In this document: in pieces, positions 1 to 64,000 of the stretch
Layout of the letters: the number at the start of each line of letters is the position of its first letter
How positions within the stretch are numbered: the first letter of the stretch is position 1
Origin: Halalkalicoccus sp. CG83
GTDB taxonomy: Archaea; Halobacteriota; Halobacteria; Halobacteriales; Halalkalicoccaceae
Reading direction: 5' to 3'
NCBI RefSeq assembly: GCF_037081715.1
Contig: NZ_JAZDDH010000001.1
Coordinates: 2,480,001-2,544,000, forward strand
Length of the DNA stretch: 64,000 nt
Notes under the pieces: model-generated
Database searches by the model: none
Seen by the model: the letters and a program-made list of their open reading frames with translations, nothing else
What the model was told of the DNA's origin: nothing
Position numbers and translations under genes: made by a program

Positions 1-289
1 TCTCGTAGAAGTAAAACTCGTAGATCCGTCCTCGCTCCCGCAGGTAGTTGAGGTAGCTATGGGGGTTCGTCGGGTCCGCAAGCGTCACGAGGTCCGCGAG
101 GAACGGCACCTCCAGCGTCGCCCCCTCGAGCAGCATTCCCTCGTGCCAGTGAAACTCGGCGTCGCGTTCGAGGAAGGCGGCGTCGACGTCCTCCTCGAGG
201 CCATCGAGCAGGGCCGCGAGGCCGAGGTTGAACGGACCGAGACCGACGCCGACGACGTCGTGGACGGATCCTTCGTCGGTCTCGATCAT
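1..289 (-). CDS. Lysine/diamine N6-monooxygenase (siderophore), N-terminal part
   Basis: This is the first 96 codons of a flavin-dependent N-hydroxylating monooxygenase of the IucD/RhbE/SidA family; the rest lies beyond the left edge. Near residue 15 it shows the FAD-binding signature [14 protein letters not shown], followed by an acidic residue pair and the FHWH/ML segment typical of this family. The enzyme hydroxylates the terminal amine of a diamine (here probably 1,3-diaminopropane) using NADPH and oxygen, the first committed step to a hydroxamate. Its ATG overlaps the stop of the upstream acyltransferase (ATGA, 286-289), so it is translationally coupled as the fifth gene of the siderophore operon. 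The family call is firm; the exact substrate is inferred from its neighbours. Confidence 0.85.
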
Positions 290-942
290 CGGTGTTCACC
301 CTCGGCGTCGGCTCGAGCGGTCGCTCCGTCGGCGATATCGCCGACGTCGCCGGGCATCGCGGACTCGAAGCGCTCGCGCTCACAGACCACCAGAACGGCG
401 TCCTTCTCGGCCTTCTCGAAGCGAAACTCCCTGCGGGGTTCGAACCCACAGTCCTCGAAGACGTCGATCGCGCGGTCGTTGCGGGCGTCGGGCTCCGCGA
501 TCACCCGATCGGTCTCGGGGTCGCGAAACTGCATGGCGACGACGGCCCGCAACAGCGGGCGGGCGTAGCCCCGACCGAGATACTCCTCGGGGCCGATCAG
601 CAGGTGAACGCCCCGGTCCGTCGGCGCCGCGTCGTAGTGGTTCGCGACGTCGTCTTCGGCGGCCCGGTAACACTCCCAGTAGCTCATCGGGACGTGGTCG
701 AGACAGCCGACGTAGGGCGTGAGGTGGTCGTCCGAGAGCTTCGAGACGAGTCGGTCGCGAAACGCCGGCACGGGAAGGTCGAGCTGCCAGTACGGTTTCA
801 CGTGTTCGCTGCCGAGCCACGCGTGAAGACGGCCGAGGTCACGCTCGAGGGTCGCCTGCCGGAGCGAAATCGTTCGGTCGATGCGTCGGTCGTGGATCTG
901 GTAGTCGTAATCGGCCGCGATGATCGCGTCTGGTCCTGTCAT
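286..942 (-). CDS. Siderophore N-hydroxydiamine acyltransferase (GNAT, IucB/RhbD type)
   Basis: This 218-residue GNAT protein belongs to the group that acetylates hydroxylated diamines in aerobactin/rhizobactin-type siderophores. Visible family features are the HVKPYWQLD segment near residue 47, PMSYWECYR near 85, the acetyl-CoA loop [14 protein letters not shown] near 120, and the C-terminal [16 protein letters not shown] motif. It would transfer an acetyl group from acetyl-CoA to the hydroxylamine made by the monooxygenase. Its start overlaps the end of the IucA/IucC gene by ATGA (939-942) and its stop overlaps the next gene, so it is embedded in the operon. The last 30 residues are Ala/Asp-rich and probably flexible. 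Confidence 0.85.
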
Positions 943-2765
943 TGTCGTCGATCGAATTCGGTGACGAGCGGATTGGTCACGTCAGTGTAGACTGACTGGT
1001 TCTCGAGGTCGTTCTCCAGTTCGTCGAGCCCCCGAAACCGGGTGAGCAGGTTCGCCTTGCAGGGGATCGTCGGTGACTCGAGCAGTGGTTCGAGGAAGTC
1101 CGACGAGGGGCGGTCGTACCGGTCGCAAGCGCGTTCGAGTTCCTCGCGGAGCAACCCCAGCAGCCGCCGTTCCGAGACGAGTCCGGCACAGCCGAACGCG
1201 TTGATCAGGTCGAGAACGTTGTTCAGGATCACGTAGTACCGGAGCCGTTCGTCCGCGATGGCGTCCGCACAGACGGTGTCTGCACGCTCGCCGACCCCGG
1301 GTAGATACGCATCGACCGTCGAGTGGAGCGATTCGGGGAAGTAGAACCCCTGGTTGTCCCGGTAGCGGAACGCGTCGGGGTAGCCCGCCTCGTCGAGGGT
1401 GAGAACGGAGTTCTGCTGGTGGGCCTCGAGGCCCACTCCCTGGACGAGGTAGAGCCAGAGCACCGGTCGGATCCCGATCTCGAGATACCGACGGAACCAC
1501 TCCGCGCTGACCGCCTCCGTCGATCGGCCCTCGTGCTCGGCGATTCCCGCGACGACCCGGCCGAGCCGCGAGGGACCGGCGATGGCGTCCTGGCACAGCG
1601 ACGCCAGGGGGGTCGCGTTCTCGGCGGCCCTACCCTGGAACGGGTTAGCCCGCAGTATCGTCTCCAGTCCCGACTCGCGGTCATCGCCGACGTCGAGCGC
1701 GAGGTACGCGGGATCGCGAACGACATCGAAGGCGGGAAATGCCGCCTCCAGTTCGTCGCCGAACTCGGTGTCGAGGAGTTCGGCGACGGCGACGCCACGC
1801 TCGAGTTCGGGGCGCTTGTTCGTCCGGACTGAATTGGTGATCGTCACGTGCAGCGACGACTTCACCATGAACGGCGCGGTCTCGCTGTAGAGCGTTCGGA
1901 CCGAGGTCGTCGGGTAGAACTCCTGCCCGACTGCGCCGAGGTGTTCGAGGCCGTCGCCGAGGTGACGCCGAACGTGGGGCTGATCGAGGAGGTAGTCGGC
2001 CTGCCAGGGGTGGATCGGCAGGAGAACGTCCTCGCTCTCGACGTGCTCGGCGACGAACGACGCGGACACCGCCGGATCGTCTCGGAGGGCGTCGTTCACC
2101 CAGGTCGCGGCGCTTCGCTCGAGCGCCGAGTCGGTCGTCACGAGATCCGGCTCGGCTCGGAAGTAGTGAAGCGGGAACGAGCCCCGCAGCTCCGGCGCGT
2201 AGGTCGCCCGGTCGCGCGCCGCGATTCCCTGCCGGCTCTTCGGGGTGGGGTGACGATGGTGCCCGAAAACGAGCGCCTGCTCGGCGTCCCGGAACGACTG
2301 TTCCGGGGCGTAGAGCCGGTCGTCGTCGGCCCGTGTCGCGACGAACGACTCGACGTTCTGCTTGCTCCGGAGGACGCGCTCGAGCAGTTCGTCCGGAACG
2401 GCGTCACCGTCGCCGGCGAGCGAGAGGTCCTTCAGGACGAGCGCGGCGAGGGTCGCCGCGTCGACCGGCTGGACCGTCCCGTTCGGGAGCCGGTAGCGAA
2501 CGGGCGTCACGAACAGATGTCGTTCCGTCGGTGAACGATACGCGAGCGGCGCCACCAGCTCGATGCCCTGTTCGGGGAGCATCGCCCGGAGGAGGCCGTC
2601 GGATCCGGGCTCGACGCCGACGGCACCTCCATCGAGAACGTCGTACTCGCCGGTCTCGCGGAGATAGCAGTTGAGGAGGGCGTGGACGGTCGCCGCGTCG
2701 GCCCGTTGGGCGGGATCGACGTCGGTCACCCCGTCCATTACGCGTGGATCGACGCCGGAGCTCAT
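939..2765 (-). CDS. IucA/IucC-family NIS siderophore synthetase
   Basis: This 608-residue NRPS-independent siderophore synthetase condenses citrate with an amine using ATP. Motifs seen in order are GHHRHPTPKSRQG (nucleotide-binding loop, around residue 170), LPIHPWQ, PTTSVRTL, KSSLHVTITNSVRT, EAHQQNSV (around residue 440) and PCKANLLTR near the end (FhuF/IucC C-terminal region). The length is typical. The reading frame stays open far upstream, but that extension is out of frame with the decarboxylase and unlike the family; the ATG at 2765 overlaps the decarboxylase stop (ATGA) and is the sensible start. A second synthetase is usual in such operons and may lie left of the window. Whether it acts first or second on citrate cannot be told. 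Confidence 0.9.
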   Translation of the reverse strand: MSSGVDPRVMDGVTDVDPAQRADAATVHALLNCYLRETGEYDVLDGGAVGVEPGSDGLLRAMLPEQGIELVAPLAYRSPTERHLFVTPVRYRLPNGTVQPVDAATLAALVLKDLSLAGDGDAVPDELLERVLRSKQNVESFVATRADDDRLYAPEQSFRDAEQALVFGHHRHPTPKSRQGIAARDRATYAPELRGSFPLHYFRAEPDLVTTDSALERSAATWVNDALRDDPAVSASFVAEHVESEDVLLPIHPWQADYLLDQPHVRRHLGDGLEHLGAVGQEFYPTTSVRTLYSETAPFMVKSSLHVTITNSVRTNKRPELERGVAVAELLDTEFGDELEAAFPAFDVVRDPAYLALDVGDDRESGLETILRANPFQGRAAENATPLASLCQDAIAGPSRLGRVVAGIAEHEGRSTEAVSAEWFRRYLEIGIRPVLWLYLVQGVGLEAHQQNSVLTLDEAGYPDAFRYRDNQGFYFPESLHSTVDAYLPGVGERADTVCADAIADERLRYYVILNNVLDLINAFGCAGLVSERRLLGLLREELERACDRYDRPSSDFLEPLLESPTIPCKANLLTRFRGLDELENDLENQSVYTDVTNPLVTEFDRRQ

Positions 2766-4249
2766 GCAGCCACCTCCCGGGTCCCGCTGACCGTCGTCCC
2801 GCAGTCGCGGACGGCCTCGAGAATCGCTCCGACGTCCTCGAGGGTCGCAGTCGGGTTCAGCAGGGTGAGTTTCAGGCTGGTGGCGCCGTCGACCTCGGTG
2901 CGGGCCACGACCGCCCGCCCGTCCGCGAGGAGCTCCCGCCGGACGGCGGCGTTCAGCCGGCTCGTCTCCTCGTCGGTCATCCCCTCGTGGGGTCGGTAGC
3001 GGAAGACGACGGCGTTCAGCGTCGGATCGCCGAGCAGTTCGAAGTCGTCGGCCGATCCGAGTAACTCGGCGACCTCGTCGGCCAGCGCGAGGGTCCGTTC
3101 GACGAGGGCGGCCATCCCCGACCGCCCGAGCGTCCGGAACGCGACGTAGGGCTTCAGCGCGTCGAACCGGCGAGTCGTCTGGACGGACTTCGCGACGAGG
3201 TTCGGTACCCCGCGGTCGTCGTCGGCCTCGGGGTTGAGGTAGGCGGCGTTGCGGGCCATCCACCGGAACGTCCCGCCGTCCCGAACGAGGAGCGCTCCAC
3301 AGCTGATCGGCTGGTAGAACAACTTGTGGAAGTCGACGGCGACGGAGTCGGCCCGTTCGAGTCCCTCGAGGAGATCCCCGTACTCGTCGCTCACGGCGAG
3401 TGCCCCGCCGTAGGCCGCATCCACGTGGAACCAGAGGCCATGTTCGGCGGCCGAGTCGGCGAGAGCGTCGAGCGGGTCGATGCTGCCGAAGTCGGTGGTG
3501 CCCGCGGTGCCGACGAGAGCGAACGGAGCGGCCCCTCGATCCCGGAGGGCCGCGAGCGTCGTCTCGAGCGCGTCGGGCTCCATTCGACGGTCGCCGTCCG
3601 TCGGGACGGTAACGACGGCGTCCTCGCCGAGTCCGAGATGGTGCGCGGCCTGCTTCGCGGTGAAGTGGGCTTCGGCCGAGCAGAGGACCCGCAACGAGTC
3701 GGCCTCGGGGGGAAGGCCCTCGTTTTGGACGTCTCGGTCGAACTGGCGGGCGCAGTACCGATCGCGGGCGAGCAACAGCGCCTGGAAGTTCGACTGGGTG
3801 CCGCCACTCGTGAAGACGCCGTCCGCCTCCCTGGGAAGGTCGAACAGGTCACAGAGCGCGTCGACGACCCGCTCTTCGACCACCGTGGCGGCGGGCGCCT
3901 GATCGAACGAGTCGAGCGACTGATTCGTCGCCGACAGCAGCGCCTCGGCGGCCAGTCCCGGAACCATCGGCGGACACTGGAGGTGGGCTCCACACCGCGG
4001 GTTCGACGGGTCGACCGAGTGTGCCAGTACCCGTTCGGCGACCTCGTCGAGCGTCGTCTCGAGACCGCGTCCCTCCTCGGGGACGACGGGGTCGCCGAGG
4101 GACTCCGAAAGCGCGTCGGGAGCGGCACCCGAGTACGGGTCCTCGCGATCCGCGACCACGTCGAGCACGGCGTCGATCGCCTGCTTCATCGCCGCTCTGT
4201 ACTCGGCGTCGCCGCGGTCGGTTCCCAGAAACAGTCCGTCCGTGCTCAT
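2762..4249 (-). CDS. Pyridoxal-phosphate L-2,4-diaminobutyrate decarboxylase
   Basis: This 495-residue group II PLP decarboxylase is probably specific for L-2,4-diaminobutyrate, giving 1,3-diaminopropane. Features are TSGGTQSNFQALL (phosphate cradle, about residue 147), EAHFTAKQA, HVDAAYGG (PLP ring-binding Asp, about residue 277) and the Schiff-base lysine in VDFHKLFYQP (Lys309). The gene follows the aminotransferase with an ATGA overlap (4246-4249) and overlaps the synthetase gene the same way. Substrate choice rests on the adjacent diaminobutyrate aminotransferase; by sequence alone it could be another aromatic or acidic amino acid decarboxylase. Confidence 0.87.
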   Translation of the reverse strand: MSTDGLFLGTDRGDAEYRAAMKQAIDAVLDVVADREDPYSGAAPDALSESLGDPVVPEEGRGLETTLDEVAERVLAHSVDPSNPRCGAHLQCPPMVPGLAAEALLSATNQSLDSFDQAPAATVVEERVVDALCDLFDLPREADGVFTSGGTQSNFQALLLARDRYCARQFDRDVQNEGLPPEADSLRVLCSAEAHFTAKQAAHHLGLGEDAVVTVPTDGDRRMEPDALETTLAALRDRGAAPFALVGTAGTTDFGSIDPLDALADSAAEHGLWFHVDAAYGGALAVSDEYGDLLEGLERADSVAVDFHKLFYQPISCGALLVRDGGTFRWMARNAAYLNPEADDDRGVPNLVAKSVQTTRRFDALKPYVAFRTLGRSGMAALVERTLALADEVAELLGSADDFELLGDPTLNAVVFRYRPHEGMTDEETSRLNAAVRRELLADGRAVVARTEVDGATSLKLTLLNPTATLEDVGAILEAVRDCGTTVSGTREVAA

Positions 4250-5619
4250 GCGCTCACCTCTCGGGTTCCTTTCCGCCCCTCAAGGACGGACGCGACGGCC
4301 TCGTCGAAGATCGTCGCGATCTCGCCGATCTGTTTCGCGGAGACGATCAGCGGCGGGAGGAACCGCGCGGTGGCGCTTTCCCGACCGCCGAGTTCGATGA
4401 TGAGACCGCGATCGAAACACTCGGCCTGTACGGACTCGGCGAGGTCGCCGTTCGGAGCGTGAGGACCCGGCCCGCTCCAGTCGGCATCCCGGTCGACGAA
4501 CTCGACGCCGAGCATCAGGCCGCGACCGTGCACGTCGCCGATCGCGTCGAACCGTCCGGCGGTCGATTCGAGTCGGTCACGCAGGCGTGCGCCGACGCCG
4601 GCGGCGTGATCCGCGAGGTCGTGCTCGAGGACGTGATCGATCGTCGCTTCGCCGGCGGCCATCGCGAGCTGGTTGCCGCGGAACGTACCGGCGTGAGCGC
4701 CCGGCTCCCAGACGTCGAGCGATTCGTCGTAGACGACGACCGCGAGCGGCAGACCGCCGCCGATGGCCTTCGAGAGCGTGAGGACGTCGGGCGAGATATC
4801 AGCGCGTTCGAACGCGTACAGCTCGCCCGTGCGACCGAGGCCCGTCTGGATCTCATCGAGGATCAGCGGAACGTCGCGCTCGCGAGTGATGCGTCGAATT
4901 TCCCGGAGCCACTCGTCGGGAGCGGGGACGGCGCCCGCCTCGCCCTGAACCGGTTCGAGGATCATTCCGGCGGGCTCCGGAACGCCACTTCCGGGATCCG
5001 AGAGGAGTCCCTCGACGTACTGGCTGGCCGTTCGGTGCCCCTCCTCGCCGCCGATACCGAAGGGACAGCGATAGTCGGACGGATACGGGAGGTGATGGAC
5101 GTCGTTCATCAGCCCTGGAATCGGCTCCTTGGCATCGGTATCACCCATCAGGCTGAGCGCGCCGTTCGTCATCCCGTGGTAGGCGCCCTGGAACCCCAGC
5201 ACGCTCCGGTTTCCCGTCGCAGTCTTGACGAGCTTCAAGGCCGCCTCGACGGCGTCCGTACCGGCGGGGCTACAGAATTGAATCTTTGCGTGTTCGCTGA
5301 ACTCGTCGGGAAGACTCTCGAAGAGCGAGTCGACGAACCGCTCTTTCGTCGGCGTAGAGACATCGAGGGTATGGATCGGTCGATTAGCATCCAACGTTCG
5401 TTCCATCGCCTCGATTACTCGGGGGTGGTTATGCCCGAGCGCGAGCGTGCCTGCCCCGGCGAGACAGTCGTAGTAGTCGTTCCCATCCATGTCCGTCACG
5501 CGTAGTCCTTCTGCCTCGCGGATGGCCAAGGGAAGGTGACGTGGATACGTTCGCGCGTTCGATTCCCGCTCGGCCTGTTGAGAGAGTATCGTGGCGTTTC
5601 CCGTATCCCGGTAGCTCAT
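4246..5619 (-). CDS. Diaminobutyrate-2-oxoglutarate aminotransferase
   Basis: This class III aminotransferase of 457 residues makes L-2,4-diaminobutyrate from aspartate semialdehyde and glutamate, the entry step of the siderophore pathway. It has the family's CLAGAGTLALGHNHP segment (about residue 52), FCSPAGTDAVEAALKL (PLP phosphate site), ILDEIQTGLGRTG (about residue 253) and the catalytic lysine in TLSKAIGGGLP (Lys284). It is the first gene of the leftward operon. A GGAGGGAG Shine-Dalgarno match sits just upstream of the ATG at 5619. Related enzymes of this class act on ornithine or 4-aminobutyrate; the partner decarboxylase makes diaminobutyrate the best reading. Confidence 0.88.
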   Translation of the reverse strand: MSYRDTGNATILSQQAERESNARTYPRHLPLAIREAEGLRVTDMDGNDYYDCLAGAGTLALGHNHPRVIEAMERTLDANRPIHTLDVSTPTKERFVDSLFESLPDEFSEHAKIQFCSPAGTDAVEAALKLVKTATGNRSVLGFQGAYHGMTNGALSLMGDTDAKEPIPGLMNDVHHLPYPSDYRCPFGIGGEEGHRTASQYVEGLLSDPGSGVPEPAGMILEPVQGEAGAVPAPDEWLREIRRITRERDVPLILDEIQTGLGRTGELYAFERADISPDVLTLSKAIGGGLPLAVVVYDESLDVWEPGAHAGTFRGNQLAMAAGEATIDHVLEHDLADHAAGVGARLRDRLESTAGRFDAIGDVHGRGLMLGVEFVDRDADWSGPGPHAPNGDLAESVQAECFDRGLIIELGGRESATARFLPPLIVSAKQIGEIATIFDEAVASVLEGRKGTREVSA

Positions 5620-5693
5620 CGGCCGCTCCCTCCGTACCAGGTCGGAACCGCTGCGGCGGTCGTCGCTTGTATACTTGCTCGTCGCATCCGTAC

Positions 5694-5709
5694 TTTAGGC
5701 TTGCCTAAA
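5694..5709. promoter_or_regulatory. DtxR/IdeR-type iron box 1
   Basis: A perfect 7+2+7 inverted repeat, TTTAGGC-TT-GCCTAAA, matches the core of operators bound by iron-dependent DtxR/IdeR/SirR-type repressors. It lies between the presumed TATA element (5711-5720) and the expected transcription start of the siderophore operon, so a bound repressor would block initiation. Iron control of this operon is inferred from the box and from the gene content. Confidence 0.75.
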
Positions 5710-5710
5710 A

Positions 5711-5720
5711 GATGATAAAG
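5711..5720 (-). promoter_or_regulatory. TATA-like element of siderophore operon
   Basis: Read leftward, CTTTATCATC stands about 90 bases before the aminotransferase ATG and between the two iron boxes. Archaeal TATA elements sit about 25 bases before the start site, which would place the start near 5690 and give a leadered transcript, in keeping with the good Shine-Dalgarno sequence at 5626-5633. Confidence 0.5.
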
Positions 5721-5729
5721 GCTCCGGAT

Positions 5730-5745
5730 TTTAGGCTAGCCTAAA
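5730..5745. promoter_or_regulatory. DtxR/IdeR-type iron box 2
   Basis: A second perfect palindrome, TTTAGGC-TA-GCCTAAA, lies with its centre 36 bp from that of box 1. It is upstream of the TATA-like element, over the expected BRE/TFB contact region. The two boxes differ only in the central dinucleotide, as expected for a double operator of a metal-dependent repressor. Confidence 0.75.
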
Positions 5746-5756
5746 GACGAACTGAC

Positions 5757-6112
5757 ATGCAAGGGGTCGGATCGATCTCAGAAAAGGGCACCGGAGGCCA
5801 TCTCGAATGGACGGTACGGGATGTTCGTTCGCCGGATCACAACGGTGTATGGCGAGCCCCGCAGGGACCTTCTCGGGACGACCGCGAACGTCATCAGCGG
5901 CCGCGTTCCTGGTTAGTCGTCGATTCGCGAGCAGCAACTACGCTCGGACGACGTACCGATCCGTGCCAACGGTGTCTCTGTGGTCCGAGAGGAAGCGCTT
6001 CATCCGATGGGTCGGCGATGTCGGACCTGCTCGTGAGCTCTCACTCCTTCATCGATCTAGGACTACTGCTAACACTATTCACGCCTCTTTATGCCTTCAT
6101 AAGTAATAGTTA
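5757..6112. other. Intergenic stretch without a convincing gene
   Basis: Open frames of 60-120 codons exist on both strands but have weak codon bias, mutually overlap and match nothing I recognise. The last 30 bases hold CTTTATGCC (6087-6095), a TATA-like element placed about 23 bases before the next ATG, so the gene that follows is probably transcribed almost without a leader. Confidence 0.45.
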
Positions 6113-7075
6113 ATGATGATGATGAACACGTCATCATACTTCGTTTCACAAGGAATCAACCGGCGAACAATGCTCCAGGGAGTCGGTGCTACACTCATCG
6201 GATCGATGGCTCTTAGCGGGGTAGCTGGTGCTCGGCCGTCACATCGAGGCGCTCCCGAGACCGCAGTCGGAGAAGGAGTCGACGTCCTCGGCAGTGGCAG
6301 CGACAACGTCTGGACGTCGGCCACGGTCAACGAGGCAAACAAGCCGATACGGCTCAGCATTCGGATGACGGGAGATGCATTCGACCATCTCACCGGTCTC
6401 CCGGAGGGGGAGCACTTCCATCTCGATTTCCCCGACGTAGAGGGGTTGAACTACACGTTCGCGGGGATCGACTGGAACCCACAGGGCCACCCGCCGGTCG
6501 GCATTTGGTCCGTACCCCACTTCGACCTCCACTTCTACTTCGTGGAGGAGGCTGACGTAGAGGCCATCACCGCTCCCGGGCCGCTCCCGCTGGTCGGAGT
6601 TGCGACTTACGACCTCCCCGAGGAGCAGTTCCCCACCGACTACGTTTACGAGGAACCTCGGTTCATCATCAAAAACATGGGCGAACACATCTACAACGAG
6701 AACACGCCCGAGTTCCATCCGGGAGGGACGTTCACCCACACCTACATCTACGGCGTGTATGACCCGAGCATCGACTTGGACGAGCCGGATGGGACGGTCG
6801 ATCTACCGATCGGACCGGATGGATCCACGGTCTCGGTCAACACCTACAGCGGCGATGGAACTGGCGAACTCACGTTCACCGAACCGATGATCACTGAGGA
6901 GTTCCTCCGGTCGGATCAGTTCCTCGAGCAGGGGGAAGTCAGCGTACCCGTCGAAACGCCGGCGGTCTTCCCCACGGCCGGATACTACCCGACCGAGTAC
7001 GTGATCCGGTACTGCGAACGCGACGACACGTACGAGATCTCGCTCGAAGGGATGGAGTGGTTCGAGGGGCAGTAG
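6113..7075 (+). CDS. Tat-exported protein resembling the TTHB210-like/DUF5602 family
   Basis: This 320-residue protein has a twin-arginine signal (NRRTMLQGVGATLIGS, then AGA) at residues 17-40, so it is probably exported folded. The mature part has GEHFHLDFP, HPPVGIWSVPHFDLHFYFV and a later FHPGGTFTHTYIYGVYDP; the histidine-rich PHFDLHFY segment is what I associate with DUF5602/TTHB210-like secreted proteins, and clustered histidines suggest a metal site. The start is a run of four ATG codons; any of them could be used. It stands alone, next to a block of secreted hydrolases. The function is unknown and the family assignment is from memory of the motif only. Confidence 0.65.
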   Translation: MMMMNTSSYFVSQGINRRTMLQGVGATLIGSMALSGVAGARPSHRGAPETAVGEGVDVLGSGSDNVWTSATVNEANKPIRLSIRMTGDAFDHLTGLPEGEHFHLDFPDVEGLNYTFAGIDWNPQGHPPVGIWSVPHFDLHFYFVEEADVEAITAPGPLPLVGVATYDLPEEQFPTDYVYEEPRFIIKNMGEHIYNENTPEFHPGGTFTHTYIYGVYDPSIDLDEPDGTVDLPIGPDGSTVSVNTYSGDGTGELTFTEPMITEEFLRSDQFLEQGEVSVPVETPAVFPTAGYYPTEYVIRYCERDDTYEISLEGMEWFEGQ

Positions 7076-7406
7076 GACCATCAGCAGCTACGACATCGAG
7101 GACGATCCGGTCACTCCCCCCGGACTGGCTGGCGATCCTAGCGTGGACTAGAAAAGGTATGGACCGGTCTTGGAGACGCCCTACTTCGTCGGGCGGAATC
7201 TCGACCCGCCTCGATCCATCCGTTCCATGTGGACTGACTCTCCGTGATGACCGAATAGCAGTCGGTATCTCTGGGGTCGAGATGGGGCTGTCACGGATGT
7301 ACGTCGATACGGACCACCTGCTGACCAGTTGGCCGGAGGTCTATCCTCCTGAGTCACTAGCTGACGCATCGAACGCAATGGAAGGAGATCTCCTCCGGGA
7401 GACGAT
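7076..7406. other. Intergenic stretch, no gene supported
   Basis: This gap lies between two convergent genes (rightward DUF5602-like, leftward subtilase). Open frames of up to 127 codons occur on each strand, but their composition looks like read-through of non-coding DNA. No promoter is expected here. I see no clear RNA gene or repeat. Confidence 0.4.
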
Positions 7407-8756
7407 TCACTCCTGTAGCGCTGCTGCGGTGTCGAGATAGCCACCTCGTCCGTAGTATTTCTTCTCGTAGTCGTCAGGAATCTCAGCAGTCCGTAGCAAA
7501 GTCGTTCTGACCTGGTTGCTGTTGTAGTGCTGATTGGCGCTTTTCACGAGGGCAGCCGCCCCCGCTACCTGTGGTGCAGCCATTGACGTTCCCGCAAACC
7601 AGCCGTATCCGTAGTCGGTGCCGAGATAGGCACCGTCCTCGGCGAAGTTCGGATACGCTACCGTGTTCACGACGTTATCGTATTTGGAATCACCGCCCTT
7701 CCCACCTGGAGCGGCAAGATCGATCGCACCGACGCCGTGTGTCGTGTAGGTCGCCGGTGAGTACGGGGGTTCCTCGTAGTTGCCAGTCTCGGGATCGAAG
7801 CCGACGGGGCCGGTCGCACTGGTCGTGATGCCACCAGCAGTCTGGGACGAGTCCGTTTCGTCTTGGTTGAACTGGAGGCTCTCACCCCAGTTGCCACTTG
7901 CATGGGTGTGGAGTGTCCCTCGTCGCCGTGCATGGTTCCCGACTCGCTGGTGGACTCGCCCCCAGAATTCCCCCCAGCCTTCGCTGCGCATCTCCCACGT
8001 CCAGCCAAGGCTGAGGTTCACAGCGTCACAACCGATCTCGGCAGCATAGACGAGAGCCGCAATCACCGATCCCATCCACGTCTCGCCCCAGTACTCAGGG
8101 GGCAGATCCTGTCGACCCCGGCTACTGAGTACCGCATCGAAGACACGCAGATCGACGAGGTCCGTGCCTGGAGCGGAACCGACGACACCACCGTCTCTCC
8201 GATCGTTAGCAGCAACGATACCCGCAACGTGTGTGCCGTGCGCTCCGCCGTACGGCTCTCCGACTCCATACTCATCGCTAGCAAAGCTCTTCGAGAGATC
8301 GAGATCGACCTGGCCATCGAGATCGGGGTGACCAGCCGCGATACCGGTATCGATTATCGCGACGCGAGTGCCCTCCCCTCTAGTGATCTCGTGGGCCTCT
8401 GGAACCCCCTGATCATGCTTGTCCCACTGATAGCCGAAGAGATCGGTTCCTTCCTCGGGATACTCGAATCTGTCCTGCCGCACCGGCTGATACGGACCGC
8501 GTGCCATCCGCCTGTCCGACACAAAGGCGGCTCGTGAATCGTCGAGCCGTGCTTCGGTTGCCCGCACTACGAGGAGATCGACGGGACTCAAATCATGGAC
8601 GATCTCGAGGCCGTCGTCGTTTTGAAGGCCTTTGCTGTCAACGATGAACCGCTGGGTCGAATCACCTGCTGCGAGCGACGATCCCAGCGTGAGAGCGCCA
8701 AGCGATCCCCCTGCTGCTTTCAGCACGCGTCGGCGGTGAAGGGATAGCTCTGTCAT
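7407..8756 (-). CDS. Tat-exported subtilisin-like serine protease (S8)
   Basis: This 449-residue subtilase has all catalytic residues: Asp136 in AIIDTGIA, His173 in HGTHVAGIVAA, the oxyanion Asn289 in HASGNWG and Ser391 in FAGTSMAAPQVAGA. Residues 1-30 are a Tat signal (LHRRRVLKAAGGSLG), and residues 31-110 look like an inhibitor I9-type propeptide. This is the organisation of halolysins, although the C-terminal extension of classic halolysins is absent and the protein ends soon after the Ser motif. Its ATG overlaps the stop of the upstream carboxypeptidase (8753-8756), so the two secreted peptidases are made together. It is probably an extracellular endopeptidase for nutrient scavenging. Confidence 0.92.
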   Translation of the reverse strand: MTELSLHRRRVLKAAGGSLGALTLGSSLAAGDSTQRFIVDSKGLQNDDGLEIVHDLSPVDLLVVRATEARLDDSRAAFVSDRRMARGPYQPVRQDRFEYPEEGTDLFGYQWDKHDQGVPEAHEITRGEGTRVAIIDTGIAAGHPDLDGQVDLDLSKSFASDEYGVGEPYGGAHGTHVAGIVAANDRRDGGVVGSAPGTDLVDLRVFDAVLSSRGRQDLPPEYWGETWMGSVIAALVYAAEIGCDAVNLSLGWTWEMRSEGWGEFWGRVHQRVGNHARRRGTLHTHASGNWGESLQFNQDETDSSQTAGGITTSATGPVGFDPETGNYEEPPYSPATYTTHGVGAIDLAAPGGKGGDSKYDNVVNTVAYPNFAEDGAYLGTDYGYGWFAGTSMAAPQVAGAAALVKSANQHYNSNQVRTTLLRTAEIPDDYEKKYYGRGGYLDTAAALQE

Positions 8757-10075
8757 CGCAGTTCGACCTCCTCACCATATAGCGGAGCGTCGAAGTAGGT
8801 CTCGACGCTGTAGTCGCTCAGTTCGGGATCGTCGGCGAGCGCGTCGAACGATTCGAGAAATCCGACCTTCGTGAGTTCCATCTGCCGGCCAATGGCCTTC
8901 TGGCCGAGATCATCTGTCTGATAGGCGACTTCGTAAAGCATCCCTGCGACGCCGTCGCCACCATTGGCGATGTTCGGACACAGGCCGTCGAGGTACGACC
9001 CCCAAAGCGGATAATACCCGTACCGAGTGATGCTATCGAAGACGCTGTTGCCCCGCTCGGCGAGTGCGTCGATTACCAGCGAGTTCAGCCGAATCGAACG
9101 CGTGCTCGTCTCGTAGTCGAGAAACGGGTTGACCGCTTCGGTAACTGGCTCATGATCCGCAGGATAGAACGGCGAACGATCGAGATACTCCTCGCCGTAG
9201 GCCGCCATCACGCTCATGAGGGTCTGTTCGGCGGGTTTGTTTCCGTCGCCGGAGTTCGGATATAGGCTCCCGCCCTTGTGATGATGTGTGATCGCGTAAT
9301 CGGGGTCAGCGTCGATGAACGACTCCGTGACTGCCCTGACTTCAGGCGCTAACCGAAGACCACTCGCGAAGAGTGTATGGCCCTCATACGGCATGTCCAA
9401 GTACTGTTGGTCGGACCACCACTCCTCTTGGTCGTCCGTCTGCGGATCGAACTCCGACGGTGGGCGGATGTTGAAGTCACGATTCATGTCATAACCCGGG
9501 CTGTCTCCGGGAGAAGTGGAATGATAATACGGCCGATATCGTGAATCAGTCTCGCTCCATGACTGGGTGTTCTGACGACGCCCGACCCACTCGTCGTCAC
9601 CGTCGTTATCGAAGTCATAGTGATACATCGCACCGTCGGGATTGACCCGCGGAACGATGGTAAACGAGAGGTTGTCGAGGATGTGATCGACCCGTCGTGA
9701 GTTGCTCATGCCGAGGCTCTTGATCAGTTTGAGCGCGACCTCGGTGCCGATCGCTTCGTCCCCGTGGATCTGTGTGATCAGATGGACGACCGTATCGCCA
9801 TCGCCGACTTCGACCTCCCAGATCGGGTCATGTCGACCGGCCGAGCGGCCGATCTCCTCTAGCGAGACACGGCCGCTCTTTCGGTCGATCTTTTCGAGTT
9901 CTTTCGTGAGCTCCTCGTTCGTGCGAAAGGCGTTCAGATTGATCGACTTCGGGCTGCCGAGCTGTGGCCCACCCGGTCGATACTTGTCTCTATCCGGGTC
10001 AGCACTCGCCGTTCCGATGGCTCCGAAGCCGATCGATGCGACGCCGACCGTTTTCAGGAATGATCTACGTTGCAT
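8753..10075 (-). CDS. Tat-exported M14 zinc carboxypeptidase
   Basis: This 440-residue metallocarboxypeptidase-like protein has a Tat signal (MQRRSFLKTVG) and an Ala-rich cleavage region near residue 25. The zinc pair HGDE (His104, Glu107), the substrate-binding VPRVNPDG, DMNRDFN and THHHKGGS (third zinc His) and the late GMLYEVAY (candidate catalytic Glu) fit family M14. It would trim C-terminal residues from peptides outside the cell. It is first in a two-gene leftward operon with the subtilase (ATGA overlap), an endo/exopeptidase pair. An AT-rich promoter region lies at 10155-10190. Confidence 0.88.
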   Translation of the reverse strand: MQRRSFLKTVGVASIGFGAIGTASADPDRDKYRPGGPQLGSPKSINLNAFRTNEELTKELEKIDRKSGRVSLEEIGRSAGRHDPIWEVEVGDGDTVVHLITQIHGDEAIGTEVALKLIKSLGMSNSRRVDHILDNLSFTIVPRVNPDGAMYHYDFDNDGDDEWVGRRQNTQSWSETDSRYRPYYHSTSPGDSPGYDMNRDFNIRPPSEFDPQTDDQEEWWSDQQYLDMPYEGHTLFASGLRLAPEVRAVTESFIDADPDYAITHHHKGGSLYPNSGDGNKPAEQTLMSVMAAYGEEYLDRSPFYPADHEPVTEAVNPFLDYETSTRSIRLNSLVIDALAERGNSVFDSITRYGYYPLWGSYLDGLCPNIANGGDGVAGMLYEVAYQTDDLGQKAIGRQMELTKVGFLESFDALADDPELSDYSVETYFDAPLYGEEVELR

Positions 10076-10154
10076 GGATGATCGTGGCGTGAGGGGACCC
10101 GACTGAGGCGTCTCTTACCTCTCAGCTCCCCTGCTGAATTCGATGAACGTACGT

Positions 10155-10190
10155 CTTATACCTATTTATAAATAATATTATATTAGTATT
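10155..10190 (-). promoter_or_regulatory. AT-rich promoter region of peptidase operon
   Basis: An almost pure A/T stretch with overlapping TATA-like motifs (TATTTATAAATAGG read leftward) lies 80-115 bases before the carboxypeptidase ATG. It is the only strong promoter candidate between the divided leftward genes; the exact start site cannot be assigned. Confidence 0.4.
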
Positions 10191-10297
10191 TCTCCACTAA
10201 TGTTCTATGAATATACTCTGAGATAATAGGTGATTGGAGCGGGAGGTTTCCGGGTTCTGCGCTCTATACGCGTAACGAGCAGAGGTCACCTACTCCC

Positions 10298-12556
10298 TCA
10301 TAGCTCAATCGTCTGCTCGCTCTCGCCCGTCGGTACCTCGACGGTCTCCTCCCGTTCACCGTCAGTGAGTCGAAGCGTTGCCTCCTGATCGCTGTCGAGA
10401 TGGAGCGTGATCGGATCCTCGGACGCTAATCCGGCCTCCGTCACCCAGATCGTGGACCGGGTTACGTCGGAGAGGTCGATCTCAAGGGCGTTCTCCGTCG
10501 GCGCAGAATCCCGCGGCAGATCCCACTCGGTGCCGCGCTTCTGATGAGGCGCAGGCTCAGTACCCGTACGTTCGTAATCATTCGTTTCAGGGGGTGTCTC
10601 GCCGATCGCGAGCGATCGAACGCTGATCGTCCCATCGTCGACGTTCCCTTCGACTCCGATGTCCGAGATCCAGAACGCGCCATCGTGAACGAGATCGAAC
10701 TGCTCGGCATCGAAGCGGGGAATCCGACGGTAGGTTACTTCCGATGGACGCCGAGGTACCTCCGAGTCGTTGAGGAACTCTCGGCCGGGGCCCCACTCGT
10801 CATCGATCGCGAACGTGAAATGATCGTAACCGGGGAAGACATCGAGTTCGTGGCGATAGCCCAGCTCCCGAAGTCGTTCTTGGGTGGCCGTATATGCAGG
10901 GGCCGGAACGAGCTGGTCGTTGGCGCCGTTCCACATCAAGACCGGAAGCGACCGGAACGTATCGAGAAGCCGGTCGGAGCTCCCTTCGTAGGTATCGTTT
11001 GCCGCCGCAGCGACGATGAACGTTCGCGCGAAGAGATCGGGATAGAACGCTCCGAGACGGAACGTGCCGAACCCGCCCATCGAGTATCCGCCGAGGGTCA
11101 CGTTATCGAAGTCGATCTCGTAGCACGCCGCGAGGTCGTTCCACGCTTCGAAAACGTCGAGCTCGGCCTCTTGGCGGTACCAACCCGCGGGACCACGCCC
11201 ACCCGGGGTCAGTACGATTGCGTTCCGATCCTCGCCGAGCTGTTGATAGAGGTTCGGACTCAGGACGGCATACTCGTTGTAGGTCGAGCCCAGAGAATGC
11301 ATGTGGAGGTGAAGCCGAGCGGGGTCGTCCGTTTCGAGGTTCTCGGGTACGTAGACCCCATAGGGCTGGACTCGACCGAGCAGGACGTCCTCCTCAGTAT
11401 CGACTCCCGATCCCAACTCGTAGCGTGAGGAATACAGCCGGGTCATGAAGCCCGATTCGGGGACGTGCCGTTCGGTCTCTCGTCGCCGGAGCCTTTCGAA
11501 GTCGATGTCAGCATGGAACTCGCTGATGTCGCGCTTATCGAGGGCAGAGGCCTGGGCGTGATCACGGTAATGGCCGTAGCCCAGGCCACGTGAGCCGGTT
11601 TCAGTCCCGTCTTCGAGCGTCTCGCCGGTTTCGAGATCGACGGTGATCTCACCGGTATCGCGGTCGATGTTCGGTGCGCCGACGGGCTCGTCGAAGCGAA
11701 AGCCGACGTTGAAGATCGGCGGTGGGTTCTCACCGTGAGCACCGCCCGGATTCGACCCGTCAGGCAGTTCTTGGACCGCTCTGAACCGTTTTTCGTCGGC
11801 GTCGAACAGCCCGACGGCCAGGTAGTGACGCCAGACTTCCTCGCCGGGAGCACGCGGGACGACGACCTCGATCTGATTTCGATCGGGATCAACGGTCGAC
11901 TCGACCGGTTCACCGTTGAATTCCGCGCCAGTTCCCCAGGTAACGAGAACGTCGTCCAAGCCAAGCGGTCCGAGCTCGCCGATACCATAGCCCCAGTCGT
12001 CAGTACCCCCGTCCCCGCTACGATCGATACCGATGGCGATTCCCGTCGCTTCCGGGTCGACCATCGTGTTGAGCGTGATTCGGTAGCGGACCTGGTTACC
12101 CTCTACCGTGGCACGGAACTCGAGGAGATCGGCAGCGTTGTGATGAAACGTCTCATCATCAGTTGGATAGACGACGTCGCCCGTCATCCCACCGTTCTCG
12201 CCGTAGGCGGTGTCGTCGTTAGGCTGAGGATGGGGCGGGACGACCGCATCGGTCGTGTTAGCGCCATAGTCGTCGTGGACGTAATCCTGATAGAGATACT
12301 CGCCGTCGATGTAGGCGTCGGTACCACAGACCAAGAGCGGATCCGCATCCCAGTGTTCGCCGTTCTCGAACTGAGGTGCGGTGGTTAGCTCGTCGTAAAG
12401 TACGTCGGGCCCCGGACGCGGTGAACCTCCCTCGAGACCCCTACTCGTGTCCGCCGTCCCCGATACAGAGCCCGTAAACCCGCCGGTCACCGTAACGCCG
12501 ATAGTCCCCAGTACCCTCCGCCGATTCCAATTTACCGCTGGTCGTCTATCATCCAT
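10298..12556 (-). CDS. Tat-exported alpha/beta hydrolase with N-terminal sensor-like domain
   Basis: This is a large secreted protein of 752 residues with a Tat signal (NWNRRRVLGTIGVTVTGG). Residues 80-300 resemble the beta-sandwich found C-terminal in glucodextranase-type proteins (GIAIGIDRSGDGGTDDWGYG). The hydrolase domain follows, with a HLHMHSLG oxyanion region, nucleophile GYSMGGFG (Ser near residue 500), acid NGANDQLVP and histidine in FPGYDHFTF, i.e. a complete Ser-Asp-His triad of the prolyl-oligopeptidase/esterase clan. A Thr/Glu-rich C-terminal beta domain completes it. The open frame extends to a TTG at 12562; the ATG at 12556 is preferred. It may be an esterase or peptidase; the substrate is unknown. 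Confidence 0.8.
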   Translation of the reverse strand: MDDRRPAVNWNRRRVLGTIGVTVTGGFTGSVSGTADTSRGLEGGSPRPGPDVLYDELTTAPQFENGEHWDADPLLVCGTDAYIDGEYLYQDYVHDDYGANTTDAVVPPHPQPNDDTAYGENGGMTGDVVYPTDDETFHHNAADLLEFRATVEGNQVRYRITLNTMVDPEATGIAIGIDRSGDGGTDDWGYGIGELGPLGLDDVLVTWGTGAEFNGEPVESTVDPDRNQIEVVVPRAPGEEVWRHYLAVGLFDADEKRFRAVQELPDGSNPGGAHGENPPPIFNVGFRFDEPVGAPNIDRDTGEITVDLETGETLEDGTETGSRGLGYGHYRDHAQASALDKRDISEFHADIDFERLRRRETERHVPESGFMTRLYSSRYELGSGVDTEEDVLLGRVQPYGVYVPENLETDDPARLHLHMHSLGSTYNEYAVLSPNLYQQLGEDRNAIVLTPGGRGPAGWYRQEAELDVFEAWNDLAACYEIDFDNVTLGGYSMGGFGTFRLGAFYPDLFARTFIVAAAANDTYEGSSDRLLDTFRSLPVLMWNGANDQLVPAPAYTATQERLRELGYRHELDVFPGYDHFTFAIDDEWGPGREFLNDSEVPRRPSEVTYRRIPRFDAEQFDLVHDGAFWISDIGVEGNVDDGTISVRSLAIGETPPETNDYERTGTEPAPHQKRGTEWDLPRDSAPTENALEIDLSDVTRSTIWVTEAGLASEDPITLHLDSDQEATLRLTDGEREETVEVPTGESEQTIEL

Positions 12557-12941
12557 GATCAATTACCGTCGTTCAGCGAATGGCGCGAACGTTTATAGTA
12601 CTTTTCGTTGCATCGATCTCGTGGAGGATCTGTTATCAGGGAGGATCCAATCGAACGATTCGGTAACCCGCGAACAGGCCCAGAAGCGCGGCGCACCTGG
12701 GCATTCCCTTCTCCACCGACCAGTCAAGCAAACGACGACCACGGACTGTCTCAGCAATTTCGAGTGACGGTCAGATGCGACCGACCTCTCGTGGAGGAAC
12801 ACAGCCGAATCCGTCGGACGAGAGGACAGGCTAGCGACGAGTAGTGAGGTAACTGACCCGTGCATACCGAGACGAACCGGTCCAAATCGACTCTCCTCGA
12901 GGGTACCGAACGTTCATCCGGTTTACTCGAGACCCAACTGT
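12557..12941. other. Divergent intergenic region
   Basis: This gap separates the leftward hydrolase from the rightward nuclease-like gene. Open frames of 78-106 codons here have no recognisable content. GGTTTACTCG at about 12918-12927 is a plausible TATA-like element for the gene starting at 12942, which would make its transcript almost leaderless. Confidence 0.4.
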
Positions 12942-14195
12942 ATGACCAGTGCAGTATCTCTTCCGGAACCGGAAGTCCTCGCTCACGCTAAGCGCCGCCT
13001 CTTTCCTGACGAAGACGAGTCTCAGACCTATTCGGTCGTGGATACGCAGTTTGCAATGGACGAGTGGCTCCCTGACCAACCCATTTCCCCGGACGTACGT
13101 GAGCAGCTCGCGCCGTTCAACCACGTTCAACTGGGTTCGGGCTACCCCGACCTCGTTGGCGTCCGTCTCCTCGAGTCGGACCTCCTCGCTGTGGAGCGCT
13201 TCGGGAACCAACCACCACTGATCGCCATCGAGGCCAAGGGGTACACTGGTTTGGGGACCGTCGACGTCGAACGCGGCGTGGTCCAAGCGTACGATCGCCT
13301 CCACGAGGCCAACGCCGCTTACGTCGCAGCACCCGTCCAGGCGATTTCACAATCGGCGCGGACGCTCGCTCGCGAACTCAACATCGGCGTACTGGGAGTC
13401 GATGCAGGTGGGGAAGTCGATCCGCTAGAGATCCCGCGTGTCGTCGGTAATCGGACGTCCGATGGCGCCGCAGCTATCCGGTTTCAGGCCACGGTGCAGG
13501 GAGTCACTGACGGGTCGTTCGGGCTGAATCACCCGAAGAACTATCTCGGCGTTCCGCTCGCACTCTACCACCGCGACGATACCGACGGAGTACTCGCGGA
13601 ACACGTCGTCGGAGCAACGACCGACGCCCGTCGCGGGGTCGTCTTCCTCGGACTGATAGCGGAGAAACCCGATCACACCGAAATCACGCCGCTCGGCGAA
13701 GAGGTGGTCCGGTTCGCGCTGGGGCGCTATGGATCGATCGACGCCGCGTTCACAGCGTTCGACGACTGGAAGCGCTCGCAGAAACGGTTCTGTGACCTCG
13801 CTCCGGAGTGGGGGCTGTTGACCAGGCGCGTCGTCTGGGCGTATCCGGCGACCCGGCTCTTGGTCGAGGAGCTCCAGACCATGCATGACGACGGCATCCG
13901 CGAACCATCGCTCGTCGACCTCGTCGAGTGGTTGCACGTCCAGAACCCGACGTTCACAGTCGAACTGTTCCTGCGCGGAACCGACGACGTGCGTGGTCGA
14001 GTGTTGGATGCAGAGGGCGATCTTCGAGTCGGAGAGTTGAGGGACGGGACCGTCTTTCACTCGCCGACGGTCTTCCAGCTGAAGGCGATGCTCTACCACA
14101 GCGGCATCCTCACTGAACGAGGGTCCGAGCCACATCGCCTCGATCCGGAGACCGACGTCTGGCGATTGCGCGAGCCGTTGGAGCGCACCCCTTGA
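12942..14195 (+). CDS. Uncharacterised protein with PD-(D/E)XK nuclease-like core
   Basis: This 417-residue cytoplasmic protein has in its N-terminal half a pattern typical of restriction-endonuclease-like folds: HVQLGSGYPDLVGVR (Pro69-Asp70), then LIAIEAKGY (Glu97-Ala-Lys99), then an alpha/beta stretch (NAAYVAAPVQ...LARELNIGVLGVD). That is the PD-x(n)-ExK active-site order. The C-terminal 200 residues are helical and unrecognised, with a winged-helix-like LLTRRVVWAYPATRLLVEEL stretch. The gene stands alone. It could be a nuclease used in repair or defence, or a catalytically quiet relative; the call rests on the motif only. Confidence 0.6.
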   Translation: MTSAVSLPEPEVLAHAKRRLFPDEDESQTYSVVDTQFAMDEWLPDQPISPDVREQLAPFNHVQLGSGYPDLVGVRLLESDLLAVERFGNQPPLIAIEAKGYTGLGTVDVERGVVQAYDRLHEANAAYVAAPVQAISQSARTLARELNIGVLGVDAGGEVDPLEIPRVVGNRTSDGAAAIRFQATVQGVTDGSFGLNHPKNYLGVPLALYHRDDTDGVLAEHVVGATTDARRGVVFLGLIAEKPDHTEITPLGEEVVRFALGRYGSIDAAFTAFDDWKRSQKRFCDLAPEWGLLTRRVVWAYPATRLLVEELQTMHDDGIREPSLVDLVEWLHVQNPTFTVELFLRGTDDVRGRVLDAEGDLRVGELRDGTVFHSPTVFQLKAMLYHSGILTERGSEPHRLDPETDVWRLREPLERTP

Positions 14196-14495
14196 GCTCC
14201 CGTTCGTCGTATCGGACGAGAGTCCCTCCGACCGGCCGACGATCGCACGAAGGTGACGACCCGGCACACGAGGCGGCAACTACAGCACCGAACGTGCCGA
14301 AGTCTGTGCCGGAGCATGCGAGGAGCGTGCTGAAGAGTGTGACCGTCATGACGCCGAACACTGGCAGGTCCGCGCTGACGTGCTGCGTGACCGCGCCGAG
14401 ACCTGTCGGAACACGGCCTCGGCTCGGCACCCAACGCCAACTCCACTCCCCCCTCATGGTTTTACTTCAGGAGAAATAGAGAAGAGTCGTAAGTC
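14196..14495. other. Intergenic stretch, no gene supported
   Basis: Overlapping open frames of about 95-117 codons occur on both strands. The leftward one has a hydrophobic patch (FGVMTVTLFSTLLACSG) that could be a decayed membrane protein, but nothing confirms it. GTTTTACTTC near 14459 is a likely TATA-like element for the gene at 14496. Confidence 0.35.
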
Positions 14496-14819
14496 ATGGC
14501 TCACGAGACATCACCACCCTCCCGAGAGGAGATCGAAGAGCGGCTTCAACAGGTCGGACAGTACTCCCGTGTCATTCGCGCAGGATTGGGAGTCATTCTG
14601 AGTGCGTTTCTGTTGGCCGTTGGTGGCGTCCTTCCCGCCAATCTCGGTAGTCCCTCACAGGCGATCGGGGCGATACTCATGCCACTCACGTTCGTTGGAC
14701 TGGGCCTCATCCTCTATGGAATCGGGATGCATCTTCACCTGATGCATTTGAATCTCGTCCGCCAGCTCCAGCCGGAACCGAAGGACGACTCCCCATCGAA
14801 GACCGAGCCAGATGACTGA
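14496..14819 (+). CDS. Small two-helix membrane protein, unknown
   Basis: This 107-residue protein has a charged N-terminus (SREEIEERLQQVGQYS), two hydrophobic helices at about residues 29-50 and 58-80, and an acidic C-terminal tail rich in Glu, Asp, Lys and Ser. It is likely an inner membrane protein with both ends in the cytoplasm. I do not recognise the family. It stands alone, with a TATA-like element about 30 bases upstream of the ATG. Confidence 0.6.
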   Translation: MAHETSPPSREEIEERLQQVGQYSRVIRAGLGVILSAFLLAVGGVLPANLGSPSQAIGAILMPLTFVGLGLILYGIGMHLHLMHLNLVRQLQPEPKDDSPSKTEPDD

Positions 14820-15248
14820 AGGGATCGGGGAGTCCCTCGATCCCTGATAGAGACGAGTGTTGGGCGGGCTCGGAGGACGGGCTCGGCGATACCCTGTTTC
14901 AGACTCAGCGTCATCATGAAGAATGTCAACGATTATTCCCTGCTCTCCAGGGATTTGATGTCAGGACCGGATTGGTCCGGAATATCAATTCGTACTCGAT
15001 CGCCCTCTTTGAAATGCATTTGCAAAGGCTTGTTCAGGATGCCTCTATCTCTGGATAACAGCTAGTGTCTTTTAGTTCACTGTCTTCTAGAGAGGATACA
15101 GAGAGGTCCACAGTCTATTCTACGGTTTTTCGCTCGAGAACTGATTTACCACTATTTCGGAGATCACTCAGTGTTCGATCTCCAAACTCGGGATGGGCCT
15201 CTCGTTGCTCCGGAGAAAGTTTTTATCATCTACTAAAATCTGTAACAT
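14820..15248. other. Intergenic stretch with promoter at its end
   Basis: No gene is supported. Base composition is lower in GC than the flanks. TTTTTATC (about 15220-15227) stands 22-28 bases before the ATG at 15249, as expected for a leaderless haloarchaeal promoter. Confidence 0.45.
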
Positions 15249-15527
15249 ATGCCGAGCACTATCCACATCGCCCTGTATCTCGGGCTTTCAATCGGGATCC
15301 TCGTTGGCTTAGCCGTTCTGATGGACATTCTTCTCGCCGAGCCCCACAACCAGAATCACCAGATACCGGGCAGTCCGTCCGGGCAGAACGGGGGTGATTC
15401 CACCTCGTCACAGCTGTTGGAGAACGGGGGAGTAAACGTGACCTGTTCGAAGTGCGGGACTTGCAACGACTCTCTCTATCGGTTCTGTCGAACGTGTATC
15501 GAACCCTTACCACCATTCAGGAGATAA
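15249..15527 (+). CDS. Small membrane-anchored zinc-ribbon protein
   Basis: This 92-residue protein has one N-terminal transmembrane helix (about residues 5-28), a Gln/Asn/Gly/Ser-rich linker and a C-terminal zinc ribbon with four cysteines: CSKCGTC at about 66-72 and CRTC at about 80-83. Similar membrane-tethered zinc ribbons are common and uncharacterised in haloarchaea. The start is supported by a TATA-like element 25 bases upstream. The function is unknown. Confidence 0.6.
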   Translation: MPSTIHIALYLGLSIGILVGLAVLMDILLAEPHNQNHQIPGSPSGQNGGDSTSSQLLENGGVNVTCSKCGTCNDSLYRFCRTCIEPLPPFRR

Positions 15528-16017
15528 GAGAGACCGTTCCTTGGGGTCCTCGTAAACGACCACGGTTCGGGCGACCCGCGTCGTTTGTAGTTCCCCCAGC
15601 GTGGGAGAGAACTCCCTGTTCCGCGATGGAACGGGATGAGGTTGGGCGGTTTACATCCATGCTATCAGAATTGGTAGCGCGGCATCCCGACTCAGACAGG
15701 TTCACCTTCCGAACACTCGGTGGGGTTTTGCGAGTCCGGCAATTCTCGTCGCCAGCATCAGCACCAGACAGGTCTGACGAGAGATGTTCGATTACTGCTA
15801 TTCAAGCATCGCAAATATGGTAATAATATGATATTATTATAGCCGAGTCGCGGCAGTACGGGTATGAGAACGATTTACGAAACCGTCTTTGTATCCGGAA
15901 AATCGTAGGACAGCGAGGAGTCAACAGGCAACACGTATGTATCCCCTATACGCATCCTGACAATATTTACGAGTGGACCGATGCCGTCATGTGGTTTTGA
16001 TGCAACGAGAAAGCAAG
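15528..16017. other. Intergenic stretch next to tRNA-Arg
   Basis: Only weak open frames are present. An AT-rich palindrome (TAATAATAT-G-ATATTATTA, 15821-15839) lies about 180 bases beyond the 3' end of the tRNA gene. Nothing else is identifiable. Confidence 0.35.
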
Positions 16018-16092
16018 TGGGCGCTGCAGGATTTGAACCCGCGGCAACTTGGTCCGAAGCCAAGCACTCTGTCCAGACTGAGCTAAGCGCCC
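16018..16092 (-). tRNA. tRNA-Arg (TCG anticodon)
   Basis: A complete 75-base cloverleaf is read leftward: acceptor GGGCGCT paired with AGCGCCC, discriminator A, anticodon arm CTTGG-CTTCGGA-CCAAG giving anticodon TCG (arginine, CGN codons), and T-loop TTCAAAT. No intron is visible. The 5' half (42 bp including the acceptor start) is repeated exactly at 21965-22006, so this gene is the attachment site of the integrated element to its right; its 5' half and upstream promoter now come from the element end. Confidence 0.93.
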
Positions 16093-16093
16093 T
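16052..16093. repeat. Left attachment repeat (42 bp) of integrated element
   Basis: These 42 bases, covering the anticodon loop to the 5' end of tRNA-Arg, recur without a mismatch at 21965-22006 in the same orientation. The pair brackets about 5.9 kb of AT-rich DNA carrying integrase genes, as expected for attL and attR of a tRNA-targeting element. Confidence 0.85.
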
Positions 16094-16117
16094 ACGCGAA
16101 CCGCTTCGGGCTAGCCC

Positions 16118-16136
16118 CGTTTAACTCCCGCGATTT
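16118..16136 (-). promoter_or_regulatory. Promoter of tRNA-Arg supplied by the element
   Basis: About 28 bases upstream of the tRNA 5' end (rightward on this strand) lies TTAACTCCCGCGATTT. Its near copy, TTAAGTCCCGCGATTC, lies at the same distance (27 bases) from the orphan 5' half at 22006. Read leftward, this is a GC-rich BRE-like block followed by a TTAA-centred TATA-like element. Confidence 0.5.
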
Positions 16137-16404
16137 ACTCCTTCGCGTGATCCCATCTCGACATGATCAATGCTACCAGTGCCAGTACAATAAAAGAGGC
16201 AGATGAGAAGCTCTTCGCTATTCGAAGCTCAACTATACTTTGGATCGATAGTAGAGGTCCTATTCGAGCAATTGCTTACAATCACTGTTATATAAAATTC
16301 ACAAGGCCTGGGTCCCACGTTTCGAGAACGTGGGGTTACCTGTTTTCGTGAGCTGTCATTTTCGACTGACATGAGAATCCCAATTCCTACGTTTGAAGCA
16401 CTGA
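16137..16404. other. Element left flank, no gene supported
   Basis: AT-rich DNA between the tRNA promoter and the first integrase remnant. Two short open frames run in opposite directions, but neither resembles a protein I know. Confidence 0.35.
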
Positions 16405-16698
16405 GTCTATGCAAGAACGTGTGCGTACGTGCCACGAGTGTGGCATCAGGAACTTTCATACGGATCTAGCTCGCTCAAAATCGTCCTTGAGAAGGTTTGT
16501 GATATCGCTGGGATCGATACTACAGATCGGGGTCTCACTTGGTACGCGATCAGACACAGCACTGGAACAACTATGTCAGAGGAAGAAGGACTAAAGGCGG
16601 CACAGATGCAACTTCGCCACCGCGATCCCAAGACGACGATGAAGTACGACAACGTCTCAACTGAACGTCGACGAGATGCCCTCGATCGAATGGGCTAA
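16405..16698 (+). pseudogene. Tyrosine recombinase, C-terminal remnant 1
   Basis: About 97 codons encode only the end of a phage-type integrase. They align with the C-terminus of the intact integrase at 20709-21821: SSSLKIVLEKVCDIAGID matches its SLKFVLHKLCEMADIP, WYAIRHSTGTTM matches WYSIRHSVGTYM, and LRHRDPKTTMKYDNV carries the catalytic His/Arg and Tyr. The N-terminal domain and the first catalytic Arg are missing, and a stop codon precedes the remnant. It points rightward, opposite to the intact gene, so it comes from a different, older integration. Confidence 0.75.
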
Positions 16699-16926
16699 GG
16701 GATACCCGTTCTTTGCCGCCTTCGCGGCCGCATATTCTTCGATTGGCAGTACCTACTCTACAGAGTGAAATAATTCACACGGCATAAACATCGAAATACT
16801 CGGTCACAGGCCAATGAGAACGAAGTCGCCCCATTCAGTAAGATCCGGATTGCCACAGTCATATGAAACGCTTGAAATATTTATTTCCATAACTTGATAC
16901 TCTACCTTTACAAGCCGAATACGTGA

Positions 16927-17001
16927 TTCTTTCTGATCATCAAGGCAAATGACACTGTTTCCGCCAAGAGGCGACGAGATGCCTTAGACAATATAGGCTA
17001 G
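16927..17001 (+). pseudogene. Tyrosine recombinase, C-terminal remnant 2
   Basis: Just 25 codons ending in KRRRDALDNIG-stop match the last residues of remnant 1 (ERRRDALDRMG) and of the intact integrase (EDRRKALNRMG). The segment before it (IIKANDTVS) corresponds to TMKYDNVS but has lost the catalytic tyrosine. A stop codon lies directly upstream. It is a relic of a further integrase in the same orientation as remnant 1. Confidence 0.55.
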
Positions 17002-17029
17002 CACGAGACTATCTTCACGTTACTAACGG

Positions 17030-17995
17030 TTAGACATATGATTTCTCCATACTTTCTCTGATTTCTCCCTCGGTAATAGAAACTTTTCCGGTTCTATATT
17101 TATTACCCATCAAATCCTCAGTATTAGACAGTTTTTCTGTATCTCTTACTTTTCCTTGCTGTATTATATCAATGTGTGTCTCATCTTGCTCATCTTCATA
17201 CACTAATGAAAGAGCATAAACACAGTTGTTGATATCCATTCTTGACAACGCGGGTACCCAGAATGGATTGTAAACCGGGGCAAGAAGAGTGGCATTAAGC
17301 CAATTATCCTCGTCCTTCTTTTCCACGAAATTTATGCTAAGCAATTCATCATCAAAGTAGCGGCTAGCAAGACGTTCTGCCCCTCCTAACGCCTCAAAAT
17401 AATTTATGATTTTGAAGGCCAAGGTTGATATTGTGGTTTCGTCCTCAAGACGTTCAAGAACACACATCTGTGGTTTGACTATGTAATTCCCTTGTTCACC
17501 TGGTTCAAGAATCTCACTAGTACTTTCATACGCAGACCTATGTTCCGCATTTTCGATCGTAGTTTCTACAGGTATCAGACTACGTTCTCTCCCCTCATTG
17601 CGACGATACTCTTCTATTTTTGTTCCATCCATTAACTTGAGATCGATCCTAAGACGAAAATTTTTCCCTATCCCTTTTCCTTTATTTTTGATTAGAATGT
17701 TAATTTCGTTCCCCTCGACGTGTGGGATTCGAAGTTGAAGCTGTGGTTGATATGTGAGTTTCAATAGTTCTCGTTGGGATTCTGAAATACTAGTCTGTTT
17801 TCTGGTAACGGCGTAGAGAAGATAAGTGAAGGCAACTAACAAACCTGAAAAGATATTAGTGGTTAAGTCATCAGTAAATATTGTTTGTTGGCTAACGTAC
17901 TGGAGAAACACTGTAACTCCAATTACTAAGCCTATTAGTACAAATAAGAGAGTAGCTGAGCTAACAATAGATCGCATTTTCGCTCCCCAACTCAT
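17030..17995 (-). CDS. Element cargo: two-helix membrane protein, unknown
   Basis: This 321-residue protein has two transmembrane helices at its N-terminus (about residues 10-33 and 46-64) and a large soluble C-terminal region predicted to face the cytoplasm, with an Ig-like feel (LQLRIPHVEGNEINILIKNKGKG, then a Glu/Lys-rich beta stretch). No catalytic motif is evident. Its codons are AT-rich, unlike the chromosome. It is third of three leftward cargo genes, 113 bases after the DUF6414-like gene. CTATATTAATCG (about 18018-18030) upstream is a likely TATA element of its own. I do not recognise the family. Confidence 0.6.
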   Translation of the reverse strand: MSWGAKMRSIVSSATLLFVLIGLVIGVTVFLQYVSQQTIFTDDLTTNIFSGLLVAFTYLLYAVTRKQTSISESQRELLKLTYQPQLQLRIPHVEGNEINILIKNKGKGIGKNFRLRIDLKLMDGTKIEEYRRNEGRERSLIPVETTIENAEHRSAYESTSEILEPGEQGNYIVKPQMCVLERLEDETTISTLAFKIINYFEALGGAERLASRYFDDELLSINFVEKKDEDNWLNATLLAPVYNPFWVPALSRMDINNCVYALSLVYEDEQDETHIDIIQQGKVRDTEKLSNTEDLMGNKYRTGKVSITEGEIRESMEKSYV

Positions 17996-18108
17996 CTATT
18001 TATGTGTTAGAATAGCGATTAATATAGAAATTACTATTCGAAAAACTCAGACTGTCTGAAAGAGAAGTTGATCACACCAATTTTCGTCTCGTTTCTTCCA
18101 ACTATCTC

Positions 18109-19071
18109 TTACCAGTAGACGGCGAGAGGATCAATTACAGTTGCCGGTCCGTCTACTGTTACATGCTCATCTAACATTTCGACCTTGTTTTCTTCCGCTA
18201 TATTACGGATAACTTTCATAAACCGACTAATACCTATATCCTCATTAGCAAAAGACTCTAATACCCTAGTTGTATCGATAGGATCCCATTCTTCAGATTC
18301 AGAGATCGTATCTTCGACTCTACCAAATATTGTATACTTTTTTGGCTTAGAAAATGCTCGTTTGACTGGAACTCTTAGCTGATTCCGATCTAAAACAGCT
18401 CCGTAAGAATGGCCTCTAAACTTACCTTGACTATCTACCCTGATAGGTACCCTTTCTCCGATGAGTCCTTTCGAGATATTCACAAAAGTATCCGTTAAAT
18501 CAGATCGGGCTTCCTGTACCTCGGTAGGGTCTTTCACTACGTTGTCTCCCTCTTGCTGCCGCTTAATTTCATCTAGTTCTGAACTCAATCCATGATCTTC
18601 AAGTACACTTCTGAAATTCTCCATTTGTTTCATTATAGCTATGGTTGAGTGCTGAAGAGTAAGATTAGAGTCTTGAGCAATTTCGAATCGAAAGAGCGAA
18701 AGCGGTGACACAATCCCTTCTATTGCCACCACATCTCCGTAATTTACCTCGTCTCCTTGTTCAGGTAATTTGATTTCGTAGCTACCTTTTATTTGCCTAA
18801 TTAATTCTTGGAATCTATATGGTGCGGTTATATCTACATTACGTTCTGTTTCTTCTAAATCCACATTTCTAACTCCTCCTGAACCTCCAAAACTGCCAAA
18901 AGGAGATGGAACAAGAGCTGCGAACCGACTAGTAGTTTCTTTTTCGTCTGAACTAGCTGTTACATGCTCTGTTTCTAGTCCAACACCAAGAGAAGAAAGA
19001 TGGCTGTTTATACTTTCATCATTCAGATAAATGAATTCTCGAAGCTCTTGTTCCGGAAATTCGTTTGCCAT
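18109..19071 (-). CDS. Element cargo: DUF6414-like protein
   Basis: This 320-residue protein starts with LREFIYLNDESINSHLSSLG, close to the signature I associate with DUF6414 (EFIYLD-x-SVNSLLSSL). A Gly/Ser/Phe-rich stretch (SPFGSFGGSGG) and an Asp/Glu-rich middle follow, with a possible beta-barrel-like part near residues 95-135 (GDVVAIEGIVSPLSLFRFE). Family members are found in mobile and defence-like contexts, but no function is established. Codon use is AT-rich. A TATA element at 19091-19102 is placed for a leaderless transcript, so the gene may be expressed independently of its neighbours. Confidence 0.6.
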   Translation of the reverse strand: MANEFPEQELREFIYLNDESINSHLSSLGVGLETEHVTASSDEKETTSRFAALVPSPFGSFGGSGGVRNVDLEETERNVDITAPYRFQELIRQIKGSYEIKLPEQGDEVNYGDVVAIEGIVSPLSLFRFEIAQDSNLTLQHSTIAIMKQMENFRSVLEDHGLSSELDEIKRQQEGDNVVKDPTEVQEARSDLTDTFVNISKGLIGERVPIRVDSQGKFRGHSYGAVLDRNQLRVPVKRAFSKPKKYTIFGRVEDTISESEEWDPIDTTRVLESFANEDIGISRFMKVIRNIAEENKVEMLDEHVTVDGPATVIDPLAVYW

Positions 19072-19090
19072 ATAAGTGAATAGTTCTTCT

Positions 19091-19102
19091 CATATAAAAT
19101 AT
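19091..19102 (-). promoter_or_regulatory. TATA element for the DUF6414-like gene
   Basis: ATATTTTATATG, read leftward, lies 20-31 bases before the ATG at 19071, the spacing for a leaderless archaeal transcript. It lies in the 56-base gap after the preceding cargo gene. Confidence 0.5.
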
Positions 19103-19127
19103 TCATCGTCTCTATCATAGTATTGCG

Positions 19128-20348
19128 CTACAGATCTTCTGAAGTTAGTTTAAAGGTTTCCAACTTCCAGCCTAAATTCTCGTAGATGGATCTCGCATCG
19201 ACAGTATTGGTATATGTATTTGGGATATAACAAACATTTGAATTTTTCATGCGAAGCATTACGCCAGCAATTTGATCCAAGTCATCCTCCTGAAACACTC
19301 CCTCATCACCTGGTCGAATTGCTGGGAAACTTCGGTATTTGCCAGTACTCGAATCCTCACTTTTCTCAATAAAAGCTATCTCACGCTTGTCATTAGGATT
19401 AGGAATAGCACTAATCTCAATTAGGTAGTCTTCCCATTCATTTGAAATAGACTGAACCCTTGGTGACAGATCTACGTTCTCTCGAATTGCGAATCCATAC
19501 GGTTCTCCAATCAAAATATCACGGACTTCATCCGCGGAACTAATAGAAGTGTGCTCACAATTTATGAACACTACCAATGGCCTACCATTTCGAGGTTGAT
19601 CGGCCTTCGTTCGTAACCGTTCGGCGATCTTGCCTTCGTCATCAGGTTTTATTCCTCGCCTACGATCCCAAGTTCCTATCCAGGCAAACGATCCCTGTTC
19701 TTTTTCTTCAAATTCTACCCGAAGTGCGTTGGTTTCTATTGTTTCGGGGTCATCGGGATTCAAGTCTTGCTCAATTAGATTAATGAAATCGTCAACTGCC
19801 TCTTCATTTTCGCTCCACCTTTCATGGGTTGTCGCTTGAATATCGAACTCCGACTTCAATGATAATCTCCCAATGTAAGGCAGGTTATCCATCACGTCTT
19901 CTAGCTTTCTTCGGATGCGGTATTCTTCATCTGCCTCTTGTAACAATGTTGCATCAACGTCGAAATCCTCACATGCAAAGTCAGGCATCCCTTGCTTGTC
20001 AGGGAGATCAAGCACTTGTGGATCCTCACACAACCACTGTATTAGCGCCTGATAGCACCACAACTCTGTCACGAATGCGTTGAACTTACCGCGCGAGTAA
20101 AGGTTATTATCATAGGTCTTCACGAGTTTTTCTGCCGGCGATTGCTCTACCAGTTTTGACCACATTTCTAAAGCGGGTTCACGATCTCGGTCAATACAAA
20201 TTTTCAAAGGGTGATCGTCGTCACATCTATTTATCAGATCATCAGGAAGAAGAGCGCTCAGAGTCGGATATTTGCATTCGAATTCCATTTGATCCATAGG
20301 TTTGAATGATTCGGAGTGCCGCTCAATGATAAAATAGGATACTATCAC
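19128..20348 (-). CDS. Element cargo: possible nuclease-like protein, unknown
   Basis: This protein of up to 406 residues is of unknown family. An N-terminal helical part contains KFNAFVTELWCYQALIQWL (Glu95), followed by KQGMPDFACEDFDVDAT (Asp123; Asp130/Asp132). This E...PD...D-x-D spacing resembles, but does not complete, a PD-(D/E)XK active site because no clear E/QxK is visible. The second half has a Rossmann-like RPLVVFINCEH strand and ends with VFQEDDLDQIAGVMLR. The 20348 start is GTG; the ATG at 20297 is an alternative and better placed relative to GGTTTTATCC near 20370. It is first of the three leftward AT-rich cargo genes. Confidence 0.55.
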   Translation of the reverse strand: MIVSYFIIERHSESFKPMDQMEFECKYPTLSALLPDDLINRCDDDHPLKICIDRDREPALEMWSKLVEQSPAEKLVKTYDNNLYSRGKFNAFVTELWCYQALIQWLCEDPQVLDLPDKQGMPDFACEDFDVDATLLQEADEEYRIRRKLEDVMDNLPYIGRLSLKSEFDIQATTHERWSENEEAVDDFINLIEQDLNPDDPETIETNALRVEFEEKEQGSFAWIGTWDRRRGIKPDDEGKIAERLRTKADQPRNGRPLVVFINCEHTSISSADEVRDILIGEPYGFAIRENVDLSPRVQSISNEWEDYLIEISAIPNPNDKREIAFIEKSEDSSTGKYRSFPAIRPGDEGVFQEDDLDQIAGVMLRMKNSNVCYIPNTYTNTVDARSIYENLGWKLETFKLTSEDL

Positions 20349-20498
20349 TATAGATTCTTCTATGGATAAAACCGTGCAATGAGGTGTTTGTACCCGGATA
20401 TAGGCAAATCACGACGAATGCTAGAGGTTCGTAGATGACAGCGAAATGATTTCATTTTCTTGATAGTATCTGAGTGGTGGTTGTCAGAGTTGGTAAGG

Positions 20499-20640
20499 TT
20501 AGTCGACTGTCGCGATCAATGCTTGGACATCGAGGCCAGCGGCTCCATGTGATTTTTCGTAGTCCCATTCGTGCTCTTCGTTGAACTCGCTCCGACCATA
20601 CCAAAGACGAAAAGTACGAGAGGAACGATTTGAACCCGCG
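20499..20640 (-). pseudogene. Decayed coding fragment fused to a tRNA-Arg fragment
   Basis: Read leftward, one frame without a start codon gives SNRSSRTFRLWYGRSEF and continues with an acidic, protein-like tail (EEHEWDYEKSHGAAG...) ending in TAA at 20499. Its upstream part reads straight into the 28-bp tRNA-Arg copy at 20627-20654, so a gene end became joined to an attachment site. I do not recognise the protein. The next gene is the intact integrase. Confidence 0.35.
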
Positions 20641-20654
20641 GCAACTTGGTCCGA
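20627..20654. repeat. Third tRNA-Arg fragment (28 bp, 3' half)
   Basis: These 28 bases are identical to 16030-16057, i.e. the T-arm, variable region and 3' side of the anticodon arm of tRNA-Arg. It stops at the same anticodon-loop bases where the 42-bp repeats begin (shared GTCCGA). It therefore looks like half of an attachment site left by another recombination at the same tRNA. Confidence 0.7.
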
Positions 20655-20708
20655 CCAGCACCGACCTACATGTCGTTACATGTGATTATACTGGATCTGC
20701 GTAGGCAA

Positions 20709-21821
20709 TCATCCCATTCTATTGAGGGCCTTACGTCGATCTTCGACAGGGGTCTGGTCGTATTTCATCGTCGTATTCACGCTCTTATGACGGAGTTGGG
20801 ACTTGGCAGCGGCGAGGCCTTCTTCGCGCGTCATGTACGTCCCGACAGAGTGCCGGATAGAATACCACGTCATCTGACGGTTTTCAATTGGAATATCGGC
20901 CATCTCACAGAGCTTATGAAGCACGAATTTGAGTGAGGTGCTCTGATATGGATTACCATGGCGCGTTAACCAGAGCGTGTCAGTGTCGTCGTATTTTTCG
21001 ATTAGAGCTCGTTCTTGAAGCCAATTTTCGAGGAACTGAGCGGTTTGCTCACGAATACTGACGTGCCAGTGCTCGGTATTCTTTGCCGAATCTTCGGCTG
21101 GAATACGAAGGAGTGCGTTTTCTGGGTCGATCCAACTGACAGACGCCCGTTCGACCTCGATCGGTCTGAGCCCTGTATCGAGCGCTGTCCAAATGAGACT
21201 CGTGATCTTGTGGCTATTTGCTTCGTTGAACTCCTCCGGTCCTATCTCGTGCATCGGTTTGCCGAGCCGTCTCGCCAGATGTTGTTTCCATCTCGTTCGT
21301 TCATCAGGTGTAACCGCGTTATAGTGAGGGACGCTCCCGTATTCGAGTGAGACGTCTCGAAGACGCTGTCGCTCTTTCCGCGTTAGGTAGTCACGCGGAG
21401 TCGTTTGCGTCTCAGTCCGCGCGTATGTGATCGGTGGATTCCAGGCTCCCTTTTCACCGAATTGCCACTCGCGCCATCGGAACAACATCTTCACTGATTT
21501 GACGAGGTTCGTTTTGTGGGTCGCAGAATGGTCGGTAAATGCGAGTTGTCTGGTGTATTCGTTCGCGTGTTCGTGGGTGACGTGAGTAGTGTACTGGTCG
21601 TCTTCGTCCCAGACCCAGTTGTAGAATGCGTCCGTGTGGTAGCATCGTGCTCTTACAGTCGTCGGTTGGTAGCCGATTGCTCGGTCGGGATCGCGCCCGA
21701 GTTTGAGCATCCATTTGACGAGTGATGTGCGATGAGTTTTGTAATCAGTTAGCTGTCTGTTGTTCAGCTTTTCTCGCGTTCGTTGCGGAACGATCGGAAA
21801 GTCCTTAGCTTCGGTTGACAT
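20709..21821 (-). CDS. Tyrosine recombinase/integrase (intact)
   Basis: This 370-residue phage-type integrase is very probably the enzyme that inserted the element into tRNA-Arg. The N-terminal half is a SAM-like core-binding domain (residues about 20-130). The catalytic domain shows Arg in DTGLRPIEV (box I), WYSIRHSVGTYM (box II Arg, with Tyr where His is usual), LRHKSVNTT (His/Arg) and the nucleophile Tyr in MKYDQ. It ends about 140 bases from the right attachment repeat. It is conserved with the two integrase remnants at the left end. Codon use is closer to the chromosome than that of the cargo genes. Confidence 0.9.
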   Translation of the reverse strand: MSTEAKDFPIVPQRTREKLNNRQLTDYKTHRTSLVKWMLKLGRDPDRAIGYQPTTVRARCYHTDAFYNWVWDEDDQYTTHVTHEHANEYTRQLAFTDHSATHKTNLVKSVKMLFRWREWQFGEKGAWNPPITYARTETQTTPRDYLTRKERQRLRDVSLEYGSVPHYNAVTPDERTRWKQHLARRLGKPMHEIGPEEFNEANSHKITSLIWTALDTGLRPIEVERASVSWIDPENALLRIPAEDSAKNTEHWHVSIREQTAQFLENWLQERALIEKYDDTDTLWLTRHGNPYQSTSLKFVLHKLCEMADIPIENRQMTWYSIRHSVGTYMTREEGLAAAKSQLRHKSVNTTMKYDQTPVEDRRKALNRMG

Positions 21822-21964
21822 TGTCTGGAATCCTTCGCTAGCGTGCGGTTTTCGGTTCGATTGACGTTCGTCGAGCTATGGGAAGAATCGGCGAAGGAGT
21901 TGAGTTCAACAGGAATTCTGGTGAAAAGTGCTGTACGGAACCGACTTCTTCAAACGTGTCAATT

Positions 21965-22006
21965 GTCCGAAGCCAAGCACTCTGTCCAGACTGAGCTAAG
22001 CGCCCT
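21965..22006. repeat. Right attachment repeat (42 bp), orphan tRNA-Arg 5' half
   Basis: Exact copy of 16052-16093. Here it is followed on the right by chromosome-like GC-rich DNA with a preserved tRNA promoter (22033-22048) but lacks the tRNA 3' half on the left. It is thus the original chromosomal 5' half, left behind by integration (attR). Confidence 0.85.
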
Positions 22007-22032
22007 GGATTCGGGGTTCGGGGGTCTCGTTC

Positions 22033-22048
22033 TTAAGTCCCGCGATTC
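22033..22048 (-). promoter_or_regulatory. Orphan tRNA-Arg promoter
   Basis: TTAAGTCCCGCGATTC matches the block upstream of the intact tRNA-Arg (16121-16136) at 14 of 16 positions and at the same spacing from the gene. It could still drive transcription of the truncated 5' half into the element. Confidence 0.5.
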
Positions 22049-22063
22049 GTCGACACGAGGGGA

Positions 22064-22384
22064 TCAGAAATGCGCGAGGCCGGCGGCGACCATCAGGACC
22101 AGCCCGGTTCCCATTCCGGCGTAGTTGATCGCACCGTTGGGCGTCACCAGGTCGCTGTAGAGGATCACGGGGATCGCGAGGACGATCAGCGCGGCCATCG
22201 CCGTCTGGGCTCGTGAGACGCCGGCGGCGTCGGCATCGGCGTTCTCGTCGAACTCCGAGCGGCTCGCTCGCAGACCGTCCACTAGCTCACAGCAGTCGTC
22301 GTCCGACCGAACGGTTCGGTCCACGATCTCCCTCCAGGCACGTTCGTCCGGTCCGGCCCGATCCATGGGACCGTCGTCGCTCAT
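22064..22384 (-). CDS. Small membrane protein, unknown
   Basis: This 106-residue protein has an acidic soluble N-terminus with a Cys pair (SDDDCCELVDGLRAS) and two C-terminal transmembrane helices (about residues 61-80 and 88-105). It is divergent from the next gene and is the first chromosomal gene after the element. I do not recognise the family; such two-helix proteins are common in haloarchaea. Confidence 0.55.
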   Translation of the reverse strand: MSDDGPMDRAGPDERAWREIVDRTVRSDDDCCELVDGLRASRSEFDENADADAAGVSRAQTAMAALIVLAIPVILYSDLVTPNGAINYAGMGTGLVLMVAAGLAHF

Positions 22385-22470
22385 CGTCGGATAGTCCCGG
22401 CCCGGCTTCTTAAACGGTTCGTCAGACGCACGTCAGCCGACCGATCCACCCTTGATAGGGCCGGCATGGG

Positions 22471-22479
22471 ATATAAAGG
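22471..22479 (+). promoter_or_regulatory. TATA element
   Basis: ATATAAAGG stands about 25-30 bases before the ATG at 22502. It decides the start of the following gene: an in-frame ATG at 22466 precedes the TATA element and cannot be in the transcript. Confidence 0.55.
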
Positions 22480-22501
22480 TGGGAGCGAAGAACACGGAGA
22501 C

Positions 22502-22861
22502 ATGGTACTGAACGGTGCAGTGATGGGATCGGTCGTCGCGTTCCTGATCGCGCTCCTGGTCGGCGGACTGGCGATCTACGCCAGCGCCAGCCTAGTCATG
22601 GACATCCAGAACTACAGCCACGCGGTGATCACGGCCCTTCTCGGGGCGATCGCCTGGGGACTCACCGCGTGGATCCCGCTGTTCGGCCCGGTGATCGCGC
22701 TGATCGTCTGGATCGGCGTCATCAACTGGCGCTACCCCGGCGGCTGGGTCGACGCGACCATCATCGGCGTCGTCGCCTGGCTCGCCGCGCTGGTGCTGTT
22801 GTTCGTCCTGAACTCGGTGCTGGGCCTCGGCGTCGGCGCGTTCGGCGTTCCGGGTGCCTAG
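22502..22861 (+). CDS. Integral membrane protein with four helices, unknown
   Basis: This 119-residue, almost wholly hydrophobic protein has helices at about residues 8-28, 38-52, 54-72 and 82-105, with Gly/Ala-rich packing and an NWRYPGGWVD loop. The start was chosen from the TATA element 25-30 bases upstream. It converges on the NADH dehydrogenase-like gene, and their stop codons overlap at 22859-22860. The function is unknown. Confidence 0.6.
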   Translation: MVLNGAVMGSVVAFLIALLVGGLAIYASASLVMDIQNYSHAVITALLGAIAWGLTAWIPLFGPVIALIVWIGVINWRYPGGWVDATIIGVVAWLAALVLLFVLNSVLGLGVGAFGVPGA

Positions 22862-24000
22862 TCCCGATCGACCAGCCCCGCGATCCCCAGTTCCTCGTCG
22901 ACGAGATCGACCGCGTTTCGTACCGCGCCCACCGAGGAGAGATAGCCGGCGCCGACGCTCGCCTTCAGCGCGAGGGCGGCCCGGCCCCGTAACACGGACG
23001 GTCCGACCTGCGCGACCGCGCCGTCACCGACGCTGACGAGCCAGCCCGGCGAGTCGAAGCCGAATCGTTCGGGTCGGGGACCGAACCCGCCCGCGTCCCA
23101 GCTTTCGACGATCCCGACGAGGCTGTCGGCGACGACGCGGGCCTCGCGGATCGCGGCCTGCGCGCTCGCGGGGACCGCCTCCCCGTCGCGGTCGACCGCC
23201 TTTGCCGCGTCCCCGACGACGAACGTCCTCGCGTCGAGTCGCAGGTCGCTTCTGACCGGGGGTCTCCGTTCGCAGAGAGCGCCCGGTCCGCGGATCCCGC
23301 CGGTCCAGACGAACGCGTCGTAGGGGATCGGCCCGTCGTCGGTCTCGATCACGTCGGCCGTCGTCCGCCGAACGGCCGCCCTCGTTCGAACGTCGACGCC
23401 CCGCTCGGTGAGCTCCTGTGTCACCGCCGTCCTGAAGTTCTCGGGGAAGTTCGGCGCGACGCTGTCGAGCCGCTCGAGCAGAGTGACCTCGAGCGGAGCG
23501 TCCTCCTCGCGGGCGAGTGCGGCGAGCTCGCCGGCGACCTGCACCCCCGAGAGGCCGGCGCCGCCGACGACCACCCGCCCTCCCGAGTCGAGCAGCGGGA
23601 GAACGCGCTTGCGGATCTCGGTGGCGTGCTCGAGACGTTTGAGCGGGATCGAGTGTTCCTCGACGCCGGGCAGTCCGTAGTAGGCGGTCTCCGCGCCCAG
23701 ACAGATCGCGGCGTAGTCGTACCTGATCTCGCCGTCCGCACACCGGACGACCCGCTCGTCGGCATCGATCGCCTCGATTCGGGTCTCGCGAACGGTCGCG
23801 CGTTCGAACAGCGAGTCGAGCGGCACGGCGATCACGTCCGCGAGCCCGGGCCGCCGGATCACCCGATGGAGCTCGTGCTGGATGAGGTGGTAGGGTCGCT
23901 CGTCGACGACGACGAGCTCGACGTCCTCCGGCAGGCGGCGTTCGAGCGAGCGCGCCAGCGTTACCCCCGCGTAGCCCGCCCCACAGACGACGATGCGCAT
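22858..24000 (-). CDS. FAD-dependent NADH:quinone oxidoreductase-like protein (NDH-2 family)
   Basis: This 380-residue two-dinucleotide-fold flavoprotein begins with the FAD loop MRIVVCGAGYAGVTLAR, has a second GxGxxG in VVVGGAGLSGVQVAGEL (NADH site, about residue 145), FVWTGGIRG and the late FAD motif FVVGDAAKA. The pattern fits type II NADH dehydrogenases and related quinone reductases, which feed electrons into the quinone pool without pumping ions. The longer open frame upstream overlaps non-family sequence; the ATG at 24000 starts directly at the nucleotide-binding strand. No C-terminal membrane helix is obvious. Confidence 0.82.
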   Translation of the reverse strand: MRIVVCGAGYAGVTLARSLERRLPEDVELVVVDERPYHLIQHELHRVIRRPGLADVIAVPLDSLFERATVRETRIEAIDADERVVRCADGEIRYDYAAICLGAETAYYGLPGVEEHSIPLKRLEHATEIRKRVLPLLDSGGRVVVGGAGLSGVQVAGELAALAREEDAPLEVTLLERLDSVAPNFPENFRTAVTQELTERGVDVRTRAAVRRTTADVIETDDGPIPYDAFVWTGGIRGPGALCERRPPVRSDLRLDARTFVVGDAAKAVDRDGEAVPASAQAAIREARVVADSLVGIVESWDAGGFGPRPERFGFDSPGWLVSVGDGAVAQVGPSVLRGRAALALKASVGAGYLSSVGAVRNAVDLVDEELGIAGLVDRD

Positions 24001-24067
24001 CGCTTCCGCTAGGGACGCACCCGATAAAGGACCACCGTTCGGATCGGGCAGACGGCAACGGCGGCGA

Positions 24068-25033
24068 TCAGAACAGCGGGTCGTCGACGATTCGGGCGGG
24101 GCCGCCGACCTCCCAGACGTGGGTGTCGACGCCGCACCCGGAGACGGCACGCTCGACCCGGTCGACGTGTTCCTCGATGGTGTTGACGTAGACGCTCGCC
24201 CCCGTGTCCGTCGAGTAGTAGACGGGAACGCCGTCGTCGCGGAGCTCCTGTACCGCGTTGAAGATCTCGATCGTCTCGGGCTGCCAGTAGACCCACCCCG
24301 CGGGGCCGGTCATGGTCGTCGCCGCGAGCGAGAGCGAGTCGTGTTCGGCCAGCTCGAAGGTGCGGTCGAAGTCGCCCGAACGGAGCGCGTCGCGCAGTTC
24401 GGCGATCTGGCCGTGCATGTGGGCCATCCGCGCCCCGAACATGTGGCTGTCGGCGGCCTCCTCGTGGGCCTGTTCGGTCTCCTTGTACGAGGGGACGAGC
24501 CCGCCGACGATCCGCAGGTCGTCCTCGAGGGGCGTCTCGATCCGCTCGGAGCGACAGTCGTGATCGTTCAGTCCCGTGTGGAGATGGCTGAACGCGCCGG
24601 TGACCGCGCGCGCCGCGGACGAGGAGCCCCGGCGGGCGACCGTCGAGATCTCGGGTCGCGAGAGCTCGAGTCCCGCGGCCTCACAGAGCGCCATCGCCGC
24701 GGCGGCGAAACCCGATGAGGAGGAGCCGAAGCCGACGTTCGAACGAAAGGAGTTCTCGCTCTCGAGGCGCACCCGCTCGTCGAACTCCGCGAGCTCGCGA
24801 ACCCGATCGACGACCGCCTCGACCCGTTCGGCGCCCCGACCGGAGAGCTCCTCGCCGTCGACGACGTAGACGTCCGCCTCGCGGTCGGACTCGAACTCGG
24901 CGGTCGTCCGCGTGTGACTGGGGGCGGTGCAGACGCTGATGCTGTCGTGGTACGGCAGCCGGAGCTCGGGATCGCGCATCCCGTGGTACTTCGCGAGCCC
25001 CTGGATGGGGTGGGCGATCGCGGTGGCCTTCAT
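24068..25033 (-). CDS. Phosphomevalonate decarboxylase (GHMP family)
   Basis: This 321-residue mevalonate-diphosphate-decarboxylase homologue has KYHGMRDPELRLPYHDSISV near the N-terminus, the GHMP loop NVGFGSSSSGFAAAAMAL (about residues 105-122) and RGSSSAARAVTG. In haloarchaea this enzyme acts on 5-phosphomevalonate in the alternative mevalonate pathway, giving isopentenyl phosphate; that is family knowledge, not seen here. The start at 25033 (MKATAIAHP) is the conserved N-terminus. It is divergent from endonuclease III. Isoprenoid supply for archaeal lipids links it with the prenyl synthase at 36767. Confidence 0.87.
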   Translation of the reverse strand: MKATAIAHPIQGLAKYHGMRDPELRLPYHDSISVCTAPSHTRTTAEFESDREADVYVVDGEELSGRGAERVEAVVDRVRELAEFDERVRLESENSFRSNVGFGSSSSGFAAAAMALCEAAGLELSRPEISTVARRGSSSAARAVTGAFSHLHTGLNDHDCRSERIETPLEDDLRIVGGLVPSYKETEQAHEEAADSHMFGARMAHMHGQIAELRDALRSGDFDRTFELAEHDSLSLAATTMTGPAGWVYWQPETIEIFNAVQELRDDGVPVYYSTDTGASVYVNTIEEHVDRVERAVSGCGVDTHVWEVGGPARIVDDPLF

Positions 25034-25127
25034 GTCGGTGAACGCGGGGGACGGACGGTTAAACGTCCCGGAATCGGCGGCCCGGTCGGATCGAACCGCT
25101 GAAAGGGATCCGCTCCCCACCCCCGTC

Positions 25128-25811
25128 ATGGGTAGCCGACTGGAGTCACGCGAGGCGCAGACCGTCGAGGTGGTCGATCGTCTCTCCGCGGAGTACCCCG
25201 AGGCGACGATCTCGCTTCGGTTCTCCGATCGACTGGAACTGCTGATCGCGGTGATCCTCTCAGCACAGTGTACCGACGAGCGGGTCAACCGGGTCACCGA
25301 AGAGCTCTTCGAGAAGTACGAGGGCGCCGAAGCGTACGCCGAGGCCGACCAGGAGGAGCTCGCGGAGGACCTCAGCTCGATCACCTACTACAACAACAAG
25401 GCGGGCTACATCCGCGAGGCCTGCGAGCTCATCGTCTCCGAGCACGGCGGCGAGGTGCCCGACACGATGGACGAGCTCACCGACCTGCCGGGCGTGGGAC
25501 GAAAGACCGCGAACGTCGTCCTCCAGCACGGCCACGAGGTCGTCGAGGGCGTCGTCGTCGACACCCACGTACAGCGCCTCAGCCGTCGGTTGGGCATCAC
25601 TGAGGAGTCCTCGCCCGAGCGGATCGAGCGCGAGCTGATGGAGCTAGTTCCCAGAGAACGCTGGCAGGAGTTCACCCACCTCTGCATCAGCCACGGTCGG
25701 GCGACGTGTACGGCACGCAATCCCGACTGTGGCGACTGCGTGCTCGAGGACGTCTGTCCCTCCTCGAAGCTCGACGGCGGAGTCGACCTGGCAAGCGGCG
25801 AGGCGTGGTGA
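25128..25811 (+). CDS. nth: Endonuclease III
   Basis: This 227-residue DNA glycosylase/AP lyase removes oxidised pyrimidines. It has the helix-hairpin-helix LPGVGRKTANVVL with the catalytic lysine (Lys126), the catalytic aspartate in VVDTHVQR (Asp145) and the 4Fe-4S cluster ligands C-x6-C-x2-C-x5-C at the C-terminus (CTARNPDCGDCVLEDVC). The ATG at 25128 gives the standard length; the longer frame upstream runs into the divergent gene's coding sequence. It is followed by a small acidic protein gene. Confidence 0.93.
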   Translation: MGSRLESREAQTVEVVDRLSAEYPEATISLRFSDRLELLIAVILSAQCTDERVNRVTEELFEKYEGAEAYAEADQEELAEDLSSITYYNNKAGYIREACELIVSEHGGEVPDTMDELTDLPGVGRKTANVVLQHGHEVVEGVVVDTHVQRLSRRLGITEESSPERIERELMELVPRERWQEFTHLCISHGRATCTARNPDCGDCVLEDVCPSSKLDGGVDLASGEAW

Positions 25812-25865
25812 CCCGGAGGGCGCGTGGAAAACGCCTTTGATCCTGGGCGTTCAACTCGGAACGCT

Positions 25866-26105
25866 ATGACCGAAGGGGACGAACACGGACGCGACGTCGA
25901 ACTGTCCAAGGAGAAGAGCGACCCCGACGCGGAGGAGGACGTCGACGAGGAGGTCGAACGCGAACAGGAGGAGGAGCGACGACGGGCCCAGGAGGAGGAG
26001 GCCGAGGAGAAGCTCGACGACGAGGACGAACAACGGGAGGCCGCCGCCGAGGAGACGGCGAACCCCGACGCCCACCGTGACGAGCGCCCGTTCAACAACC
26101 GCTGA
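25866..26105 (+). CDS. Small, highly charged acidic protein, unknown
   Basis: These 79 residues are dominated by Glu, Asp and Arg, likely one long charged helix or coiled coil (EEVEREQEEERRRAQEEE). There is no domain signature. It lies 55 bases after endonuclease III on the same strand. An upstream in-frame ATG at 25824 exists, but the stretch between has a different composition. Strongly biased composition makes coding status slightly uncertain. Confidence 0.5.
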   Translation: MTEGDEHGRDVELSKEKSDPDAEEDVDEEVEREQEEERRRAQEEEAEEKLDDEDEQREAAAEETANPDAHRDERPFNNR

Positions 26106-26111
26106 TCGCGG

Positions 26112-26591
26112 CTACAGCACGTAGCGAACCACGTACTGGGCGATCCCCAATAGATAGGCGATCAGCCAACACAGGACGTAGCCGGCGACGCCGACGCGAA
26201 GCCGGAAGCGCCACGCGGACATGTTCTCGTGGAGATCGTCGATCGCGACCTCCTGGCCGGGATCGCCGTAGAGGTCGTGTTCGTACTTCGCCTGGAAGAT
26301 CCGAACGATCCCGGTCAGCGCGAAGACCAGGAAGGCGTACGCCTGGAGCCCGAAGACGGCGTGCATGGCGGCGAACCCCGTGAGCTGATCGAGCAGCCGG
26401 GGCGCCATCCATCCCAGAACGGGGCCGGTCGTCAGCGCCAGCCCGACGAGGATAAAGGAGAGGTGGCGGACCAGCACGGACCACGTGACCGGTTCGTTCT
26501 CGATGATGATCCACGCGCCGTAGAGGTAGAAGGGAAAGCTCGCCGTCACGGCCAGGGCGGCGAGCGTCGCCCAGACGACCGGTTCGACCAT
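26112..26591 (-). CDS. Four-helix membrane protein next to the respiratory cluster
   Basis: This 159-residue integral membrane protein has about four helices (residues about 5-27, 37-60, 72-95, 130-152). Histidines occur at helix ends (VRHLSF, AMHAVFG), as in haem-binding DUF420- or cytochrome-like proteins, but no motif is decisive. It is divergent from the gene at 26677 that leads into the cytochrome bc cluster, a position conserved for such proteins in haloarchaea as far as I recall. The start at 26591 begins directly with the first helix. Confidence 0.55.
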   Translation of the reverse strand: MVEPVVWATLAALAVTASFPFYLYGAWIIIENEPVTWSVLVRHLSFILVGLALTTGPVLGWMAPRLLDQLTGFAAMHAVFGLQAYAFLVFALTGIVRIFQAKYEHDLYGDPGQEVAIDDLHENMSAWRFRLRVGVAGYVLCWLIAYLLGIAQYVVRYVL

Positions 26592-26676
26592 TGGCCGACG
26601 GTACGCGGCGTGGCGCGTTAAACCACCCGAACTCGCTCCCGGAACACGTATGTCCGTCCCGGCCCAATATCGAACG

Positions 26677-27447
26677 ATGGCTGACGCTCGTTCCTCCGAG
26701 GACGAGTCCCCCGACGACGAGCGACGCGTCGAGCGTCCGATCGACGAGGAGTACGACTTCGAGAAGTTCGGCCCGGCGGAGATGGACCGGATGAGCCCCG
26801 AGGAGTGGGAGAGCGCGTTCGATCCCGACTCCTGGATCACCGGCCCCGAACTGCTCGATCGGGTCGAGGCGGACCTCAAGGGGCGGATCGCGAGCCGGGA
26901 CGTGTTCGCGGTGCTCGAACGACTCGAGGAGGACGCTCCGGCGCTTCTGGCTTACTCCGACGAGGGCTATGCGATCGTCTACCCGGACGGGACCGTCGAG
27001 GGCGAGGGGACCGTACTCAGGGACGTCAAGCCGAGCGTCGCGCTCTGTTCGATGGACGACTACGAGGTGGCCGATCCTCCGGCGGACTGGTCGCTTCCCG
27101 ACCCGGAGGAAGTCCCCGAGGGGAGCGGCGACCTGGGCAACAAGATGCTCCAGGTAGTAGCGTTCGGACTGCTCGCGGCGGGGGCGATCATGATCGGCGG
27201 AACCGTCTTCGGCGGGGGCGGCAACGCCGGCGTGGTCGTCCTCCTCCTAGGGGTGATCTTCCTGGTCGCCAGCGTCTTCCTCTTCCTGATCGTCGCCAAC
27301 GCTCGGCTGTCGGATCGCTTCCGTGCGGAGGAGTACAAGAACCGGCTTCGATCGGCGGGGGTGCGCTCGGCCGAGCGACCCGACTTCGTCCCCGTCGAGG
27401 ACGGGAAGATCGTCCCCTTCGAAGAGGGACGCGAGCGGTCCGAATAG
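26677..27447 (+). CDS. Uncharacterised membrane protein of the cytochrome bc locus
   Basis: This 256-residue protein has an acidic N-terminal region containing DFEKFGPAEMDRMSPEEWESAFDP and WITGPELLDRVEADLK, followed by a beta-rich segment (YAIVYPDGTVEGEGTVLRDVKPSVALC) and two transmembrane helices at about residues 163-184 and 189-212. It resembles the haloarchaeal proteins that accompany halocyanin/Rieske/cytochrome b genes; a role in assembling or regulating that complex is inferred from position only. An in-frame ATG at 26650 is an alternative start. Confidence 0.6.
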   Translation: MADARSSEDESPDDERRVERPIDEEYDFEKFGPAEMDRMSPEEWESAFDPDSWITGPELLDRVEADLKGRIASRDVFAVLERLEEDAPALLAYSDEGYAIVYPDGTVEGEGTVLRDVKPSVALCSMDDYEVADPPADWSLPDPEEVPEGSGDLGNKMLQVVAFGLLAAGAIMIGGTVFGGGGNAGVVVLLLGVIFLVASVFLFLIVANARLSDRFRAEEYKNRLRSAGVRSAERPDFVPVEDGKIVPFEEGRERSE

Positions 27448-27529
27448 CCGGACGGGAACGGTCCGCACGGCCCCCGTTCATCGCCCTCATCGGTGGGTTT
27501 ATGCGAGCCCGGTCCTGACCGTCGTGTGT

Positions 27530-28165
27530 ATGAAGAGGCGGGAATTTATCACGGCAGCGGGTGTCGGGAGCGCCGCGACGGCGGCCGGTGCGACGGGTGC
27601 CGTCGGGAGCGCAGCCGCCCAGGAGGAAGGGGGAGACGAGGAGCCCGACTGGCCGGAGTTCGTCGACGAAGCGAACGAGTACTCGAGCGGCGAGACCGAG
27701 GACCTCCGCGGCCAGGAGGAGGCCACCGTCGAGGTCGGCGCCGGCGACGGGCTGGCGTTCGCCCCGCCGGCGATCTGGGTCGACGCGGGCACGAACGTGA
27801 TCTGGGAGTGGACCGGCGAGGGCGGCGGCCACAACGTCGCCAGCGAGGAGGGCGAGGAGTACTCGAGCGAGGTCACCGACGAGGCCGGCTTCACCTTCGA
27901 GCACACCTTCGAGGAGGACGGCCAGATGAACACCTACAAGTGTGAACCCCACGCGGGCCAGGGGATGCACGGCGGCGTCGCCGTCGGTGAGGTGGAGACC
28001 CGGGAGGCCCAGACGGGCGTCGCGACCGACCCGCACGAGATGGGCATTCAGGTCCAGGAGCACTGGGTCGGCATCGGCGCCGTCCTGATGGTCTCCGTCT
28101 CACTGGTCTTCACGTTCTTCACGCTCAAGTACGGCGAGTCGCCACACGCCAAAGGAGGGGACTGA
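27530..28165 (+). CDS. Halocyanin-like blue copper protein with C-terminal membrane anchor
   Basis: This 211-residue plastocyanin-family electron carrier has a Tat signal (KRREFITAAGVGSAA) and a cupredoxin domain with copper ligands His in GGGHNV, Cys and His in YKCEPHAGQGMHGG, and the Met that follows. A transmembrane helix (about residues 183-202) near the C-terminus anchors it on the outer face. It replaces cytochrome c as electron acceptor of the Rieske/cytochrome b complex encoded just downstream (28556-31069). Its cupredoxin shares two 55-bp DNA blocks with the second halocyanin gene (39612). The stop is followed by the next ATG within 1 base. Confidence 0.9.
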   Translation: MKRREFITAAGVGSAATAAGATGAVGSAAAQEEGGDEEPDWPEFVDEANEYSSGETEDLRGQEEATVEVGAGDGLAFAPPAIWVDAGTNVIWEWTGEGGGHNVASEEGEEYSSEVTDEAGFTFEHTFEEDGQMNTYKCEPHAGQGMHGGVAVGEVETREAQTGVATDPHEMGIQVQEHWVGIGAVLMVSVSLVFTFFTLKYGESPHAKGGD

Positions 28166-28166
28166 G

Positions 28167-28553
28167 ATGTCGTCATCGGGCAACAGCTACGGAGACATCC
28201 ACCGGTACGAGCCCGCCCGCGAGAGCACCGTCGCCGCGATCGCGATCGTCGTGTTGACCATCATCGAGGTCGTGATGGTCGGGCTGTTCACCTACGGGCT
28301 CGTGCTGGCCTGGGGGACGACACAGGACGGGAACATCTTCCTCGGGATGCTGCTCGCGATGACCTTCATCAACCTGGCGTTCATCCTCCTGCTCTACCGG
28401 AAGGAGTTCCTCCCCGACGTGATGATCGTCAAGAAGCGCCGACGCAAGTGGGAGGACCTCTACGTGCGCGAGGAACACGCCGAGGGTCAGGAGTTCGCGG
28501 ACGGCGCGATGGAGCACTTCAAACGAGCGGTCTACCCGTACTACAAGAAGTAA
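28167..28553 (+). CDS. Small membrane subunit of the cytochrome bc operon
   Basis: This 128-residue protein has two transmembrane helices (about residues 22-47 and 58-76), a basic patch (VKKRRRKWEDLY) and a conserved-looking C-terminus (HFKRAVYPYYKK). It is tightly packed between the halocyanin (1 base) and the Rieske gene (2 bases), so it is co-transcribed and probably a structural or assembly subunit. The family is known to me only as an uncharacterised haloarchaeal protein of this locus. Confidence 0.65.
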   Translation: MSSSGNSYGDIHRYEPARESTVAAIAIVVLTIIEVVMVGLFTYGLVLAWGTTQDGNIFLGMLLAMTFINLAFILLLYRKEFLPDVMIVKKRRRKWEDLYVREEHAEGQEFADGAMEHFKRAVYPYYKK

Positions 28554-28555
28554 CA

Positions 28556-29470
28556 ATGTCAGCAAACGAAGACAAGTATCCGGTTGAATCGGACAGGAGG
28601 AGGTTCGTGAAGGGAGTCGTCGGTGCGTCGGCGATCGCCGGGATCGGTTCGACCGGGGCGGCGGCGGTCAACACCGCGACCCCTCCGACGGGATCGGGCG
28701 GCGGAATCACCCCCTTCATGGGGATCGAGCGGATCGACGGTCCCGCACCGCGCGGGATGCCGATCATCCCGGTCGAGATCGACGACGAGGGCGTCATCAG
28801 CGGCCGGTGGCCCGAGGTCAAAGAGGAGACGGTCCAGGGACAGACGGAGTACCTGGCGGAGGAGGAGATCGGCGGGATCACCTACACCTCGCAGTGGTTC
28901 CAGTACTGCGGGAAACAGACCTCGCCGGCGTTGCTCCCGCGTGCGGATCAGGACAACCGATTTCTCTCGTCGGAGGAGACCCAGTACGAGTGGCAGTCGG
29001 AGCTCGAGGCCGACGAGCCGCTCAACATCGAGCACTTCGACGACTACGAGGACTGGGGCAACGAGATCGGCGAGGACGGAGCCGGCAAGCCCGCCGCCGC
29101 GACGTGGCGCTCGGACGGACTCGAGGGCGGCGACGTCCTCAACGCGATCGTCATGCGGAGCCCACGGATCGAGGAGGCCGCCCAGGAAGACGAGTTCCTC
29201 GAGGCCGCCACCCAGGACGGGGTGTTCGCGTACCTGAACGTCTGTACGCACTTCTGTTGCGTGCCGGGCTTCAAGGTCTCCGATACCGCCGAGCGGTTCG
29301 AGGACGGTAACGTCATCTACTGTCAGTGTCACGCGTCGGTCTACGACCCGTTCACGATCCTCGAGCAGTCGTTCCTCTCGTTCCCGCAGCCCGACGACGT
29401 CCAGCTTCCCGAGGAAGGGGGCGGCGGGGGCGGCGAGGAAGAGGGCGGTGACGGCGGAGGGGGGCACTAG
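28556..29470 (+). CDS. Rieske 2Fe-2S protein
   Basis: This 304-residue Rieske protein has a Tat-like N-terminus (SDRRRFVKGVVGASAIAG) that also serves as membrane anchor. The cluster-binding boxes are CTHFCC (about residue 229) and CQCHAS (about residue 259); a disulphide pair is provided by the extra cysteines. A long insertion between anchor and cluster (about 160 residues, acidic) exceeds bacterial Rieske proteins. The tail is Gly/Glu-rich low-complexity sequence. It takes electrons from quinol at the cytochrome b centre and passes them to halocyanin. Confidence 0.92.
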   Translation: MSANEDKYPVESDRRRFVKGVVGASAIAGIGSTGAAAVNTATPPTGSGGGITPFMGIERIDGPAPRGMPIIPVEIDDEGVISGRWPEVKEETVQGQTEYLAEEEIGGITYTSQWFQYCGKQTSPALLPRADQDNRFLSSEETQYEWQSELEADEPLNIEHFDDYEDWGNEIGEDGAGKPAAATWRSDGLEGGDVLNAIVMRSPRIEEAAQEDEFLEAATQDGVFAYLNVCTHFCCVPGFKVSDTAERFEDGNVIYCQCHASVYDPFTILEQSFLSFPQPDDVQLPEEGGGGGGEEEGGDGGGGH

Positions 29471-29475
29471 TACCC

Positions 29476-30276
29476 ATGAGCCTCGAACGCAAGGATGAGC
29501 ACGACCACCGCGGCTGGATGGAGGAGCGTAACCTCTCGCCCATCGAGCAGGGCTACCTGATGACGCTGATGTGGCTCGACAAGCGGTTCCGCGTGGTCGA
29601 CTACCTCGAGCTGCTCGAGACGATGTACTACCGGGTCAACCTCCAGATGCCCAAGAGCCACACGGAGCAGTACAACCTCGACAACAAGTTCTGGTACTGG
29701 TACCCGCTGTACTCGCTGGGCGCGTTCTCGACCATCGCGTACATCGTCGCCGCGGTAACGGGCGCGTTGCTCGGCTTCTACTACGCGCCGTCGACAGCCG
29801 CCGCCGAGGAGGCGACGGTCGCCTACGACCAGGTCGTGATGATCATGATGGAGATGAACTTCGGGTACTTCCTCCGGAGCCTCCACCGGTGGTCCGCCCA
29901 GATCATGACCGCGGCCGTGTTCCTTCACATGCTCCGGGTCTACTTCACCGGTTCGTACAAGGAGCCCCGGGAGGTCAACTGGCTGATCGGGATCGTGCTG
30001 ATCAGTCTGACGATGGCGTTCGGGTACACGGGCTACCTGCTGCCCTGGACCCAGCTGTCGTACTGGGCGGGACAGATCGGCGTCGAGATGGCGCTGTCGG
30101 TCCCGTTCATCGGCGAGTGGGTCGCCCAGCTGGTCTTCGGCGGGTTCAGCCTCGGAGCACCGACGCTCCAGCGGATGTACATCCTCCACGTGTTCGTCCT
30201 ACCGTTCGTGGTGACGGCGCTAATCGCCATCCACATCGGTATCGTCTGGATGCAGGGAATCGCGGAGCCACACTGA
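29476..30276 (+). CDS. Cytochrome b, N-terminal subunit (b6-like)
   Basis: This 266-residue diheme cytochrome b has the four haem-ligand histidines in RSLHRWSAQ and FLHMLRVYFTGSYK (helix II) and LHVFVLPFVV and IAIHIGIVW (helix IV). GYTGYLLPWTQ contributes to the quinol site. Four to five helices fit a cytochrome b6 split form, with the C-terminal half encoded by the next gene (7 bases later). It is a core subunit of quinol:halocyanin oxidoreductase. Confidence 0.93.
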   Translation: MSLERKDEHDHRGWMEERNLSPIEQGYLMTLMWLDKRFRVVDYLELLETMYYRVNLQMPKSHTEQYNLDNKFWYWYPLYSLGAFSTIAYIVAAVTGALLGFYYAPSTAAAEEATVAYDQVVMIMMEMNFGYFLRSLHRWSAQIMTAAVFLHMLRVYFTGSYKEPREVNWLIGIVLISLTMAFGYTGYLLPWTQLSYWAGQIGVEMALSVPFIGEWVAQLVFGGFSLGAPTLQRMYILHVFVLPFVVTALIAIHIGIVWMQGIAEPH

Positions 30277-30283
30277 TCGACCA

Positions 30284-31069
30284 ATGAGCCAAGAAACCGA
30301 TTCACAGTCCGAGGGGGAAGAGCCCCGAACCGACGGCGGAGGCGGCGTTCCGGCCGTTCCGCCGGACGACGAAACGCCCACCTGGCGCGAGCGAAAGGAG
30401 CGAACGCAGGGCCTGTCCAGGCTGACCTACGAGTACTTCGAACGCTCGCGCCGCGAGGACCAGGACCTCCGCCAGGAGTCGACGTACGTCGAGCGCGACG
30501 TACTCGCCTTCCCGACGTGGCCCCACGAGACGATCCGCAATCTCGCGCTGGCGTCGTTCTTCGTGGGAATGATGTTCCTCGTCTCGGCGGCGGCGCCGCC
30601 ACACATGCCGGAGGCCGCGGACCCCAGTTCGACGCCGCCGGTGATCCTTCCCGACTGGTATCTCTACTGGTCGTACGGCCTGCTCCACCTCGACCCGATC
30701 AACCCCGAACTCGCCATCCTCGGCGGCGAGAAGCTGGTGAGCGACCGCGTCTACGGTGTGATGGCGAACGTCGTCGTCGTCAGCATCATCGCCATCGTTC
30801 CGTTCCTCAACAAGGGCTCCGCCCGTCGACCAGTCGAGGAGCCCTTCTGGGCGGCGCTGGGCGTCGCCGGGATCATCTTCGCGATCACCATCGCGGCCCT
30901 GCCCCTGGAGGACATGATCACCTTCATCCCGGGAGAGCTCGTGTTCAACCTGGTCTTCTTCCTGCCGTTGATCGGGTTCTTCCTCACGTACGCCATCCTG
31001 AAGACGATGCGCGAGGGGTACATGTACTCGCTCAACCGGCGATACTACCGGCTTCGACCGCCGAGGTAA
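30284..31069 (+). CDS. Cytochrome b, C-terminal subunit (subunit IV-like)
   Basis: This 261-residue protein contains the C-terminal part of cytochrome b, with FPTWPHETIRNLAL, the quinol-site region ILPDWYLYWSYGLL (corresponding to the PEWY loop) and three to four helices (about residues 85-105, 153-172, 182-203, 217-238). The first 80 residues are an acidic/basic cytoplasmic extension rich in Ser, Glu and Arg. It follows the b6-like gene by 7 bases and completes the split cytochrome b. Confidence 0.9.
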   Translation: MSQETDSQSEGEEPRTDGGGGVPAVPPDDETPTWRERKERTQGLSRLTYEYFERSRREDQDLRQESTYVERDVLAFPTWPHETIRNLALASFFVGMMFLVSAAAPPHMPEAADPSSTPPVILPDWYLYWSYGLLHLDPINPELAILGGEKLVSDRVYGVMANVVVVSIIAIVPFLNKGSARRPVEEPFWAALGVAGIIFAITIAALPLEDMITFIPGELVFNLVFFLPLIGFFLTYAILKTMREGYMYSLNRRYYRLRPPR

Positions 31070-31095
31070 TACGGTCTCCCGCGTAACGTCCTTCC

Positions 31096-31404
31096 ATGTC
31101 GGAACCGTCCCCTGAACGCTCCGACGACGACCGAAGCGTCGTCGTCCCGATGCGCGTCTACAAGGCCGTCACCGTGTTCTCGACGCTCTTCGCGGTGGTC
31201 GGCGTCGTCGGCGGGTTCGTTCTCCTCGACGTCGCCACCGATCGCGCCCAGGCCGATCTCGCGCAGATCGAACCGCTCGTGGCGTTGGGCGGACTGGCGC
31301 TGATCGTCGCCTCCGCGGTGACGTACGCCTTCTCGACTCGGTTTCAGGCTGCGGGAATGGGAAACGCTAAAGACGGCGAGGCCGAAGACTCGAACCATGA
31401 GTGA
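31096..31404 (+). CDS. Small membrane protein of the cytochrome bc operon (1)
   Basis: This 102-residue protein has two helices (about residues 25-46 and 63-82) and polar ends. Its last bases overlap the start of the next gene by 8 (31397-31404), so the two are co-translated. Position conserved with the bc complex suggests an accessory subunit; no motif reveals a function. Confidence 0.6.
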   Translation: MSEPSPERSDDDRSVVVPMRVYKAVTVFSTLFAVVGVVGGFVLLDVATDRAQADLAQIEPLVALGGLALIVASAVTYAFSTRFQAAGMGNAKDGEAEDSNHE

Positions 31405-31672
31405 CGAGTTCATGAAAGGGTTCGGGATCCTGACGAGTGCCGGCCTGTTCTGGTTCATCGTGGCGGCGTGGTTCAACACGGAGAGCTTCGGGGGCACGCA
31501 GCTGGTCGCGCCGAACCCGGATGACGTCGGGCTGTACGCCGACATCCTGATCGGCATCAAGGACGTCGCCGTCTGGTTCGGCATCCTCGGCGCGCTCACC
31601 TTCTGGTTCGTCATCCCCGCCGTCCGCGAGGGGCGTCGGGCGTACGAGGAGCGCCAGCGGAGCGCGGACTGA
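31397..31672 (+). CDS. Small membrane protein of the cytochrome bc operon (2)
   Basis: This 91-residue protein has two helices (about residues 8-25 and 55-77) and a charged C-terminus (REGRRAYEERQRSAD). It starts within the end of the previous gene and closes the rightward respiratory operon. The family is unrecognised beyond its location. Confidence 0.6.
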   Translation: MSDEFMKGFGILTSAGLFWFIVAAWFNTESFGGTQLVAPNPDDVGLYADILIGIKDVAVWFGILGALTFWFVIPAVREGRRAYEERQRSAD

Positions 31673-31879
31673 GATCCGTCCGATCCCCGTTCTTAGAAGT
31701 CAGCTTCCGAAACGCCAGTAGCGACGCGCCGTTCGTCCCCGCCGCCGTCTCAGGTCTCTCCCCGTACGGCTCTCACGACGAGTGGTCGATCGACCGATCG
31801 ACCGGTAGCCGACCACCGGATCGGCGAGACGCCGTCCGATACCGGCACGAGGCGACTAAAAAAACCGAGCGCGGGCCGG

Positions 31880-32314
31880 TTAGATGACGATGCTCCAGAA
31901 CGGACCGAGCAGCACGACGAGGACGATGAAACCCGCGTATACGGCGACGAACAGCGACGCGCCGATCGACGCCTTCGGCGCTTCGAGCGGTCGGTCGGTC
32001 CGTGCCTCGACCAGCCGCGCCTCGTACTCGAAGAAGTCAGCGACGAAGGCCGTCAGCGTGAACGCCGCGAGCGGGATGCCGAAGTGCAGATCGACGAGGA
32101 CGTAGTAGAACGTCGCGAACACGAGCGCGAGCGTCGTCGCCGTATGAACCGGATACCGCTCGATCCCGTCCGCACCGTGTTCGTCGGCCTGCCTGACGTG
32201 GCGCCGGTGGGCGAGATATCGCGTTGCGACGTTGGCTATCGCGAGCACCAGGACGATGAACGGGATGGCCGACGCCAGCACGGCGTCGACCGCTTCGACC
32301 TGTAGCGGTTGCAT
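31880..32314 (-). CDS. Integral membrane protein, unknown
   Basis: This 144-residue protein has about four helices (residues about 11-34, 56-74, 78-96, 118-142), with a His/Arg-rich loop after the first (HRRHVRQADEHG) and VDLHFGIP in the middle. It converges on the respiratory operon. Haloarchaeal genomes commonly hold such a gene here, but the function is unknown. Confidence 0.6.
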   Translation of the reverse strand: MQPLQVEAVDAVLASAIPFIVLVLAIANVATRYLAHRRHVRQADEHGADGIERYPVHTATTLALVFATFYYVLVDLHFGIPLAAFTLTAFVADFFEYEARLVEARTDRPLEAPKASIGASLFVAVYAGFIVLVVLLGPFWSIVI

Positions 32315-32364
32315 GCGCCAGTATCGGTCGTTCGTCCATTAGAGTGTTTCCAATCTGCGCCCGG

Positions 32365-33102
32365 TCAGGGGTAGGCGGGTCGTCCCTCCGGGACGCACAA
32401 CAACCGGATCGATCCGTCGGTACGGAGTTCGAGACGGGCGTCGCGACCGACGGTCCCCCGATCGTGACCGTCGACGAGCAACGAGACGTCGCCCTCGTCG
32501 CGCAGCACCGACAGCGCGACGTCATCGGGCTCGAGGACCCAGGAGGGAACGGAGGTGTGGAAGGGCGCGATCGGGACCACGCAGACGGCATCGGTGCCGA
32601 CGACGAGCGCCGGCCCGTCGGCGGCGGCCACGTAGCCGTGGCTCCCCACCGCCGTGGCGACGACGACGCCGTCGGCCCGAACGCTGGAGAGGCGTTCGGC
32701 GTCGCGCTCGATCGCGTACTCCGAGATGCGGGCCGGTTCGGTCGTCACGAGCATCACGTCCATCAGCGCCGTATCGACCGGCTCGCCGTCGAGGACGACC
32801 GTCAGATGCGGATGCGGCCGTTCGACGCCGGCGCCGTCGAGCGCGCTCGAGACCGCGGCGGCGGCGTCCGATCCGTTCGGCGACTCGATCCCCGGCCCCA
32901 CGCCGATCGGCAGGATGGGTGCCGTCGGCCGCTCGTCCGCCAGCGCGAGCAGCGCCTCCTCGCCGACGGTCACGTACGTCGAGGGCTTCGCGTCCTGGAG
33001 CGTGCCGGGTGCGCCCACGCGGGCGCTCTCGCCGGCGGCCTCGATCGCTTCAACGAGCAGGTCGGTCGCCACGGCATCGCCGGGGACGACGCCGACGGTC
33101 AC
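32365..33102 (-). CDS. NAD kinase-like protein
   Basis: This 245-residue protein is related to ATP-NAD kinases. The typical motif region appears as SVRADGVVVATAVGSHGYVAAADGP (substrate-binding strand and loop), followed by VVPIAPFHTS and a beta-rich C-terminus (DVSLLVDGHDRGTVG). The N-terminal GGDG motif of true NAD kinases is not obvious (TVGEEALLALA stands there), so activity is uncertain. The start is a GTG at 33102 that overlaps the stop of a 29-codon ORF; a longer frame upstream does not look like the family. Confidence 0.72.
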   Translation of the reverse strand: MTVGVVPGDAVATDLLVEAIEAAGESARVGAPGTLQDAKPSTYVTVGEEALLALADERPTAPILPIGVGPGIESPNGSDAAAAVSSALDGAGVERPHPHLTVVLDGEPVDTALMDVMLVTTEPARISEYAIERDAERLSSVRADGVVVATAVGSHGYVAAADGPALVVGTDAVCVVPIAPFHTSVPSWVLEPDDVALSVLRDEGDVSLLVDGHDRGTVGRDARLELRTDGSIRLLCVPEGRPAYP

Positions 33103-33188
33103 CGGCGACCCCCTCGACGGGGCGCCTGTGCGGCGGGAAGCGCGGCCGCGAGCGCCGTCACGCCGACCGCCCGAACTCGGTTTCGCAT
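33099..33188 (-). CDS. Possible 29-residue ORF coupled to the NAD kinase-like gene
   Basis: ATG at 33188 opens a short frame (MRNRVRAVGVTALAAALP...) whose TGA overlaps the GTG start of the NAD kinase-like gene (GTGA). It is basic with an Ala/Leu-rich centre. It may be a leader that couples translation or simply chance; only the overlap supports it. Confidence 0.3.
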   Translation of the reverse strand: MRNRVRAVGVTALAAALPAAQAPRRGGRR

Positions 33189-33228
33189 ACGTCGAACGGT
33201 GGACGCCGGACGGCAAAAGGATGCGGGA

Positions 33229-34539
33229 TCAGTCGTCGTACGGCCAGTCGCCGATCACCCGCATGCCCTCGGCCTGGTTCTCGTCCTCGAGGTCGGCCTC
33301 GATCGCTTCGGGCGAGCGGCGTTCGATCTCGACGTCGTCGCGCGCGAGGTGGACGACGAGTTCGGTCAACAGGATCGCCTGCTCGCGCAGGTCCCGGACC
33401 TCGATCTTCTCGAGCGTGTCGGCGAACGTGTGGCCCCAGCCCCGGCCCTGCTCGCCGGTGTCGCTCATCACGTGGTAGCCGGGCACCCCCCACTGGACGA
33501 ACGGCCAATGGTCGCTGTGGGGGCCCTGCTGGGGAATCGTCTCGACAGGGTGGCCGAAGCGCTCGCCGATCGTCTCGGCGGCCTCGCGCAGCTCGGGAAA
33601 GCCGTGAGTGGAGAACTCGAGGGTTCGTCCGCGGACGACCCCGTCGTTGTTGACGATCGCCTCGATCGCGTCGTGGTCGGCGTTCGCGGCGTAGTGCTCC
33701 GAGCCGATCAACCCCACTTCCTCGGCGCCGTAAACGACGAACTCCACTCGGGTCTCGAGTTCGTCCTCCCGATCGACCAGCGCGTTCGCGAGTTCGACGA
33801 CCATCGCCGTCCCCGCGCCGTTGTCCGCCGCGCCCTCCGCGATGTCGTGGGCGTCGACGTGGCTCGTGACGAGCAAGCGCTCGTCGGTCTCGGGGCCCAG
33901 TTCGGCGTGGACGTTCTGACTCGTGGCGTCGCCGATCTCGGCCTCCACCCCCACCGCGAGTTCGTCGCCCTCGAACCGACGGGCGAGGCGTGCACCCACC
34001 TCCGAGCTCACGCCGACGGCCGGGATCGCCCCGATCGGCTCCTCCGGCGTCCCGACGCTTCCCGTCGGGGGGAGACAGCCCTGGACGTGGTTTCGGTAGA
34101 CGAACGCCGCCGCTCCGCCCTCGACCGCGTAGTAGTACTTCTCGCGGCGGTGGATGTACCGGTCGTAGTGGTCGGGGACGTCGCTTCTGGCCATCACGAC
34201 CTTTCCCTCGACGTCGCTCTCCTCGAAGTCCTCCGGCAGGCCGTAGCCCAGATCGACGAACTCCCCCTCCGCCTCCTCGCTCGGGCTGCGTGGGAGCGCG
34301 ATACAGTCCTGGACCGTCTCGCCGGCGCGGATCTCGCTCGTTCCGCGCTCCCAGCCCTGGATGGGGAACTCCTCGATCGAGGCGTCGCGAGCGCCCGCCT
34401 CCGAGAGTGCCTCCCGGGTGAGTTCGGCGCCGCGTCGCTCGCCCTCGGTGCCGGCCATCCGATTCCCGAGGTCGACGAGGTCCTCCAGGTGGTCCCAGCC
34501 GGTCGTGCTGGTGAACGTCCGTCCGATCCAGTCGGTCAT
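33229..34539 (-). CDS. M28-family aminopeptidase with PA domain
   Basis: This 436-residue zinc peptidase has an inserted protease-associated domain at residues about 90-200. Metal ligands can be followed: His in VTSHVDAHD, bridging Asp in AADNGAGTA, the catalytic Glu pair in YGAEEVGLIGSEHY, a later Asp in NNDGVV, and the terminal His in GWGHTFADT. No signal peptide is seen, so it is probably a cytoplasmic enzyme degrading peptides. It precedes the NAD kinase-like gene on the same strand. Confidence 0.88.
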   Translation of the reverse strand: MTDWIGRTFTSTTGWDHLEDLVDLGNRMAGTEGERRGAELTREALSEAGARDASIEEFPIQGWERGTSEIRAGETVQDCIALPRSPSEEAEGEFVDLGYGLPEDFEESDVEGKVVMARSDVPDHYDRYIHRREKYYYAVEGGAAAFVYRNHVQGCLPPTGSVGTPEEPIGAIPAVGVSSEVGARLARRFEGDELAVGVEAEIGDATSQNVHAELGPETDERLLVTSHVDAHDIAEGAADNGAGTAMVVELANALVDREDELETRVEFVVYGAEEVGLIGSEHYAANADHDAIEAIVNNDGVVRGRTLEFSTHGFPELREAAETIGERFGHPVETIPQQGPHSDHWPFVQWGVPGYHVMSDTGEQGRGWGHTFADTLEKIEVRDLREQAILLTELVVHLARDDVEIERRSPEAIEADLEDENQAEGMRVIGDWPYDD

Positions 34540-34739
34540 GCTCCCGCGTGACGCCGGCGCGGGCCTAAGCGTTTCGAAGCGAAACCGGAGGACTCGCGGC
34601 TTCCCGGACGGAACACGGCGACGTTGTCGACACGCACGGGTATGCTGAAAACGGCGTACCGAACGACGGGCGCGTGTCCCTACGAACGTTCGGTGAAGGA
34701 TCGTCGACCACTACAGACGAAGACGCCATCGGGAGGAGA

Positions 34740-36149
34740 TCAGACCGCCGGCCGTACGTTCTGGTTGAGGTGGAATACGTTCTCCGGATCCCACTCGGCC
34801 TTGACAGCGACCAGTCGCTCGTAGGCGTCCGTCCCGAAGGCATCGTGGATGCGCTGTTCGCCCTCGTCGTGGCTGATGAAGTTGACGTATGTTCCGCCGG
34901 TCGCGTGTGGCGTTAGGGCGTCGAACAGATCGCGCGCCCAGGCGATGTGGACGTCGTCCTCGGCCGCTTCGCGCCAGCGCGACTGGACGTTCACTACCCA
35001 TTCGGCGTCCCGATGCTGGTACGGGGTCGATCCAGCGGGCCGCCGCGAGATCTCGCCCCCGAGCGCCATCATGCCGATGGTGGTCTCCGGGGAGACGATC
35101 GTAATGGCGTAGTCACACATGGCGTCGATGGCCTCGCCGCTCATCTCCGACAGGTAGTGTGCCTTCCAGTAGTTGCGCGCACCGGCGTCGGTCGCCGCGT
35201 CGAACATGGTCTGGAACGTCGCGTACGGTTTCGGTCCGACGGCGTCGACGATGGGCGACCCGATCCCACGGATGGGTGCGAGCGCTTTCTCCCCTGCCTC
35301 CACGCTGCCGGCATACATCACCACCACCATCAGCACCAGTTCGCCGTGAACCTCCTCCGGAAGGAACGGTGCGGGCGGCGCTTTGCGGATCGCCATGAGA
35401 CACGCGACCTCGTCGGGCGCCTCGCGGACGGCCGTCGCGACCTCGCGCATCACTGCGGGGGCGTCCGCGAAGTCGTAAGCGATCGGTCCCGCTAAAACGG
35501 TCGACTCGAGTTCGTGGAGATCGAACTCGAAGGCCGTTACGACGCCGAAGTTACCGCCGCCGCCGCGAAGCGCCCAGAACAGGTCGGGGTTCTCGTCCTC
35601 GCTGGCCGTGACGAACCGCCCGTCGGCGGTCACCAACTCGACCGATCGAAGGTTGTCGACCGTCAGCCCGAACGCCCGCGAGAGGTACCCGAATCCACCG
35701 CCCAGCGTCAGACCGGCGATGCCCGTCGAGGAGACGAACCCACCCGGGAGAACGAGCCCGTGTGCCTGGGTTTCGACGTCGACGTCGTGGAGGAGGGCGC
35801 CGGGTTCGATCCAGGCAGTCTTGGCCTTCGGATCGACGCGGACGGATCTCATCGCGGAGCAGTCGATCATCAGGCCGCCGTCACAGACGGCGTTCCCGGC
35901 GACGTTGTGCCCGCCGCCGCGAACGGCGATCTCCAGGTCGTGTTCGTGGGCGAACGCGATCGCCGTCATCACGTCGCTCGCGCCGAGCGGCCGGACGACG
36001 ACCGCCGGCGCCTTGTCGATCACCGCGTTCCAGATCGAACGCGCCTCGTCGTATCCGTCGTCGGTCGAGACCAGCACGTCACCTCTGAATTCGGTTCTGA
36101 ACGCTTCGATGACGGTCTCCGACGGTGGTGTAGTTGCTGCTATCGGCAT
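34740..36149 (-). CDS. FAD-linked oxidase, berberine-bridge-enzyme-like
   Basis: This 469-residue FAD-binding PCMH oxidoreductase has IAVRGGGHNVAG, in which the His normally carries covalent FAD, then STGIAGLTLGGGFGYLSRAFG (the second covalent Cys site of bicovalent members is not Cys here) and a BBE domain at the C-terminus ending FHLNQNVRP. No signal peptide is seen. Such enzymes oxidise sugars or alcohols with oxygen; the substrate is unknown. It stands alone. Confidence 0.85.
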   Translation of the reverse strand: MPIAATTPPSETVIEAFRTEFRGDVLVSTDDGYDEARSIWNAVIDKAPAVVVRPLGASDVMTAIAFAHEHDLEIAVRGGGHNVAGNAVCDGGLMIDCSAMRSVRVDPKAKTAWIEPGALLHDVDVETQAHGLVLPGGFVSSTGIAGLTLGGGFGYLSRAFGLTVDNLRSVELVTADGRFVTASEDENPDLFWALRGGGGNFGVVTAFEFDLHELESTVLAGPIAYDFADAPAVMREVATAVREAPDEVACLMAIRKAPPAPFLPEEVHGELVLMVVVMYAGSVEAGEKALAPIRGIGSPIVDAVGPKPYATFQTMFDAATDAGARNYWKAHYLSEMSGEAIDAMCDYAITIVSPETTIGMMALGGEISRRPAGSTPYQHRDAEWVVNVQSRWREAAEDDVHIAWARDLFDALTPHATGGTYVNFISHDEGEQRIHDAFGTDAYERLVAVKAEWDPENVFHLNQNVRPAV

Positions 36150-36397
36150 GACCTACATCATAGATCATTGGATACCTCGGAGCATAGTCTAGTATGACTC
36201 CGTTCCGATAGCTTCCATGGGGAGCACAGTAGGCTCTACGAACGACCCCGACTCCGACTGAAGCGACAGGAGACGTACGGGCACGGTCCAACGGCGACCG
36301 TGACCGCGAGCGACGACCGAATCGGTCGTGAAGGGTTCATACGAGTGGTGTGAGGCGGTGGGCTGACGGTACCGGCCGGGACGTGACGAGTGCGGCG
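36150..36397. other. Intergenic stretch, no gene supported
   Basis: It contains the likely promoter of the FAD oxidase (AT-rich around 36150-36195) and nothing else that I can identify. Confidence 0.35.
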
Positions 36398-36652
36398 TCA
36401 GATCATCCCTTCCTCCTCGAGGCCGGTCATCACGTCGTCGACGAGCGAGTCGGGATCCTCGTAGGGGAACTCCTGGTGACCCGACAGCCGGCTGGCGATC
36501 TCCATCGCGGTGAAGCTGGTGTCGCCGGACTCGAACTTCGTCGCGGGACCGTTGGGCAGCGCGGGGACGAGGTCCATCTGGTTCTTAACGGGATAGTCGG
36601 CGCCTTCGAAGGCGTCGTACAGCTGCGAGCGGAGTTCGTCTCTGTCGGCCAT
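36398..36652 (-). CDS. MTH865-like family protein
   Basis: This 84-residue protein shows the pattern of the archaeal MTH865 family: an EF-hand-like helical fold with LRSQLYDAFEGADYPV, LVPALPNGPATKFESGD and FPYEDPDSLVDDVM. Family members are small and of unknown function. The ATG at 36652 gives the family start; seven more codons upstream are possible. It is divergent from the prenyl synthase gene. Confidence 0.75.
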   Translation of the reverse strand: MADRDELRSQLYDAFEGADYPVKNQMDLVPALPNGPATKFESGDTSFTAMEIASRLSGHQEFPYEDPDSLVDDVMTGLEEEGMI

Positions 36653-36766
36653 CGGCCGTGTGTGTACGCGCATCGGACAAAAAGGGTTCGGGAACGACTG
36701 GGAACGGGGGGGGATCGACGGCGACGGAACTGAAGCTTTTTGACCGCGCCGGTCGAGTCCCGCGGT

Positions 36767-37831
36767 ATGCGGGACGTTCTAGCCGAGTGGCGACCGGTCG
36801 TCGATCGAGCGCTCGAGGAGCTCCTGCCCCGCGAGATCGACGAGGACTACCTCGCCGAGTGGTTCGGGCCGGCGAGCTACTGCCACGATCCAGACGCGAT
36901 TCAGCGTGCGCTCTCGGACCCGATCTGGGACCTGCTCGATCGGGGCGGGAAGCGCTGGCGGGCGGTCGTCTGTCTGCTCCTGCTCGACGGGTTCGGCGCG
37001 GATCCCGAGGACCACCTGCTCTACGCCTGCATTCCCGAGCTCCTCCACAACGGGACGATCATCGTCGACGACGTCGAGGACGGCGCAGAGATGCGCCGGG
37101 GCGAGCCCGCGCTCCACCACCGGTTCGGACAGGACGTCGCGCTCAACGCGGGCAACGCGATGTACTTCCTACCGCTGAAGGTGATCAACGCGAACCCCGG
37201 CGACCTCGACGCGGAGACCCAGCTCGCGGCGTACGACATGCTGATCTACGAGCTGAACCGCACCCACCTCGGACAGGGCATGGACATCTACTGGCACCGG
37301 AACCGGGAGGCGACCGTCGAGGAGGCGGAGTACCTCGAGATGTGTGCGTGCAAGACGGGCTGTCTCGGGCGGATCGTCGCGCGCCTCGCCGCGATCCTCA
37401 CCGACCAGCCCGACGAGGTCGAGCGCGAGGTCGCCGCCTACGCCGAGGAGATGTCGATCGCCTTCCAGATCGGTGACGACATCCTCGACGTCGAGAACAG
37501 CCTCGAGCAGGCCGGCGAGTTCGGCAAGGCCTTCGGCAACGACATCCGCGAGGGCAAGCGGACCCTGATGGTGATCCACGCACTCGACAGCGTGGAGCAA
37601 CGGGAGGCCGACCGGCTCGTCTCCATCCTCCACGCCGAGGAGAACTCGCGCGAGGAGGTCCTGGAGGCGATCGAGATCCTCCAGACCGCCGGCAGCATCG
37701 AGTACGCCCGCGAACGGGCGCTCACGTTCGCCGAGTCCGCACGCGGCCACCTCGCGAACGTTCCCCTCGAGGAGGAGCGTGCCGACCAGCTCGCGTCGTT
37801 CACCGCGTTCGTCATCGAACGGGACGCGTGA
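36767..37831 (+). CDS. Polyprenyl (geranylgeranyl/geranylfarnesyl) diphosphate synthase
   Basis: This 354-residue trans-isoprenyl diphosphate synthase makes the C20 (or C25) chains of archaeal lipids. The two aspartate motifs are DDVED (residues 101-105) followed by MRRGEPALHH, and GDDILD (236-241); GGKRWRA near residue 60 and GKRTLMVIHAL are also typical. Chain length cannot be decided. GCTTTTTGAC at about 36735-36744 is a TATA-like element supporting the 36767 start. Confidence 0.9.
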   Translation: MRDVLAEWRPVVDRALEELLPREIDEDYLAEWFGPASYCHDPDAIQRALSDPIWDLLDRGGKRWRAVVCLLLLDGFGADPEDHLLYACIPELLHNGTIIVDDVEDGAEMRRGEPALHHRFGQDVALNAGNAMYFLPLKVINANPGDLDAETQLAAYDMLIYELNRTHLGQGMDIYWHRNREATVEEAEYLEMCACKTGCLGRIVARLAAILTDQPDEVEREVAAYAEEMSIAFQIGDDILDVENSLEQAGEFGKAFGNDIREGKRTLMVIHALDSVEQREADRLVSILHAEENSREEVLEAIEILQTAGSIEYARERALTFAESARGHLANVPLEEERADQLASFTAFVIERDA

Positions 37832-37917
37832 GACGTGCCGTTTCCATCATCTACTCCCTCCGCCGGAAGGGACACGGACGTCCGTTCTCCGCTCGCGAGC
37901 CGCCGGAGAGCCGTCGG

Positions 37918-38316
37918 TCAGCGGGACGGCCCGTCGACGAACCGGTAGATCAGTATCGGAGTGGCGCCAACCACTAGCACCACCGACGAGAACCACACCC
38001 AGATGGGGACGAAGCGACCGCTCGCCGACTCCACGAGACCGCCGACCACGCCGACGACGACGAGACCGCCGACCACCGATCCCGCTACCGCCGCCGGTCG
38101 GGAATCGCCGGTGCGATACGAGTACAGACCCACGACGACCACTCCGAGGCCGGTCGTGACGGCGATGCCCTTCGCCACGAGCATGACGAAAGCGAGGGCC
38201 CCGCTGGACGAGGGGAGATACGCCACCGGAAGGACCGCGACGAGAACTCCGAGCGCGGAGACGAGAAACGGGAGGCGATCGGGAAGGACGCCCTTGGCAG
38301 CCGATTCACGTCTCAT
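37918..38316 (-). CDS. Four-helix membrane protein, unknown
   Basis: This 132-residue hydrophobic protein has helices at about residues 15-33, 40-64, 76-94 and 105-123 and a basic N-terminus. It lies between two rightward genes on the opposite strand. I do not recognise the family. Confidence 0.55.
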   Translation of the reverse strand: MRRESAAKGVLPDRLPFLVSALGVLVAVLPVAYLPSSSGALAFVMLVAKGIAVTTGLGVVVVGLYSYRTGDSRPAAVAGSVVGGLVVVGVVGGLVESASGRFVPIWVWFSSVVLVVGATPILIYRFVDGPSR

Positions 38317-38448
38317 ACCGCGTCTTCCCCGCTATCTCGGTAAATCCTTTCCGTCGTCTCAACGAACGAGCACCAGTGTACGTATCTGGCCGGCTCCATC
38401 GAGAGGGTCCCCTCGTGATTTATGCCGGCCGACCCGCCATGAACGCGT

Positions 38449-39567
38449 ATGGCGGACGACCCCCACTTCGACTTCGACTTCGACCTCCTGAAACGCCTCA
38501 CCGAGGAACGCGGCGTCCCCGGCTACGAGGACCGCATCCGCGGGATCGTCCGCGAGGAGCTCTCGGGAGCGGTCGACGAGATCCGCTCGGACGCGATGGG
38601 CAACGTGATCGGCACCGTCGAGGGCGACTCCGAGTTCTCGGTGGCGGTCGCAGCACACATGGACGAGATCGGCTTCATGGTCACGCACGTCGACGAGGAC
38701 GGGTTCGTCTCGGTCGACCCCCTCGGCGGGTTCGACGCGCGGGTGTTGAAGGCCCAGCGGGTGACCGTCCACACCGAGGTTCCCGAATCCGAGTCCGAGG
38801 AATCGGGAGCCAGCGAGACGCCGTCTCGCGCTGACGGCGACCTCCCCGGCGTGATCGGCTCGCCACCGCCACACACGCTCGACGAGGAGGAACGCGAGCG
38901 AACCCCGAAGGTCGAGGACGTCCGCATCGACCTCGGGCTCCCCGCGGAGGAGGCCGACGAGCGCGTCTCGCCGGGTGACCCCGTGACGCTCTCTCAGACC
39001 ACCGAACGCGTCGGCGAGCACGTCACCGGCAAGGCGCTCGACGACCGGGTGAGCGTCTTCGCGATGATCGAGGCCGCACGCCGGATCGAGGATCCCACGC
39101 CGACGATCCACTTCGCCGCCACCGTCCAGGAGGAGGTCGGCCTCCGAGGGGCTCGTGCCCTGGGTGTCGATCTCGATCCCGATCTGGCGATCGCGCTCGA
39201 CGTGACCGTCGCGAACGACGTCCCCGGCTTCGAGGCCGGCAAGTACGTCACCGAGTGCGGCGAGGGGACGGCGATCAAGCTGAAGGACTCGAGCGTGATC
39301 ACCAGCCCGAAGGTCCACCGCCGTCTACGCGAGGTCGCCGAGTCGGAGTCGATCCCCCACCAGTTCGAGATCCTGCCCGCCGGCGGCACCGACACCGCGG
39401 GCTTCCAGACGCCCGCGGGCGCCAAACCGGTAGGTGCGATCTCGATCCCTACCCGGTATCTCCACACCGTTACCGAGAGCGCCCACGCGGAGGACGTCGC
39501 GGCGACGATCGACCTTCTAACGGCGTTTCTCGAGAGCGAAACGGGGGAGCGGGACTACGCGTTCTGA
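38449..39567 (+). CDS. M42-family glutamyl/leucyl aminopeptidase
   Basis: This 372-residue TET-type cobalt/zinc aminopeptidase has metal and catalytic residues in VAAHMDEIGF, KALDDRVSVF, ATVQEEVGLRGA (catalytic Glu pair), IALDVTVAND and the final RYLHTVTE His. An acidic insertion (about residues 112-155) interrupts the domain after VLKAQRVTVHT; in M42 enzymes the dimerisation domain lies here. Such enzymes form dodecameric shells that finish peptide breakdown after the proteasome. Confidence 0.9.
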   Translation: MADDPHFDFDFDLLKRLTEERGVPGYEDRIRGIVREELSGAVDEIRSDAMGNVIGTVEGDSEFSVAVAAHMDEIGFMVTHVDEDGFVSVDPLGGFDARVLKAQRVTVHTEVPESESEESGASETPSRADGDLPGVIGSPPPHTLDEEERERTPKVEDVRIDLGLPAEEADERVSPGDPVTLSQTTERVGEHVTGKALDDRVSVFAMIEAARRIEDPTPTIHFAATVQEEVGLRGARALGVDLDPDLAIALDVTVANDVPGFEAGKYVTECGEGTAIKLKDSSVITSPKVHRRLREVAESESIPHQFEILPAGGTDTAGFQTPAGAKPVGAISIPTRYLHTVTESAHAEDVAATIDLLTAFLESETGERDYAF

Positions 39568-39611
39568 GGCAAACCAACATATTCAGTACGGGGCGTTCCC
39601 AAGCCCCGCGT

Positions 39612-40400
39612 ATGATCGAGGACGACGAGAATCCGAAGGACCTCTCGCGCCGATCGTTCATGCGGGAAACGGCGTTCGGCGCCACCGCGGCTACCGGAGC
39701 AGCCGCCGCGAGCGGGGTGGCGAGCGCACAGGAGGAAAACGCGAGTGGCAACGAGAGCGGCGGGGGGAACGAGAGCGGCGGGGGGAACGAGAGCGGAGAA
39801 GGGAACGAAAGCGGCGGCAACGAAAGCGGTGGCGGCAACGAGAGTGGCGGCGCGAGCGGTAACGTCGAGCCCGCCTGGCCGTCGTTCGTCACGGACGCGA
39901 ACAACTACGACGGCACCGAGGACCTCCGCGGCCAGGAGGAGGCCACCGTCGAGGTCGGCGCCGGCGACGACGGATTGGCGTTCGCGCCGCCGGCGGTCTG
40001 GGTCGACACGGGCACGAACGTGATCTGGGAGTGGACCGGCGAGGGCGGCGGCCACAACGTCGCGGCGGTCGAAGGGGGAGAGTTCGCGAGCGAGGTCACC
40101 GACGAGGCCGGGTTCACCTTCGAGAACACCTTCGAGGAGGGGGGCATCACCACGTACGAGTGTGAGCCCCACACCGGACAGGGGATGCACGGCGGCGTCG
40201 CCGTCGGCGAGGACATCGAGACCCAGGAGGTCCAGTCAGAGGGTGGCGGCGAGGGTGGGGAGGACGCCGGAGGCGTCCAGCTCCCGGGCGCGGCGCGGGC
40301 GGTCGGGGTCGCGCTCACCGTCGCGCTGGGCTCGACCCTCGGCTTCGCCTACATGTTCATGCGATACGGTGGCGACTACGAGGGCGACCAGGTCGAGTAG
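39612..40400 (+). CDS. Second halocyanin-like copper protein
   Basis: This 262-residue paralogue of the protein at 27530 has a Tat signal (LSRRSFMRETAFG), then a low-complexity stalk of NESGGG-type repeats (residues about 40-75), the cupredoxin with His in GGGHNV and ligands in YECEPHTGQGMHGG, a Gly/Glu linker and a C-terminal transmembrane helix. It is a membrane-tethered electron carrier not linked to the bc operon; it may serve another oxidase. Two 55-bp stretches are identical with the first gene, so the two were copied or converted recently. Confidence 0.9.
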   Translation: MIEDDENPKDLSRRSFMRETAFGATAATGAAAASGVASAQEENASGNESGGGNESGGGNESGEGNESGGNESGGGNESGGASGNVEPAWPSFVTDANNYDGTEDLRGQEEATVEVGAGDDGLAFAPPAVWVDTGTNVIWEWTGEGGGHNVAAVEGGEFASEVTDEAGFTFENTFEEGGITTYECEPHTGQGMHGGVAVGEDIETQEVQSEGGGEGGEDAGGVQLPGAARAVGVALTVALGSTLGFAYMFMRYGGDYEGDQVE

Positions 40401-40561
40401 GTCGCGAGCGACCCCTCGATCGGGAGGATGCGACCAGCACTTCGGACGGACGACAGATACGTACCGCACCGACGGAATCGGATCCCGAGATCCGAGCCCG
40501 CCGGTGGATCGGGGCCGCTCGCCGACGTCCTCCACGAGACCGCTGGAGAGGTATTACCGAC

Positions 40562-41899
40562 TCACAGCGCTGCCGTGACGGCGTCGACGAACTCGGTCTT
40601 CATGAACGCGACGACGTGATCTCCCGGCTCGATGACGGTCTCCCCACGAGGGATGATACACTCGCCGTCACGGGTGATCGCGCCGATCACCACCTCCGTC
40701 GGGAGATCGGCCATCGCGTCGGCGAGGCTCCGGCCGGCGAGGATGCTCTCGTCGTCGATCTCGATCTCGAGGATCTCCGCCCGGTCGTTGTGCACCAGCG
40801 AGACGTTCTCCGCCCGCCCCTCGTGGGTGAAGCGGGTGATCTCCTCGGCGACCACCTCGCGGGGGTTGACCGCGGCGTCGACGCCGACCGCCTCGAAGAG
40901 ATCGACGTAGTCGCCGTGTTCGACCACCGCGTCCGCCCGTCTGGCACCGAGCTGTTTCGCGAGCAGCGAGATCAATAGGTTGGTCTCGTCGTGGGTGAGC
41001 GCGCTCACGACGACGTCGGCCTCGTCGATGTGCTCGCGCGAGAGGAACTCGATGTCGGTCGCGTCGCTCTCCATGACCATCGTCTTCGGGAGCCGTTCGG
41101 CGAGTTCTCGCGCCCGGTCGTGATCGGACTCGATCAGCCGGGGACGCAGACCGCGCTCCTCGAGCATTCGGGCGGTCTGAAAGCCGATCTCGCTGCCCCC
41201 GATGATGACGATCTGCTCGGCCGAGTCGGGCGTCTCGGTCGGCGTCAGTTCGGCCGCGAACCCCTGGACGCTCTCGGGGCTGCCGATGACGACGACGTAG
41301 TCGTCCGCCGAGAGGACGGTCTCCCCGCTCGCGATCTCGACGTCGTCCTCGCGGATCACGCCGACGAAGGTGAGCGAGTCGAAACGATCGGCCTCCGCGA
41401 CGGTGTGGCCGGTCACGGGACTGTCCTCGGGGATCTGGAATTCCGCCATCTGGACGGCCCCGCCTGCGAAGCGGTCGACGTCGCGGGCCGCCGGCAGGCC
41501 GATGAGGGCGACGATCGCCTCCGCGGCGAGCAGATCGGTACAGACCATGAAGTCGACGCCGAACGCCTTGTCCGAGCGCTCCCAGGTGTCGAGCAGGTCC
41601 GGCTTCTTCACCCGCGCGATCGTGAAGACGTCGCTCACGGCCTTCGCGGCGCTGCAGGCGACGATGTTGGTCTCGTCGTTGTCGGTGCTCGCGATCAGCA
41701 TGTCGGCCTCGTCGATGCCGGCCTCCTCGAGAACCGGCACGGAGGTACCGTCACCCTTGATCGGGAGGGCGTCGACCGAGTAGGTCAGCTCGTCGACGCG
41801 GTCGCCGTCGACGTCGATCACGACGACCTCATGGGTATCGGACAGATCGGCCGCGATGGAGGAGCCGACCTCTCCCGCGCCGATGATGATCACCCGCAC
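40562..41899 (-). CDS. trkA: Trk-type potassium uptake regulatory protein TrkA
   Basis: This 445-residue cytoplasmic NAD-binding regulator of a K+ channel is composed of two RCK modules: RCK-N GxGxxG in MRVIIIGAGEVGSSIA, then a TrkA-C domain (about 140-220), a second VIIGGSEIGFQTARML (about 230-340) and a final TrkA-C (to 445). The double-module length is standard. It starts with GTG at 41899. High cytoplasmic potassium is the salt-in strategy of haloarchaea. The channel subunit is not adjacent. Confidence 0.9.
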   Translation of the reverse strand: MRVIIIGAGEVGSSIAADLSDTHEVVVIDVDGDRVDELTYSVDALPIKGDGTSVPVLEEAGIDEADMLIASTDNDETNIVACSAAKAVSDVFTIARVKKPDLLDTWERSDKAFGVDFMVCTDLLAAEAIVALIGLPAARDVDRFAGGAVQMAEFQIPEDSPVTGHTVAEADRFDSLTFVGVIREDDVEIASGETVLSADDYVVVIGSPESVQGFAAELTPTETPDSAEQIVIIGGSEIGFQTARMLEERGLRPRLIESDHDRARELAERLPKTMVMESDATDIEFLSREHIDEADVVVSALTHDETNLLISLLAKQLGARRADAVVEHGDYVDLFEAVGVDAAVNPREVVAEEITRFTHEGRAENVSLVHNDRAEILEIEIDDESILAGRSLADAMADLPTEVVIGAITRDGECIIPRGETVIEPGDHVVAFMKTEFVDAVTAAL

Positions 41900-41965
41900 G
41901 AAACCACCGATAGTGTCATTGTCGCGCGGTTCGGTGCCGCCGCGTATGGGTATTTCCCTTCGGCC

Positions 41966-42496
41966 TCAGATCGAGTCCGGTTTCTGGTGGACGACCAGTT
42001 CGATCGGGCGGGACTCGCCCTCGAGGTCGGCAACGACCCGTTCGACGACGCGTTCGGCCTCCTGGAGGACGAGGGGTTTGACCTTCGATATCACCCAGCC
42101 GATCGAGACGAGCCGGGGAAGGTCGATCGCGCTTCCGTCGGCCGAGCCGGGGTCGAAGCCGACCTCCAGACGGATCCGGGAGGCGGTCTCGTACCCCTCG
42201 GGCGCCTCCTCGGGCACCTCCTCGATCGACCACCGGCCCCGAGCGTCGATGTCCTTGACGAGCCGCCAATCGATGCTGTGTGGGGGATCGACCGCCGTCA
42301 CCTCCGACCGGGCCGTGTGGGTGATCTTCCACCACGCCAGACGGAGGTCGTACTGCGTGCCGGGCGAGCCGTCGCCGTGCTGGCGAACGTCGGTGAGGTA
42401 CTTGGAGTAGTTCGCGTATCGGGGGAAGTCGATGAGGAACTCGTAGACCTCCTCGGGCGGCAGATAGACGACCGTGCTCAGTTCGACTTCGTCCAC
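41966..42496 (-). CDS. SRPBCC-fold (COQ10/polyketide-cyclase-like) protein
   Basis: This 176-residue START-like protein has the typical beginning STVVYLPPEEVYEFLIDFPRYANYSKYL and the C-terminal amphipathic helix LVLQEAERVVERVVADLE. It has a hydrophobic cavity fold for binding small hydrophobic ligands. It lies 66 bases upstream of trkA on the same strand and starts with GTG. The ligand is unknown. Confidence 0.75.
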   Translation of the reverse strand: MDEVELSTVVYLPPEEVYEFLIDFPRYANYSKYLTDVRQHGDGSPGTQYDLRLAWWKITHTARSEVTAVDPPHSIDWRLVKDIDARGRWSIEEVPEEAPEGYETASRIRLEVGFDPGSADGSAIDLPRLVSIGWVISKVKPLVLQEAERVVERVVADLEGESRPIELVVHQKPDSI

Positions 42497-42733
42497 GCCC
42501 CCAGTACCGCGGAACGCGAAGTAAGCGTTGGGATTCGGTGGCTCCGGTCGCTACGTCGACCCGGGAAGGTCGCCTCCCTCCGTGGCGACTGTGGGGTTCG
42601 GCTCGCGGAACCGACCGAAGGGCGCCAACCGCGGTTCACCATCGCCCCGACTCAGGGTCGTTCAACGCGTTTTTCCGGGACGTAGCGATGAGGCGACCGC
42701 TCGGTGGAACGGCCGATCGAGCGGAGAACCGAA

Positions 42734-43698
42734 TCAGAACACCAGCACCAGCGAGAGGATCACCACGGAGACGTAGAGGGTGATCACCGCCGCGTAGCGG
42801 ACGAACTCGCGCCAGTCGAACCCGCCGATCGAGAGAACTCCGAGAAAGAGGAAGCCGAGCCAGAGGTTCGAGAGCCCCGCACCGTACATGGCGGCCACAA
42901 GCGAGGTGACGAGCTCCGTCTCGCCGACCAGCACCGGTCCCGCCACGACCCAGACCGAGCCGGGATCGGGGATGAGGAGACCGAGGCCGAGCGCCGTGAG
43001 GAACGATCCGACCGCGCCGGGCGCGAGCGCGCTCCCGACCGCCTCGTACAGCCCCGCCTCCGAGAGGAGCGCAAAGACGACCGCGTACAGCATGAACGGG
43101 ATCGCGACGTGGTTCGCCCACCGGGTCGTCCGGGTGGTCTTCGACCGGAACGCCATGGGGCGGACGTGAACCAGCAGCCCCAGCATCATGAGGAAGAAGA
43201 GCAGCCACAACAGCGTCAGCGCTCCGCCGGTGGCGAAGTAGAGCCCGACGGAGGCCATTCCGATGACCACCGCCACCATCGAGATGAGGGGGGACTGTTC
43301 GAGGACGTCGGCCGCGGTGTACTTCTCGCGCGGCGGCGGAGAGTAGTGATCGAGCGTCTCGGCGATGCTGGCGTCGAACAACGGATCGCCGTCCAGTGTC
43401 GTCCGGTCGGCCTCCGCATCGGGAGCCAGTGCGACCAGGATCAGCGGCAGCGTCAGCACCAGGACGACGTTGGAGAGGGCGTTCGCCGGATCGAGGACGA
43501 ACGTCGTCATGCTGATCGAACCGGCGGCGTCGAGCATGAAGTTGACCGTCCCGGAGTCGTCTGCCATCACCAGCGCGCCCGGGCTCGAGGGCCCCTGGTT
43601 CGCGAGCACGAGCGGAGGTATCGCTGGACGAGTCGACTCGCGACGGCGCCGAGCGCGGTGAAGAACTCGCTGACGACCCGTCGAGGTCTCGACGCCAT
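42734..43698 (-). pseudogene. AtoE-like short-chain fatty acid transporter, internally deleted
   Basis: The last 277 codons (from 43567) match the C-terminal part of AtoE/TIGR00366 transporters: seven or so helices, MAFRSKTTRTTRWANHV, FMLYAVVFALLSEAGL and IPDPGSVWVVAGPVLV. Upstream, in another frame, ATG at 43698 opens a typical AtoE beginning (EFFTALGAVASRLVQRYL). Between them some 120-130 codons expected of a full 440-residue transporter are missing, and the frame changes near 43620. An expressed C-terminal fragment cannot be excluded, but it lacks about half of the membrane domain. Confidence 0.65.
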
Positions 43699-43936
43699 CA
43701 GGTGAACCCCCGCTTCGTACCGCCCGTCCGACGTTCATCGACCGATATCGCCCGACTCCGATGCGCTGGATACCCACCCATCCTCTGAGGGGACTCGACG
43801 CGACGTTAATGAAGATACTCGTTATTTTATTCTAGAGTGTGGTGTAATCATTCTCCGGAAGTCTCCGACGTCGCCCCTTCGACCGGACGACGGGCGTATA
43901 CCGATCGACGGTCCCGAGGCGGTCGCCGGGGACGGT

Positions 43937-45265
43937 TCAACCCCGGTTCAGCTGGTGTCGCCAGAGGTCGCTCGTACGCAGGTGAGGGACGTCCTTCTCG
44001 TTGATGTAGGCCATCGTCTCGCGGAAGCCCTTCGGATCGATCCAGGTCTCGTGGCCCTCGATCACGTCGTGGTAGTAGAGGATCAGCGTGTCGGTCGGCA
44101 CCGTCTCGTCCATCAACAGGTCCACCAGCTCCTTCGAACGCTCGGGATCGTCGCCCGGATGACGGTTCGCGGACAGCGGCGACGTGACGGTACGGTTGGT
44201 CGCGCCGCGCTGGCCGTGCGTGGCGAAGTAGTAGTAGTCCGCAGCGACGTCGACGGTCTCCGCGGTGAACGAGCCGAACGGGTAGGCGAACAGCCCGGCG
44301 GACTCCTCGAAGCCGTTCTCGAGCAGCCACCGCTTCGATCCCTCGAGCTCCTCGCGCTGTTCCTCGGGGGAGAGGTCGCCCAGTCGGGGGTGGGAGACCG
44401 TGTGGCTGCCGAACTCCCAGCCGTCGTCCTGCATCTCCCGCATCTGCTCGAGGGTGAGACTCCGGCTGTTGCCCACCCGGCCGGTGATCGTGAACACCGT
44501 CGCGGGGATCCCGTACTCGCGCATGATCGGATAGGCGGTGTCGTAGGTCGTCCGCAGCGAGTCGTCGAACTGGACGATCACGTGGGGATCCTCGGTGACC
44601 GGCACTGCGCGGATGTCGTCGACGTACCAGTCGACGTCGGTTCCGTACCAGGCGACGGTGAGATACGGTTCGTCGGCCGACTCCGCGTTCGAGCGAAACG
44701 TCACTCCGAGATCGTATCGAAGCCAGCCGGGCTCGTCGATCTTGTGGCGGCTGCGGAAGTGTAGCTGCTGGTCGTGTGCGGGGTCGTTGACGTCGAAGAA
44801 CGGCGAGTAGTGGTCGCCGGGCGTCTCGACGTACGCCGCGAGCGAGAACGTCGTCCGCGAGAGGTCGTAGCCGTCGATCGGGATCCGCACGACGGTCCCC
44901 CCGTCGCCATCGGCGGTCAGATGCGCGCACTGCGAGCCGTCGTAGGTACGGTCCGTCTCGACCTCGAGCGATCCCTGGAGCACCTCCCACTCGTCGAGCG
45001 CCTCGCAGTCGCGCCACGACTCGCCGGCGTCCCGACAGCGGTCCCGTGAGTCCTCCTCGAGCCACAGCGTCGGTTCCCGGGGTTCCGGTTCCGGCTCCGG
45101 CTCGGTTTCGGACTCGGGGCTCGATTCCGATTCGGGGGCCGGCGACGCGCTCGCGACGTCGTCGACCTCCTCGCTCGAGTCACGCTCGAGACAGCCCGCG
45201 AGAGCCCCGGCACCGAGGATCGCTAGGACCGTTCGCCTGGTGGCGTTCGATCGGTGATCGTTCAT
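43937..45265 (-). CDS. Secreted polysaccharide deacetylase-family lipoprotein
   Basis: This 442-residue protein has a twin-arginine signal ending in a lipobox (TRRTVLAILGAGALAGC), so the mature protein is lipid-anchored outside, after an Asp/Glu/Pro/Ser-rich linker (SESSPESETEPEPEPEP). Residues about 75-215 look like a carbohydrate-binding beta sandwich. A NodB deacetylase domain follows: VIVQFDDSLRTTY (metal Asp pair), GSHTVSHPRLGDLS (HxxxH), and a FAYPFGSF loop. It may deacetylate surface or external polysaccharide. The start at 45265 is supported by a TATA-like AAAATATGTA about 25 bases upstream. Confidence 0.85.
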   Translation of the reverse strand: MNDHRSNATRRTVLAILGAGALAGCLERDSSEEVDDVASASPAPESESSPESETEPEPEPEPREPTLWLEEDSRDRCRDAGESWRDCEALDEWEVLQGSLEVETDRTYDGSQCAHLTADGDGGTVVRIPIDGYDLSRTTFSLAAYVETPGDHYSPFFDVNDPAHDQQLHFRSRHKIDEPGWLRYDLGVTFRSNAESADEPYLTVAWYGTDVDWYVDDIRAVPVTEDPHVIVQFDDSLRTTYDTAYPIMREYGIPATVFTITGRVGNSRSLTLEQMREMQDDGWEFGSHTVSHPRLGDLSPEEQREELEGSKRWLLENGFEESAGLFAYPFGSFTAETVDVAADYYYFATHGQRGATNRTVTSPLSANRHPGDDPERSKELVDLLMDETVPTDTLILYYHDVIEGHETWIDPKGFRETMAYINEKDVPHLRTSDLWRHQLNRG

Positions 45266-45366
45266 AGGCGAATATAAGAAAACATACATATTTTACTAAT
45301 GATGGGTTAATCGCCATCGGTTCGAGCGTCGTTCGGAGCCGTCCGGACTCGCCGAACGGCGCGGGT

Positions 45367-46650
45367 CTATCGATCCTCGAATCGGGGCGATCCGTCCTCG
45401 AAGACCAGTCGTTCGTGGCGAGTGGTCGAACAGTGCTCGGGGAGGTTCGCCGCCAGCGCCTCGGAGACTCGAAACCGCGAGAGATGGCCCGTGTCCTCGA
45501 TCCAGGCGATGCGCGCCTCGGCGGGGTCGTACGAGCCGATCGTCGAGACCGCCGCGGTCAGCGCGTGCTCGTCGGTCGGCAGCGCGACCGGGAGGCGGGC
45601 CTTCGAGAGCGAACTGCTCGTTAGCGCGTTGGTGTAGACCTGATCCAGGTCCAGCGACTCGAGGACGTCGACGGTGGTGAGGTCGGCCAGCCCGATACCC
45701 TGGCCGTTGCCATGGGTCGCCTCGGTGAGCCCGCGGACGACGATTCGGTCGATCTCCGGCGACCCGGGCTCGTCGGCGTTGAGCACCTCGTAGCGACCGA
45801 TCACGTTCGTGTCCATCCCCGCTCCCGAGACGTCCTTGCCGATGCGGTCGACGACCAGCACGTCGAGCGCGTCGAACGGGAGCGTCGGCATTTCCTCGCG
45901 CGCGAGCTCGAGGAGCGCCGGCTCGCGTTCGAGGATCCGATCCCCGGGTACGCCCTCGACGCGAGCCGTCTGGTCGTGGAAGTTCTCGACGATTGCGATC
46001 CCCCCTAGGACGGTCGTCGACTCGAGGATCCGCTCGAGGGCGTCGGTGAGGACGGGGACGTAGCCGCGATCCAGCGCCCGTCGGTGGATCGCCTGCGCGC
46101 CGCGGTGCTTGCCGAAACCGACGGCGAGCATCTTACAGAGCCCGCTCTCGATCGGGCCGTCGAAGTTCGTGTGGGGTTTCACGCGGTTGACCGCGAGGAT
46201 CGCGTCGGCCTCGAGGGCCGCGCGTGCGAGGTAGACGGGTTCGTTCCCGGCGCCCACCGATTCGACCTCCATCCGGGCGTCGATCGGACAGTCGAGCGCC
46301 TCCTCGGTGAGTCCGATCCCCGCGAGCGTCTCGCGCTGGCCCTCGGGCGTCGCTCCACCGTGCGAGCCCATCGCGGGTACGACGACGGGATCGAACCCCC
46401 GATCGCGCAGTTCATCGATCGTCGCCCGCGCGACCGGGACGACGTCGGTGATGCCGCGACTTCCCAGACCGACGGCGACGGTCGCGCCTGCCGGGAGGTC
46501 CTCCAGCGGCAGGTCGCCAACTGCCTCGTGTGCGGCCGCGGCCGGGTCGTCACACTCGGGCGTCGGGGGGTCGTACTCGACGGTCGCGAACTCCGGGAAC
46601 TCGACGGGGTCGAGCGTCCCCGTGATCGTCTCGGCGGCGGGAAACTCCAT
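45367..46650 (-). CDS. LarA/DUF2088-like (lactate racemase domain) protein
   Basis: This 427-residue protein has an N-terminal domain like that of nickel-pincer lactate racemases (VAVGLGSRGITDV, PVVVPAMGSHGGATPEGQ, the NRVKPHTNFDG region). The paired active-site histidines of LarA are not all evident, so the reaction is unknown; DUF362/DUF2088 relatives include racemases and 2-hydroxyacid enzymes. It follows the Nmad3-like gene on the same strand after 36 bases. Confidence 0.7.
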   Translation of the reverse strand: MEFPAAETITGTLDPVEFPEFATVEYDPPTPECDDPAAAAHEAVGDLPLEDLPAGATVAVGLGSRGITDVVPVARATIDELRDRGFDPVVVPAMGSHGGATPEGQRETLAGIGLTEEALDCPIDARMEVESVGAGNEPVYLARAALEADAILAVNRVKPHTNFDGPIESGLCKMLAVGFGKHRGAQAIHRRALDRGYVPVLTDALERILESTTVLGGIAIVENFHDQTARVEGVPGDRILEREPALLELAREEMPTLPFDALDVLVVDRIGKDVSGAGMDTNVIGRYEVLNADEPGSPEIDRIVVRGLTEATHGNGQGIGLADLTTVDVLESLDLDQVYTNALTSSSLSKARLPVALPTDEHALTAAVSTIGSYDPAEARIAWIEDTGHLSRFRVSEALAANLPEHCSTTRHERLVFEDGSPRFEDR

Positions 46651-46686
46651 GTCGAACCCTGCGGGCGGGGGAGTGAAAAGCCCCGC

Positions 46687-47394
46687 TCACGGCAGGTCGC
46701 CGTCGAGCCACCGCCGGATCTCCGCGATTCGGTCGACGTCGAGGATCCGGGCCGCGCCCGCCCGGGTCAGATCGCCCTCGAACCCGATCGCCCGCGCGAC
46801 CTCGGGTCTGACGAGGCGTTCGTCGGTCCCGAGCGGGCGGGCGCGAGCGAACAGGCCGCTTCGCGTCGGCTTCCCCCGGACGATCACGGGATACCGGTCG
46901 CTCGCCCGGGAGTCCGGGCCGAGGGCCGCCCGTTTCACGTGGGCGTTGTGGGGGAAACGCTCGCACGCGGCCGTCCGCTCGTCCCGGTTCATCGCCTCGA
47001 GGTCGCAGACCTCGCTCACGGTGAGATAGCCGATGGCGTACAGCCGCGCGGGACCCGAGCCGTCGATCGGTTCGAGTCCGGCATAGAACACCAGCAGGTC
47101 GCCATCGGTGAGCCGCGAGAGCTGTGAGCACTTGATCCTCCCGACGTCGCCGTAGGTGTAGGTGGTGAACTCGGGGTCGTAATGGGGGACGCGATCGGCG
47201 AGGTGGGGGACGTACGTCGAGAGCGCCTCGCCGTGGCGTCCGAGGAGGTCGGCGTACGTCCGGCGTTCTTCGGTTTCCTTCGACTCCGGGATAGGGACGT
47301 ACTCGAAGCGCCCGTCGGGAAACAGCGGGCCGTGGGCGCCGCCGGTGCCGGTGTCGATCCCGACGCGCAACAACAGCGCCTCGTCGACGGTCAT
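46687..47394 (-). CDS. Nmad3-like protein (nucleotide modification-associated domain 3)
   Basis: This 235-residue protein begins LLLRVGIDTGTGGAHGPLFPDGRFEYVPIPE, which fits the opening of Nmad3-family proteins (RxGxDxxxGG..P.....F.YVPIPE). Other likely conserved parts are RTYADLLGRHG, LLVFYAGL and PHNAHVKR. Nmad families were named for association with DNA base modification in phages; a chromosomal haloarchaeal member probably has a different or regulatory role. It pairs with the LarA-like gene downstream. The family call is from motif memory. Confidence 0.6.
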   Translation of the reverse strand: MTVDEALLLRVGIDTGTGGAHGPLFPDGRFEYVPIPESKETEERRTYADLLGRHGEALSTYVPHLADRVPHYDPEFTTYTYGDVGRIKCSQLSRLTDGDLLVFYAGLEPIDGSGPARLYAIGYLTVSEVCDLEAMNRDERTAACERFPHNAHVKRAALGPDSRASDRYPVIVRGKPTRSGLFARARPLGTDERLVRPEVARAIGFEGDLTRAGAARILDVDRIAEIRRWLDGDLP

Positions 47395-47537
47395 GACACC
47401 GGTAGGCGTCGCCGCGATTTACGCCTCACGACCGACGCCACGTGAGGTGGGTCTCGAACCCGAGAGGAGAGGCCCCGCGGAGCGACGGCGGTACGACGAT
47501 CACTATAGCTATCCGGTAGCGCCGTCTTACACGACCA

Positions 47538-48212
47538 ATGACAGCTGTCATCGTGGAGTTCGAAATCCCGTCGGACCGGATCGCGATGAGCGACACGCTG
47601 ACGCAGTTCGACGAGATCGAATTCGACGTTCAGGAGATCGTCGCCCACGACGACGTCGTTTCCCCGTTCGTCTGGGTCTCCGGTGTCGGCGTCGACCGGC
47701 TCGAGTCGGCGTTCGACGCCGACCCCTCGGTCGGCTCCTACCGCCGGCTCACCGAGAAGAGCGACGGCAGCGTCCTGTACGAGATGGAGTGGTCGCGGGA
47801 CGCCGACGTCGTCCTCCGGCTGATCGAGGAGGGCGGCGCCGTTCTCCACGCGACCGGCGGGACGGACTGCTGGTTCTTCCGGTTGCTGTACCCGACGCAC
47901 GAGTCGCTCTCGCGAAGCTACGAGGAGTGCCGACGGGAGGGGCTTGCCGTCGACGTCATCCGGGTTTATCGGGCCAAAGGTGGCGACGAGGGGACGTCGC
48001 TCCTGACCGAGAACCAGCAGAAAACGGTGATCGAGGCGTTCGATCTGGGTTACTACGACATCCCGCGTCGAACGACGCTGGGCGAGCTCGCCGAATCACG
48101 GGGAACGTCCCACCAGTCGCTCTCCGAGCAGCTCCGCCGCGCACACCGCAACCTGATCGAGACCCACGTGATCGAGGGGGGTCGAAGCGACGGACACGAC
48201 TTCGAGGAGTGA
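47538..48212 (+). CDS. Bat-type HTH-10 transcription regulator
   Basis: This 224-residue regulator has an N-terminal sensor-like domain (about residues 1-150) and a C-terminal HTH_10 domain: LTENQQKTVIEAFDLGYYDIPRRTTLGELAE followed by SHQSLSEQLRRAHRNLIETHV, the DNA-reading part of bacterio-opsin activator homologues. These are the major regulator family of haloarchaea. It stands alone between leftward genes; its target is unknown. Confidence 0.87.
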   Translation: MTAVIVEFEIPSDRIAMSDTLTQFDEIEFDVQEIVAHDDVVSPFVWVSGVGVDRLESAFDADPSVGSYRRLTEKSDGSVLYEMEWSRDADVVLRLIEEGGAVLHATGGTDCWFFRLLYPTHESLSRSYEECRREGLAVDVIRVYRAKGGDEGTSLLTENQQKTVIEAFDLGYYDIPRRTTLGELAESRGTSHQSLSEQLRRAHRNLIETHVIEGGRSDGHDFEE

Positions 48213-48356
48213 GAACGATCCTCGCGGCGTGTCGCCAGTTCTGCCCGCCGAGACTCGCTCGTCCCTCCCGACTCGAACGGCGAGGTCGACCGATCCCCGG
48301 CGATCCGTTCCACGGTGTCGGGGAACGGGCCGGCGTGATTCCGGAGCAGCGACGGC

Positions 48357-48974
48357 TCAGGCGGGCGTTTGGCCGAGCGGGAGGGTCACCCCCAGACAGC
48401 CTGGACAGAACTCCGATCGGGTGTGGAGGGTGACGGCACAACCCGGACACCGTCGGAGGGACGGTGGAGATCCATCCGTCACTCTCGAGATCAGTTCCCG
48501 GTGAGCCTTCCGAGCCGGAGTCGTCGATCCGGTGGTGGTCGGTTCGCTCACGGTCGTGACCGGAACCGACGACCGCAGTACGACGAGCTCCGACAGACTG
48601 CCGAGAAGCAGTCGCGAGAGCCCGGATCGATCGTGGGTCCCGATGACGATCCTGTCGACGTCGTTCTCCTCGGCGTACGCGACGATCTGACGGGCGGGCC
48701 TGCCGTAGCGCGTGGCAGTCGTGACCGTCAACCCGTGTTCGTCGGCGTACGCGCGGGCGTTCTCCAGAACGGTTTCGGCGGTCTCTTCGGCCGCGTTGCG
48801 GTATGCGTCGTACTCGGTCGGGAGCACTCGCTGGCGAATGCTGCCGTCGGACTGGTCGGCGTCGATCACGTGGAGAACGGTGATCGTCGCGTCGGCGAAC
48901 CGTCTCAGAGCGTGTTCCAGGGCAGCCCTGGCCGGATCCGAGTCGTCGATCGCGACTACCACCTCCCGTGTCAT
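48357..48974 (-). CDS. UspA-like stress protein with C-terminal zinc ribbon
   Basis: This 205-residue protein begins with a complete universal-stress-protein domain (TREVVVAIDDSDPAR, then IVIGTHDRSGLSRLLLGSLSE, the ATP-binding GxxG-S pattern, then VPVTTV). After residue about 150 there is an unusual extension with RRCPGC and EFCPGC, i.e. a four-cysteine zinc-ribbon pair. The fusion suggests that the stress domain is joined to a zinc-bound module. The start at 48974 is chosen because it begins at the family's first strand; the open frame continues upstream. Confidence 0.75.
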   Translation of the reverse strand: MTREVVVAIDDSDPARAALEHALRRFADATITVLHVIDADQSDGSIRQRVLPTEYDAYRNAAEETAETVLENARAYADEHGLTVTTATRYGRPARQIVAYAEENDVDRIVIGTHDRSGLSRLLLGSLSELVVLRSSVPVTTVSEPTTTGSTTPARKAHRELISRVTDGSPPSLRRCPGCAVTLHTRSEFCPGCLGVTLPLGQTPA

Positions 48975-49132
48975 ATGATATGTTGTCGCACTAATCGCAA
49001 GAGTGACCGGCATGCCGGTGCGTGGTCTATAAGATCGGCCTCGTCCAACCGGGATCGGCCGACCGACGGACCGAGTACTCTGGATCGCCGTACCGGCCGC
49101 TTCGAGCGGGCCCCCGAACCGAGTCGGGCGGG

Positions 49133-49879
49133 TTAGCGATACGCTTCGAAGACCTCGCGATCGAGCGCGTCGACGACGCGTCCCGAGATCGCCTCCAGGT
49201 TGCGCGCGTCCGCGCGGTTGTACCGAACCAAGCGATCGAGCGCGTCCTCGTCGCCGCGCTCGTAGCGGTGCCAGAGCCGGACGGCTTCCCGGCCGTCGAC
49301 GTCGTCGTCAGCGCGTTCGATGCCGAGTTCGCGTTCGATCGCCTTCAGCCCGCCCTCGAGGCCGAGCCGCTTACAGGGGTACATGAGGTCCAGGTGCGGA
49401 GTGTCGATCGAGCGGTCGAACGCGGTCTCGAGGAAGGGGACGTCGAAGCGCGCGCCGTTGAACGAGACGAGCAGCGACGCCCGATCGAGTTCGCGATCGA
49501 GCGCCTCGGGCGTGAGGTTCCGGCCGGCGACGAGCGTCCGCGTCTCGCCCCCGCGGTGGAAGCTGACGGTCGTCACTTCGTCGGAGTACCGATCCAGCCC
49601 GGTGGTCTCGATGTCGAAGAAACAGGCGTTCTCGCGGGCGTTCTCGAAGAGCCGCCAGCGACGCTTCGCGGGGAGCCGATCGGCGAAGAAACGCGTGTTC
49701 TCGGCGGCGAGCGCCTCGCGGGCGGCCTCGAGCGCCCGATCGACGCTCGCGTTCGTCTTCGGCCCCAGTACGTCGCAGTCGGCGAAGGCGTCCCAGTGGG
49801 TGACTCCCGCCTCCCACAGGCGCCGTTCGGTGCGTTCGCCGACCCCGTCGACGAAGATGAAGCTGTTCTCGATGCGCAC
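49133..49879 (-). CDS. RNase H-like 3'-5' exonuclease domain protein (YprB-like)
   Basis: This 248-residue protein has HhH-like sequence at the start (FVDGVGERTERRLWEAGVTHW) and a DEDD exonuclease fold: ACFFDIETTGLD (Asp-x-Glu), LVSFNGARFDVPF, and YNRADARNLEAI (last acidic residues). It resembles the ribonuclease H-like domain of YprB. It could act on DNA or RNA in repair. It starts with GTG at 49879 and follows the AlaX gene on the same strand. Confidence 0.75.
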   Translation of the reverse strand: MRIENSFIFVDGVGERTERRLWEAGVTHWDAFADCDVLGPKTNASVDRALEAAREALAAENTRFFADRLPAKRRWRLFENARENACFFDIETTGLDRYSDEVTTVSFHRGGETRTLVAGRNLTPEALDRELDRASLLVSFNGARFDVPFLETAFDRSIDTPHLDLMYPCKRLGLEGGLKAIERELGIERADDDVDGREAVRLWHRYERGDEDALDRLVRYNRADARNLEAISGRVVDALDREVFEAYR

Positions 49880-49908
49880 GGCTTTCCTCCGTCCCCGATC
49901 GAGATAAC

Positions 49909-50682
49909 CTATTCGTCTCCGAGGACGAACTCGAGACGTTCCCCATCACTTCCCTGCGTCCGTCGTCCCGTCACCGTCGCGCGGCCGATATCGGCCGTGT
50001 TCGAGACGTGCGTGCCCGCACACGCGGTCCTGTCGTACGCCTCTCCGGCCGCCGACCGGCGACCGTTCGGACCGCCGGACTCGGACTCGGACTCGTGCTC
50101 CGTTCCGATCTCGACGATCCGCACCTCGGTGATCGACTCGGGCAGGAGATCGAGACGGGTCCGCTTGGGATCGAGTTCGCGCTCCGCGCTCTCGCGCTCG
50201 AGCGTGTACCACCGCACCGGCCGACCCTCGTCGATCAGTTCGTTCAGCCGGCGTTCGACGTCGTCGAGGTCCCGTTCGTCGAACCGGGGATACCGACAGT
50301 CGAGGCGGGCGTGGTCCGCGTAGAGCTGGTTTCCGACCGTCGGCGCGTCGTACTCCGCGAGCAACAGCGCCGAGAGCAGGTGCTGGGCGGTGTGGTAGCG
50401 CATGTGTGCCAGACGGCGCTCCCAGTCGAGTTCACCACGGACGGTCGTCCCGGGCTCGGGGACTTCGCCCTCGAGCGTGTGGTGGATCACGTTCCGTCCC
50501 TGCACGTCGACGACGCGGGCGCGGCCTCCGTCCGTTCGGAGGACGCCGGTATCGTGGGGCTGGCCGCCGCCCGTCGGGTAGAAGTGGGTTCGATCGAGGA
50601 CGACGCGCTCGCCGTCGGCGCGCTCGACCGTCGCCTCGAACGTTCTGACCGTCGAGTCCTCGAGGTAGAGCGGTTCGGTCAC
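49909..50682 (-). CDS. Alanyl-tRNA editing protein AlaX-like
   Basis: This 257-residue free-standing editing domain hydrolyses mischarged Ser-tRNA(Ala). Seen are the zinc-binding HxxxH in RYHTAQHLLSA (about residue 97) and CAGTHVSNTADIG (Cys and His) near the C-terminus, with an N-terminal beta-barrel (THFYPTGGGQPHDTG) as in AlaRS. It lies directly upstream of the exonuclease gene. It starts with GTG at 50682. Confidence 0.85.
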   Translation of the reverse strand: MTEPLYLEDSTVRTFEATVERADGERVVLDRTHFYPTGGGQPHDTGVLRTDGGRARVVDVQGRNVIHHTLEGEVPEPGTTVRGELDWERRLAHMRYHTAQHLLSALLLAEYDAPTVGNQLYADHARLDCRYPRFDERDLDDVERRLNELIDEGRPVRWYTLERESAERELDPKRTRLDLLPESITEVRIVEIGTEHESESESGGPNGRRSAAGEAYDRTACAGTHVSNTADIGRATVTGRRTQGSDGERLEFVLGDE

Positions 50683-50800
50683 GGGGGGTGTACTCGTTCG
50701 ACGCGCATAAGCGTCGATGCCGTCGACGAGGGATCGGAGGGAAACGGCCGCCGTCCCGTCGTAACGCTAAAGAGTAAAACAGACCTCTTCGTAGTTAACA

Positions 50801-50845
50801 ATGAACGACGACACGGATCTGCGGAGGCGGTTCTATGGGCGTTGA
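50801..50845 (+). CDS. Possible 14-residue upstream ORF
   Basis: MNDDTDLRRRFYGR ends in a TGA that lies 8-10 bases inside the HD-domain gene, which starts at 50835. The GGAGG within its codons serves as Shine-Dalgarno for the HD gene. It may be a translational leader or a chance frame. Confidence 0.3.
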   Translation: MNDDTDLRRRFYGR

Positions 50846-51527
50846 AATCAAGGAGACGCCCGTCTCCGACGCCGAGTTCGAGTCGATGAAGCGGTTCGTC
50901 TACGAGTACCTCGACGCGAGCGTCAAGAACGAGGACGAGGGGGGCCGGATGCGATGGTACCCGTGGCACTCCGCGGAGTACCGCTTCAACCACACGCTGA
51001 ACGTCCTCTCGCTCGCGACGGAGATCGCCCGCAAGGAGGGAGCTGACGTCGACGTGGTCCGGGTCGCGACGCTGTTTCACGACGTCGCCAAACTCGACGC
51101 CGACCAGGACGTCCACGCCGAGGAGGGCGCGCGCGTCGCCCGCGAGTACCTCTCCTCGCGAACGTCGGTCCCCGGGTCGTTCATCGACCGGGTATGTAAC
51201 GCGATCGAGGCCCACTCCCACCAGGGCGAACTGGACGCCGTCTCGCTCGAGGCGCGCTGTCTCATCGAGGCCGACCTGCTCGATAAGGTCGGCGCGAACG
51301 GCACCGCGCTGATGCTGCTTCGCATGGGCTACGAGGCCCGAACGCACATGGACGCCGCGACGATCGTCGACCGGGTGTACGAACGCGGAAAGGAGGCGGT
51401 CTCGCGCGTCGAGAGCGACACCGCACGGAGCATGGCCCACGAGCGGCTCAAGCGGGTGCGCTGGTTTCGCGAGTGGCTCGAGAGCGAGGTGCCCGAGATG
51501 GACTGCGAGCCGCCCGAGGGGCTATAG
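50835..51527 (+). CDS. HD-domain phosphohydrolase-like protein
   Basis: This 230-residue protein has a metal-binding HD domain: FNHTLNVLSLA (first His), TLFHDVAKLD (HD pair, about residue 82), EAHSHQGELDA and LIEADLLDKVG (final Asp). Proteins of this size in haloarchaea probably hydrolyse nucleotides or phosphate esters. It ends 5 bases before the stop of the convergent LysE gene. The substrate is unknown. Confidence 0.8.
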   Translation: MGVEIKETPVSDAEFESMKRFVYEYLDASVKNEDEGGRMRWYPWHSAEYRFNHTLNVLSLATEIARKEGADVDVVRVATLFHDVAKLDADQDVHAEEGARVAREYLSSRTSVPGSFIDRVCNAIEAHSHQGELDAVSLEARCLIEADLLDKVGANGTALMLLRMGYEARTHMDAATIVDRVYERGKEAVSRVESDTARSMAHERLKRVRWFREWLESEVPEMDCEPPEGL

Positions 51528-52169
51528 CGTCACGGCCGCCCGGTAGAGAAACAGCAGGCCGAACCCCGCGAGCACCGCGGCGCTCGCGCCCGCGACCAGC
51601 GGCGCGAACCCGTCGATCCGTCGGCCGAGCGCGACCAGCGTCGCGGGAAACGCCGTGATCCAGAGCGCGATCCCGGCGAAGAAGCCGACGACGATGGCGA
51701 CGCTCCCCGTCGAGACCGCGATCGTCCCCGCGGCGGGCACCGTGAACGCGAGGCTGCCGGAATCGAGCAGCGTCACGCCGACCGTGAGCCACCAGAGGAC
51801 CTGATACGGGTTGGTGAGCGAGAGTACGAACGTCCGTCGAAACCCCCTCGAGGGGCCGGCCTCGCGACCGCCGAACGACTCGCGGGCGCTCCTGGCGGCG
51901 TCGAGCGCGAAGTAGAGCATGAGAACGCCGCCGACGCCGGTCATCACTGCCCGCAGCGTCGGGGCGTCCCGCAGCACGGTCGCGACGCCGGCGAGCGCGA
52001 CGAGGAGGAAGCAGGCGTCGGCGCTCATCGCGCCCAGTCCGGCTCGAAATCCCGCGATCCACCCTCGGACGGCGCTCTCCTCGGCGATGACGGCGTTCAT
52101 CGGTCCCGGCGGCGCCGCGAGCGAGAGCCCGAGCACGACGCCGGCGACGGCTGCGACGATCGACGACAC
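51522..52169 (-). CDS. LysE-family amino acid exporter
   Basis: This 215-residue six-helix membrane transporter shows the LysE signature at the N-terminus (LGLSLAAPPGPMNAV), GFRAGLGAMSAD and the mid-protein LSLTNPYQVLWWL. It probably exports basic or other amino acids. The frame is open further upstream, but a GTG at 52169 begins just before the first helix and is preferred. Confidence 0.8.
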   Translation of the reverse strand: MSSIVAAVAGVVLGLSLAAPPGPMNAVIAEESAVRGWIAGFRAGLGAMSADACFLLVALAGVATVLRDAPTLRAVMTGVGGVLMLYFALDAARSARESFGGREAGPSRGFRRTFVLSLTNPYQVLWWLTVGVTLLDSGSLAFTVPAAGTIAVSTGSVAIVVGFFAGIALWITAFPATLVALGRRIDGFAPLVAGASAAVLAGFGLLFLYRAAVTL

Positions 52170-52228
52170 GTATCGTCGTCGACCGCGAACCACCAAAAAT
52201 CGCGCGCCAGCGGGCGGTGCGTCGTCGC

Positions 52229-52873
52229 CTACAGCGGAAGCAACGAGACGCCGATCGCGTGCTCGAGGACGACGTCCGCGGCGAACAGGAGGAACACCGC
52301 CGCGGAACAGAAGTAGAGATAGCGCTTCCCGTCGTACGCCTCCAACCGATGGGCGAACCGATCGAAGAAGTACGCGTTCACGAGGCTCACGGGCACGATC
52401 GCCAGCATCTCACCCAGCCAGATCGCCGACCCTTCGGCGTACCGGGCCGCGAGCCCGATGGTGACGATCTGGGTCTTGTCGCCGAACTCGCCGAGCGCCA
52501 TCACCGAGAACGAGGGGACGAACCCGGCCAGCCGACCGCCGTCGCCGACGTCGATATCAGGGAGCAGCCCGCCGTCCGTCGCAGTCGATGTGCCCTTCTC
52601 GGGCGCCGAGTAGATCAGGAGCGCCGCGAACGCGACGAACAGCGCGGCGGTCGCGGCGTCGAGGTACAGCTTCGGGAGCGCCCCTTGAAGCGCCTGGCCG
52701 AGCGCGATCTCGAGAACCGTCCAGCCGCCGAACGCACAGCTGGCGCCGGCGACGACGACGAGCGGGTGGAACCTCGTCGCAAGTCCGGCGATGACGAACT
52801 GTCCCTTCTCGCCGGGAAGCGCGAACAGCTGTGCGGCGAAGGCGATCACCAGCACCTCGACCCAGCCCGTCAT
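52229..52873 (-). CDS. TMEM165/GDT1 (UPF0016) family transporter
   Basis: This 214-residue membrane protein has six helices and a central acidic loop. The second half has the canonical ALGEFGDKTQ motif (about residue 127); the first half has LPGEKGQF at the equivalent place, lacking the Asp-Lys-Thr order. Family members transport Mn2+/Ca2+. Translation is likely coupled to a 41-residue ORF ending at its start (ATGA at 52870-52873). Confidence 0.8.
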   Translation of the reverse strand: MTGWVEVLVIAFAAQLFALPGEKGQFVIAGLATRFHPLVVVAGASCAFGGWTVLEIALGQALQGALPKLYLDAATAALFVAFAALLIYSAPEKGTSTATDGGLLPDIDVGDGGRLAGFVPSFSVMALGEFGDKTQIVTIGLAARYAEGSAIWLGEMLAIVPVSLVNAYFFDRFAHRLEAYDGKRYLYFCSAAVFLLFAADVVLEHAIGVSLLPL

Positions 52874-52995
52874 GCGTCCTCGACCCCGGTCTCCGCTTCG
52901 TTTCTCGATCCGGGAGGATAGGGCGGCTCCTCGGCTCGTTCGGGACGAGGGGTCGTCTCGAGGCGCTCCTCCGGTGCGTCGCTCGACATCTCCAT
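52870..52995 (-). CDS. 41-residue acidic ORF coupled to the GDT1 gene
   Basis: ATG at 52995 starts MEMSSDAPEERLETTPRPER and ends TGA at 52870, overlapping the next ATG (ATGA). It is rich in Glu, Pro and Arg, as haloarchaeal proteins are. No homologue is known to me. The upstream region (52996-53040) is relatively AT-rich and could hold the promoter. Confidence 0.5.
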   Translation of the reverse strand: MEMSSDAPEERLETTPRPERAEEPPYPPGSRNEAETGVEDA

Positions 52996-53071
52996 CGGAT
53001 TAGAGTTGACTAAAGCGTATGTATTCTTCGTCTAACCCAGGGCGGCGCGCTACCATGCTGCGGAGGGTCGT

Positions 53072-54262
53072 TCAGATCCCCTTCCCCATCAGGTGGCTCC
53101 GGAGGACGTCCGCGTCCTTGTTCGCGCTCGCGGTGTTGAGCAACACGACGGTGTCGTCCCCGTCGAACGCGCCCTCCGCCGCGAGCGTCCACGCGCCGCT
53201 CGCGGCGGCCGCAGGGGTCGCGCCCATCTCCAATCCCTCGCCCTTCGAGACGGCGATCGCGCTCTCGAGGATCTCCTCGTCGTCCGTCGCAACGGCGCCG
53301 CCTCCCGACTCGCGCAGCGCCTCCAGGATCAGCGGGCTCGCCCCGGGGTCGGGGATCTCGATCCCGCCGCAGATGGTGTCGGGGGTCTCCCAGGGCTCGT
53401 GGCGGCCGCGGCCCGCCTCGAACGCCTCGACGATCGGCGCACAGCCCGAGGCTTGGGCGGCGTACATCGCCGGCAGCCCGTCGATCAGATCCAGATCGCG
53501 GAGCTCCTTCGCCCCCTTGTGCATCCCGACGAGCCCGACGCCGCCGCCCGTCGGATAGACGACGGCGTCCGGCACCTCCCAGTCGAGCTGTTCGACGATC
53601 TCGTAGAGCATCGTCTTCTTGCCCTCGTGGCGATACGGCGTGACGAACGTCCCGACGGAGTACCACTCCTCCTCGGCCATCGCGTCGGCGTAGGCCGCGC
53701 CCGCGTCGTCGATCCGCCCGCCGACGACCGTCATGTCGCCGCCGTGGACGTTCACCATCGCCTTGTTGGTGTGGTTCGAGCGCGCGGGCAGGAAGACGTG
53801 GGCGTCGACCCCCGCACGCGCCGCGTACGCCGCGGCGGCCTGGCCCGCGTTGCCCGCCGAGGCGAGCGCGACGTCGCTCGCGCCGTGTTCGCGCGCCGCC
53901 GTCAGCGCGACCGTCTGACCGCGGTCCTTGAAGCTCCCCGTCGGGTTCCGGCCCTCGTCCTTGATCACCACGCGCTCGACGCCGAGTTCGTCGGCCATCC
54001 CCGGGCAGTCGACCAGCGGGGTCGCCCCCTCGTCCATCGTCACCGCGGCCTCCCGGGGGAAGGGCAACAGCTCCTCGTAGCGCCACATCGACTCGAACGG
54101 TCGTTCGTCGAAGGTCCCGTGATCGACCTCGATCGCGTCGTACTCGTAGGTCGGGTCGAGGATCCCCCCGCAGCCGGGACAGCGGTGGGTCGCCACCTCA
54201 GGGTCGAAGCGCCCGTCGCAGTCGACGCACGTCAGCCCGGCGAACGCGGCCGTCGTTTCCAT
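53072..54262 (-). CDS. thrC: Threonine synthase
   Basis: This 396-residue PLP enzyme converts O-phosphohomoserine to threonine. The N-terminal zinc ribbon is C12-x2-C15 and C28-x2-C31; the Schiff-base lysine is Lys112 in RNPTGSFKDRGQTVA; SAGNAGQAAAAYAA and YPTGGGVGLVGMHKG bind the cofactor phosphate. The zinc ribbon is usual in archaeal members. The start at 54262 places the ribbon at the beginning; further upstream is not coding-like. Confidence 0.9.
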   Translation of the reverse strand: METTAAFAGLTCVDCDGRFDPEVATHRCPGCGGILDPTYEYDAIEVDHGTFDERPFESMWRYEELLPFPREAAVTMDEGATPLVDCPGMADELGVERVVIKDEGRNPTGSFKDRGQTVALTAAREHGASDVALASAGNAGQAAAAYAARAGVDAHVFLPARSNHTNKAMVNVHGGDMTVVGGRIDDAGAAYADAMAEEEWYSVGTFVTPYRHEGKKTMLYEIVEQLDWEVPDAVVYPTGGGVGLVGMHKGAKELRDLDLIDGLPAMYAAQASGCAPIVEAFEAGRGRHEPWETPDTICGGIEIPDPGASPLILEALRESGGGAVATDDEEILESAIAVSKGEGLEMGATPAAAASGAWTLAAEGAFDGDDTVVLLNTASANKDADVLRSHLMGKGI

Positions 54263-54375
54263 ACCCGTGGCTTGCCGGCGGACGCCTAATGTCTTCGGTG
54301 ACGAGGACGTTCGAGGGACGAGCCGGAGACCGTCGAACCCGCCAGAGGTTTGGCGGTCGGCTCCCAACCGCGCTC

Positions 54376-55638
54376 ATGGACGCGTCCGTCGTGGTCGTCG
54401 GTGGGGGACTGGCGGGGCTGGTCGCGGCCCGCCGGCTCGGGAGCCGCGGTGCGGAGGTAACGCTGCTCGAGCGCGAAGCCGAGGTCGGCGGCCGGGTCCG
54501 CTCGACCCACGAGGACGGCTACACGTTCGACCGGGGCTTTCAGGTGCTGTTCACCGCCTACCCGACCGCCCGCCGTGAACTCGACTACGACGCCCTCGAC
54601 CTGCGACGGTTCAAGCCTGGCGCGGTGCTCGCCCGGCCCGGAAGCCGCTCGGTCCTCTCGGACCCGCTTCGCGATCCGAGGGCGCTCGCGGAGTCGACGG
54701 TCAACACCGAGGTGTCGACGCTCGACAAGCTCCGGACGCTCGCGCTTCGCCGCCGGCTCTCGGGCGTCGATCCCGAGACACTCTTCGACGGCGGCGACCA
54801 GACGATCCGGGCGGCGCTGCTCGAACGCGGCTTCTCCGAGCGGTTCGTCGAGAACTTCGCCGCGCCCTTCTACGGCGGGATCACGCTCGATCGCTCGCTC
54901 TCGAGTTCGGCGGCGACGTTCGACTACACCTTCACGATGCTCGCGCGCGGGGAGATCGCCGTCCCCGCGGAGGGGATGGGCGCGATCAGCCGACAGCTCG
55001 CCGGCGCCGCCCGGGAGGCCGGCGCGGCGATCGAGACCGGACGAGCGGTCGACTCCGTCGAGGGAGACGGCGAGGGAGCGACCGTCGTCGCCGGCGACGA
55101 GACCCTCGCTCCCGACGCGGTCGTCGTCGCGACCGACCCGCGCACTGCCCGCGAACTCACCGGCGTCGGGTCGATCCCGACCGAGGCGCGCGGCTGTGTC
55201 ACCCAGTGGTACGCCTTCGACGGCGAACTCGACGCGGGTCGACGGCTGCTGCTCAACGCCGACGGGGAGACGCCGAACCACGTCGTCGACCACACCGCCG
55301 TCGCTCCGGAGTACGCGCCCGACGGCGAGACGCTGTTGAGCGCGACGTTCCTCGGCGAACCGGACGAGAGCGACGAGGAGCTCGCTGCACGGACCCGCGA
55401 GGCGCTCTCCTCGTGGTACCCCGCACGCTCCCTCGAGTCGCTCTCCCCGCTGCACACCGACCGGATCCCGTTCGCACAGTTCGTCCAACCGCCCGGCTTC
55501 TACAGGGAACGTCCCGACGTACGCGCGCCGTCGGGGCCGGTCTACCTCGCGGGCGATTACGTCGAGTGGTCGGCGATCCAGGGCGCGATGGAGGGCGGTG
55601 CGCGCGCGGCTGACGCGGTCGTCGAAGACGTCGAGTGA
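54376..55638 (+). CDS. Phytoene desaturase/protoporphyrinogen-oxidase-like FAD oxidoreductase
   Basis: This 420-residue amine-oxidase-fold flavoprotein starts with VVVVGGGLAGLVAARRLGSRG and the following EREAEVGGRVRS, both FAD-binding. It ends with the family's final motif VYLAGDYVEWSAIQGAMEGG. A mid segment FAAPFYGGITLDRSLSSSAATF resembles haloarchaeal NAD(P)/FAD-dependent enzymes near carotenoid desaturases. The substrate is unknown. The ATG at 54376 starts directly at the nucleotide-binding strand, so the upstream open frame is discarded. Confidence 0.82.
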   Translation: MDASVVVVGGGLAGLVAARRLGSRGAEVTLLEREAEVGGRVRSTHEDGYTFDRGFQVLFTAYPTARRELDYDALDLRRFKPGAVLARPGSRSVLSDPLRDPRALAESTVNTEVSTLDKLRTLALRRRLSGVDPETLFDGGDQTIRAALLERGFSERFVENFAAPFYGGITLDRSLSSSAATFDYTFTMLARGEIAVPAEGMGAISRQLAGAAREAGAAIETGRAVDSVEGDGEGATVVAGDETLAPDAVVVATDPRTARELTGVGSIPTEARGCVTQWYAFDGELDAGRRLLLNADGETPNHVVDHTAVAPEYAPDGETLLSATFLGEPDESDEELAARTREALSSWYPARSLESLSPLHTDRIPFAQFVQPPGFYRERPDVRAPSGPVYLAGDYVEWSAIQGAMEGGARAADAVVEDVE

Positions 55639-55660
55639 CGGCCGAGGCGCCCTCGGACGC

Positions 55661-56338
55661 TCAGAGCATGGCGCGGAACTCCGCGAGCGGCGGGAACCAC
55701 AGCGTCTCATCGGCGTCCTCGTCGCGAACGATCGGTCGGTACTCGCCCGGCTCGGCGAGCAGCGGCGAGCGAAACCGGCGCCTCCGCGAGACGTCGGTTC
55801 CGGGGGCCAGTCGGGTGAACGCCGGCAGGACGAGCGCCCGGCCGCCGGGGACGGCGGGACCGACGAGATAACAGGGGCGCTTTCGGCCCTCGATCGTGAT
55901 CGCCGGGTGTTCGTGACCGATCACGTACAGCGACGCGTCCGCGTCCGGGAGCTCGTGGCCGTGGGTGACCAGCGCCTCGCCGACGGCGTGTTCGGGAGCG
56001 GTCTCGAGCAGCGAGCCGAGCATCGTGTCGTGGTTGCCCTCGACGGCGACCAGCGCCGCGCCGGCCTCGGCGACGCCTTCCTCGATCGCGGCGAGGGTTC
56101 GCTCGACCGACCACGGAACCCGGTCGAACGAGTGGAGCAGGTCACCGGCGACGACCACCTCCTCGGGGTCGAACCGCTCGAGCAGCCGTTCCAGACGGTC
56201 GAGAACGTCCGCACGCTCGCCCAGCGGGAGATCGACGTTCGAGGCGCGATCCCGGCCCAGATGGACGTCCGCGAGGACGAGCGCTCCCGTGTCCGGAAAG
56301 AAGACGGCACGATCGTGGAAGACGGCCTCCTCGAGCAC
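55661..56338 (-). CDS. Metallophosphoesterase
   Basis: This 225-residue calcineurin-fold phosphoesterase has the metal-binding motifs LADVHLG (DxH), VAGDLLHSFD (GDxxH), VEGNHD (GNHD) and GHEHP, in the expected order. It could act on nucleotides or nucleic acid ends; small family members in archaea are uncharacterised. The frame extends to a TTG at 56344; GTG at 56338 is slightly better placed. Confidence 0.82.
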   Translation of the reverse strand: MLEEAVFHDRAVFFPDTGALVLADVHLGRDRASNVDLPLGERADVLDRLERLLERFDPEEVVVAGDLLHSFDRVPWSVERTLAAIEEGVAEAGAALVAVEGNHDTMLGSLLETAPEHAVGEALVTHGHELPDADASLYVIGHEHPAITIEGRKRPCYLVGPAVPGGRALVLPAFTRLAPGTDVSRRRRFRSPLLAEPGEYRPIVRDEDADETLWFPPLAEFRAML

Positions 56339-56460
56339 GGGCAATCACTCGGCGGCTCGGGCCATGAGGCTGTCGGGTTTACGCCATCGTTCCAGGGATC
56401 GGGCCATTGCGGGTGGGCCGTCGGATCGCGCGAGGGCCGACCGAACCCGGGAGTCACTGC

Positions 56461-57084
56461 TCACGAGGTGGCCGGCGCCGTCGCCTCGCCCTCCCGGTCG
56501 GCGGCGTGGGCGTGTGCGGTCGTGTAGGCGTCGCGAACCCGCCGGAACGTCTCGGGATCGCCACCCTGGTCGGGGTGAACGCGTTTGACCTTCTGGCGGT
56601 AGGCCGAGCGGATCTCGCTCTCCGTGGCGTCGGTCTCGAGCCCCAGAAGCGCGAACGCGGCGGTCGTCTCCCCGTCGTCGGCCCTCGTGGTCAACTCGGG
56701 CGTCTCGAACGGGAGGCGTCGTCCGAGGTGAATGCTCGGCATCTCGTGTTCGACCAGTACGGCGTAGGTGTCGCTGGCCTCGATCCGGAAGTACGCGCGG
56801 GCGTCGAACGTGATCGCCACGTCACGTCGGGGGAGGTAGAAAGCGACCGGCTGGCCGTTCAGATCGTAGTCCTCGACGAACTCCTCGCCGATGGCCCGCA
56901 GATAGTGACGGATCTCCGTGCCTTTTCGGCTCGTGGCGTTCACGCCGCCGTCCGTCCGCTCGTCGTCGGGGAAGAGTCGCGATCCGATCACGAAGACCGC
57001 GGCGATGACGACGCCGATGGCTAGCCCGACGAGGACGCCGACGACCAGCCACCAGGGGAGGACCAACACGGGATCCGACTGCAC
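56461..57084 (-). CDS. Membrane-anchored J-domain protein
   Basis: This 207-residue protein has one N-terminal transmembrane helix (about residues 8-30), an unrecognised middle domain (about 45-125) and a C-terminal J domain: LLGLETDATESEIRSAYRQKVKRVHPDQGG contains the HPD tripeptide. It should recruit a DnaK-type chaperone to the membrane. The reading frame is open upstream but the helix begins at the GTG at 57084. Confidence 0.75.
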   Translation of the reverse strand: MQSDPVLVLPWWLVVGVLVGLAIGVVIAAVFVIGSRLFPDDERTDGGVNATSRKGTEIRHYLRAIGEEFVEDYDLNGQPVAFYLPRRDVAITFDARAYFRIEASDTYAVLVEHEMPSIHLGRRLPFETPELTTRADDGETTAAFALLGLETDATESEIRSAYRQKVKRVHPDQGGDPETFRRVRDAYTTAHAHAADREGEATAPATS

Positions 57085-57128
57085 GCTCCGGCGTAGGGGA
57101 TCGACGATAAAGAAGGTTCCCGACCGAG

Positions 57129-57881
57129 TCAGCCGATGTAGCGCAGGTCGTCGTCGGTCGGGACGTTCTGGTTCTCGATCTCCTGCATCCGCTCGACGAC
57201 GTCCTCCATCTCGTCGGCGCGCTCCTCGAGCTGGGTGAGGTCGACGTCGAGCCCGAGCAGCTCCTCGAGGACGCCCAGCACCGCCTGAGCGCTCTTGGGA
57301 TCGACGAGGTAGCCGCTGGTCTCTCCCATCAGACACGCCGCCTCGAAGCCACGCCGGCCGCCCAGCCCCACGAGCAGGCCGCTGATCCCGACGATGCCGC
57401 CCTCGGGCTCGTTCTCGCGGAACTCGACGCCCGCGTCCTCGAGGGTCTCGATCAGCGATTCGTCGGTGGCCGCCCCGAGGACGGCGTGGTCCTCGACGAG
57501 CTCGCCGGTTGGGATCCCGCCGAGCGCGAACACGCGCTCGACGCCGGTCTCCTCGGCGGCGTCGAGGACGGCGTCGGCGATACGGTAGTGGCCGATGCCG
57601 CTCGCGGCCTGCTGGTCGCCCGTGAGCACGAGCAGGTCCCGGCCGTCGGTGGGGACGTGGTGGAGCTCGACGGAGACCAGTTCGGCCAGCCCGGACTCGT
57701 CGACGCTCACCTGTGGCGGGAGGTGTTCGGAGTAGAGCCGCCGGATCGGTTCGCCCTCGCGTTCCTCGATCAGCTGTTCGGCGACGAGGGTGCCGACGTG
57801 CCCGACGCCGGGGAGCCCCTCGATCAGCACCGGCTCGTCGAGTTCGGGCTCGGCGAGTACCTCGACCTCTACGTCGTCCAT
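57129..57881 (-). CDS. PAC2-family (proteasome assembly chaperone-like) protein
   Basis: This 250-residue PAC2-fold protein has EGLPGVGHVGTLVAEQLIE at the start, TGDQQAASGIGHYRIAD, FALGGIPTGE, GISGLLVGLGGRRGFEAACLMGETSGYLVDPKSA and a C-terminal coiled helix. Archaeal members are candidates for proteasome assembly factors. It lies 4 bases after Nop10 in the translation cluster, a classic archaeal gene order. Confidence 0.88.
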   Translation of the reverse strand: MDDVEVEVLAEPELDEPVLIEGLPGVGHVGTLVAEQLIEEREGEPIRRLYSEHLPPQVSVDESGLAELVSVELHHVPTDGRDLLVLTGDQQAASGIGHYRIADAVLDAAEETGVERVFALGGIPTGELVEDHAVLGAATDESLIETLEDAGVEFRENEPEGGIVGISGLLVGLGGRRGFEAACLMGETSGYLVDPKSAQAVLGVLEELLGLDVDLTQLEERADEMEDVVERMQEIENQNVPTDDDLRYIG

Positions 57882-57885
57882 GCCC

Positions 57886-58068
57886 TCACTCGCGGCTCCG
57901 GCGCTTAAGAGCGCGTCGGTACTCGCCGTAGGGGTCCTCGGGGTTGAACGGCGCCGGCGCGCTGTTCACCGCTTTCGCGCCGCAGTCTGGACAGCTCGGA
58001 GAGAGGGTGTACACCGGGCGGTCGTGGCGCGCACGCCACGCCAAACAGATCCGGATGTCGGACTTCAT
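57886..58068 (-). CDS. nop10: H/ACA ribonucleoprotein subunit Nop10
   Basis: This 60-residue protein is a component of box H/ACA snoRNP-like particles that guide pseudouridylation. It shows the family's Met-Lys-Ser-Asp start, the zinc-binding CxxC of SCPDCGAKAVNS and the AP-x-F-x-PEDPYGEYRR tail. The first pair of cysteines is reduced to a single Cys (IRICLAW). It lies between aIF2-alpha and PAC2, separated by only 4 bases on each side. Confidence 0.9.
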   Translation of the reverse strand: MKSDIRICLAWRARHDRPVYTLSPSCPDCGAKAVNSAPAPFNPEDPYGEYRRALKRRSRE

Positions 58069-58072
58069 CGCG

Positions 58073-58873
58073 CTACTCGTCGTCGGTCTTTCGCTCGCGG
58101 TGGAAGCTCCCGCTCCCGCCGAGCGCGGCGATCGCCTCGCTCGCGCGCTGGGCGCTCTTCTCGAGCTCGCTCTCGGCGGTCTTGTAGTTGGGCGCCTGCA
58201 CCCGGATGCGGTACTCGGGCGCGCCGACGTAGGTGACCTCGAGGTCGATCTCGTCGCTCACCTCGCCGTTGCCCTCCGCCGCCCGTAGCGCCTCCTTGAC
58301 CGCGTCGACGCCCTCGTCGGTGGAACAGACCAGATCGACGTAGCCCGTCACCGTCACGTACGGCACCGAGACGTTCTCGCGGGCGGTCTCGACGATCGCC
58401 TCGGCCTCCTCGTCGGAGAGATCGGTCTCCGAGAGCGCGGAGGGGCCGTGGATCGCGGCCTGTTCGAACCCCTCGTAGAGGCTGCCGTGGACGTCGATGA
58501 GCTCGTTCGCGACGGCGCCGTAGGTCTCCTCGTCGACGTCCTCGCCGAAGGCGAGCGACATCCAGTTGTCGGCCTTCTGTTCGTTCTTCCAGCGCTGGAT
58601 CGTCTCCTTGTGCTGGTGTTCGTTGACGTCCTTCAGCGTGAGGTCGATCTGCTGGGAGTCCCGGTCGACCTCGAGCACCTTACAGACGACCGTCTGGCCC
58701 TCGCGGACGTGATCGCGGACGTTCTTGATCCAGCCCGAGGCGACCTCGCTGATGTGGATCAGGCCGCGCTTGTCCTCGTACTCCTCGAGGTCGACGAACA
58801 CGCCGAAGTCCTCGATCTCATCGACCTTGCCGACGACGAGTTCGCCGGGGTTGGGCCAGCCGCTGTACTTCAT
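58073..58873 (-). CDS. eif2a: Translation initiation factor aIF2 subunit alpha
   Basis: This 266-residue protein delivers initiator tRNA as part of the aIF2 heterotrimer. The S1 domain (residues 10-85) shows [23 protein letters not shown] and [18 protein letters not shown]; the alpha-helical middle and C-terminal alpha/beta domain ([11 protein letters not shown]) follow. It overlaps S27e by ATGA (58870-58873). Confidence 0.93.
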
Positions 58874-59085
58874 CGGACCTCGGCGGTCTCACCGGGCTCG
58901 TCCCGGTCCGCCGAGCGGTGCTCGACGGTCTCGAGCACTTCGCCCTCGATATCGGCCTTTCCGCCGGTGGGGCGTACGAGCGTGTGACCACAGACGGCAC
59001 AGGCGACCTCGGTGGAGGCCCGTCCGAAGACGATCTGTTCGTTCTCGCAGTCCGGACACGCGACGCGGTGAAAGCTCCCCGCCAT
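58870..59085 (-). CDS. rps27e: Ribosomal protein S27e
   Basis: This 71-residue zinc-ribbon small-subunit protein has [35 protein letters not shown], in which the two CxxC pairs bind zinc. It is followed directly (ATGA overlap) by aIF2-alpha. The start at 59085 is the ATG closest to the conserved N-terminus; the C-terminal Asp/Glu/Arg-rich tail is haloarchaeal. Confidence 0.92.
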
Positions 59086-59087
59086 GG

Positions 59088-59366
59088 TTACTCCTGGAAC
59101 TCCACGCGGCCGGCGCGCCATCCCTTGCGCAGGTGGGCCTTGCCGCACTCGCCACAGCGGTACTTGAAGTCGGTCTTCCGGGTCGGCTTCCCGCCGCTCG
59201 GCACCTTCGAGAACTTCCCGTCGTTGCCGATGCCGGTCTGGCGCTTTCGCTGTCGGTCGATCCACTTCATTCCGGTCTGGCGGCCGGTGCGGACCTTTTC
59301 GAGCTCGTGCTGGTGATGTTCGTTGCAGTACGGACAGTACGTGTTGAAGCGTCGTGGGATCTGCAT
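59088..59366 (-). CDS. rpl44e: Ribosomal protein L44e
   Basis: This 92-residue large-subunit protein binds near the E site. It has the [15 protein letters not shown] and [15 protein letters not shown] zinc-ribbon parts and the basic [16 protein letters not shown] centre. It is the first gene of the leftward translation cluster. A TATA-like GGTTTTACC (59393-59401) lies 25-30 bases before the ATG at 59366. Confidence 0.93.
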
Positions 59367-59581
59367 GGCCTTGCCCGCCGGTTGGCAGGCCGAAGGTAAA
59401 ACCCGTTTGGTTGCCGGCCGTCGTATCGGTCCTCCCTGCAAAGGTTGATTAGGGTACTGGCCTGAGTGGACGACGTGAACTGCTACCGTTGGGAGGGGCT
59501 CGGAACCGACGGACGTGACGACGGTTCTCCCCGCCGAAACCGACGGTAGCGGACTATCGGAGCCGAAGCTACAGACACAGC

Positions 59582-61387
59582 ATGTACATCGACATCCTCG
59601 GTGGGGCGCTCATCGGCGCGCTCCTCCTCACGCTCTGCGTTGGAATCGCCCGCTCCCTGGATCGACGGGTCGGGGCCGTGATGACCGACGGTGGCGAACG
59701 GAGCAATGCGTCGTCCTCCTCTGAGGTCTCCCCCGACGGCGGCGTCGCGACCGGCTACGGGTTCGTCACGTCGAAGCCGACCGGCCTGATCCGGTGGTTC
59801 ACGACGGTCGACCACCGCGACATCGGGATCCTCTATCTCACCTTCGGCGTGTTCATGTTCCTCTGGGGCGGGATGGACGCGATGATGGCCCGGACGGAAC
59901 TCCTCACCCCGCAGGCGGAGGTGTTCGGCATCGAGACGTACAACCAGCTGTTCACCACCCACGCCATTACGATGCTGTTCCTGTTCGCCACGCCGATCCT
60001 CTTCGGGCTGGCGAACTACTTCCTCCCGCTGCTGATCGGCGCCGACGACATGGCGTTTCCCCGGATCAACGCCATCGGCTTCTGGGTGCTGCCGCCCGCA
60101 GCGGTGCTGATCCGCTTCGGCATCCTCAGCGACACGGTGGCGGCGCTTCTCGCTCCGGTGAGCCCCGCGCTCGCGCAGCTGCTCGTCGCGTTCAAACCCA
60201 TCGACGTCGGGTGGACGCTCTATCCACCGCTCTCGACCCAGACGATCAACGCGCAGATCGACATGGTGTTGCTGGGCCTGCACCTCTCGGGAATCGGGAC
60301 GACGCTCGGCGCGATCAACATCATCGCGACCATCTTCACCGACCGCGCGCCCGACGTCGGCTGGGAGCGCCTCGACATCTTCTCCTGGACGCTGCTCACC
60401 CAGGCGGGCCTCATCCTCTTCGCGTTCCCGCTGCTGGGCGCCGTGCTGATCATGCTGCTGCTCGATCGGAACGTCGGCACCTCCTTCTTCGCCATCGAAT
60501 ACGGCGGCTACATCCTCTACCAGCACCTCTTCTGGTTCTTCGGCCATCCCGAGGTCTACATCCTCGTGCTGCCGCCGTTCGGGCTGATCAGCCTGATCCT
60601 GCCGAAGTTCGCGGGTCGGAGGCTCTTCGGCTACAAGTTCGTCGTCTACTCGACGATGGCGATCGGCGTCCTCTCCTTTGGCGTCTGGGCCCACCACATG
60701 TTCACTACGGGCATCGACCCCCGCCTCCGGTCGGCGTTCATGGCCGTCACCATCGCCATCGCGGTGCCGAGCGCGGTGAAGGTGTTCAACTGGATCACCA
60801 CCATGTGGACCGGCAACGTCCGGCTCGAGGCGCCAATGCTCTTCTGCGTCGGCGGCATCTCGACGTTCATCGTCGGCGGCGTGACGGGCGTGTTCCTCGC
60901 ATCGGTCCCCGTCGATACGCTCGTCCACGGCACCTACTACGTGGTCGGCCACTTCCACTTCATCGTCGCCGGGGTCATCGCGTTCGCCATCTTCGCCGGC
61001 ATCTACTACTGGTTCCCGCTGATGAGCCGCCGCATGTACGACAAGCCGCTCGCGATCGTTCACTTCGTGCTGAGCTTCGTCGGCGTCAACCTGCTCTCGT
61101 TCGCCATGCTGATCGTCGGACTGATCGGGTTGCCCCGGCGGTCCGCGACCTACCCCGTGGAGTTCCTCCCGCTACAGGTGGTCGCGAGCATCGGCGCCGC
61201 GCTGCTCGCGCTCGGACAGCTCGTCTGGCTGTGGAACATGGTCCAGTCCTACCGCCGGGGACGGATCGTCATGGACGCAGACGTCTGGGGGCTGAAGAAG
61301 TACGGACAGTTCACCAAGGAGTGGGAGTGGTTCGAGGCACGCCTCGAGCAGGTACAACAGGCCGAACCCGAGGAGACCGAGGCGTGA
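59582..61387 (+). CDS. Haem-copper terminal oxidase subunit I
   Basis: This 601-residue protein has an extra N-terminal helix (about residues 5-25) and a Ser-rich linker before the 12-helix core. Haem and copper ligands are visible: HAITMLFLF (low-spin haem), [14 protein letters not shown] (CuB His with the HPE-VY proton/cross-link pattern of A-type oxidases), WAHHMFTTG (CuB pair), and [11 protein letters not shown] (haem ligands). It accepts electrons probably from halocyanin. No subunit II gene is next to it in this window. Confidence 0.92.
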
Positions 61388-61390
61388 AAC

Positions 61391-61807
61391 TCAGGTCAAA
61401 CGCTGATAGACGACCCCCAGCGTGAACCCGTAGGCGAGGTGGCCGATCAGCGTGAAGAGGACGTAGAGCAGCACGAACGGCCAGGTCAGCTCGCCGGTGC
61501 CGAGCACGAGGAAGGCGACCCAGAGCACCAGCCCGAAGACGAGTCCCCGGATGGCGACGTCACGACCTCCGGGTAGCCTCGCGAGATACTCCTCGATCGC
61601 GACGAAGACGATCGGCCAGACGAGCACGCCGATCGCGGCGAAGATCACGAACCCCACGAACGGTTGGTCGGGGAGGCCGACGAATCTGGCGATCGCGTCG
61701 GGTGCGTTGAGGCGTGATCGCGTCTGTACCTCCGTAAAGAGGAAGATGAACATCATCACCGTGGTCGCGGCGGCGCCGGCACCGATCGCGCGCAGGAACC
61801 GATTCAT
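61391..61807 (-). CDS. Four-helix membrane protein next to the oxidase gene (DUF6789-like?)
   Basis: This 138-residue protein has four helices (about residues 7-27, 50-70, 86-106, 112-133). It is convergent with the oxidase subunit gene. The composition and MMFIFLFTEV resemble the family called DUF6789, often placed beside oxidase genes, but I cannot verify this. Confidence 0.55.
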   Translation of the reverse strand: MNRFLRAIGAGAAATTVMMFIFLFTEVQTRSRLNAPDAIARFVGLPDQPFVGFVIFAAIGVLVWPIVFVAIEEYLARLPGGRDVAIRGLVFGLVLWVAFLVLGTGELTWPFVLLYVLFTLIGHLAYGFTLGVVYQRLT

Positions 61808-61888
61808 CGCCTCGGTCTACCACCGTCCGGCCGAAAGCTCTGTCGATCACTCGAAGCGCTTAATTTCCCCTCCCCCGAAGCCGCGGGC

Positions 61889-62146
61889 ATGAAGCGACTG
61901 ATCGTTCACGGCGATCCCGGGATCAGGAAGGAGGGGATCATCGACTACGACGACCGGGAGATGGTGCTCTTCTCGGTCACCCGGAACGGCGACTGGCACG
62001 GCCCCGAACGGCCCCAGCTCTGGTGTGTCATCGGCACCGAGGACGAACGAAGCGACTTCGAGGAGCAGAACTACATCCCCCACTTCCTCGAGACCGAGTC
62101 GATCGACGCCGAGGCGGTCGACGTGATCAGAGCGCGCGGCGCCTGA
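61889..62146 (+). CDS. Small conserved haloarchaeal protein, HAH_0734-like
   Basis: This 85-residue protein (MKRLIVHGDPGIRKEGIID start, RPQLWCVIGTEDER middle, NYIPHFLET) is of the kind listed for haloarchaea as HAH_0734 family. No enzymatic motif is seen. The family name is from memory and the function unknown. It stands alone. Confidence 0.6.
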   Translation: MKRLIVHGDPGIRKEGIIDYDDREMVLFSVTRNGDWHGPERPQLWCVIGTEDERSDFEEQNYIPHFLETESIDAEAVDVIRARGA

Positions 62147-62271
62147 TTCCTCCGGCCGGATCCACCCGCGACGTCCGACGGATCTCGCTCGCCGACGTCA
62201 CGCCCACCGTCGAATCGGAGGGATGGCGAAAAGCGAACGAAGTAGACCGTGTCGTGAATTCTCAGGAGTTC

Positions 62272-62649
62272 TTACGCCTCCCGTCCCTCGAGCCCCTCGA
62301 TCAGGAACGTCGCGCTCGTGAGGTTCGTCGCCATCGCCGTCTCGTGGACGTCACAGATGCGCAACAGCGCGGTGATGTCGGGCTCGTGTGGCTGGGCCCG
62401 AAGCGGATCGCGCAGGAAGACGATCCCGTCGAGGGCCCTCTTCGCGACCTCCGCGCCGATCATCAGGTCGCCGCCCTGCGGCCCCGATTCCACGGGATCG
62501 ACGTCGAGCGCCGTCTCGTCGTTGAGCCGCTTGCCGGTGGTTCCCGTGGCGATGAGCTCACAGCCCGACAACAGCTCCTCGTGTTCGCCGGCGAACTCGA
62601 TCAGGTCGTCCTTCTTCTCGTCGTGAGCGATCAGCGCGAGTCGCGTCAT
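62272..62649 (-). CDS. mgsA: Methylglyoxal synthase
   Basis: This 125-residue enzyme converts dihydroxyacetone phosphate to methylglyoxal. Motifs are LIAHDEKKDDLIEF (His/Asp), the phosphate-binding LIATGTTGKRLND (about residues 32-44), SGPQGGDLMIGAEVA, VFLRDPL (catalytic Asp) and HEPDITALLRICDVHE. The length is right for the family. ATG at 62649 is the conserved start; upstream frame is discarded. Confidence 0.88.
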   Translation of the reverse strand: MTRLALIAHDEKKDDLIEFAGEHEELLSGCELIATGTTGKRLNDETALDVDPVESGPQGGDLMIGAEVAKRALDGIVFLRDPLRAQPHEPDITALLRICDVHETAMATNLTSATFLIEGLEGREA

Positions 62650-62773
62650 ACGCCACCTGCTCACGCCGGCGTCATAGCTGTTCGTACCGTCCGGGTCTCG
62701 GTAGCACGATCGTGGCGCCGGCTTGCGGTTCCGAATCACAATTCTTAACTGTGTTACCGGGGTAGGAACTGGT

Positions 62774-62848
62774 AGCGGGATGGGATAGCCAGGAGATTCC
62801 GGCGGGCTCATAACCCGCAGATCGGTAGTTCAAATCTACCTCCCGCTA
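62774..62848 (+). tRNA. Initiator tRNA-Met (CAT anticodon)
   Basis: A 75-base cloverleaf: acceptor AGCGGGA/TCCCGCT with A1-T72 (archaeal initiator feature), D-arm, anticodon arm GCGGG-CTCATAA-CCCGC with three consecutive G:C pairs next to the loop (initiator hallmark) and anticodon CAT, T-arm with GTTCAAATC. It is transcribed rightward. Its last 21 bases recur at 62954-62974. Confidence 0.93.
62828..62848. repeat. 21-bp repeat, copy 1 (3' end of tRNA-Met)
   Basis: T-loop through acceptor 3' end of initiator tRNA-Met. The same 21 bases appear at 62954-62974 in direct orientation with 105 bp between. Confidence 0.75.
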
Positions 62849-62913
62849 TATTCTATCGGACGCTACCTCGAACGAGCGTAGCGAGTGAGAGCGGTGTCCG
62901 ACGAACTCGCTCG

Positions 62914-62965
62914 GAGTAGATTTGAAGCAGGGAGCAGCTTCGCTGCGACCGCGGTTCAAATCTAC
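62914..62965. repeat. Inverted repeat with stem-loop after tRNA-Met
   Basis: GTAGATTTGAA (left arm) is reverse-complementary to TTCAAATCTAC inside the second 21-bp copy, enclosing about 30 bases that themselves contain GCAGC-TTC-GCTGC, a short hairpin. The whole may fold in RNA as a terminator-like structure, or be a cruciform left by a recombination. Confidence 0.55.
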
Positions 62966-62974
62966 CTCCCGCTA
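62954..62974. repeat. 21-bp repeat, copy 2 (extra tRNA-Met 3' end)
   Basis: Exact copy of 62828-62848 (T-loop and acceptor 3' end of tRNA-Met). Such a partial tRNA copy is what attachment-site recombination at a tRNA 3' end leaves; the 105 bp between the copies hold no gene. Confidence 0.75.
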
Positions 62975-63152
62975 CTTCTTCCGAATCCGACTCACGAGCG
63001 AGGAGCTCGAAGCCGAGACGCGGTCCGATGGGGCCCGAACGGGGCGAGTTCGCCACGATCGGAAGTCGGGACCCGTCCCTCGAGGTTCCGAAACGCTGAG
63101 AGACGGGAGTACGGTCCGTACCGCTTTTGTCGGCCGAACCCGACGTCCGGTC

Positions 63153-64000
63153 ATGGCGAGCCTGCCCGACTCGCCCCTCGAACGGCTGCGACGGCCGGAG
63201 TACACGGGGGCAAACCGGTGTCTCCCCTGTACCGCGGTCAACGTACTGATCGCCCTCGTAGCGAGCGCCGTTCTCGCCCTGCTGTCCGTTCCGCTCGGCC
63301 TCGTCGCCCTCCTCTCCTCACTGGTCACGATCTACCTCCGCGGGTATCTAGTCCCCGGAACGCCAACGCTCACCGAGCGATACCTCCCCGACCGCGCGGT
63401 CACGCCGTTCGATTCCCACTCCATCGAGCGACGCGAGGAGACCTGGGAGACCGGCGAGAGACTCGAACACCGGCGGGAGAACGCGGTCGACCCCGAGCGG
63501 TTCCTCCTCGACGTCGGCGCCGTCGAGCCGTGTGAGCGCGAGGACGACCTGTGTCTGACTGACGCGTTCGCCCGCCGTCTCAGCGACCGAAGCGCGAGGC
63601 TGGAGTCCGATCGGATCGACCGCAAGAGGATCGCTGACGTGTTCGGCGCCGATCCTGACTCGATCACCGCACTCGAACGCGAGCACCCCGCGTTCAGGAT
63701 CGGACGTCGCGTCCGGAAGTGGCCCTCAGAGGCGGCACTCGTCGCCGATCTCGCCGGCGACGAACCCTTCGGGAGTGGACCGACCGCTGGACCGACGTCC
63801 CGCTCGTACAGCGTCTCGGGATACTGAAGGCCCTTCGCTCGTTTCACGACGTCTGTCCGCGATGTGCCGGCACGATACGCCTGAGCGACGGGACGGTCGA
63901 GTCGTGCTGTCGGTCCTACGAGGTCCTCACGGTCGGGTGTGTCGACTGTGGCGCGTCGCTGCTCGAGTTCAATCCGGCCGACGTCGAACTCCGAGGAGAC
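63153..64000 (+). pseudogene. Zinc-ribbon membrane protein with frameshift (right edge)
   Basis: From ATG 63153 the frame gives MASLPDSPLERLRRPEYTG, CLPC, two helices (about residues 32-66), a charged domain and then stops at 63827. A second frame continues from 63767 to the window end: LREWTDRWTDVPLVQRL, then CPRC, ESCCRSYEV and CVDCGASLLEF, a zinc ribbon. Joining them requires one base near 63765. A homologous haloarchaeal family as I recall it has both halves in one protein of about 300 residues. It is a sequencing error or a real frameshift; the C-terminus is off the window. Confidence 0.55.

Follow-up and report, generated by a model that had tools for sequence, protein, structure and literature searches.

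Textbook islands in tRNA genes leave the promoter of the gene untouched. In ordinary haloarchaeal islands, such as the tRNA-His island GI 3 of Haloquadratum walsbyi (PMC3119063), the native promoter stays with the gene and it is a 3' fragment that is displaced. The integrase of Halorubrum sodomense tailed virus 2 (HSTV-2) also works in this ordinary 3' mode and has a tRNA 3' piece (tRNA-Leu nt 56-80) before its gene. Use of the 5' half of a tRNA gene has been described as unique in archaea to the pTN3-like integrases and as rarely observed in bacteria (Badel et al. 2021, PMC8371274). In that system 41 bp are shared and the tRNA-Leu gene is cut off from its own promoter (Cossu et al. 2017, PMC5495485); transcription of the rebuilt tRNA then starts at the promoter of the integrase (Badel et al. 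2021, PMC8371274). The pTN3-like integrases, found in Thermococcales and relatives, are suicidal: their attP lies in the integrase gene, which is split upon integration.

We analysed a 64,000-nucleotide stretch of the Halalkalicoccus sp. CG83 genome (contig NZ_JAZDDH010000001.1, positions 2,480,001 to 2,544,000; hereafter the window), in which a reading of the sequence alone had noticed an integrated element in a tRNA-Arg gene. This observation was confirmed. The element (16052-22006, about 5.9 kb) is very probably an integrative island in tRNA-Arg(TCG) that supplied the gene with its 5' half and promoter. The earlier description holds as far as it went; it had missed the promoter swap, a third piece of the tRNA, a relic of another integrase and the recurrence of the arrangement elsewhere. 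As with the pTN3-like integrases, attB appears to be a tRNA 5' half (their minimal site being tRNA-Leu 2-44) and an intact tRNA is rebuilt, parted from its own promoter. Unlike theirs, the integrase reading frame (20709-21821) is complete in the integrated state, which sets it apart from the suicidal type, and the repeats lie outside it; their tRNA is read from the integrase promoter, whereas the promoter imported here resembles a host tRNA promoter. The HSTV-2 integrase is among its nearest viral relatives (44.0% identity over 99% of the protein), and by such full-length homology, a criterion apart from the formal family of Badel et al., the enzyme is of HSTV-2 type. The putative attP likewise lies directly upstream of the integrase gene, but carries the other half of a tRNA. 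With ordinary haloarchaeal tRNA islands the element shares the integrase family, the tRNA target and a tRNA fragment at the far end, but not their retention of the native promoter. Targeting of the 5' half is thus known from suicidal integrases; the variant described here involves a non-suicidal integrase and several haloarchaeal families. The literature searched, which was limited in extent, contained no description of the 5' mode for haloarchaea.

Anatomy of the tRNA-Arg(TCG) locus

ARAGORN and Rfam both placed one tRNA-Arg at the locus, on the minus strand at 16017/16018-16092, with the anticodon TCG at nt 36. A search of the strain's own genome gave this intact tRNA-Arg(TCG) as a single copy, tRNA-Arg(CCG) being the next-best match. 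Two identical 42-bp repeats, both on the minus strand and 5913 bp apart, mark the ends of the island. The left one (16052-16093) comprises nt 1-41 of the tRNA plus one upstream base, and the right one (21965-22006) holds the displaced native 5' half, nt 1-41. Besides these repeats and a 28-bp piece described below, the only further tRNA match of at least 12 nt in the window is one 12-mer, so a chance origin of the repeats is excluded. An intact tyrosine integrase of 370 aa (20709-21821, minus strand) matched Phage_integrase PF00589 with an E value of 1e-15 and 58.1 bits, compared with the curated cut-off of 27.1, and an alignment showed that its GLRP, IRHS, LRH and KY motifs are conserved. The start codon points towards the right repeat and lies 144 bp from it. 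The exact 42-bp direct repeats in tRNA-Arg, the complete integrase beside the right repeat and the identity of the shared sequence as the 5' half of the tRNA had all been claimed in the sequence-only reading, and all stand. Direct tRNA repeats at both ends, an intact tRNA at one of them and an integrase inside characterize the locus as a site-specific tRNA element.

The DNA between the repeats (16094-21964) has a G+C content of 0.443, compared with 0.667 on the right (22007-32000) and 0.639 in the whole window, and every other 5.9-kb stretch of the window has at least 0.586. The island is therefore richer in A/T than its flanks, as had been proposed, with a left boundary that is not sharp: it is blurred in composition by the low G+C content (0.517) of the roughly 1.3 kb to the left of the tRNA (14750-16016). 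This left-hand DNA has no synteny to that of relatives, except that the first 50 bp of the 3' flank are related (55-64% identity), and the case for the left flank rests on those 50 bp because of the non-synteny. A further island or rearrangement may sit 3' of the tRNA.

The locus was compared with that of five genomes of the same genus (G001, G002, G003, G004 and G006) and one of the same family (G007). The tRNA-Arg(TCG) is whole in 6/6, and the gene block found to the right of 22006 in the window follows immediately on its 5' side in G001, G004 and G006. About 180 bp of extra DNA lie between the two in G002, and in G003 an unrelated 3.5-kb insertion (L033 13260-16773), free of tRNA repeats, separates the tRNA-Arg promoter from the conserved upstream gene. 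Since this block adjoins a whole tRNA in relatives, the island's right flank is the native upstream side of the gene, with nt 1-41 stranded there. The comparison with insertion-free tRNA-Arg loci, suggested earlier as a check on whether the two tRNA pieces belong together, thus found them joined. No exact strain-level empty site for the window was present among the congeners, which are about 72% identical at this DNA.

Provenance of the two tRNA promoters

Each end of the island has a tRNA promoter module on the minus strand. The left one (16093-16141), which precedes the intact tRNA, has a TATA-like TTAA at -32 and appears to be element-borne from its similarity to the promoter of G002. The right one (22007-22055), with TTAA at -31, is the displaced native promoter and is contiguous with a conserved upstream gene (22064-22384). 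A TTAA box at -31/-32 is found in all the promoters, imported or native, except that of G001 (TTAT). The two promoters of the window are 63% identical, and their local match is limited to 15 nt. The left promoter and the G002 tRNA-Arg promoter show 93% identity over 45 nt (local alignment of 92% over 51 columns, score 81 vs a shuffled maximum of 28), while identities of 0.55 to 0.76, and of 0.87 in one case, were obtained for the other promoter pairs of the genus. The right promoter and the adjacent gene align continuously to G004 (171 nt, 72%). On the other side of the intact tRNA, the 3' flank has an identity of 0.60 to G002 and 0.64 to G004. Because the promoter is G002-like and the 3' flank has no such excess similarity, the ancestry breakpoint falls inside the tRNA, and judging from these alignments its position would be that predicted by site-specific recombination within the 42 bp. 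The G002 promoter may itself have been acquired, given the extra DNA between it and the neighbouring upstream gene; it is shared between lineages either way. A search in G002 and G003 for what might be left of a native promoter next to that gene gave no significant result.

These results bear out the proposal that the 5' half of the tRNA had been replaced: the left promoter is foreign compared with the displaced one, and the same arrangement exists in other genomes. The rebuilt tRNA has its 5' half and promoter from the element. The ordinary 3' mode does not describe the locus: nt 1-41 and the native promoter have been displaced together, and a different promoter stands before the rebuilt tRNA.

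We propose that attP consisted of a tRNA 5' half together with about 50 bp of tRNA promoter and was recombined with the chromosomal tRNA by the island's tyrosine integrase. The crossover would have fallen at some point of the 42 bp common to both, the anticodon loop being the probable site. One end would then carry a chimeric intact tRNA (16017-16092), with the native 3' half and 3' flank joined to the imported 5' half and promoter, and at the other end the native 5' half and promoter would be left stranded next to the integrase. The native gene would be re-formed if the island were excised by way of its repeats. Until then, the sole tRNA-Arg(TCG) of the cell would be driven by the island promoter.

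An import or duplication of the whole tRNA, with promoter and 3' flank, would leave the right fragment as a decayed native gene and require no recombination within the tRNA. The left promoter, which is not native-like, and the non-syntenic DNA of low G+C content to the left are what such an event would produce, but the excess of similarity to G002 does not extend past the tRNA, as the two 3' flank identities indicate, and the fragment ends at the anticodon like the att blocks of this integrase family. A tRNA-Ser(TGA) island in G055 moreover has the same layout, and its congener G122 retains the exact empty site, contiguous over both flanks. We consider a whole-tRNA import very unlikely. Equally improbable, in our judgement, is a crossover upstream of the promoter (at about -50), by which the intact tRNA and its promoter would be native and the right 5' half and promoter an element-borne decoy. 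In two further tRNA-Arg islands, G126 and G135, the two promoter copies match completely or almost completely over about 50 bp, beyond which the similarity breaks off abruptly; copy identity thus spans the promoter as well, and the crossover point in those islands cannot be fixed. In the window, however, identical tRNA parts are accompanied by differing promoters, the right promoter is continuous with the native gene and promoter of G004, and the G055/G122 empty site identifies the stranded promoter of that island as the native one. A crossover within the shared 42 bp therefore remains our preferred reading.

Cargo, relics and layers of the island

The island is composite: it contains an older integrase relic, cargo of 40% G+C, an integrase unit of 52% G+C and a stray tRNA 3' piece. 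The cargo genes are all on the minus strand. One (17030-17995) encodes a 321-aa protein with a predicted membrane N-terminus that family searches assigned to no family, and the next (18109-19071) a 320-aa protein of DUF6414 (PF19952, E=7e-31). The third (19128-20348) encodes 406 aa and belongs, by homologue search, to a rare haloarchaeal family that is present in 9/392 genomes of the order and has homologues on plasmids of Halocatena and Halobacterium. The 406-aa protein had no match in Pfam, PADLOC, PHROG or NCBIfam, and its AlphaFold model, of low confidence (mean pLDDT 59), gave no significant PDB match; we accordingly do not claim it as a defence gene. Near the left end, on the strand opposite to the integrase, lies a relic of another integrase of the same family (16429-16698, plus strand), identified by homology, Pfam and PHROGs. 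Only its C-terminal 80 residues remain, with 58% identity to integrase residues 291-370 (E=3.5e-25). A possible second C-terminal relic (SAKRRRDALDNIG-stop; 16963-17004, plus strand) was noticed by eye and is too short for statistics.

A search for tRNA repeats also revealed the third piece of the tRNA, an exact 28-bp match to nt 36-63 (20627-20654, minus strand) located 54 bp past the integrase stop. A single integration does not explain this piece, and its presence beyond the integrase points to a composite history. It shares 6 bp with the right fragment, TCGGAC, which is the anticodon TCG plus GAC. About 40 codons of open frame (LWYGRSEFNEEHEWDYEKSHGAAGLDVQALIATVD-stop; 20503-20626, minus strand) start at the third piece and resemble the C-terminal end of a truncated gene. 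Plasmids yielded no convincing homologue of this frame, and a 55-aa reading through the third tRNA piece had only a weak, chance-level match.

It is possible, though we hold this tentatively, that the 1.3-kb integrase unit (20655-21964) entered a stranded nt 1-63 fragment at the anticodon by way of a 6-bp core, TCGGAC. An older 5'-type island would then have received a later integrase-only insertion, which refines the main model and does not replace it. Such a nested insertion would fit the placement of the integrase between nt 36-63 and nt 1-41, whose overlap at the anticodon is exactly TCGGAC, the uninterrupted nt 1-61 fragment in G135, the G+C content of the integrase unit compared with that of the cargo (0.522 vs 0.403) and the separate integrase relic at the other end of the island. 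In G126, however, the integrase lies directly beside nt 1-34 with no 3' piece, so a second event is unneeded to account for the integrase position, and no integrase-only unit was found, either free or as an independent insertion. The sequence CCAGCAC beside nt 36 could also be a tRNA remnant minus three bases, which would favour a decayed 3'-mode event; we regard the latter as about as likely as the nested insertion.

The 5' mode among related integrases

We inspected the sequence preceding the start codon in 126 distinct relatives of the integrase with at least 42% identity. The ordinary 3' mode, an intact tRNA with its 3' end towards the integrase, was found in 101/126, and the displaced fragments, where seen, begin at about nt 15-32. 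Five integrases are preceded by only a 5' tRNA part: those of the window, G126, G135, L217 and L222. In tRNA-Arg(TCG), the integrase of G126 lies beside a fragment of nt 1-34 and that of G135 beside one of nt 1-61 with its promoter, and the 5' arrangement at this tRNA is thereby found in two other families besides that of the window. The stranded copy in G135 adjoins upstream genes conserved in 17 congener loci. That in G126 adjoins a UbiA-like gene, which also flanks the tRNA in G243; G243 itself was rejected as a 5'-type element, its contig breaking inside one tRNA. The window, G126 and G135 would represent three independent tRNA-Arg islands with a promoter module of about 50 bp, to judge from their alignments. 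The remaining cases are in tRNA-Leu(CAA), in a Halobacteriales MAG (L217, stranded nt 1-40) and in Halosimplex aquaticum (L222). The L217 island (9808-12440), between the stranded nt 1-40 and an intact tRNA-Leu(CAA), measures 2.6 kb and is among the smallest of the set.

A tRNA-Ser(TGA) with its 5' end towards the integrase was found in eight relatives, and in 3/8 of these the far end holds a stranded 5' fragment: nt 1-30 in G055/L099, nt 1-44 in L223 and nt 1-48, with one mismatch, in L229. The promoters imported by the tRNA-Ser and tRNA-Leu islands are unlike those they displaced. L101 and L102 (tRNA-Ser) were set aside as unclear 5' cases, with a far copy that is nearly full length and a seemingly native promoter. 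The imported tRNA-Ser(TGA) promoters of L226, L229, L230, L212 and L223 are alike across genera, and for this reason seem to be the element's rather than the host's; in the same five, tRNA and integrase diverge from one intergenic region. Natrialba hulunbeirensis (L087, L200) has a tRNA-Gly(TCC) followed by two more 3' fragments and then an integrase, which suggests stacked integrations. Two contigs labelled as Clostridia and Halanaerobiaceae MAGs (L247 and L248) carry a haloarchaea-type tRNA-Thr with a related integrase and are probably mis-binned haloarchaeal contigs.

In the integrase tree, a single clade (100/96; 99 in a wider quick tree) unites the tRNA-Arg 5' cases with the tRNA-Ser group; one 3'-mode member is nested inside it (tRNA-Met, Natrinema limicola), and the tRNA-Leu pair falls outside it. 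The minimum number of mode switches on the tree is three, so the 5' mode is old, rare and not limited to one branch. The anatomy of the islands suggests a common reaction for both modes. In the 3'-mode islands and the tRNA-Arg 5'-mode islands alike, the integrase start would face the 3' side of the attP tRNA sequence, and the modes would differ in what attP holds of the tRNA: in the 3' mode about nt 27-76, in the 5' mode nt 1 to 34-62 along with the promoter. The same reaction would then rebuild the tRNA at the integrase end in the former and at the far end in the latter.

We tentatively suggest that a clade of non-suicidal haloarchaeal integrases and, seemingly separately, the tRNA-Leu(CAA) branch have evolved a 5'-swap mode with a portable module of a host-type promoter of about 50 bp and a tRNA 5' half, which may carry tRNA promoters from one species to another and leave an essential single-copy tRNA dependent on an island for its expression. 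Promoter exchange would then be practised by free-standing integrases in several archaeal families, despite the uniqueness claimed for the pTN3-like enzymes in the 2021 review, and would offer a route for the horizontal transfer of tRNA promoters. Sister integrases of 3' and 5' mode within one clade provide material for asking what determines which side of the tRNA is taken along. If the suggestion is true, dependence of an essential tRNA on the island would stabilise the island after loss of excision, and the system would be a direct test of whether islands can take over essential tRNA expression.

Follow-up and report, generated by a model that had tools for sequence, protein, structure and literature searches.

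An insert on the 5′ side of a haloarchaeal tRNA-Arg(TCG) gene with one intact integrase and two integrase tails

Introduction

A displaced fragment of a tRNA gene marks the end of a genomic island in Islander (PMC4383910), and in the portion of that paper available to us, 5′ fragments account for 159 of 3919 islands and 125 entries are filed under tandems of two or more. Among archaea, integration into the 5′ half of a tRNA gene is called unique to the pTN3-like integrases in the accessible part of a recent review (PMC8371274). The pTN3 integrase of Thermococcus is presented as suicidal in the accessible text of its description (Cossu 2017, PMC5495485), its gene being disrupted on integration. 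For the HSTV2-like haloarchaeal recombinases, the same part of the review (Badel 2021, PMC8371274) gives no 5′-side use of tRNA genes.

Here we describe an insert that uses the 5′ side of a tRNA gene in Halalkalicoccus sp. CG83. We analyzed a stretch of 64,000 nucleotides (the window; NZ_JAZDDH010000001.1, positions 2,480,001 to 2,544,000) from its genome (G000; 3.64 Mb in six contigs). The intact integrase of the insert, hereafter the live integrase, resembles the HSTV2-like recombinases as delineated in the available review text: It is 44.0% identical to the HSTV-2 integrase over 99% of the query in a pairwise comparison, where the clustering threshold for the family is 30% identity across 60% of the protein length (PMC8371274), and PF00589 is the sole Pfam domain detected in it, in keeping with the single-domain character of that family. 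It differs from the family as described there in the side of the tRNA that it uses.

In this last respect the locus is closer to pTN3, as far as the accessible text of PMC5495485 goes. The att sequence shared by pTN3 is a tRNA 5′ half of 41 bp, and the repeat here comprises tRNA positions 1–41 plus one base; judged by this anatomy, attB here would likewise be the tRNA 5′ half. In pTN3 the tRNA is rebuilt and parted from its original promoter, as would be the case here. However, pTN3 splits its own integrase gene, whereas the reading frame of the live integrase is intact and begins 143 bp downstream of the displaced tRNA piece, and suicidal disruption is absent. A literature search, with most subscription papers lying outside its coverage, returned no published description of a 5′-side haloarchaeal integrase group.

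Results

The insert lies on the 5′ side of tRNA-Arg(TCG)

The insert (16094–21964; 5.9 kb) carries one intact integrase and two integrase tails, relic 1 and relic 2 (Table 1). It has the makeup of a tRNA-integrated genomic island, with an intact tRNA, a displaced fragment in the same orientation, and an integrase in between. The AT-rich cargo (17002–20348) has a G+C content of 40%, against 69% at 22007–24000, and a PADLOC search at an E-value of 0.01 assigned none of its defence families to the integrase or the three cargo proteins.

Table 1. Features of the insert and its tRNA pieces, in window coordinates
Feature	Position	Strand	Evidence
Intact tRNA-Arg(TCG), bounding the insert on one side	16017..16092	-	ARAGORN; Rfam RF00005, 64.7 bits
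Upstream region now adjoining the intact tRNA, putatively element-borne	16094..16141	-	Comparison with G004
Relic 1: C-terminal part of a tyrosine integrase and stop; upstream part gone	16435..16698	+	Live-integrase search, Pfam, PHROG, local alignment
Relic 2: same-family integrase tail (final 17 codons, stop)	16948..17001	+	Position-specific score with shuffled control
Cargo gene without family match	17030..17995	-	Weak relatives in 6 other genomes (392 searched)
Cargo gene, DUF6414 / phrog_9699	18109..19071	-	E 6.7e-31; PHROG
Cargo gene without family match	19128..20348	-	Relatives in 8 other genomes (392 searched)
Internal tRNA piece, positions 36–63; putative remnant of the inner element's displaced att copy	20627..20654	-	28 bp exact repeat
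Live tyrosine integrase, 370 aa	20709..21821	-	PF00589; likeness to HSTV-2 integrase
Displaced tRNA 5′ half (positions 1–41 plus 1 bp), bounding the insert on the other side	21965..22006	-	42 bp exact repeat
Native tRNA upstream region, continuous with native neighbours	22007..22047	-	Comparison with relatives

We compared the window with six relatives (L044–L049) that have a single tRNA-Arg(TCG) 5′ half; L049 was left out of the alignment of tRNA upstream regions. The genes of the window's right flank stood on the 5′ side of the tRNA in five of the six, without a large gap in L047, L048, and L049 and with an extra ∼120 bases in L044 and ∼0.6 kb in L045. The sixth (L046, from G002) was alike in the tRNA and its near upstream region only and had other neighbours. 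Because the right flank adjoins the tRNA 5′ side in relatives, the insertion lies on that side, and the native half, displaced together with its upstream region, is found at 21965–22047. The upstream part of this stretch (22007–22047) runs on into the native neighbour genes. The region that now precedes the intact tRNA (16094–16141) is unlike it and matches the tRNA upstream region of a relative (G004) with 95% identity over 44 bp. This 5′-side position, with a 5′ half and upstream region that appear to be element-borne, had escaped the original prediction. A search for a decayed tRNA 3′ half directly after the displaced 5′ half gave a score that 126 of 300 shuffles reached.

We made several further observations at the site and in one relative. 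The ∼120 extra bases in L044 (G004, about 1635–1768) separate the tRNA upstream region from the gene that follows and are possibly the scar of an earlier insertion. Between the intact tRNA and relic 1, we noted by eye a hairpin with two 8-base arms (16314–16334), possibly the end of another mobile element. Two 18-bp segments, one upstream of relic 1 (16381–16398) and one beside the displaced half upstream of the live integrase (21948–21965), are 83% alike and have the same orientation relative to each integrase; this is possibly chance, as other inverted pairs were equally strong. On the minus strand at 15535–15743 there is a match to Rfam sot2652, a family of sense-overlapping transcripts, just below the gathering threshold of 61 (58.4 bits, E 8e-11).

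Relatives of the live integrase

Phage records matching the live integrase numbered 49, with names in Halorubrum, Haloarcula, Halophage, or Hardygib1. A pattern search of viral contigs returned no relative of the live integrase, and one partial match of 36 residues to relic 1. An integrase on a Natrinema thermotolerans plasmid (L217; CP031304.1, 12001–13086) is 58% identical to the live one.

The tRNA-Arg(TCG) 5′ half was matched in 326 of 382 genomes, and a by-eye count of the table gave four genomes with two such halves: the present one (G000), G126, G135, and G243. The two copies in G243 are each a whole tRNA at a contig end. The other two genomes belong to other families and share the outer architecture of the insert. 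In G126 the intact tRNA is at C3:183824–183898, the integrase shares 58% identity with the live one, and displaced tRNA positions 1–34 lie with their upstream region about 10 kb away (a 91-bp repeat, 98%). In G135, displaced tRNA positions 1–61, preceded by a similar upstream region, lie 5.8 kb from the intact tRNA, and the match of the codirectional integrase stops at residue 259.

We then considered 101 loci, drawn from the best-scoring of the matches listed plus a few broken copies and so not a random sample, which held 99 integrases of at least 43% identity. Upstream of 81 of these integrases there was an intact codirectional tRNA, and 11 stood on the 5′ side of an intact tRNA-Ser(TGA), facing away from it; the rest had a 3′ part only (three), a 5′ part only (two, namely the window and G126), or none (two). 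Displaced copies were counted on the integrase side only, at 95% identity or more over at least 18 bp, with the window and G126 left out; the threshold dropped L134 (94%). The codirectional class had 15 three-prime copies, two whole, no five-prime, and none found at 64 loci, where the other end may fall outside the stretch fetched. The facing-away class had five five-prime copies, three whole, no three-prime, and none found at three. Among these sampled relatives, the orientation of the integrase is linked to which end of the tRNA is displaced. At five loci, a second integrase (31%–39% identical to the query) stands tail to tail with the first, 16–17 bp apart in L074, L075, and L080 and about 260–270 bp apart in L086 and L190.

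The insert as a probable composite of integrated elements

The insert is probably a composite of at least two elements that integrated on the 5′ side of tRNA-Arg(TCG). Because the internal tRNA piece (positions 36–63) separates the live integrase from the rest of the insert, it suggests two elements, one of which sits in the displaced att copy of the other. The live integrase is flanked on either side by tRNA positions 36–41 (TCGGAC).

In the mechanism that we propose, the integrase would act on the anticodon loop of the tRNA gene, recombining this region with an attP that brings its own tRNA 5′ half and upstream sequence. At one end, the intact tRNA would then combine the chromosomal 3′ half with the 5′ half and upstream region of the element, and the original 5′ half would be pushed to the opposite end of the insert. 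We infer the following order of events: A first element, its integrase facing away from the intact tRNA, would have left an att copy of tRNA positions 1–63, with relic 1 as its remnant; a second element, bearing the live integrase codirectional with the tRNA, would have entered this displaced copy at the anticodon loop, leaving positions 1–41 upstream of the live integrase and 36–63 downstream. The att copy in G135 (1–61) is about as long as this account needs (1–63). Against this account, the 5′ half that the element should have left immediately ahead of the internal piece is missing: in alignments to such a half, the 57 bases at that place, counting the stop codon, do no better than shuffles, 63% of which reach the score, and an anchored test gave 0.05. 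By losing its N-terminal part, the first integrase may have left the cargo immobile at this site.

A single element could instead have arrived once, the live integrase bringing all 5.9 kb, with the relics and the internal piece as old baggage acquired elsewhere. We consider this improbable yet deserving of attention, for G126 has the same outer architecture with a single integrase, and a tblastx comparison with the window found no integrase relic there; since G126 needs one element only, the internal tRNA piece could have another cause. Against a single arrival, however, the internal piece is an exact 28-bp match to the host tRNA, and its start falls within the same six bases as the end of the displaced half. 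Moreover, relic 1 adjoins the intact tRNA and points away from it, as do the integrases of the tRNA-Ser(TGA) class.

The original prediction had read the site as one tRNA invaded by three integrases of one family. Repeated use of the tRNA is supported for two integrases by the two extra tRNA pieces; three arrivals go beyond them, as relic 2 is a third integrase tail but need not represent a third arrival.

Relic 1 belongs to the family of the live integrase

Both relics lie on the plus strand, opposite the live integrase on the minus strand, just as the original prediction had it, and its assignment of them to the family of the live gene, and not to some unrelated protein, was upheld as well. 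Relic 1 retains about 87–89 C-terminal codons of an integrase. It was found with the live integrase as query (58% identity, E 2.8e-23), by PHROG integrase profiles (best E 2.5e-11), and by Pfam PF00589 at E 2.8e-5, with a score of 24.4 bits that lies below the 27.1 cut-off. The predicted truncation upstream also held up: in 16093–16450, tblastn for an integrase N-terminal remnant gave weak matches only (E 0.02 and above). DNA homologues of 16142–17030 were found neither in nine other genomes of the family nor in the plasmid collection.

The best local alignment of relic 1 was with the G126 integrase (56 identical in 89 columns, reaching back to 16435), followed by local score by L130 (55 in 79) and L138 (52 in 80). 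At the motif KYDN[VI]S, seen in two of 97 family tails (KYDNVS in L130 and KYDNIS in L131, both of the tRNA-Ser class), relic 1 reads KYDNVS.

It is very unlikely that the relics arose by local rearrangement, as duplicates of the live gene that later decayed. This reading is compatible with an approximately unbiased (AU) test on the C-terminal part, in which a pairing of the live gene and relic 1 was not rejected (p 0.30). However, the live gene ranks only 77th of 123 integrases by similarity to relic 1, reads KYDQTP where relic 1 has KYDNVS, and is itself nearest to L059 or L060 in full-length trees; the DNA of its tail is identical to that of relic 1 at 36 of 54 positions and to that of relic 2 at 25 of 54. 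A recent local copy, the possibility that the original prediction had named as its refutation, is disfavored for relic 1.

Hardly more credible is that relic 1 still functions, as a small protein that consists of the catalytic C-terminal part and might, for instance, modulate the live integrase: an open frame of 89 codons does persist there from a GTG at 16429, but the terminal branch of relic 1 is very long (0.9–1.3, against medians of 0.15–0.19), and among seven loci with broken copies (overlapping matches dropped), the C-terminal part alone was listed in two (L097 and L192), at other lengths.

As a source of the relics, we also tried the B-type partner integrases (30%–44% identity) that face integrase A at several loci and rejected them, as the tails mismatch. 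A second broken integrase of the family lies elsewhere in the same genome (G000:C2:109469–109803; L003, L004, L097), about 366 bp from a tRNA-Arg(CCG), and consists of the C-terminal part only.

Phylogeny

With full-length sequences, a quick IQ-TREE run joined the 11 facing-away integrases, G126, the live gene, relic 1, and L059 in one group of 15 rows (SH-aLRT 98), in which L059 is a 3′-type exception. A FastTree run, also on full-length sequences, kept this group without relic 1, which was placed beside long branches. The tree of the C-terminal part had 56 rows, one of 98 having been dropped beforehand and every second codirectional row omitted. There, with a bootstrap that had not settled, relic 1 joined two members of the tRNA-Ser(TGA) class (95/85); the 15-row group was not recovered (AU p 0.26), and the live gene and G126 were unpaired. 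A grouping of relic 1 with both the live gene and G126 was likewise not rejected by the AU test (p 0.09). The C-terminal phylogeny, which the original prediction had put forward as a check, in this way places relic 1 with the tRNA-Ser class and retains the live gene as a possible sister under the AU test. The placement of relic 1 in these trees is weak.

Relic 2 is a short tail of the same family

Under a position-specific score, relic 2 was third-best of 95,182 stop-free 17-residue positions in the six frames of the window (live gene 62.5, relic 1 40.0, relic 2 8.1, next −8.4), where the profile and the family set used for tail comparisons included the live gene's own tail. The best stop-terminated score in 30 block-shuffled windows was −2.5. 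By tblastn against 127 integrases, its best E-value was just 0.012.

The tails of relics 1 and 2 match at 34 of 54 bases; in the 60 bases before and after, matches number 12 and 14, about as expected by chance. Given its length of 17 codons and the VS and RRRDALD that it has in common with relic 1 (RRRDAL is seen in none of 97 family tails), relic 2 may be of the same lineage as relic 1 or an old local duplication.

Discussion

Islands with 5′ fragments and tandem islands are known; what is under-described is the archaeal variant with an uncut integrase. Compared with the tandems of Islander, as presented in the available part of PMC4383910, the second element here seems to sit inside a displaced copy, and only one integrase is intact.

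A broader reading, for which we would call the prospects about even, is that a clade of non-suicidal haloarchaeal integrases has switched from 3′-side to 5′-side use of tRNA genes, namely tRNA-Arg(TCG) and tRNA-Ser(TGA). Elements of this clade would carry a tRNA upstream region, so that each arrival replaces the promoter of the host tRNA, and the displaced native promoter may drive the integrase; more than one such arrival would have occurred in the window, leaving integrase tails behind. Because integrase orientation is tied to the displaced tRNA end in the sampled family, a switch between the 3′ and 5′ sides can be traced on its tree. A second archaeal group, with uncut integrase genes, appears to use the 5′ side of tRNA genes, and should the upstream regions prove to be promoters, the control of single tRNA genes would be altered by mobile elements.
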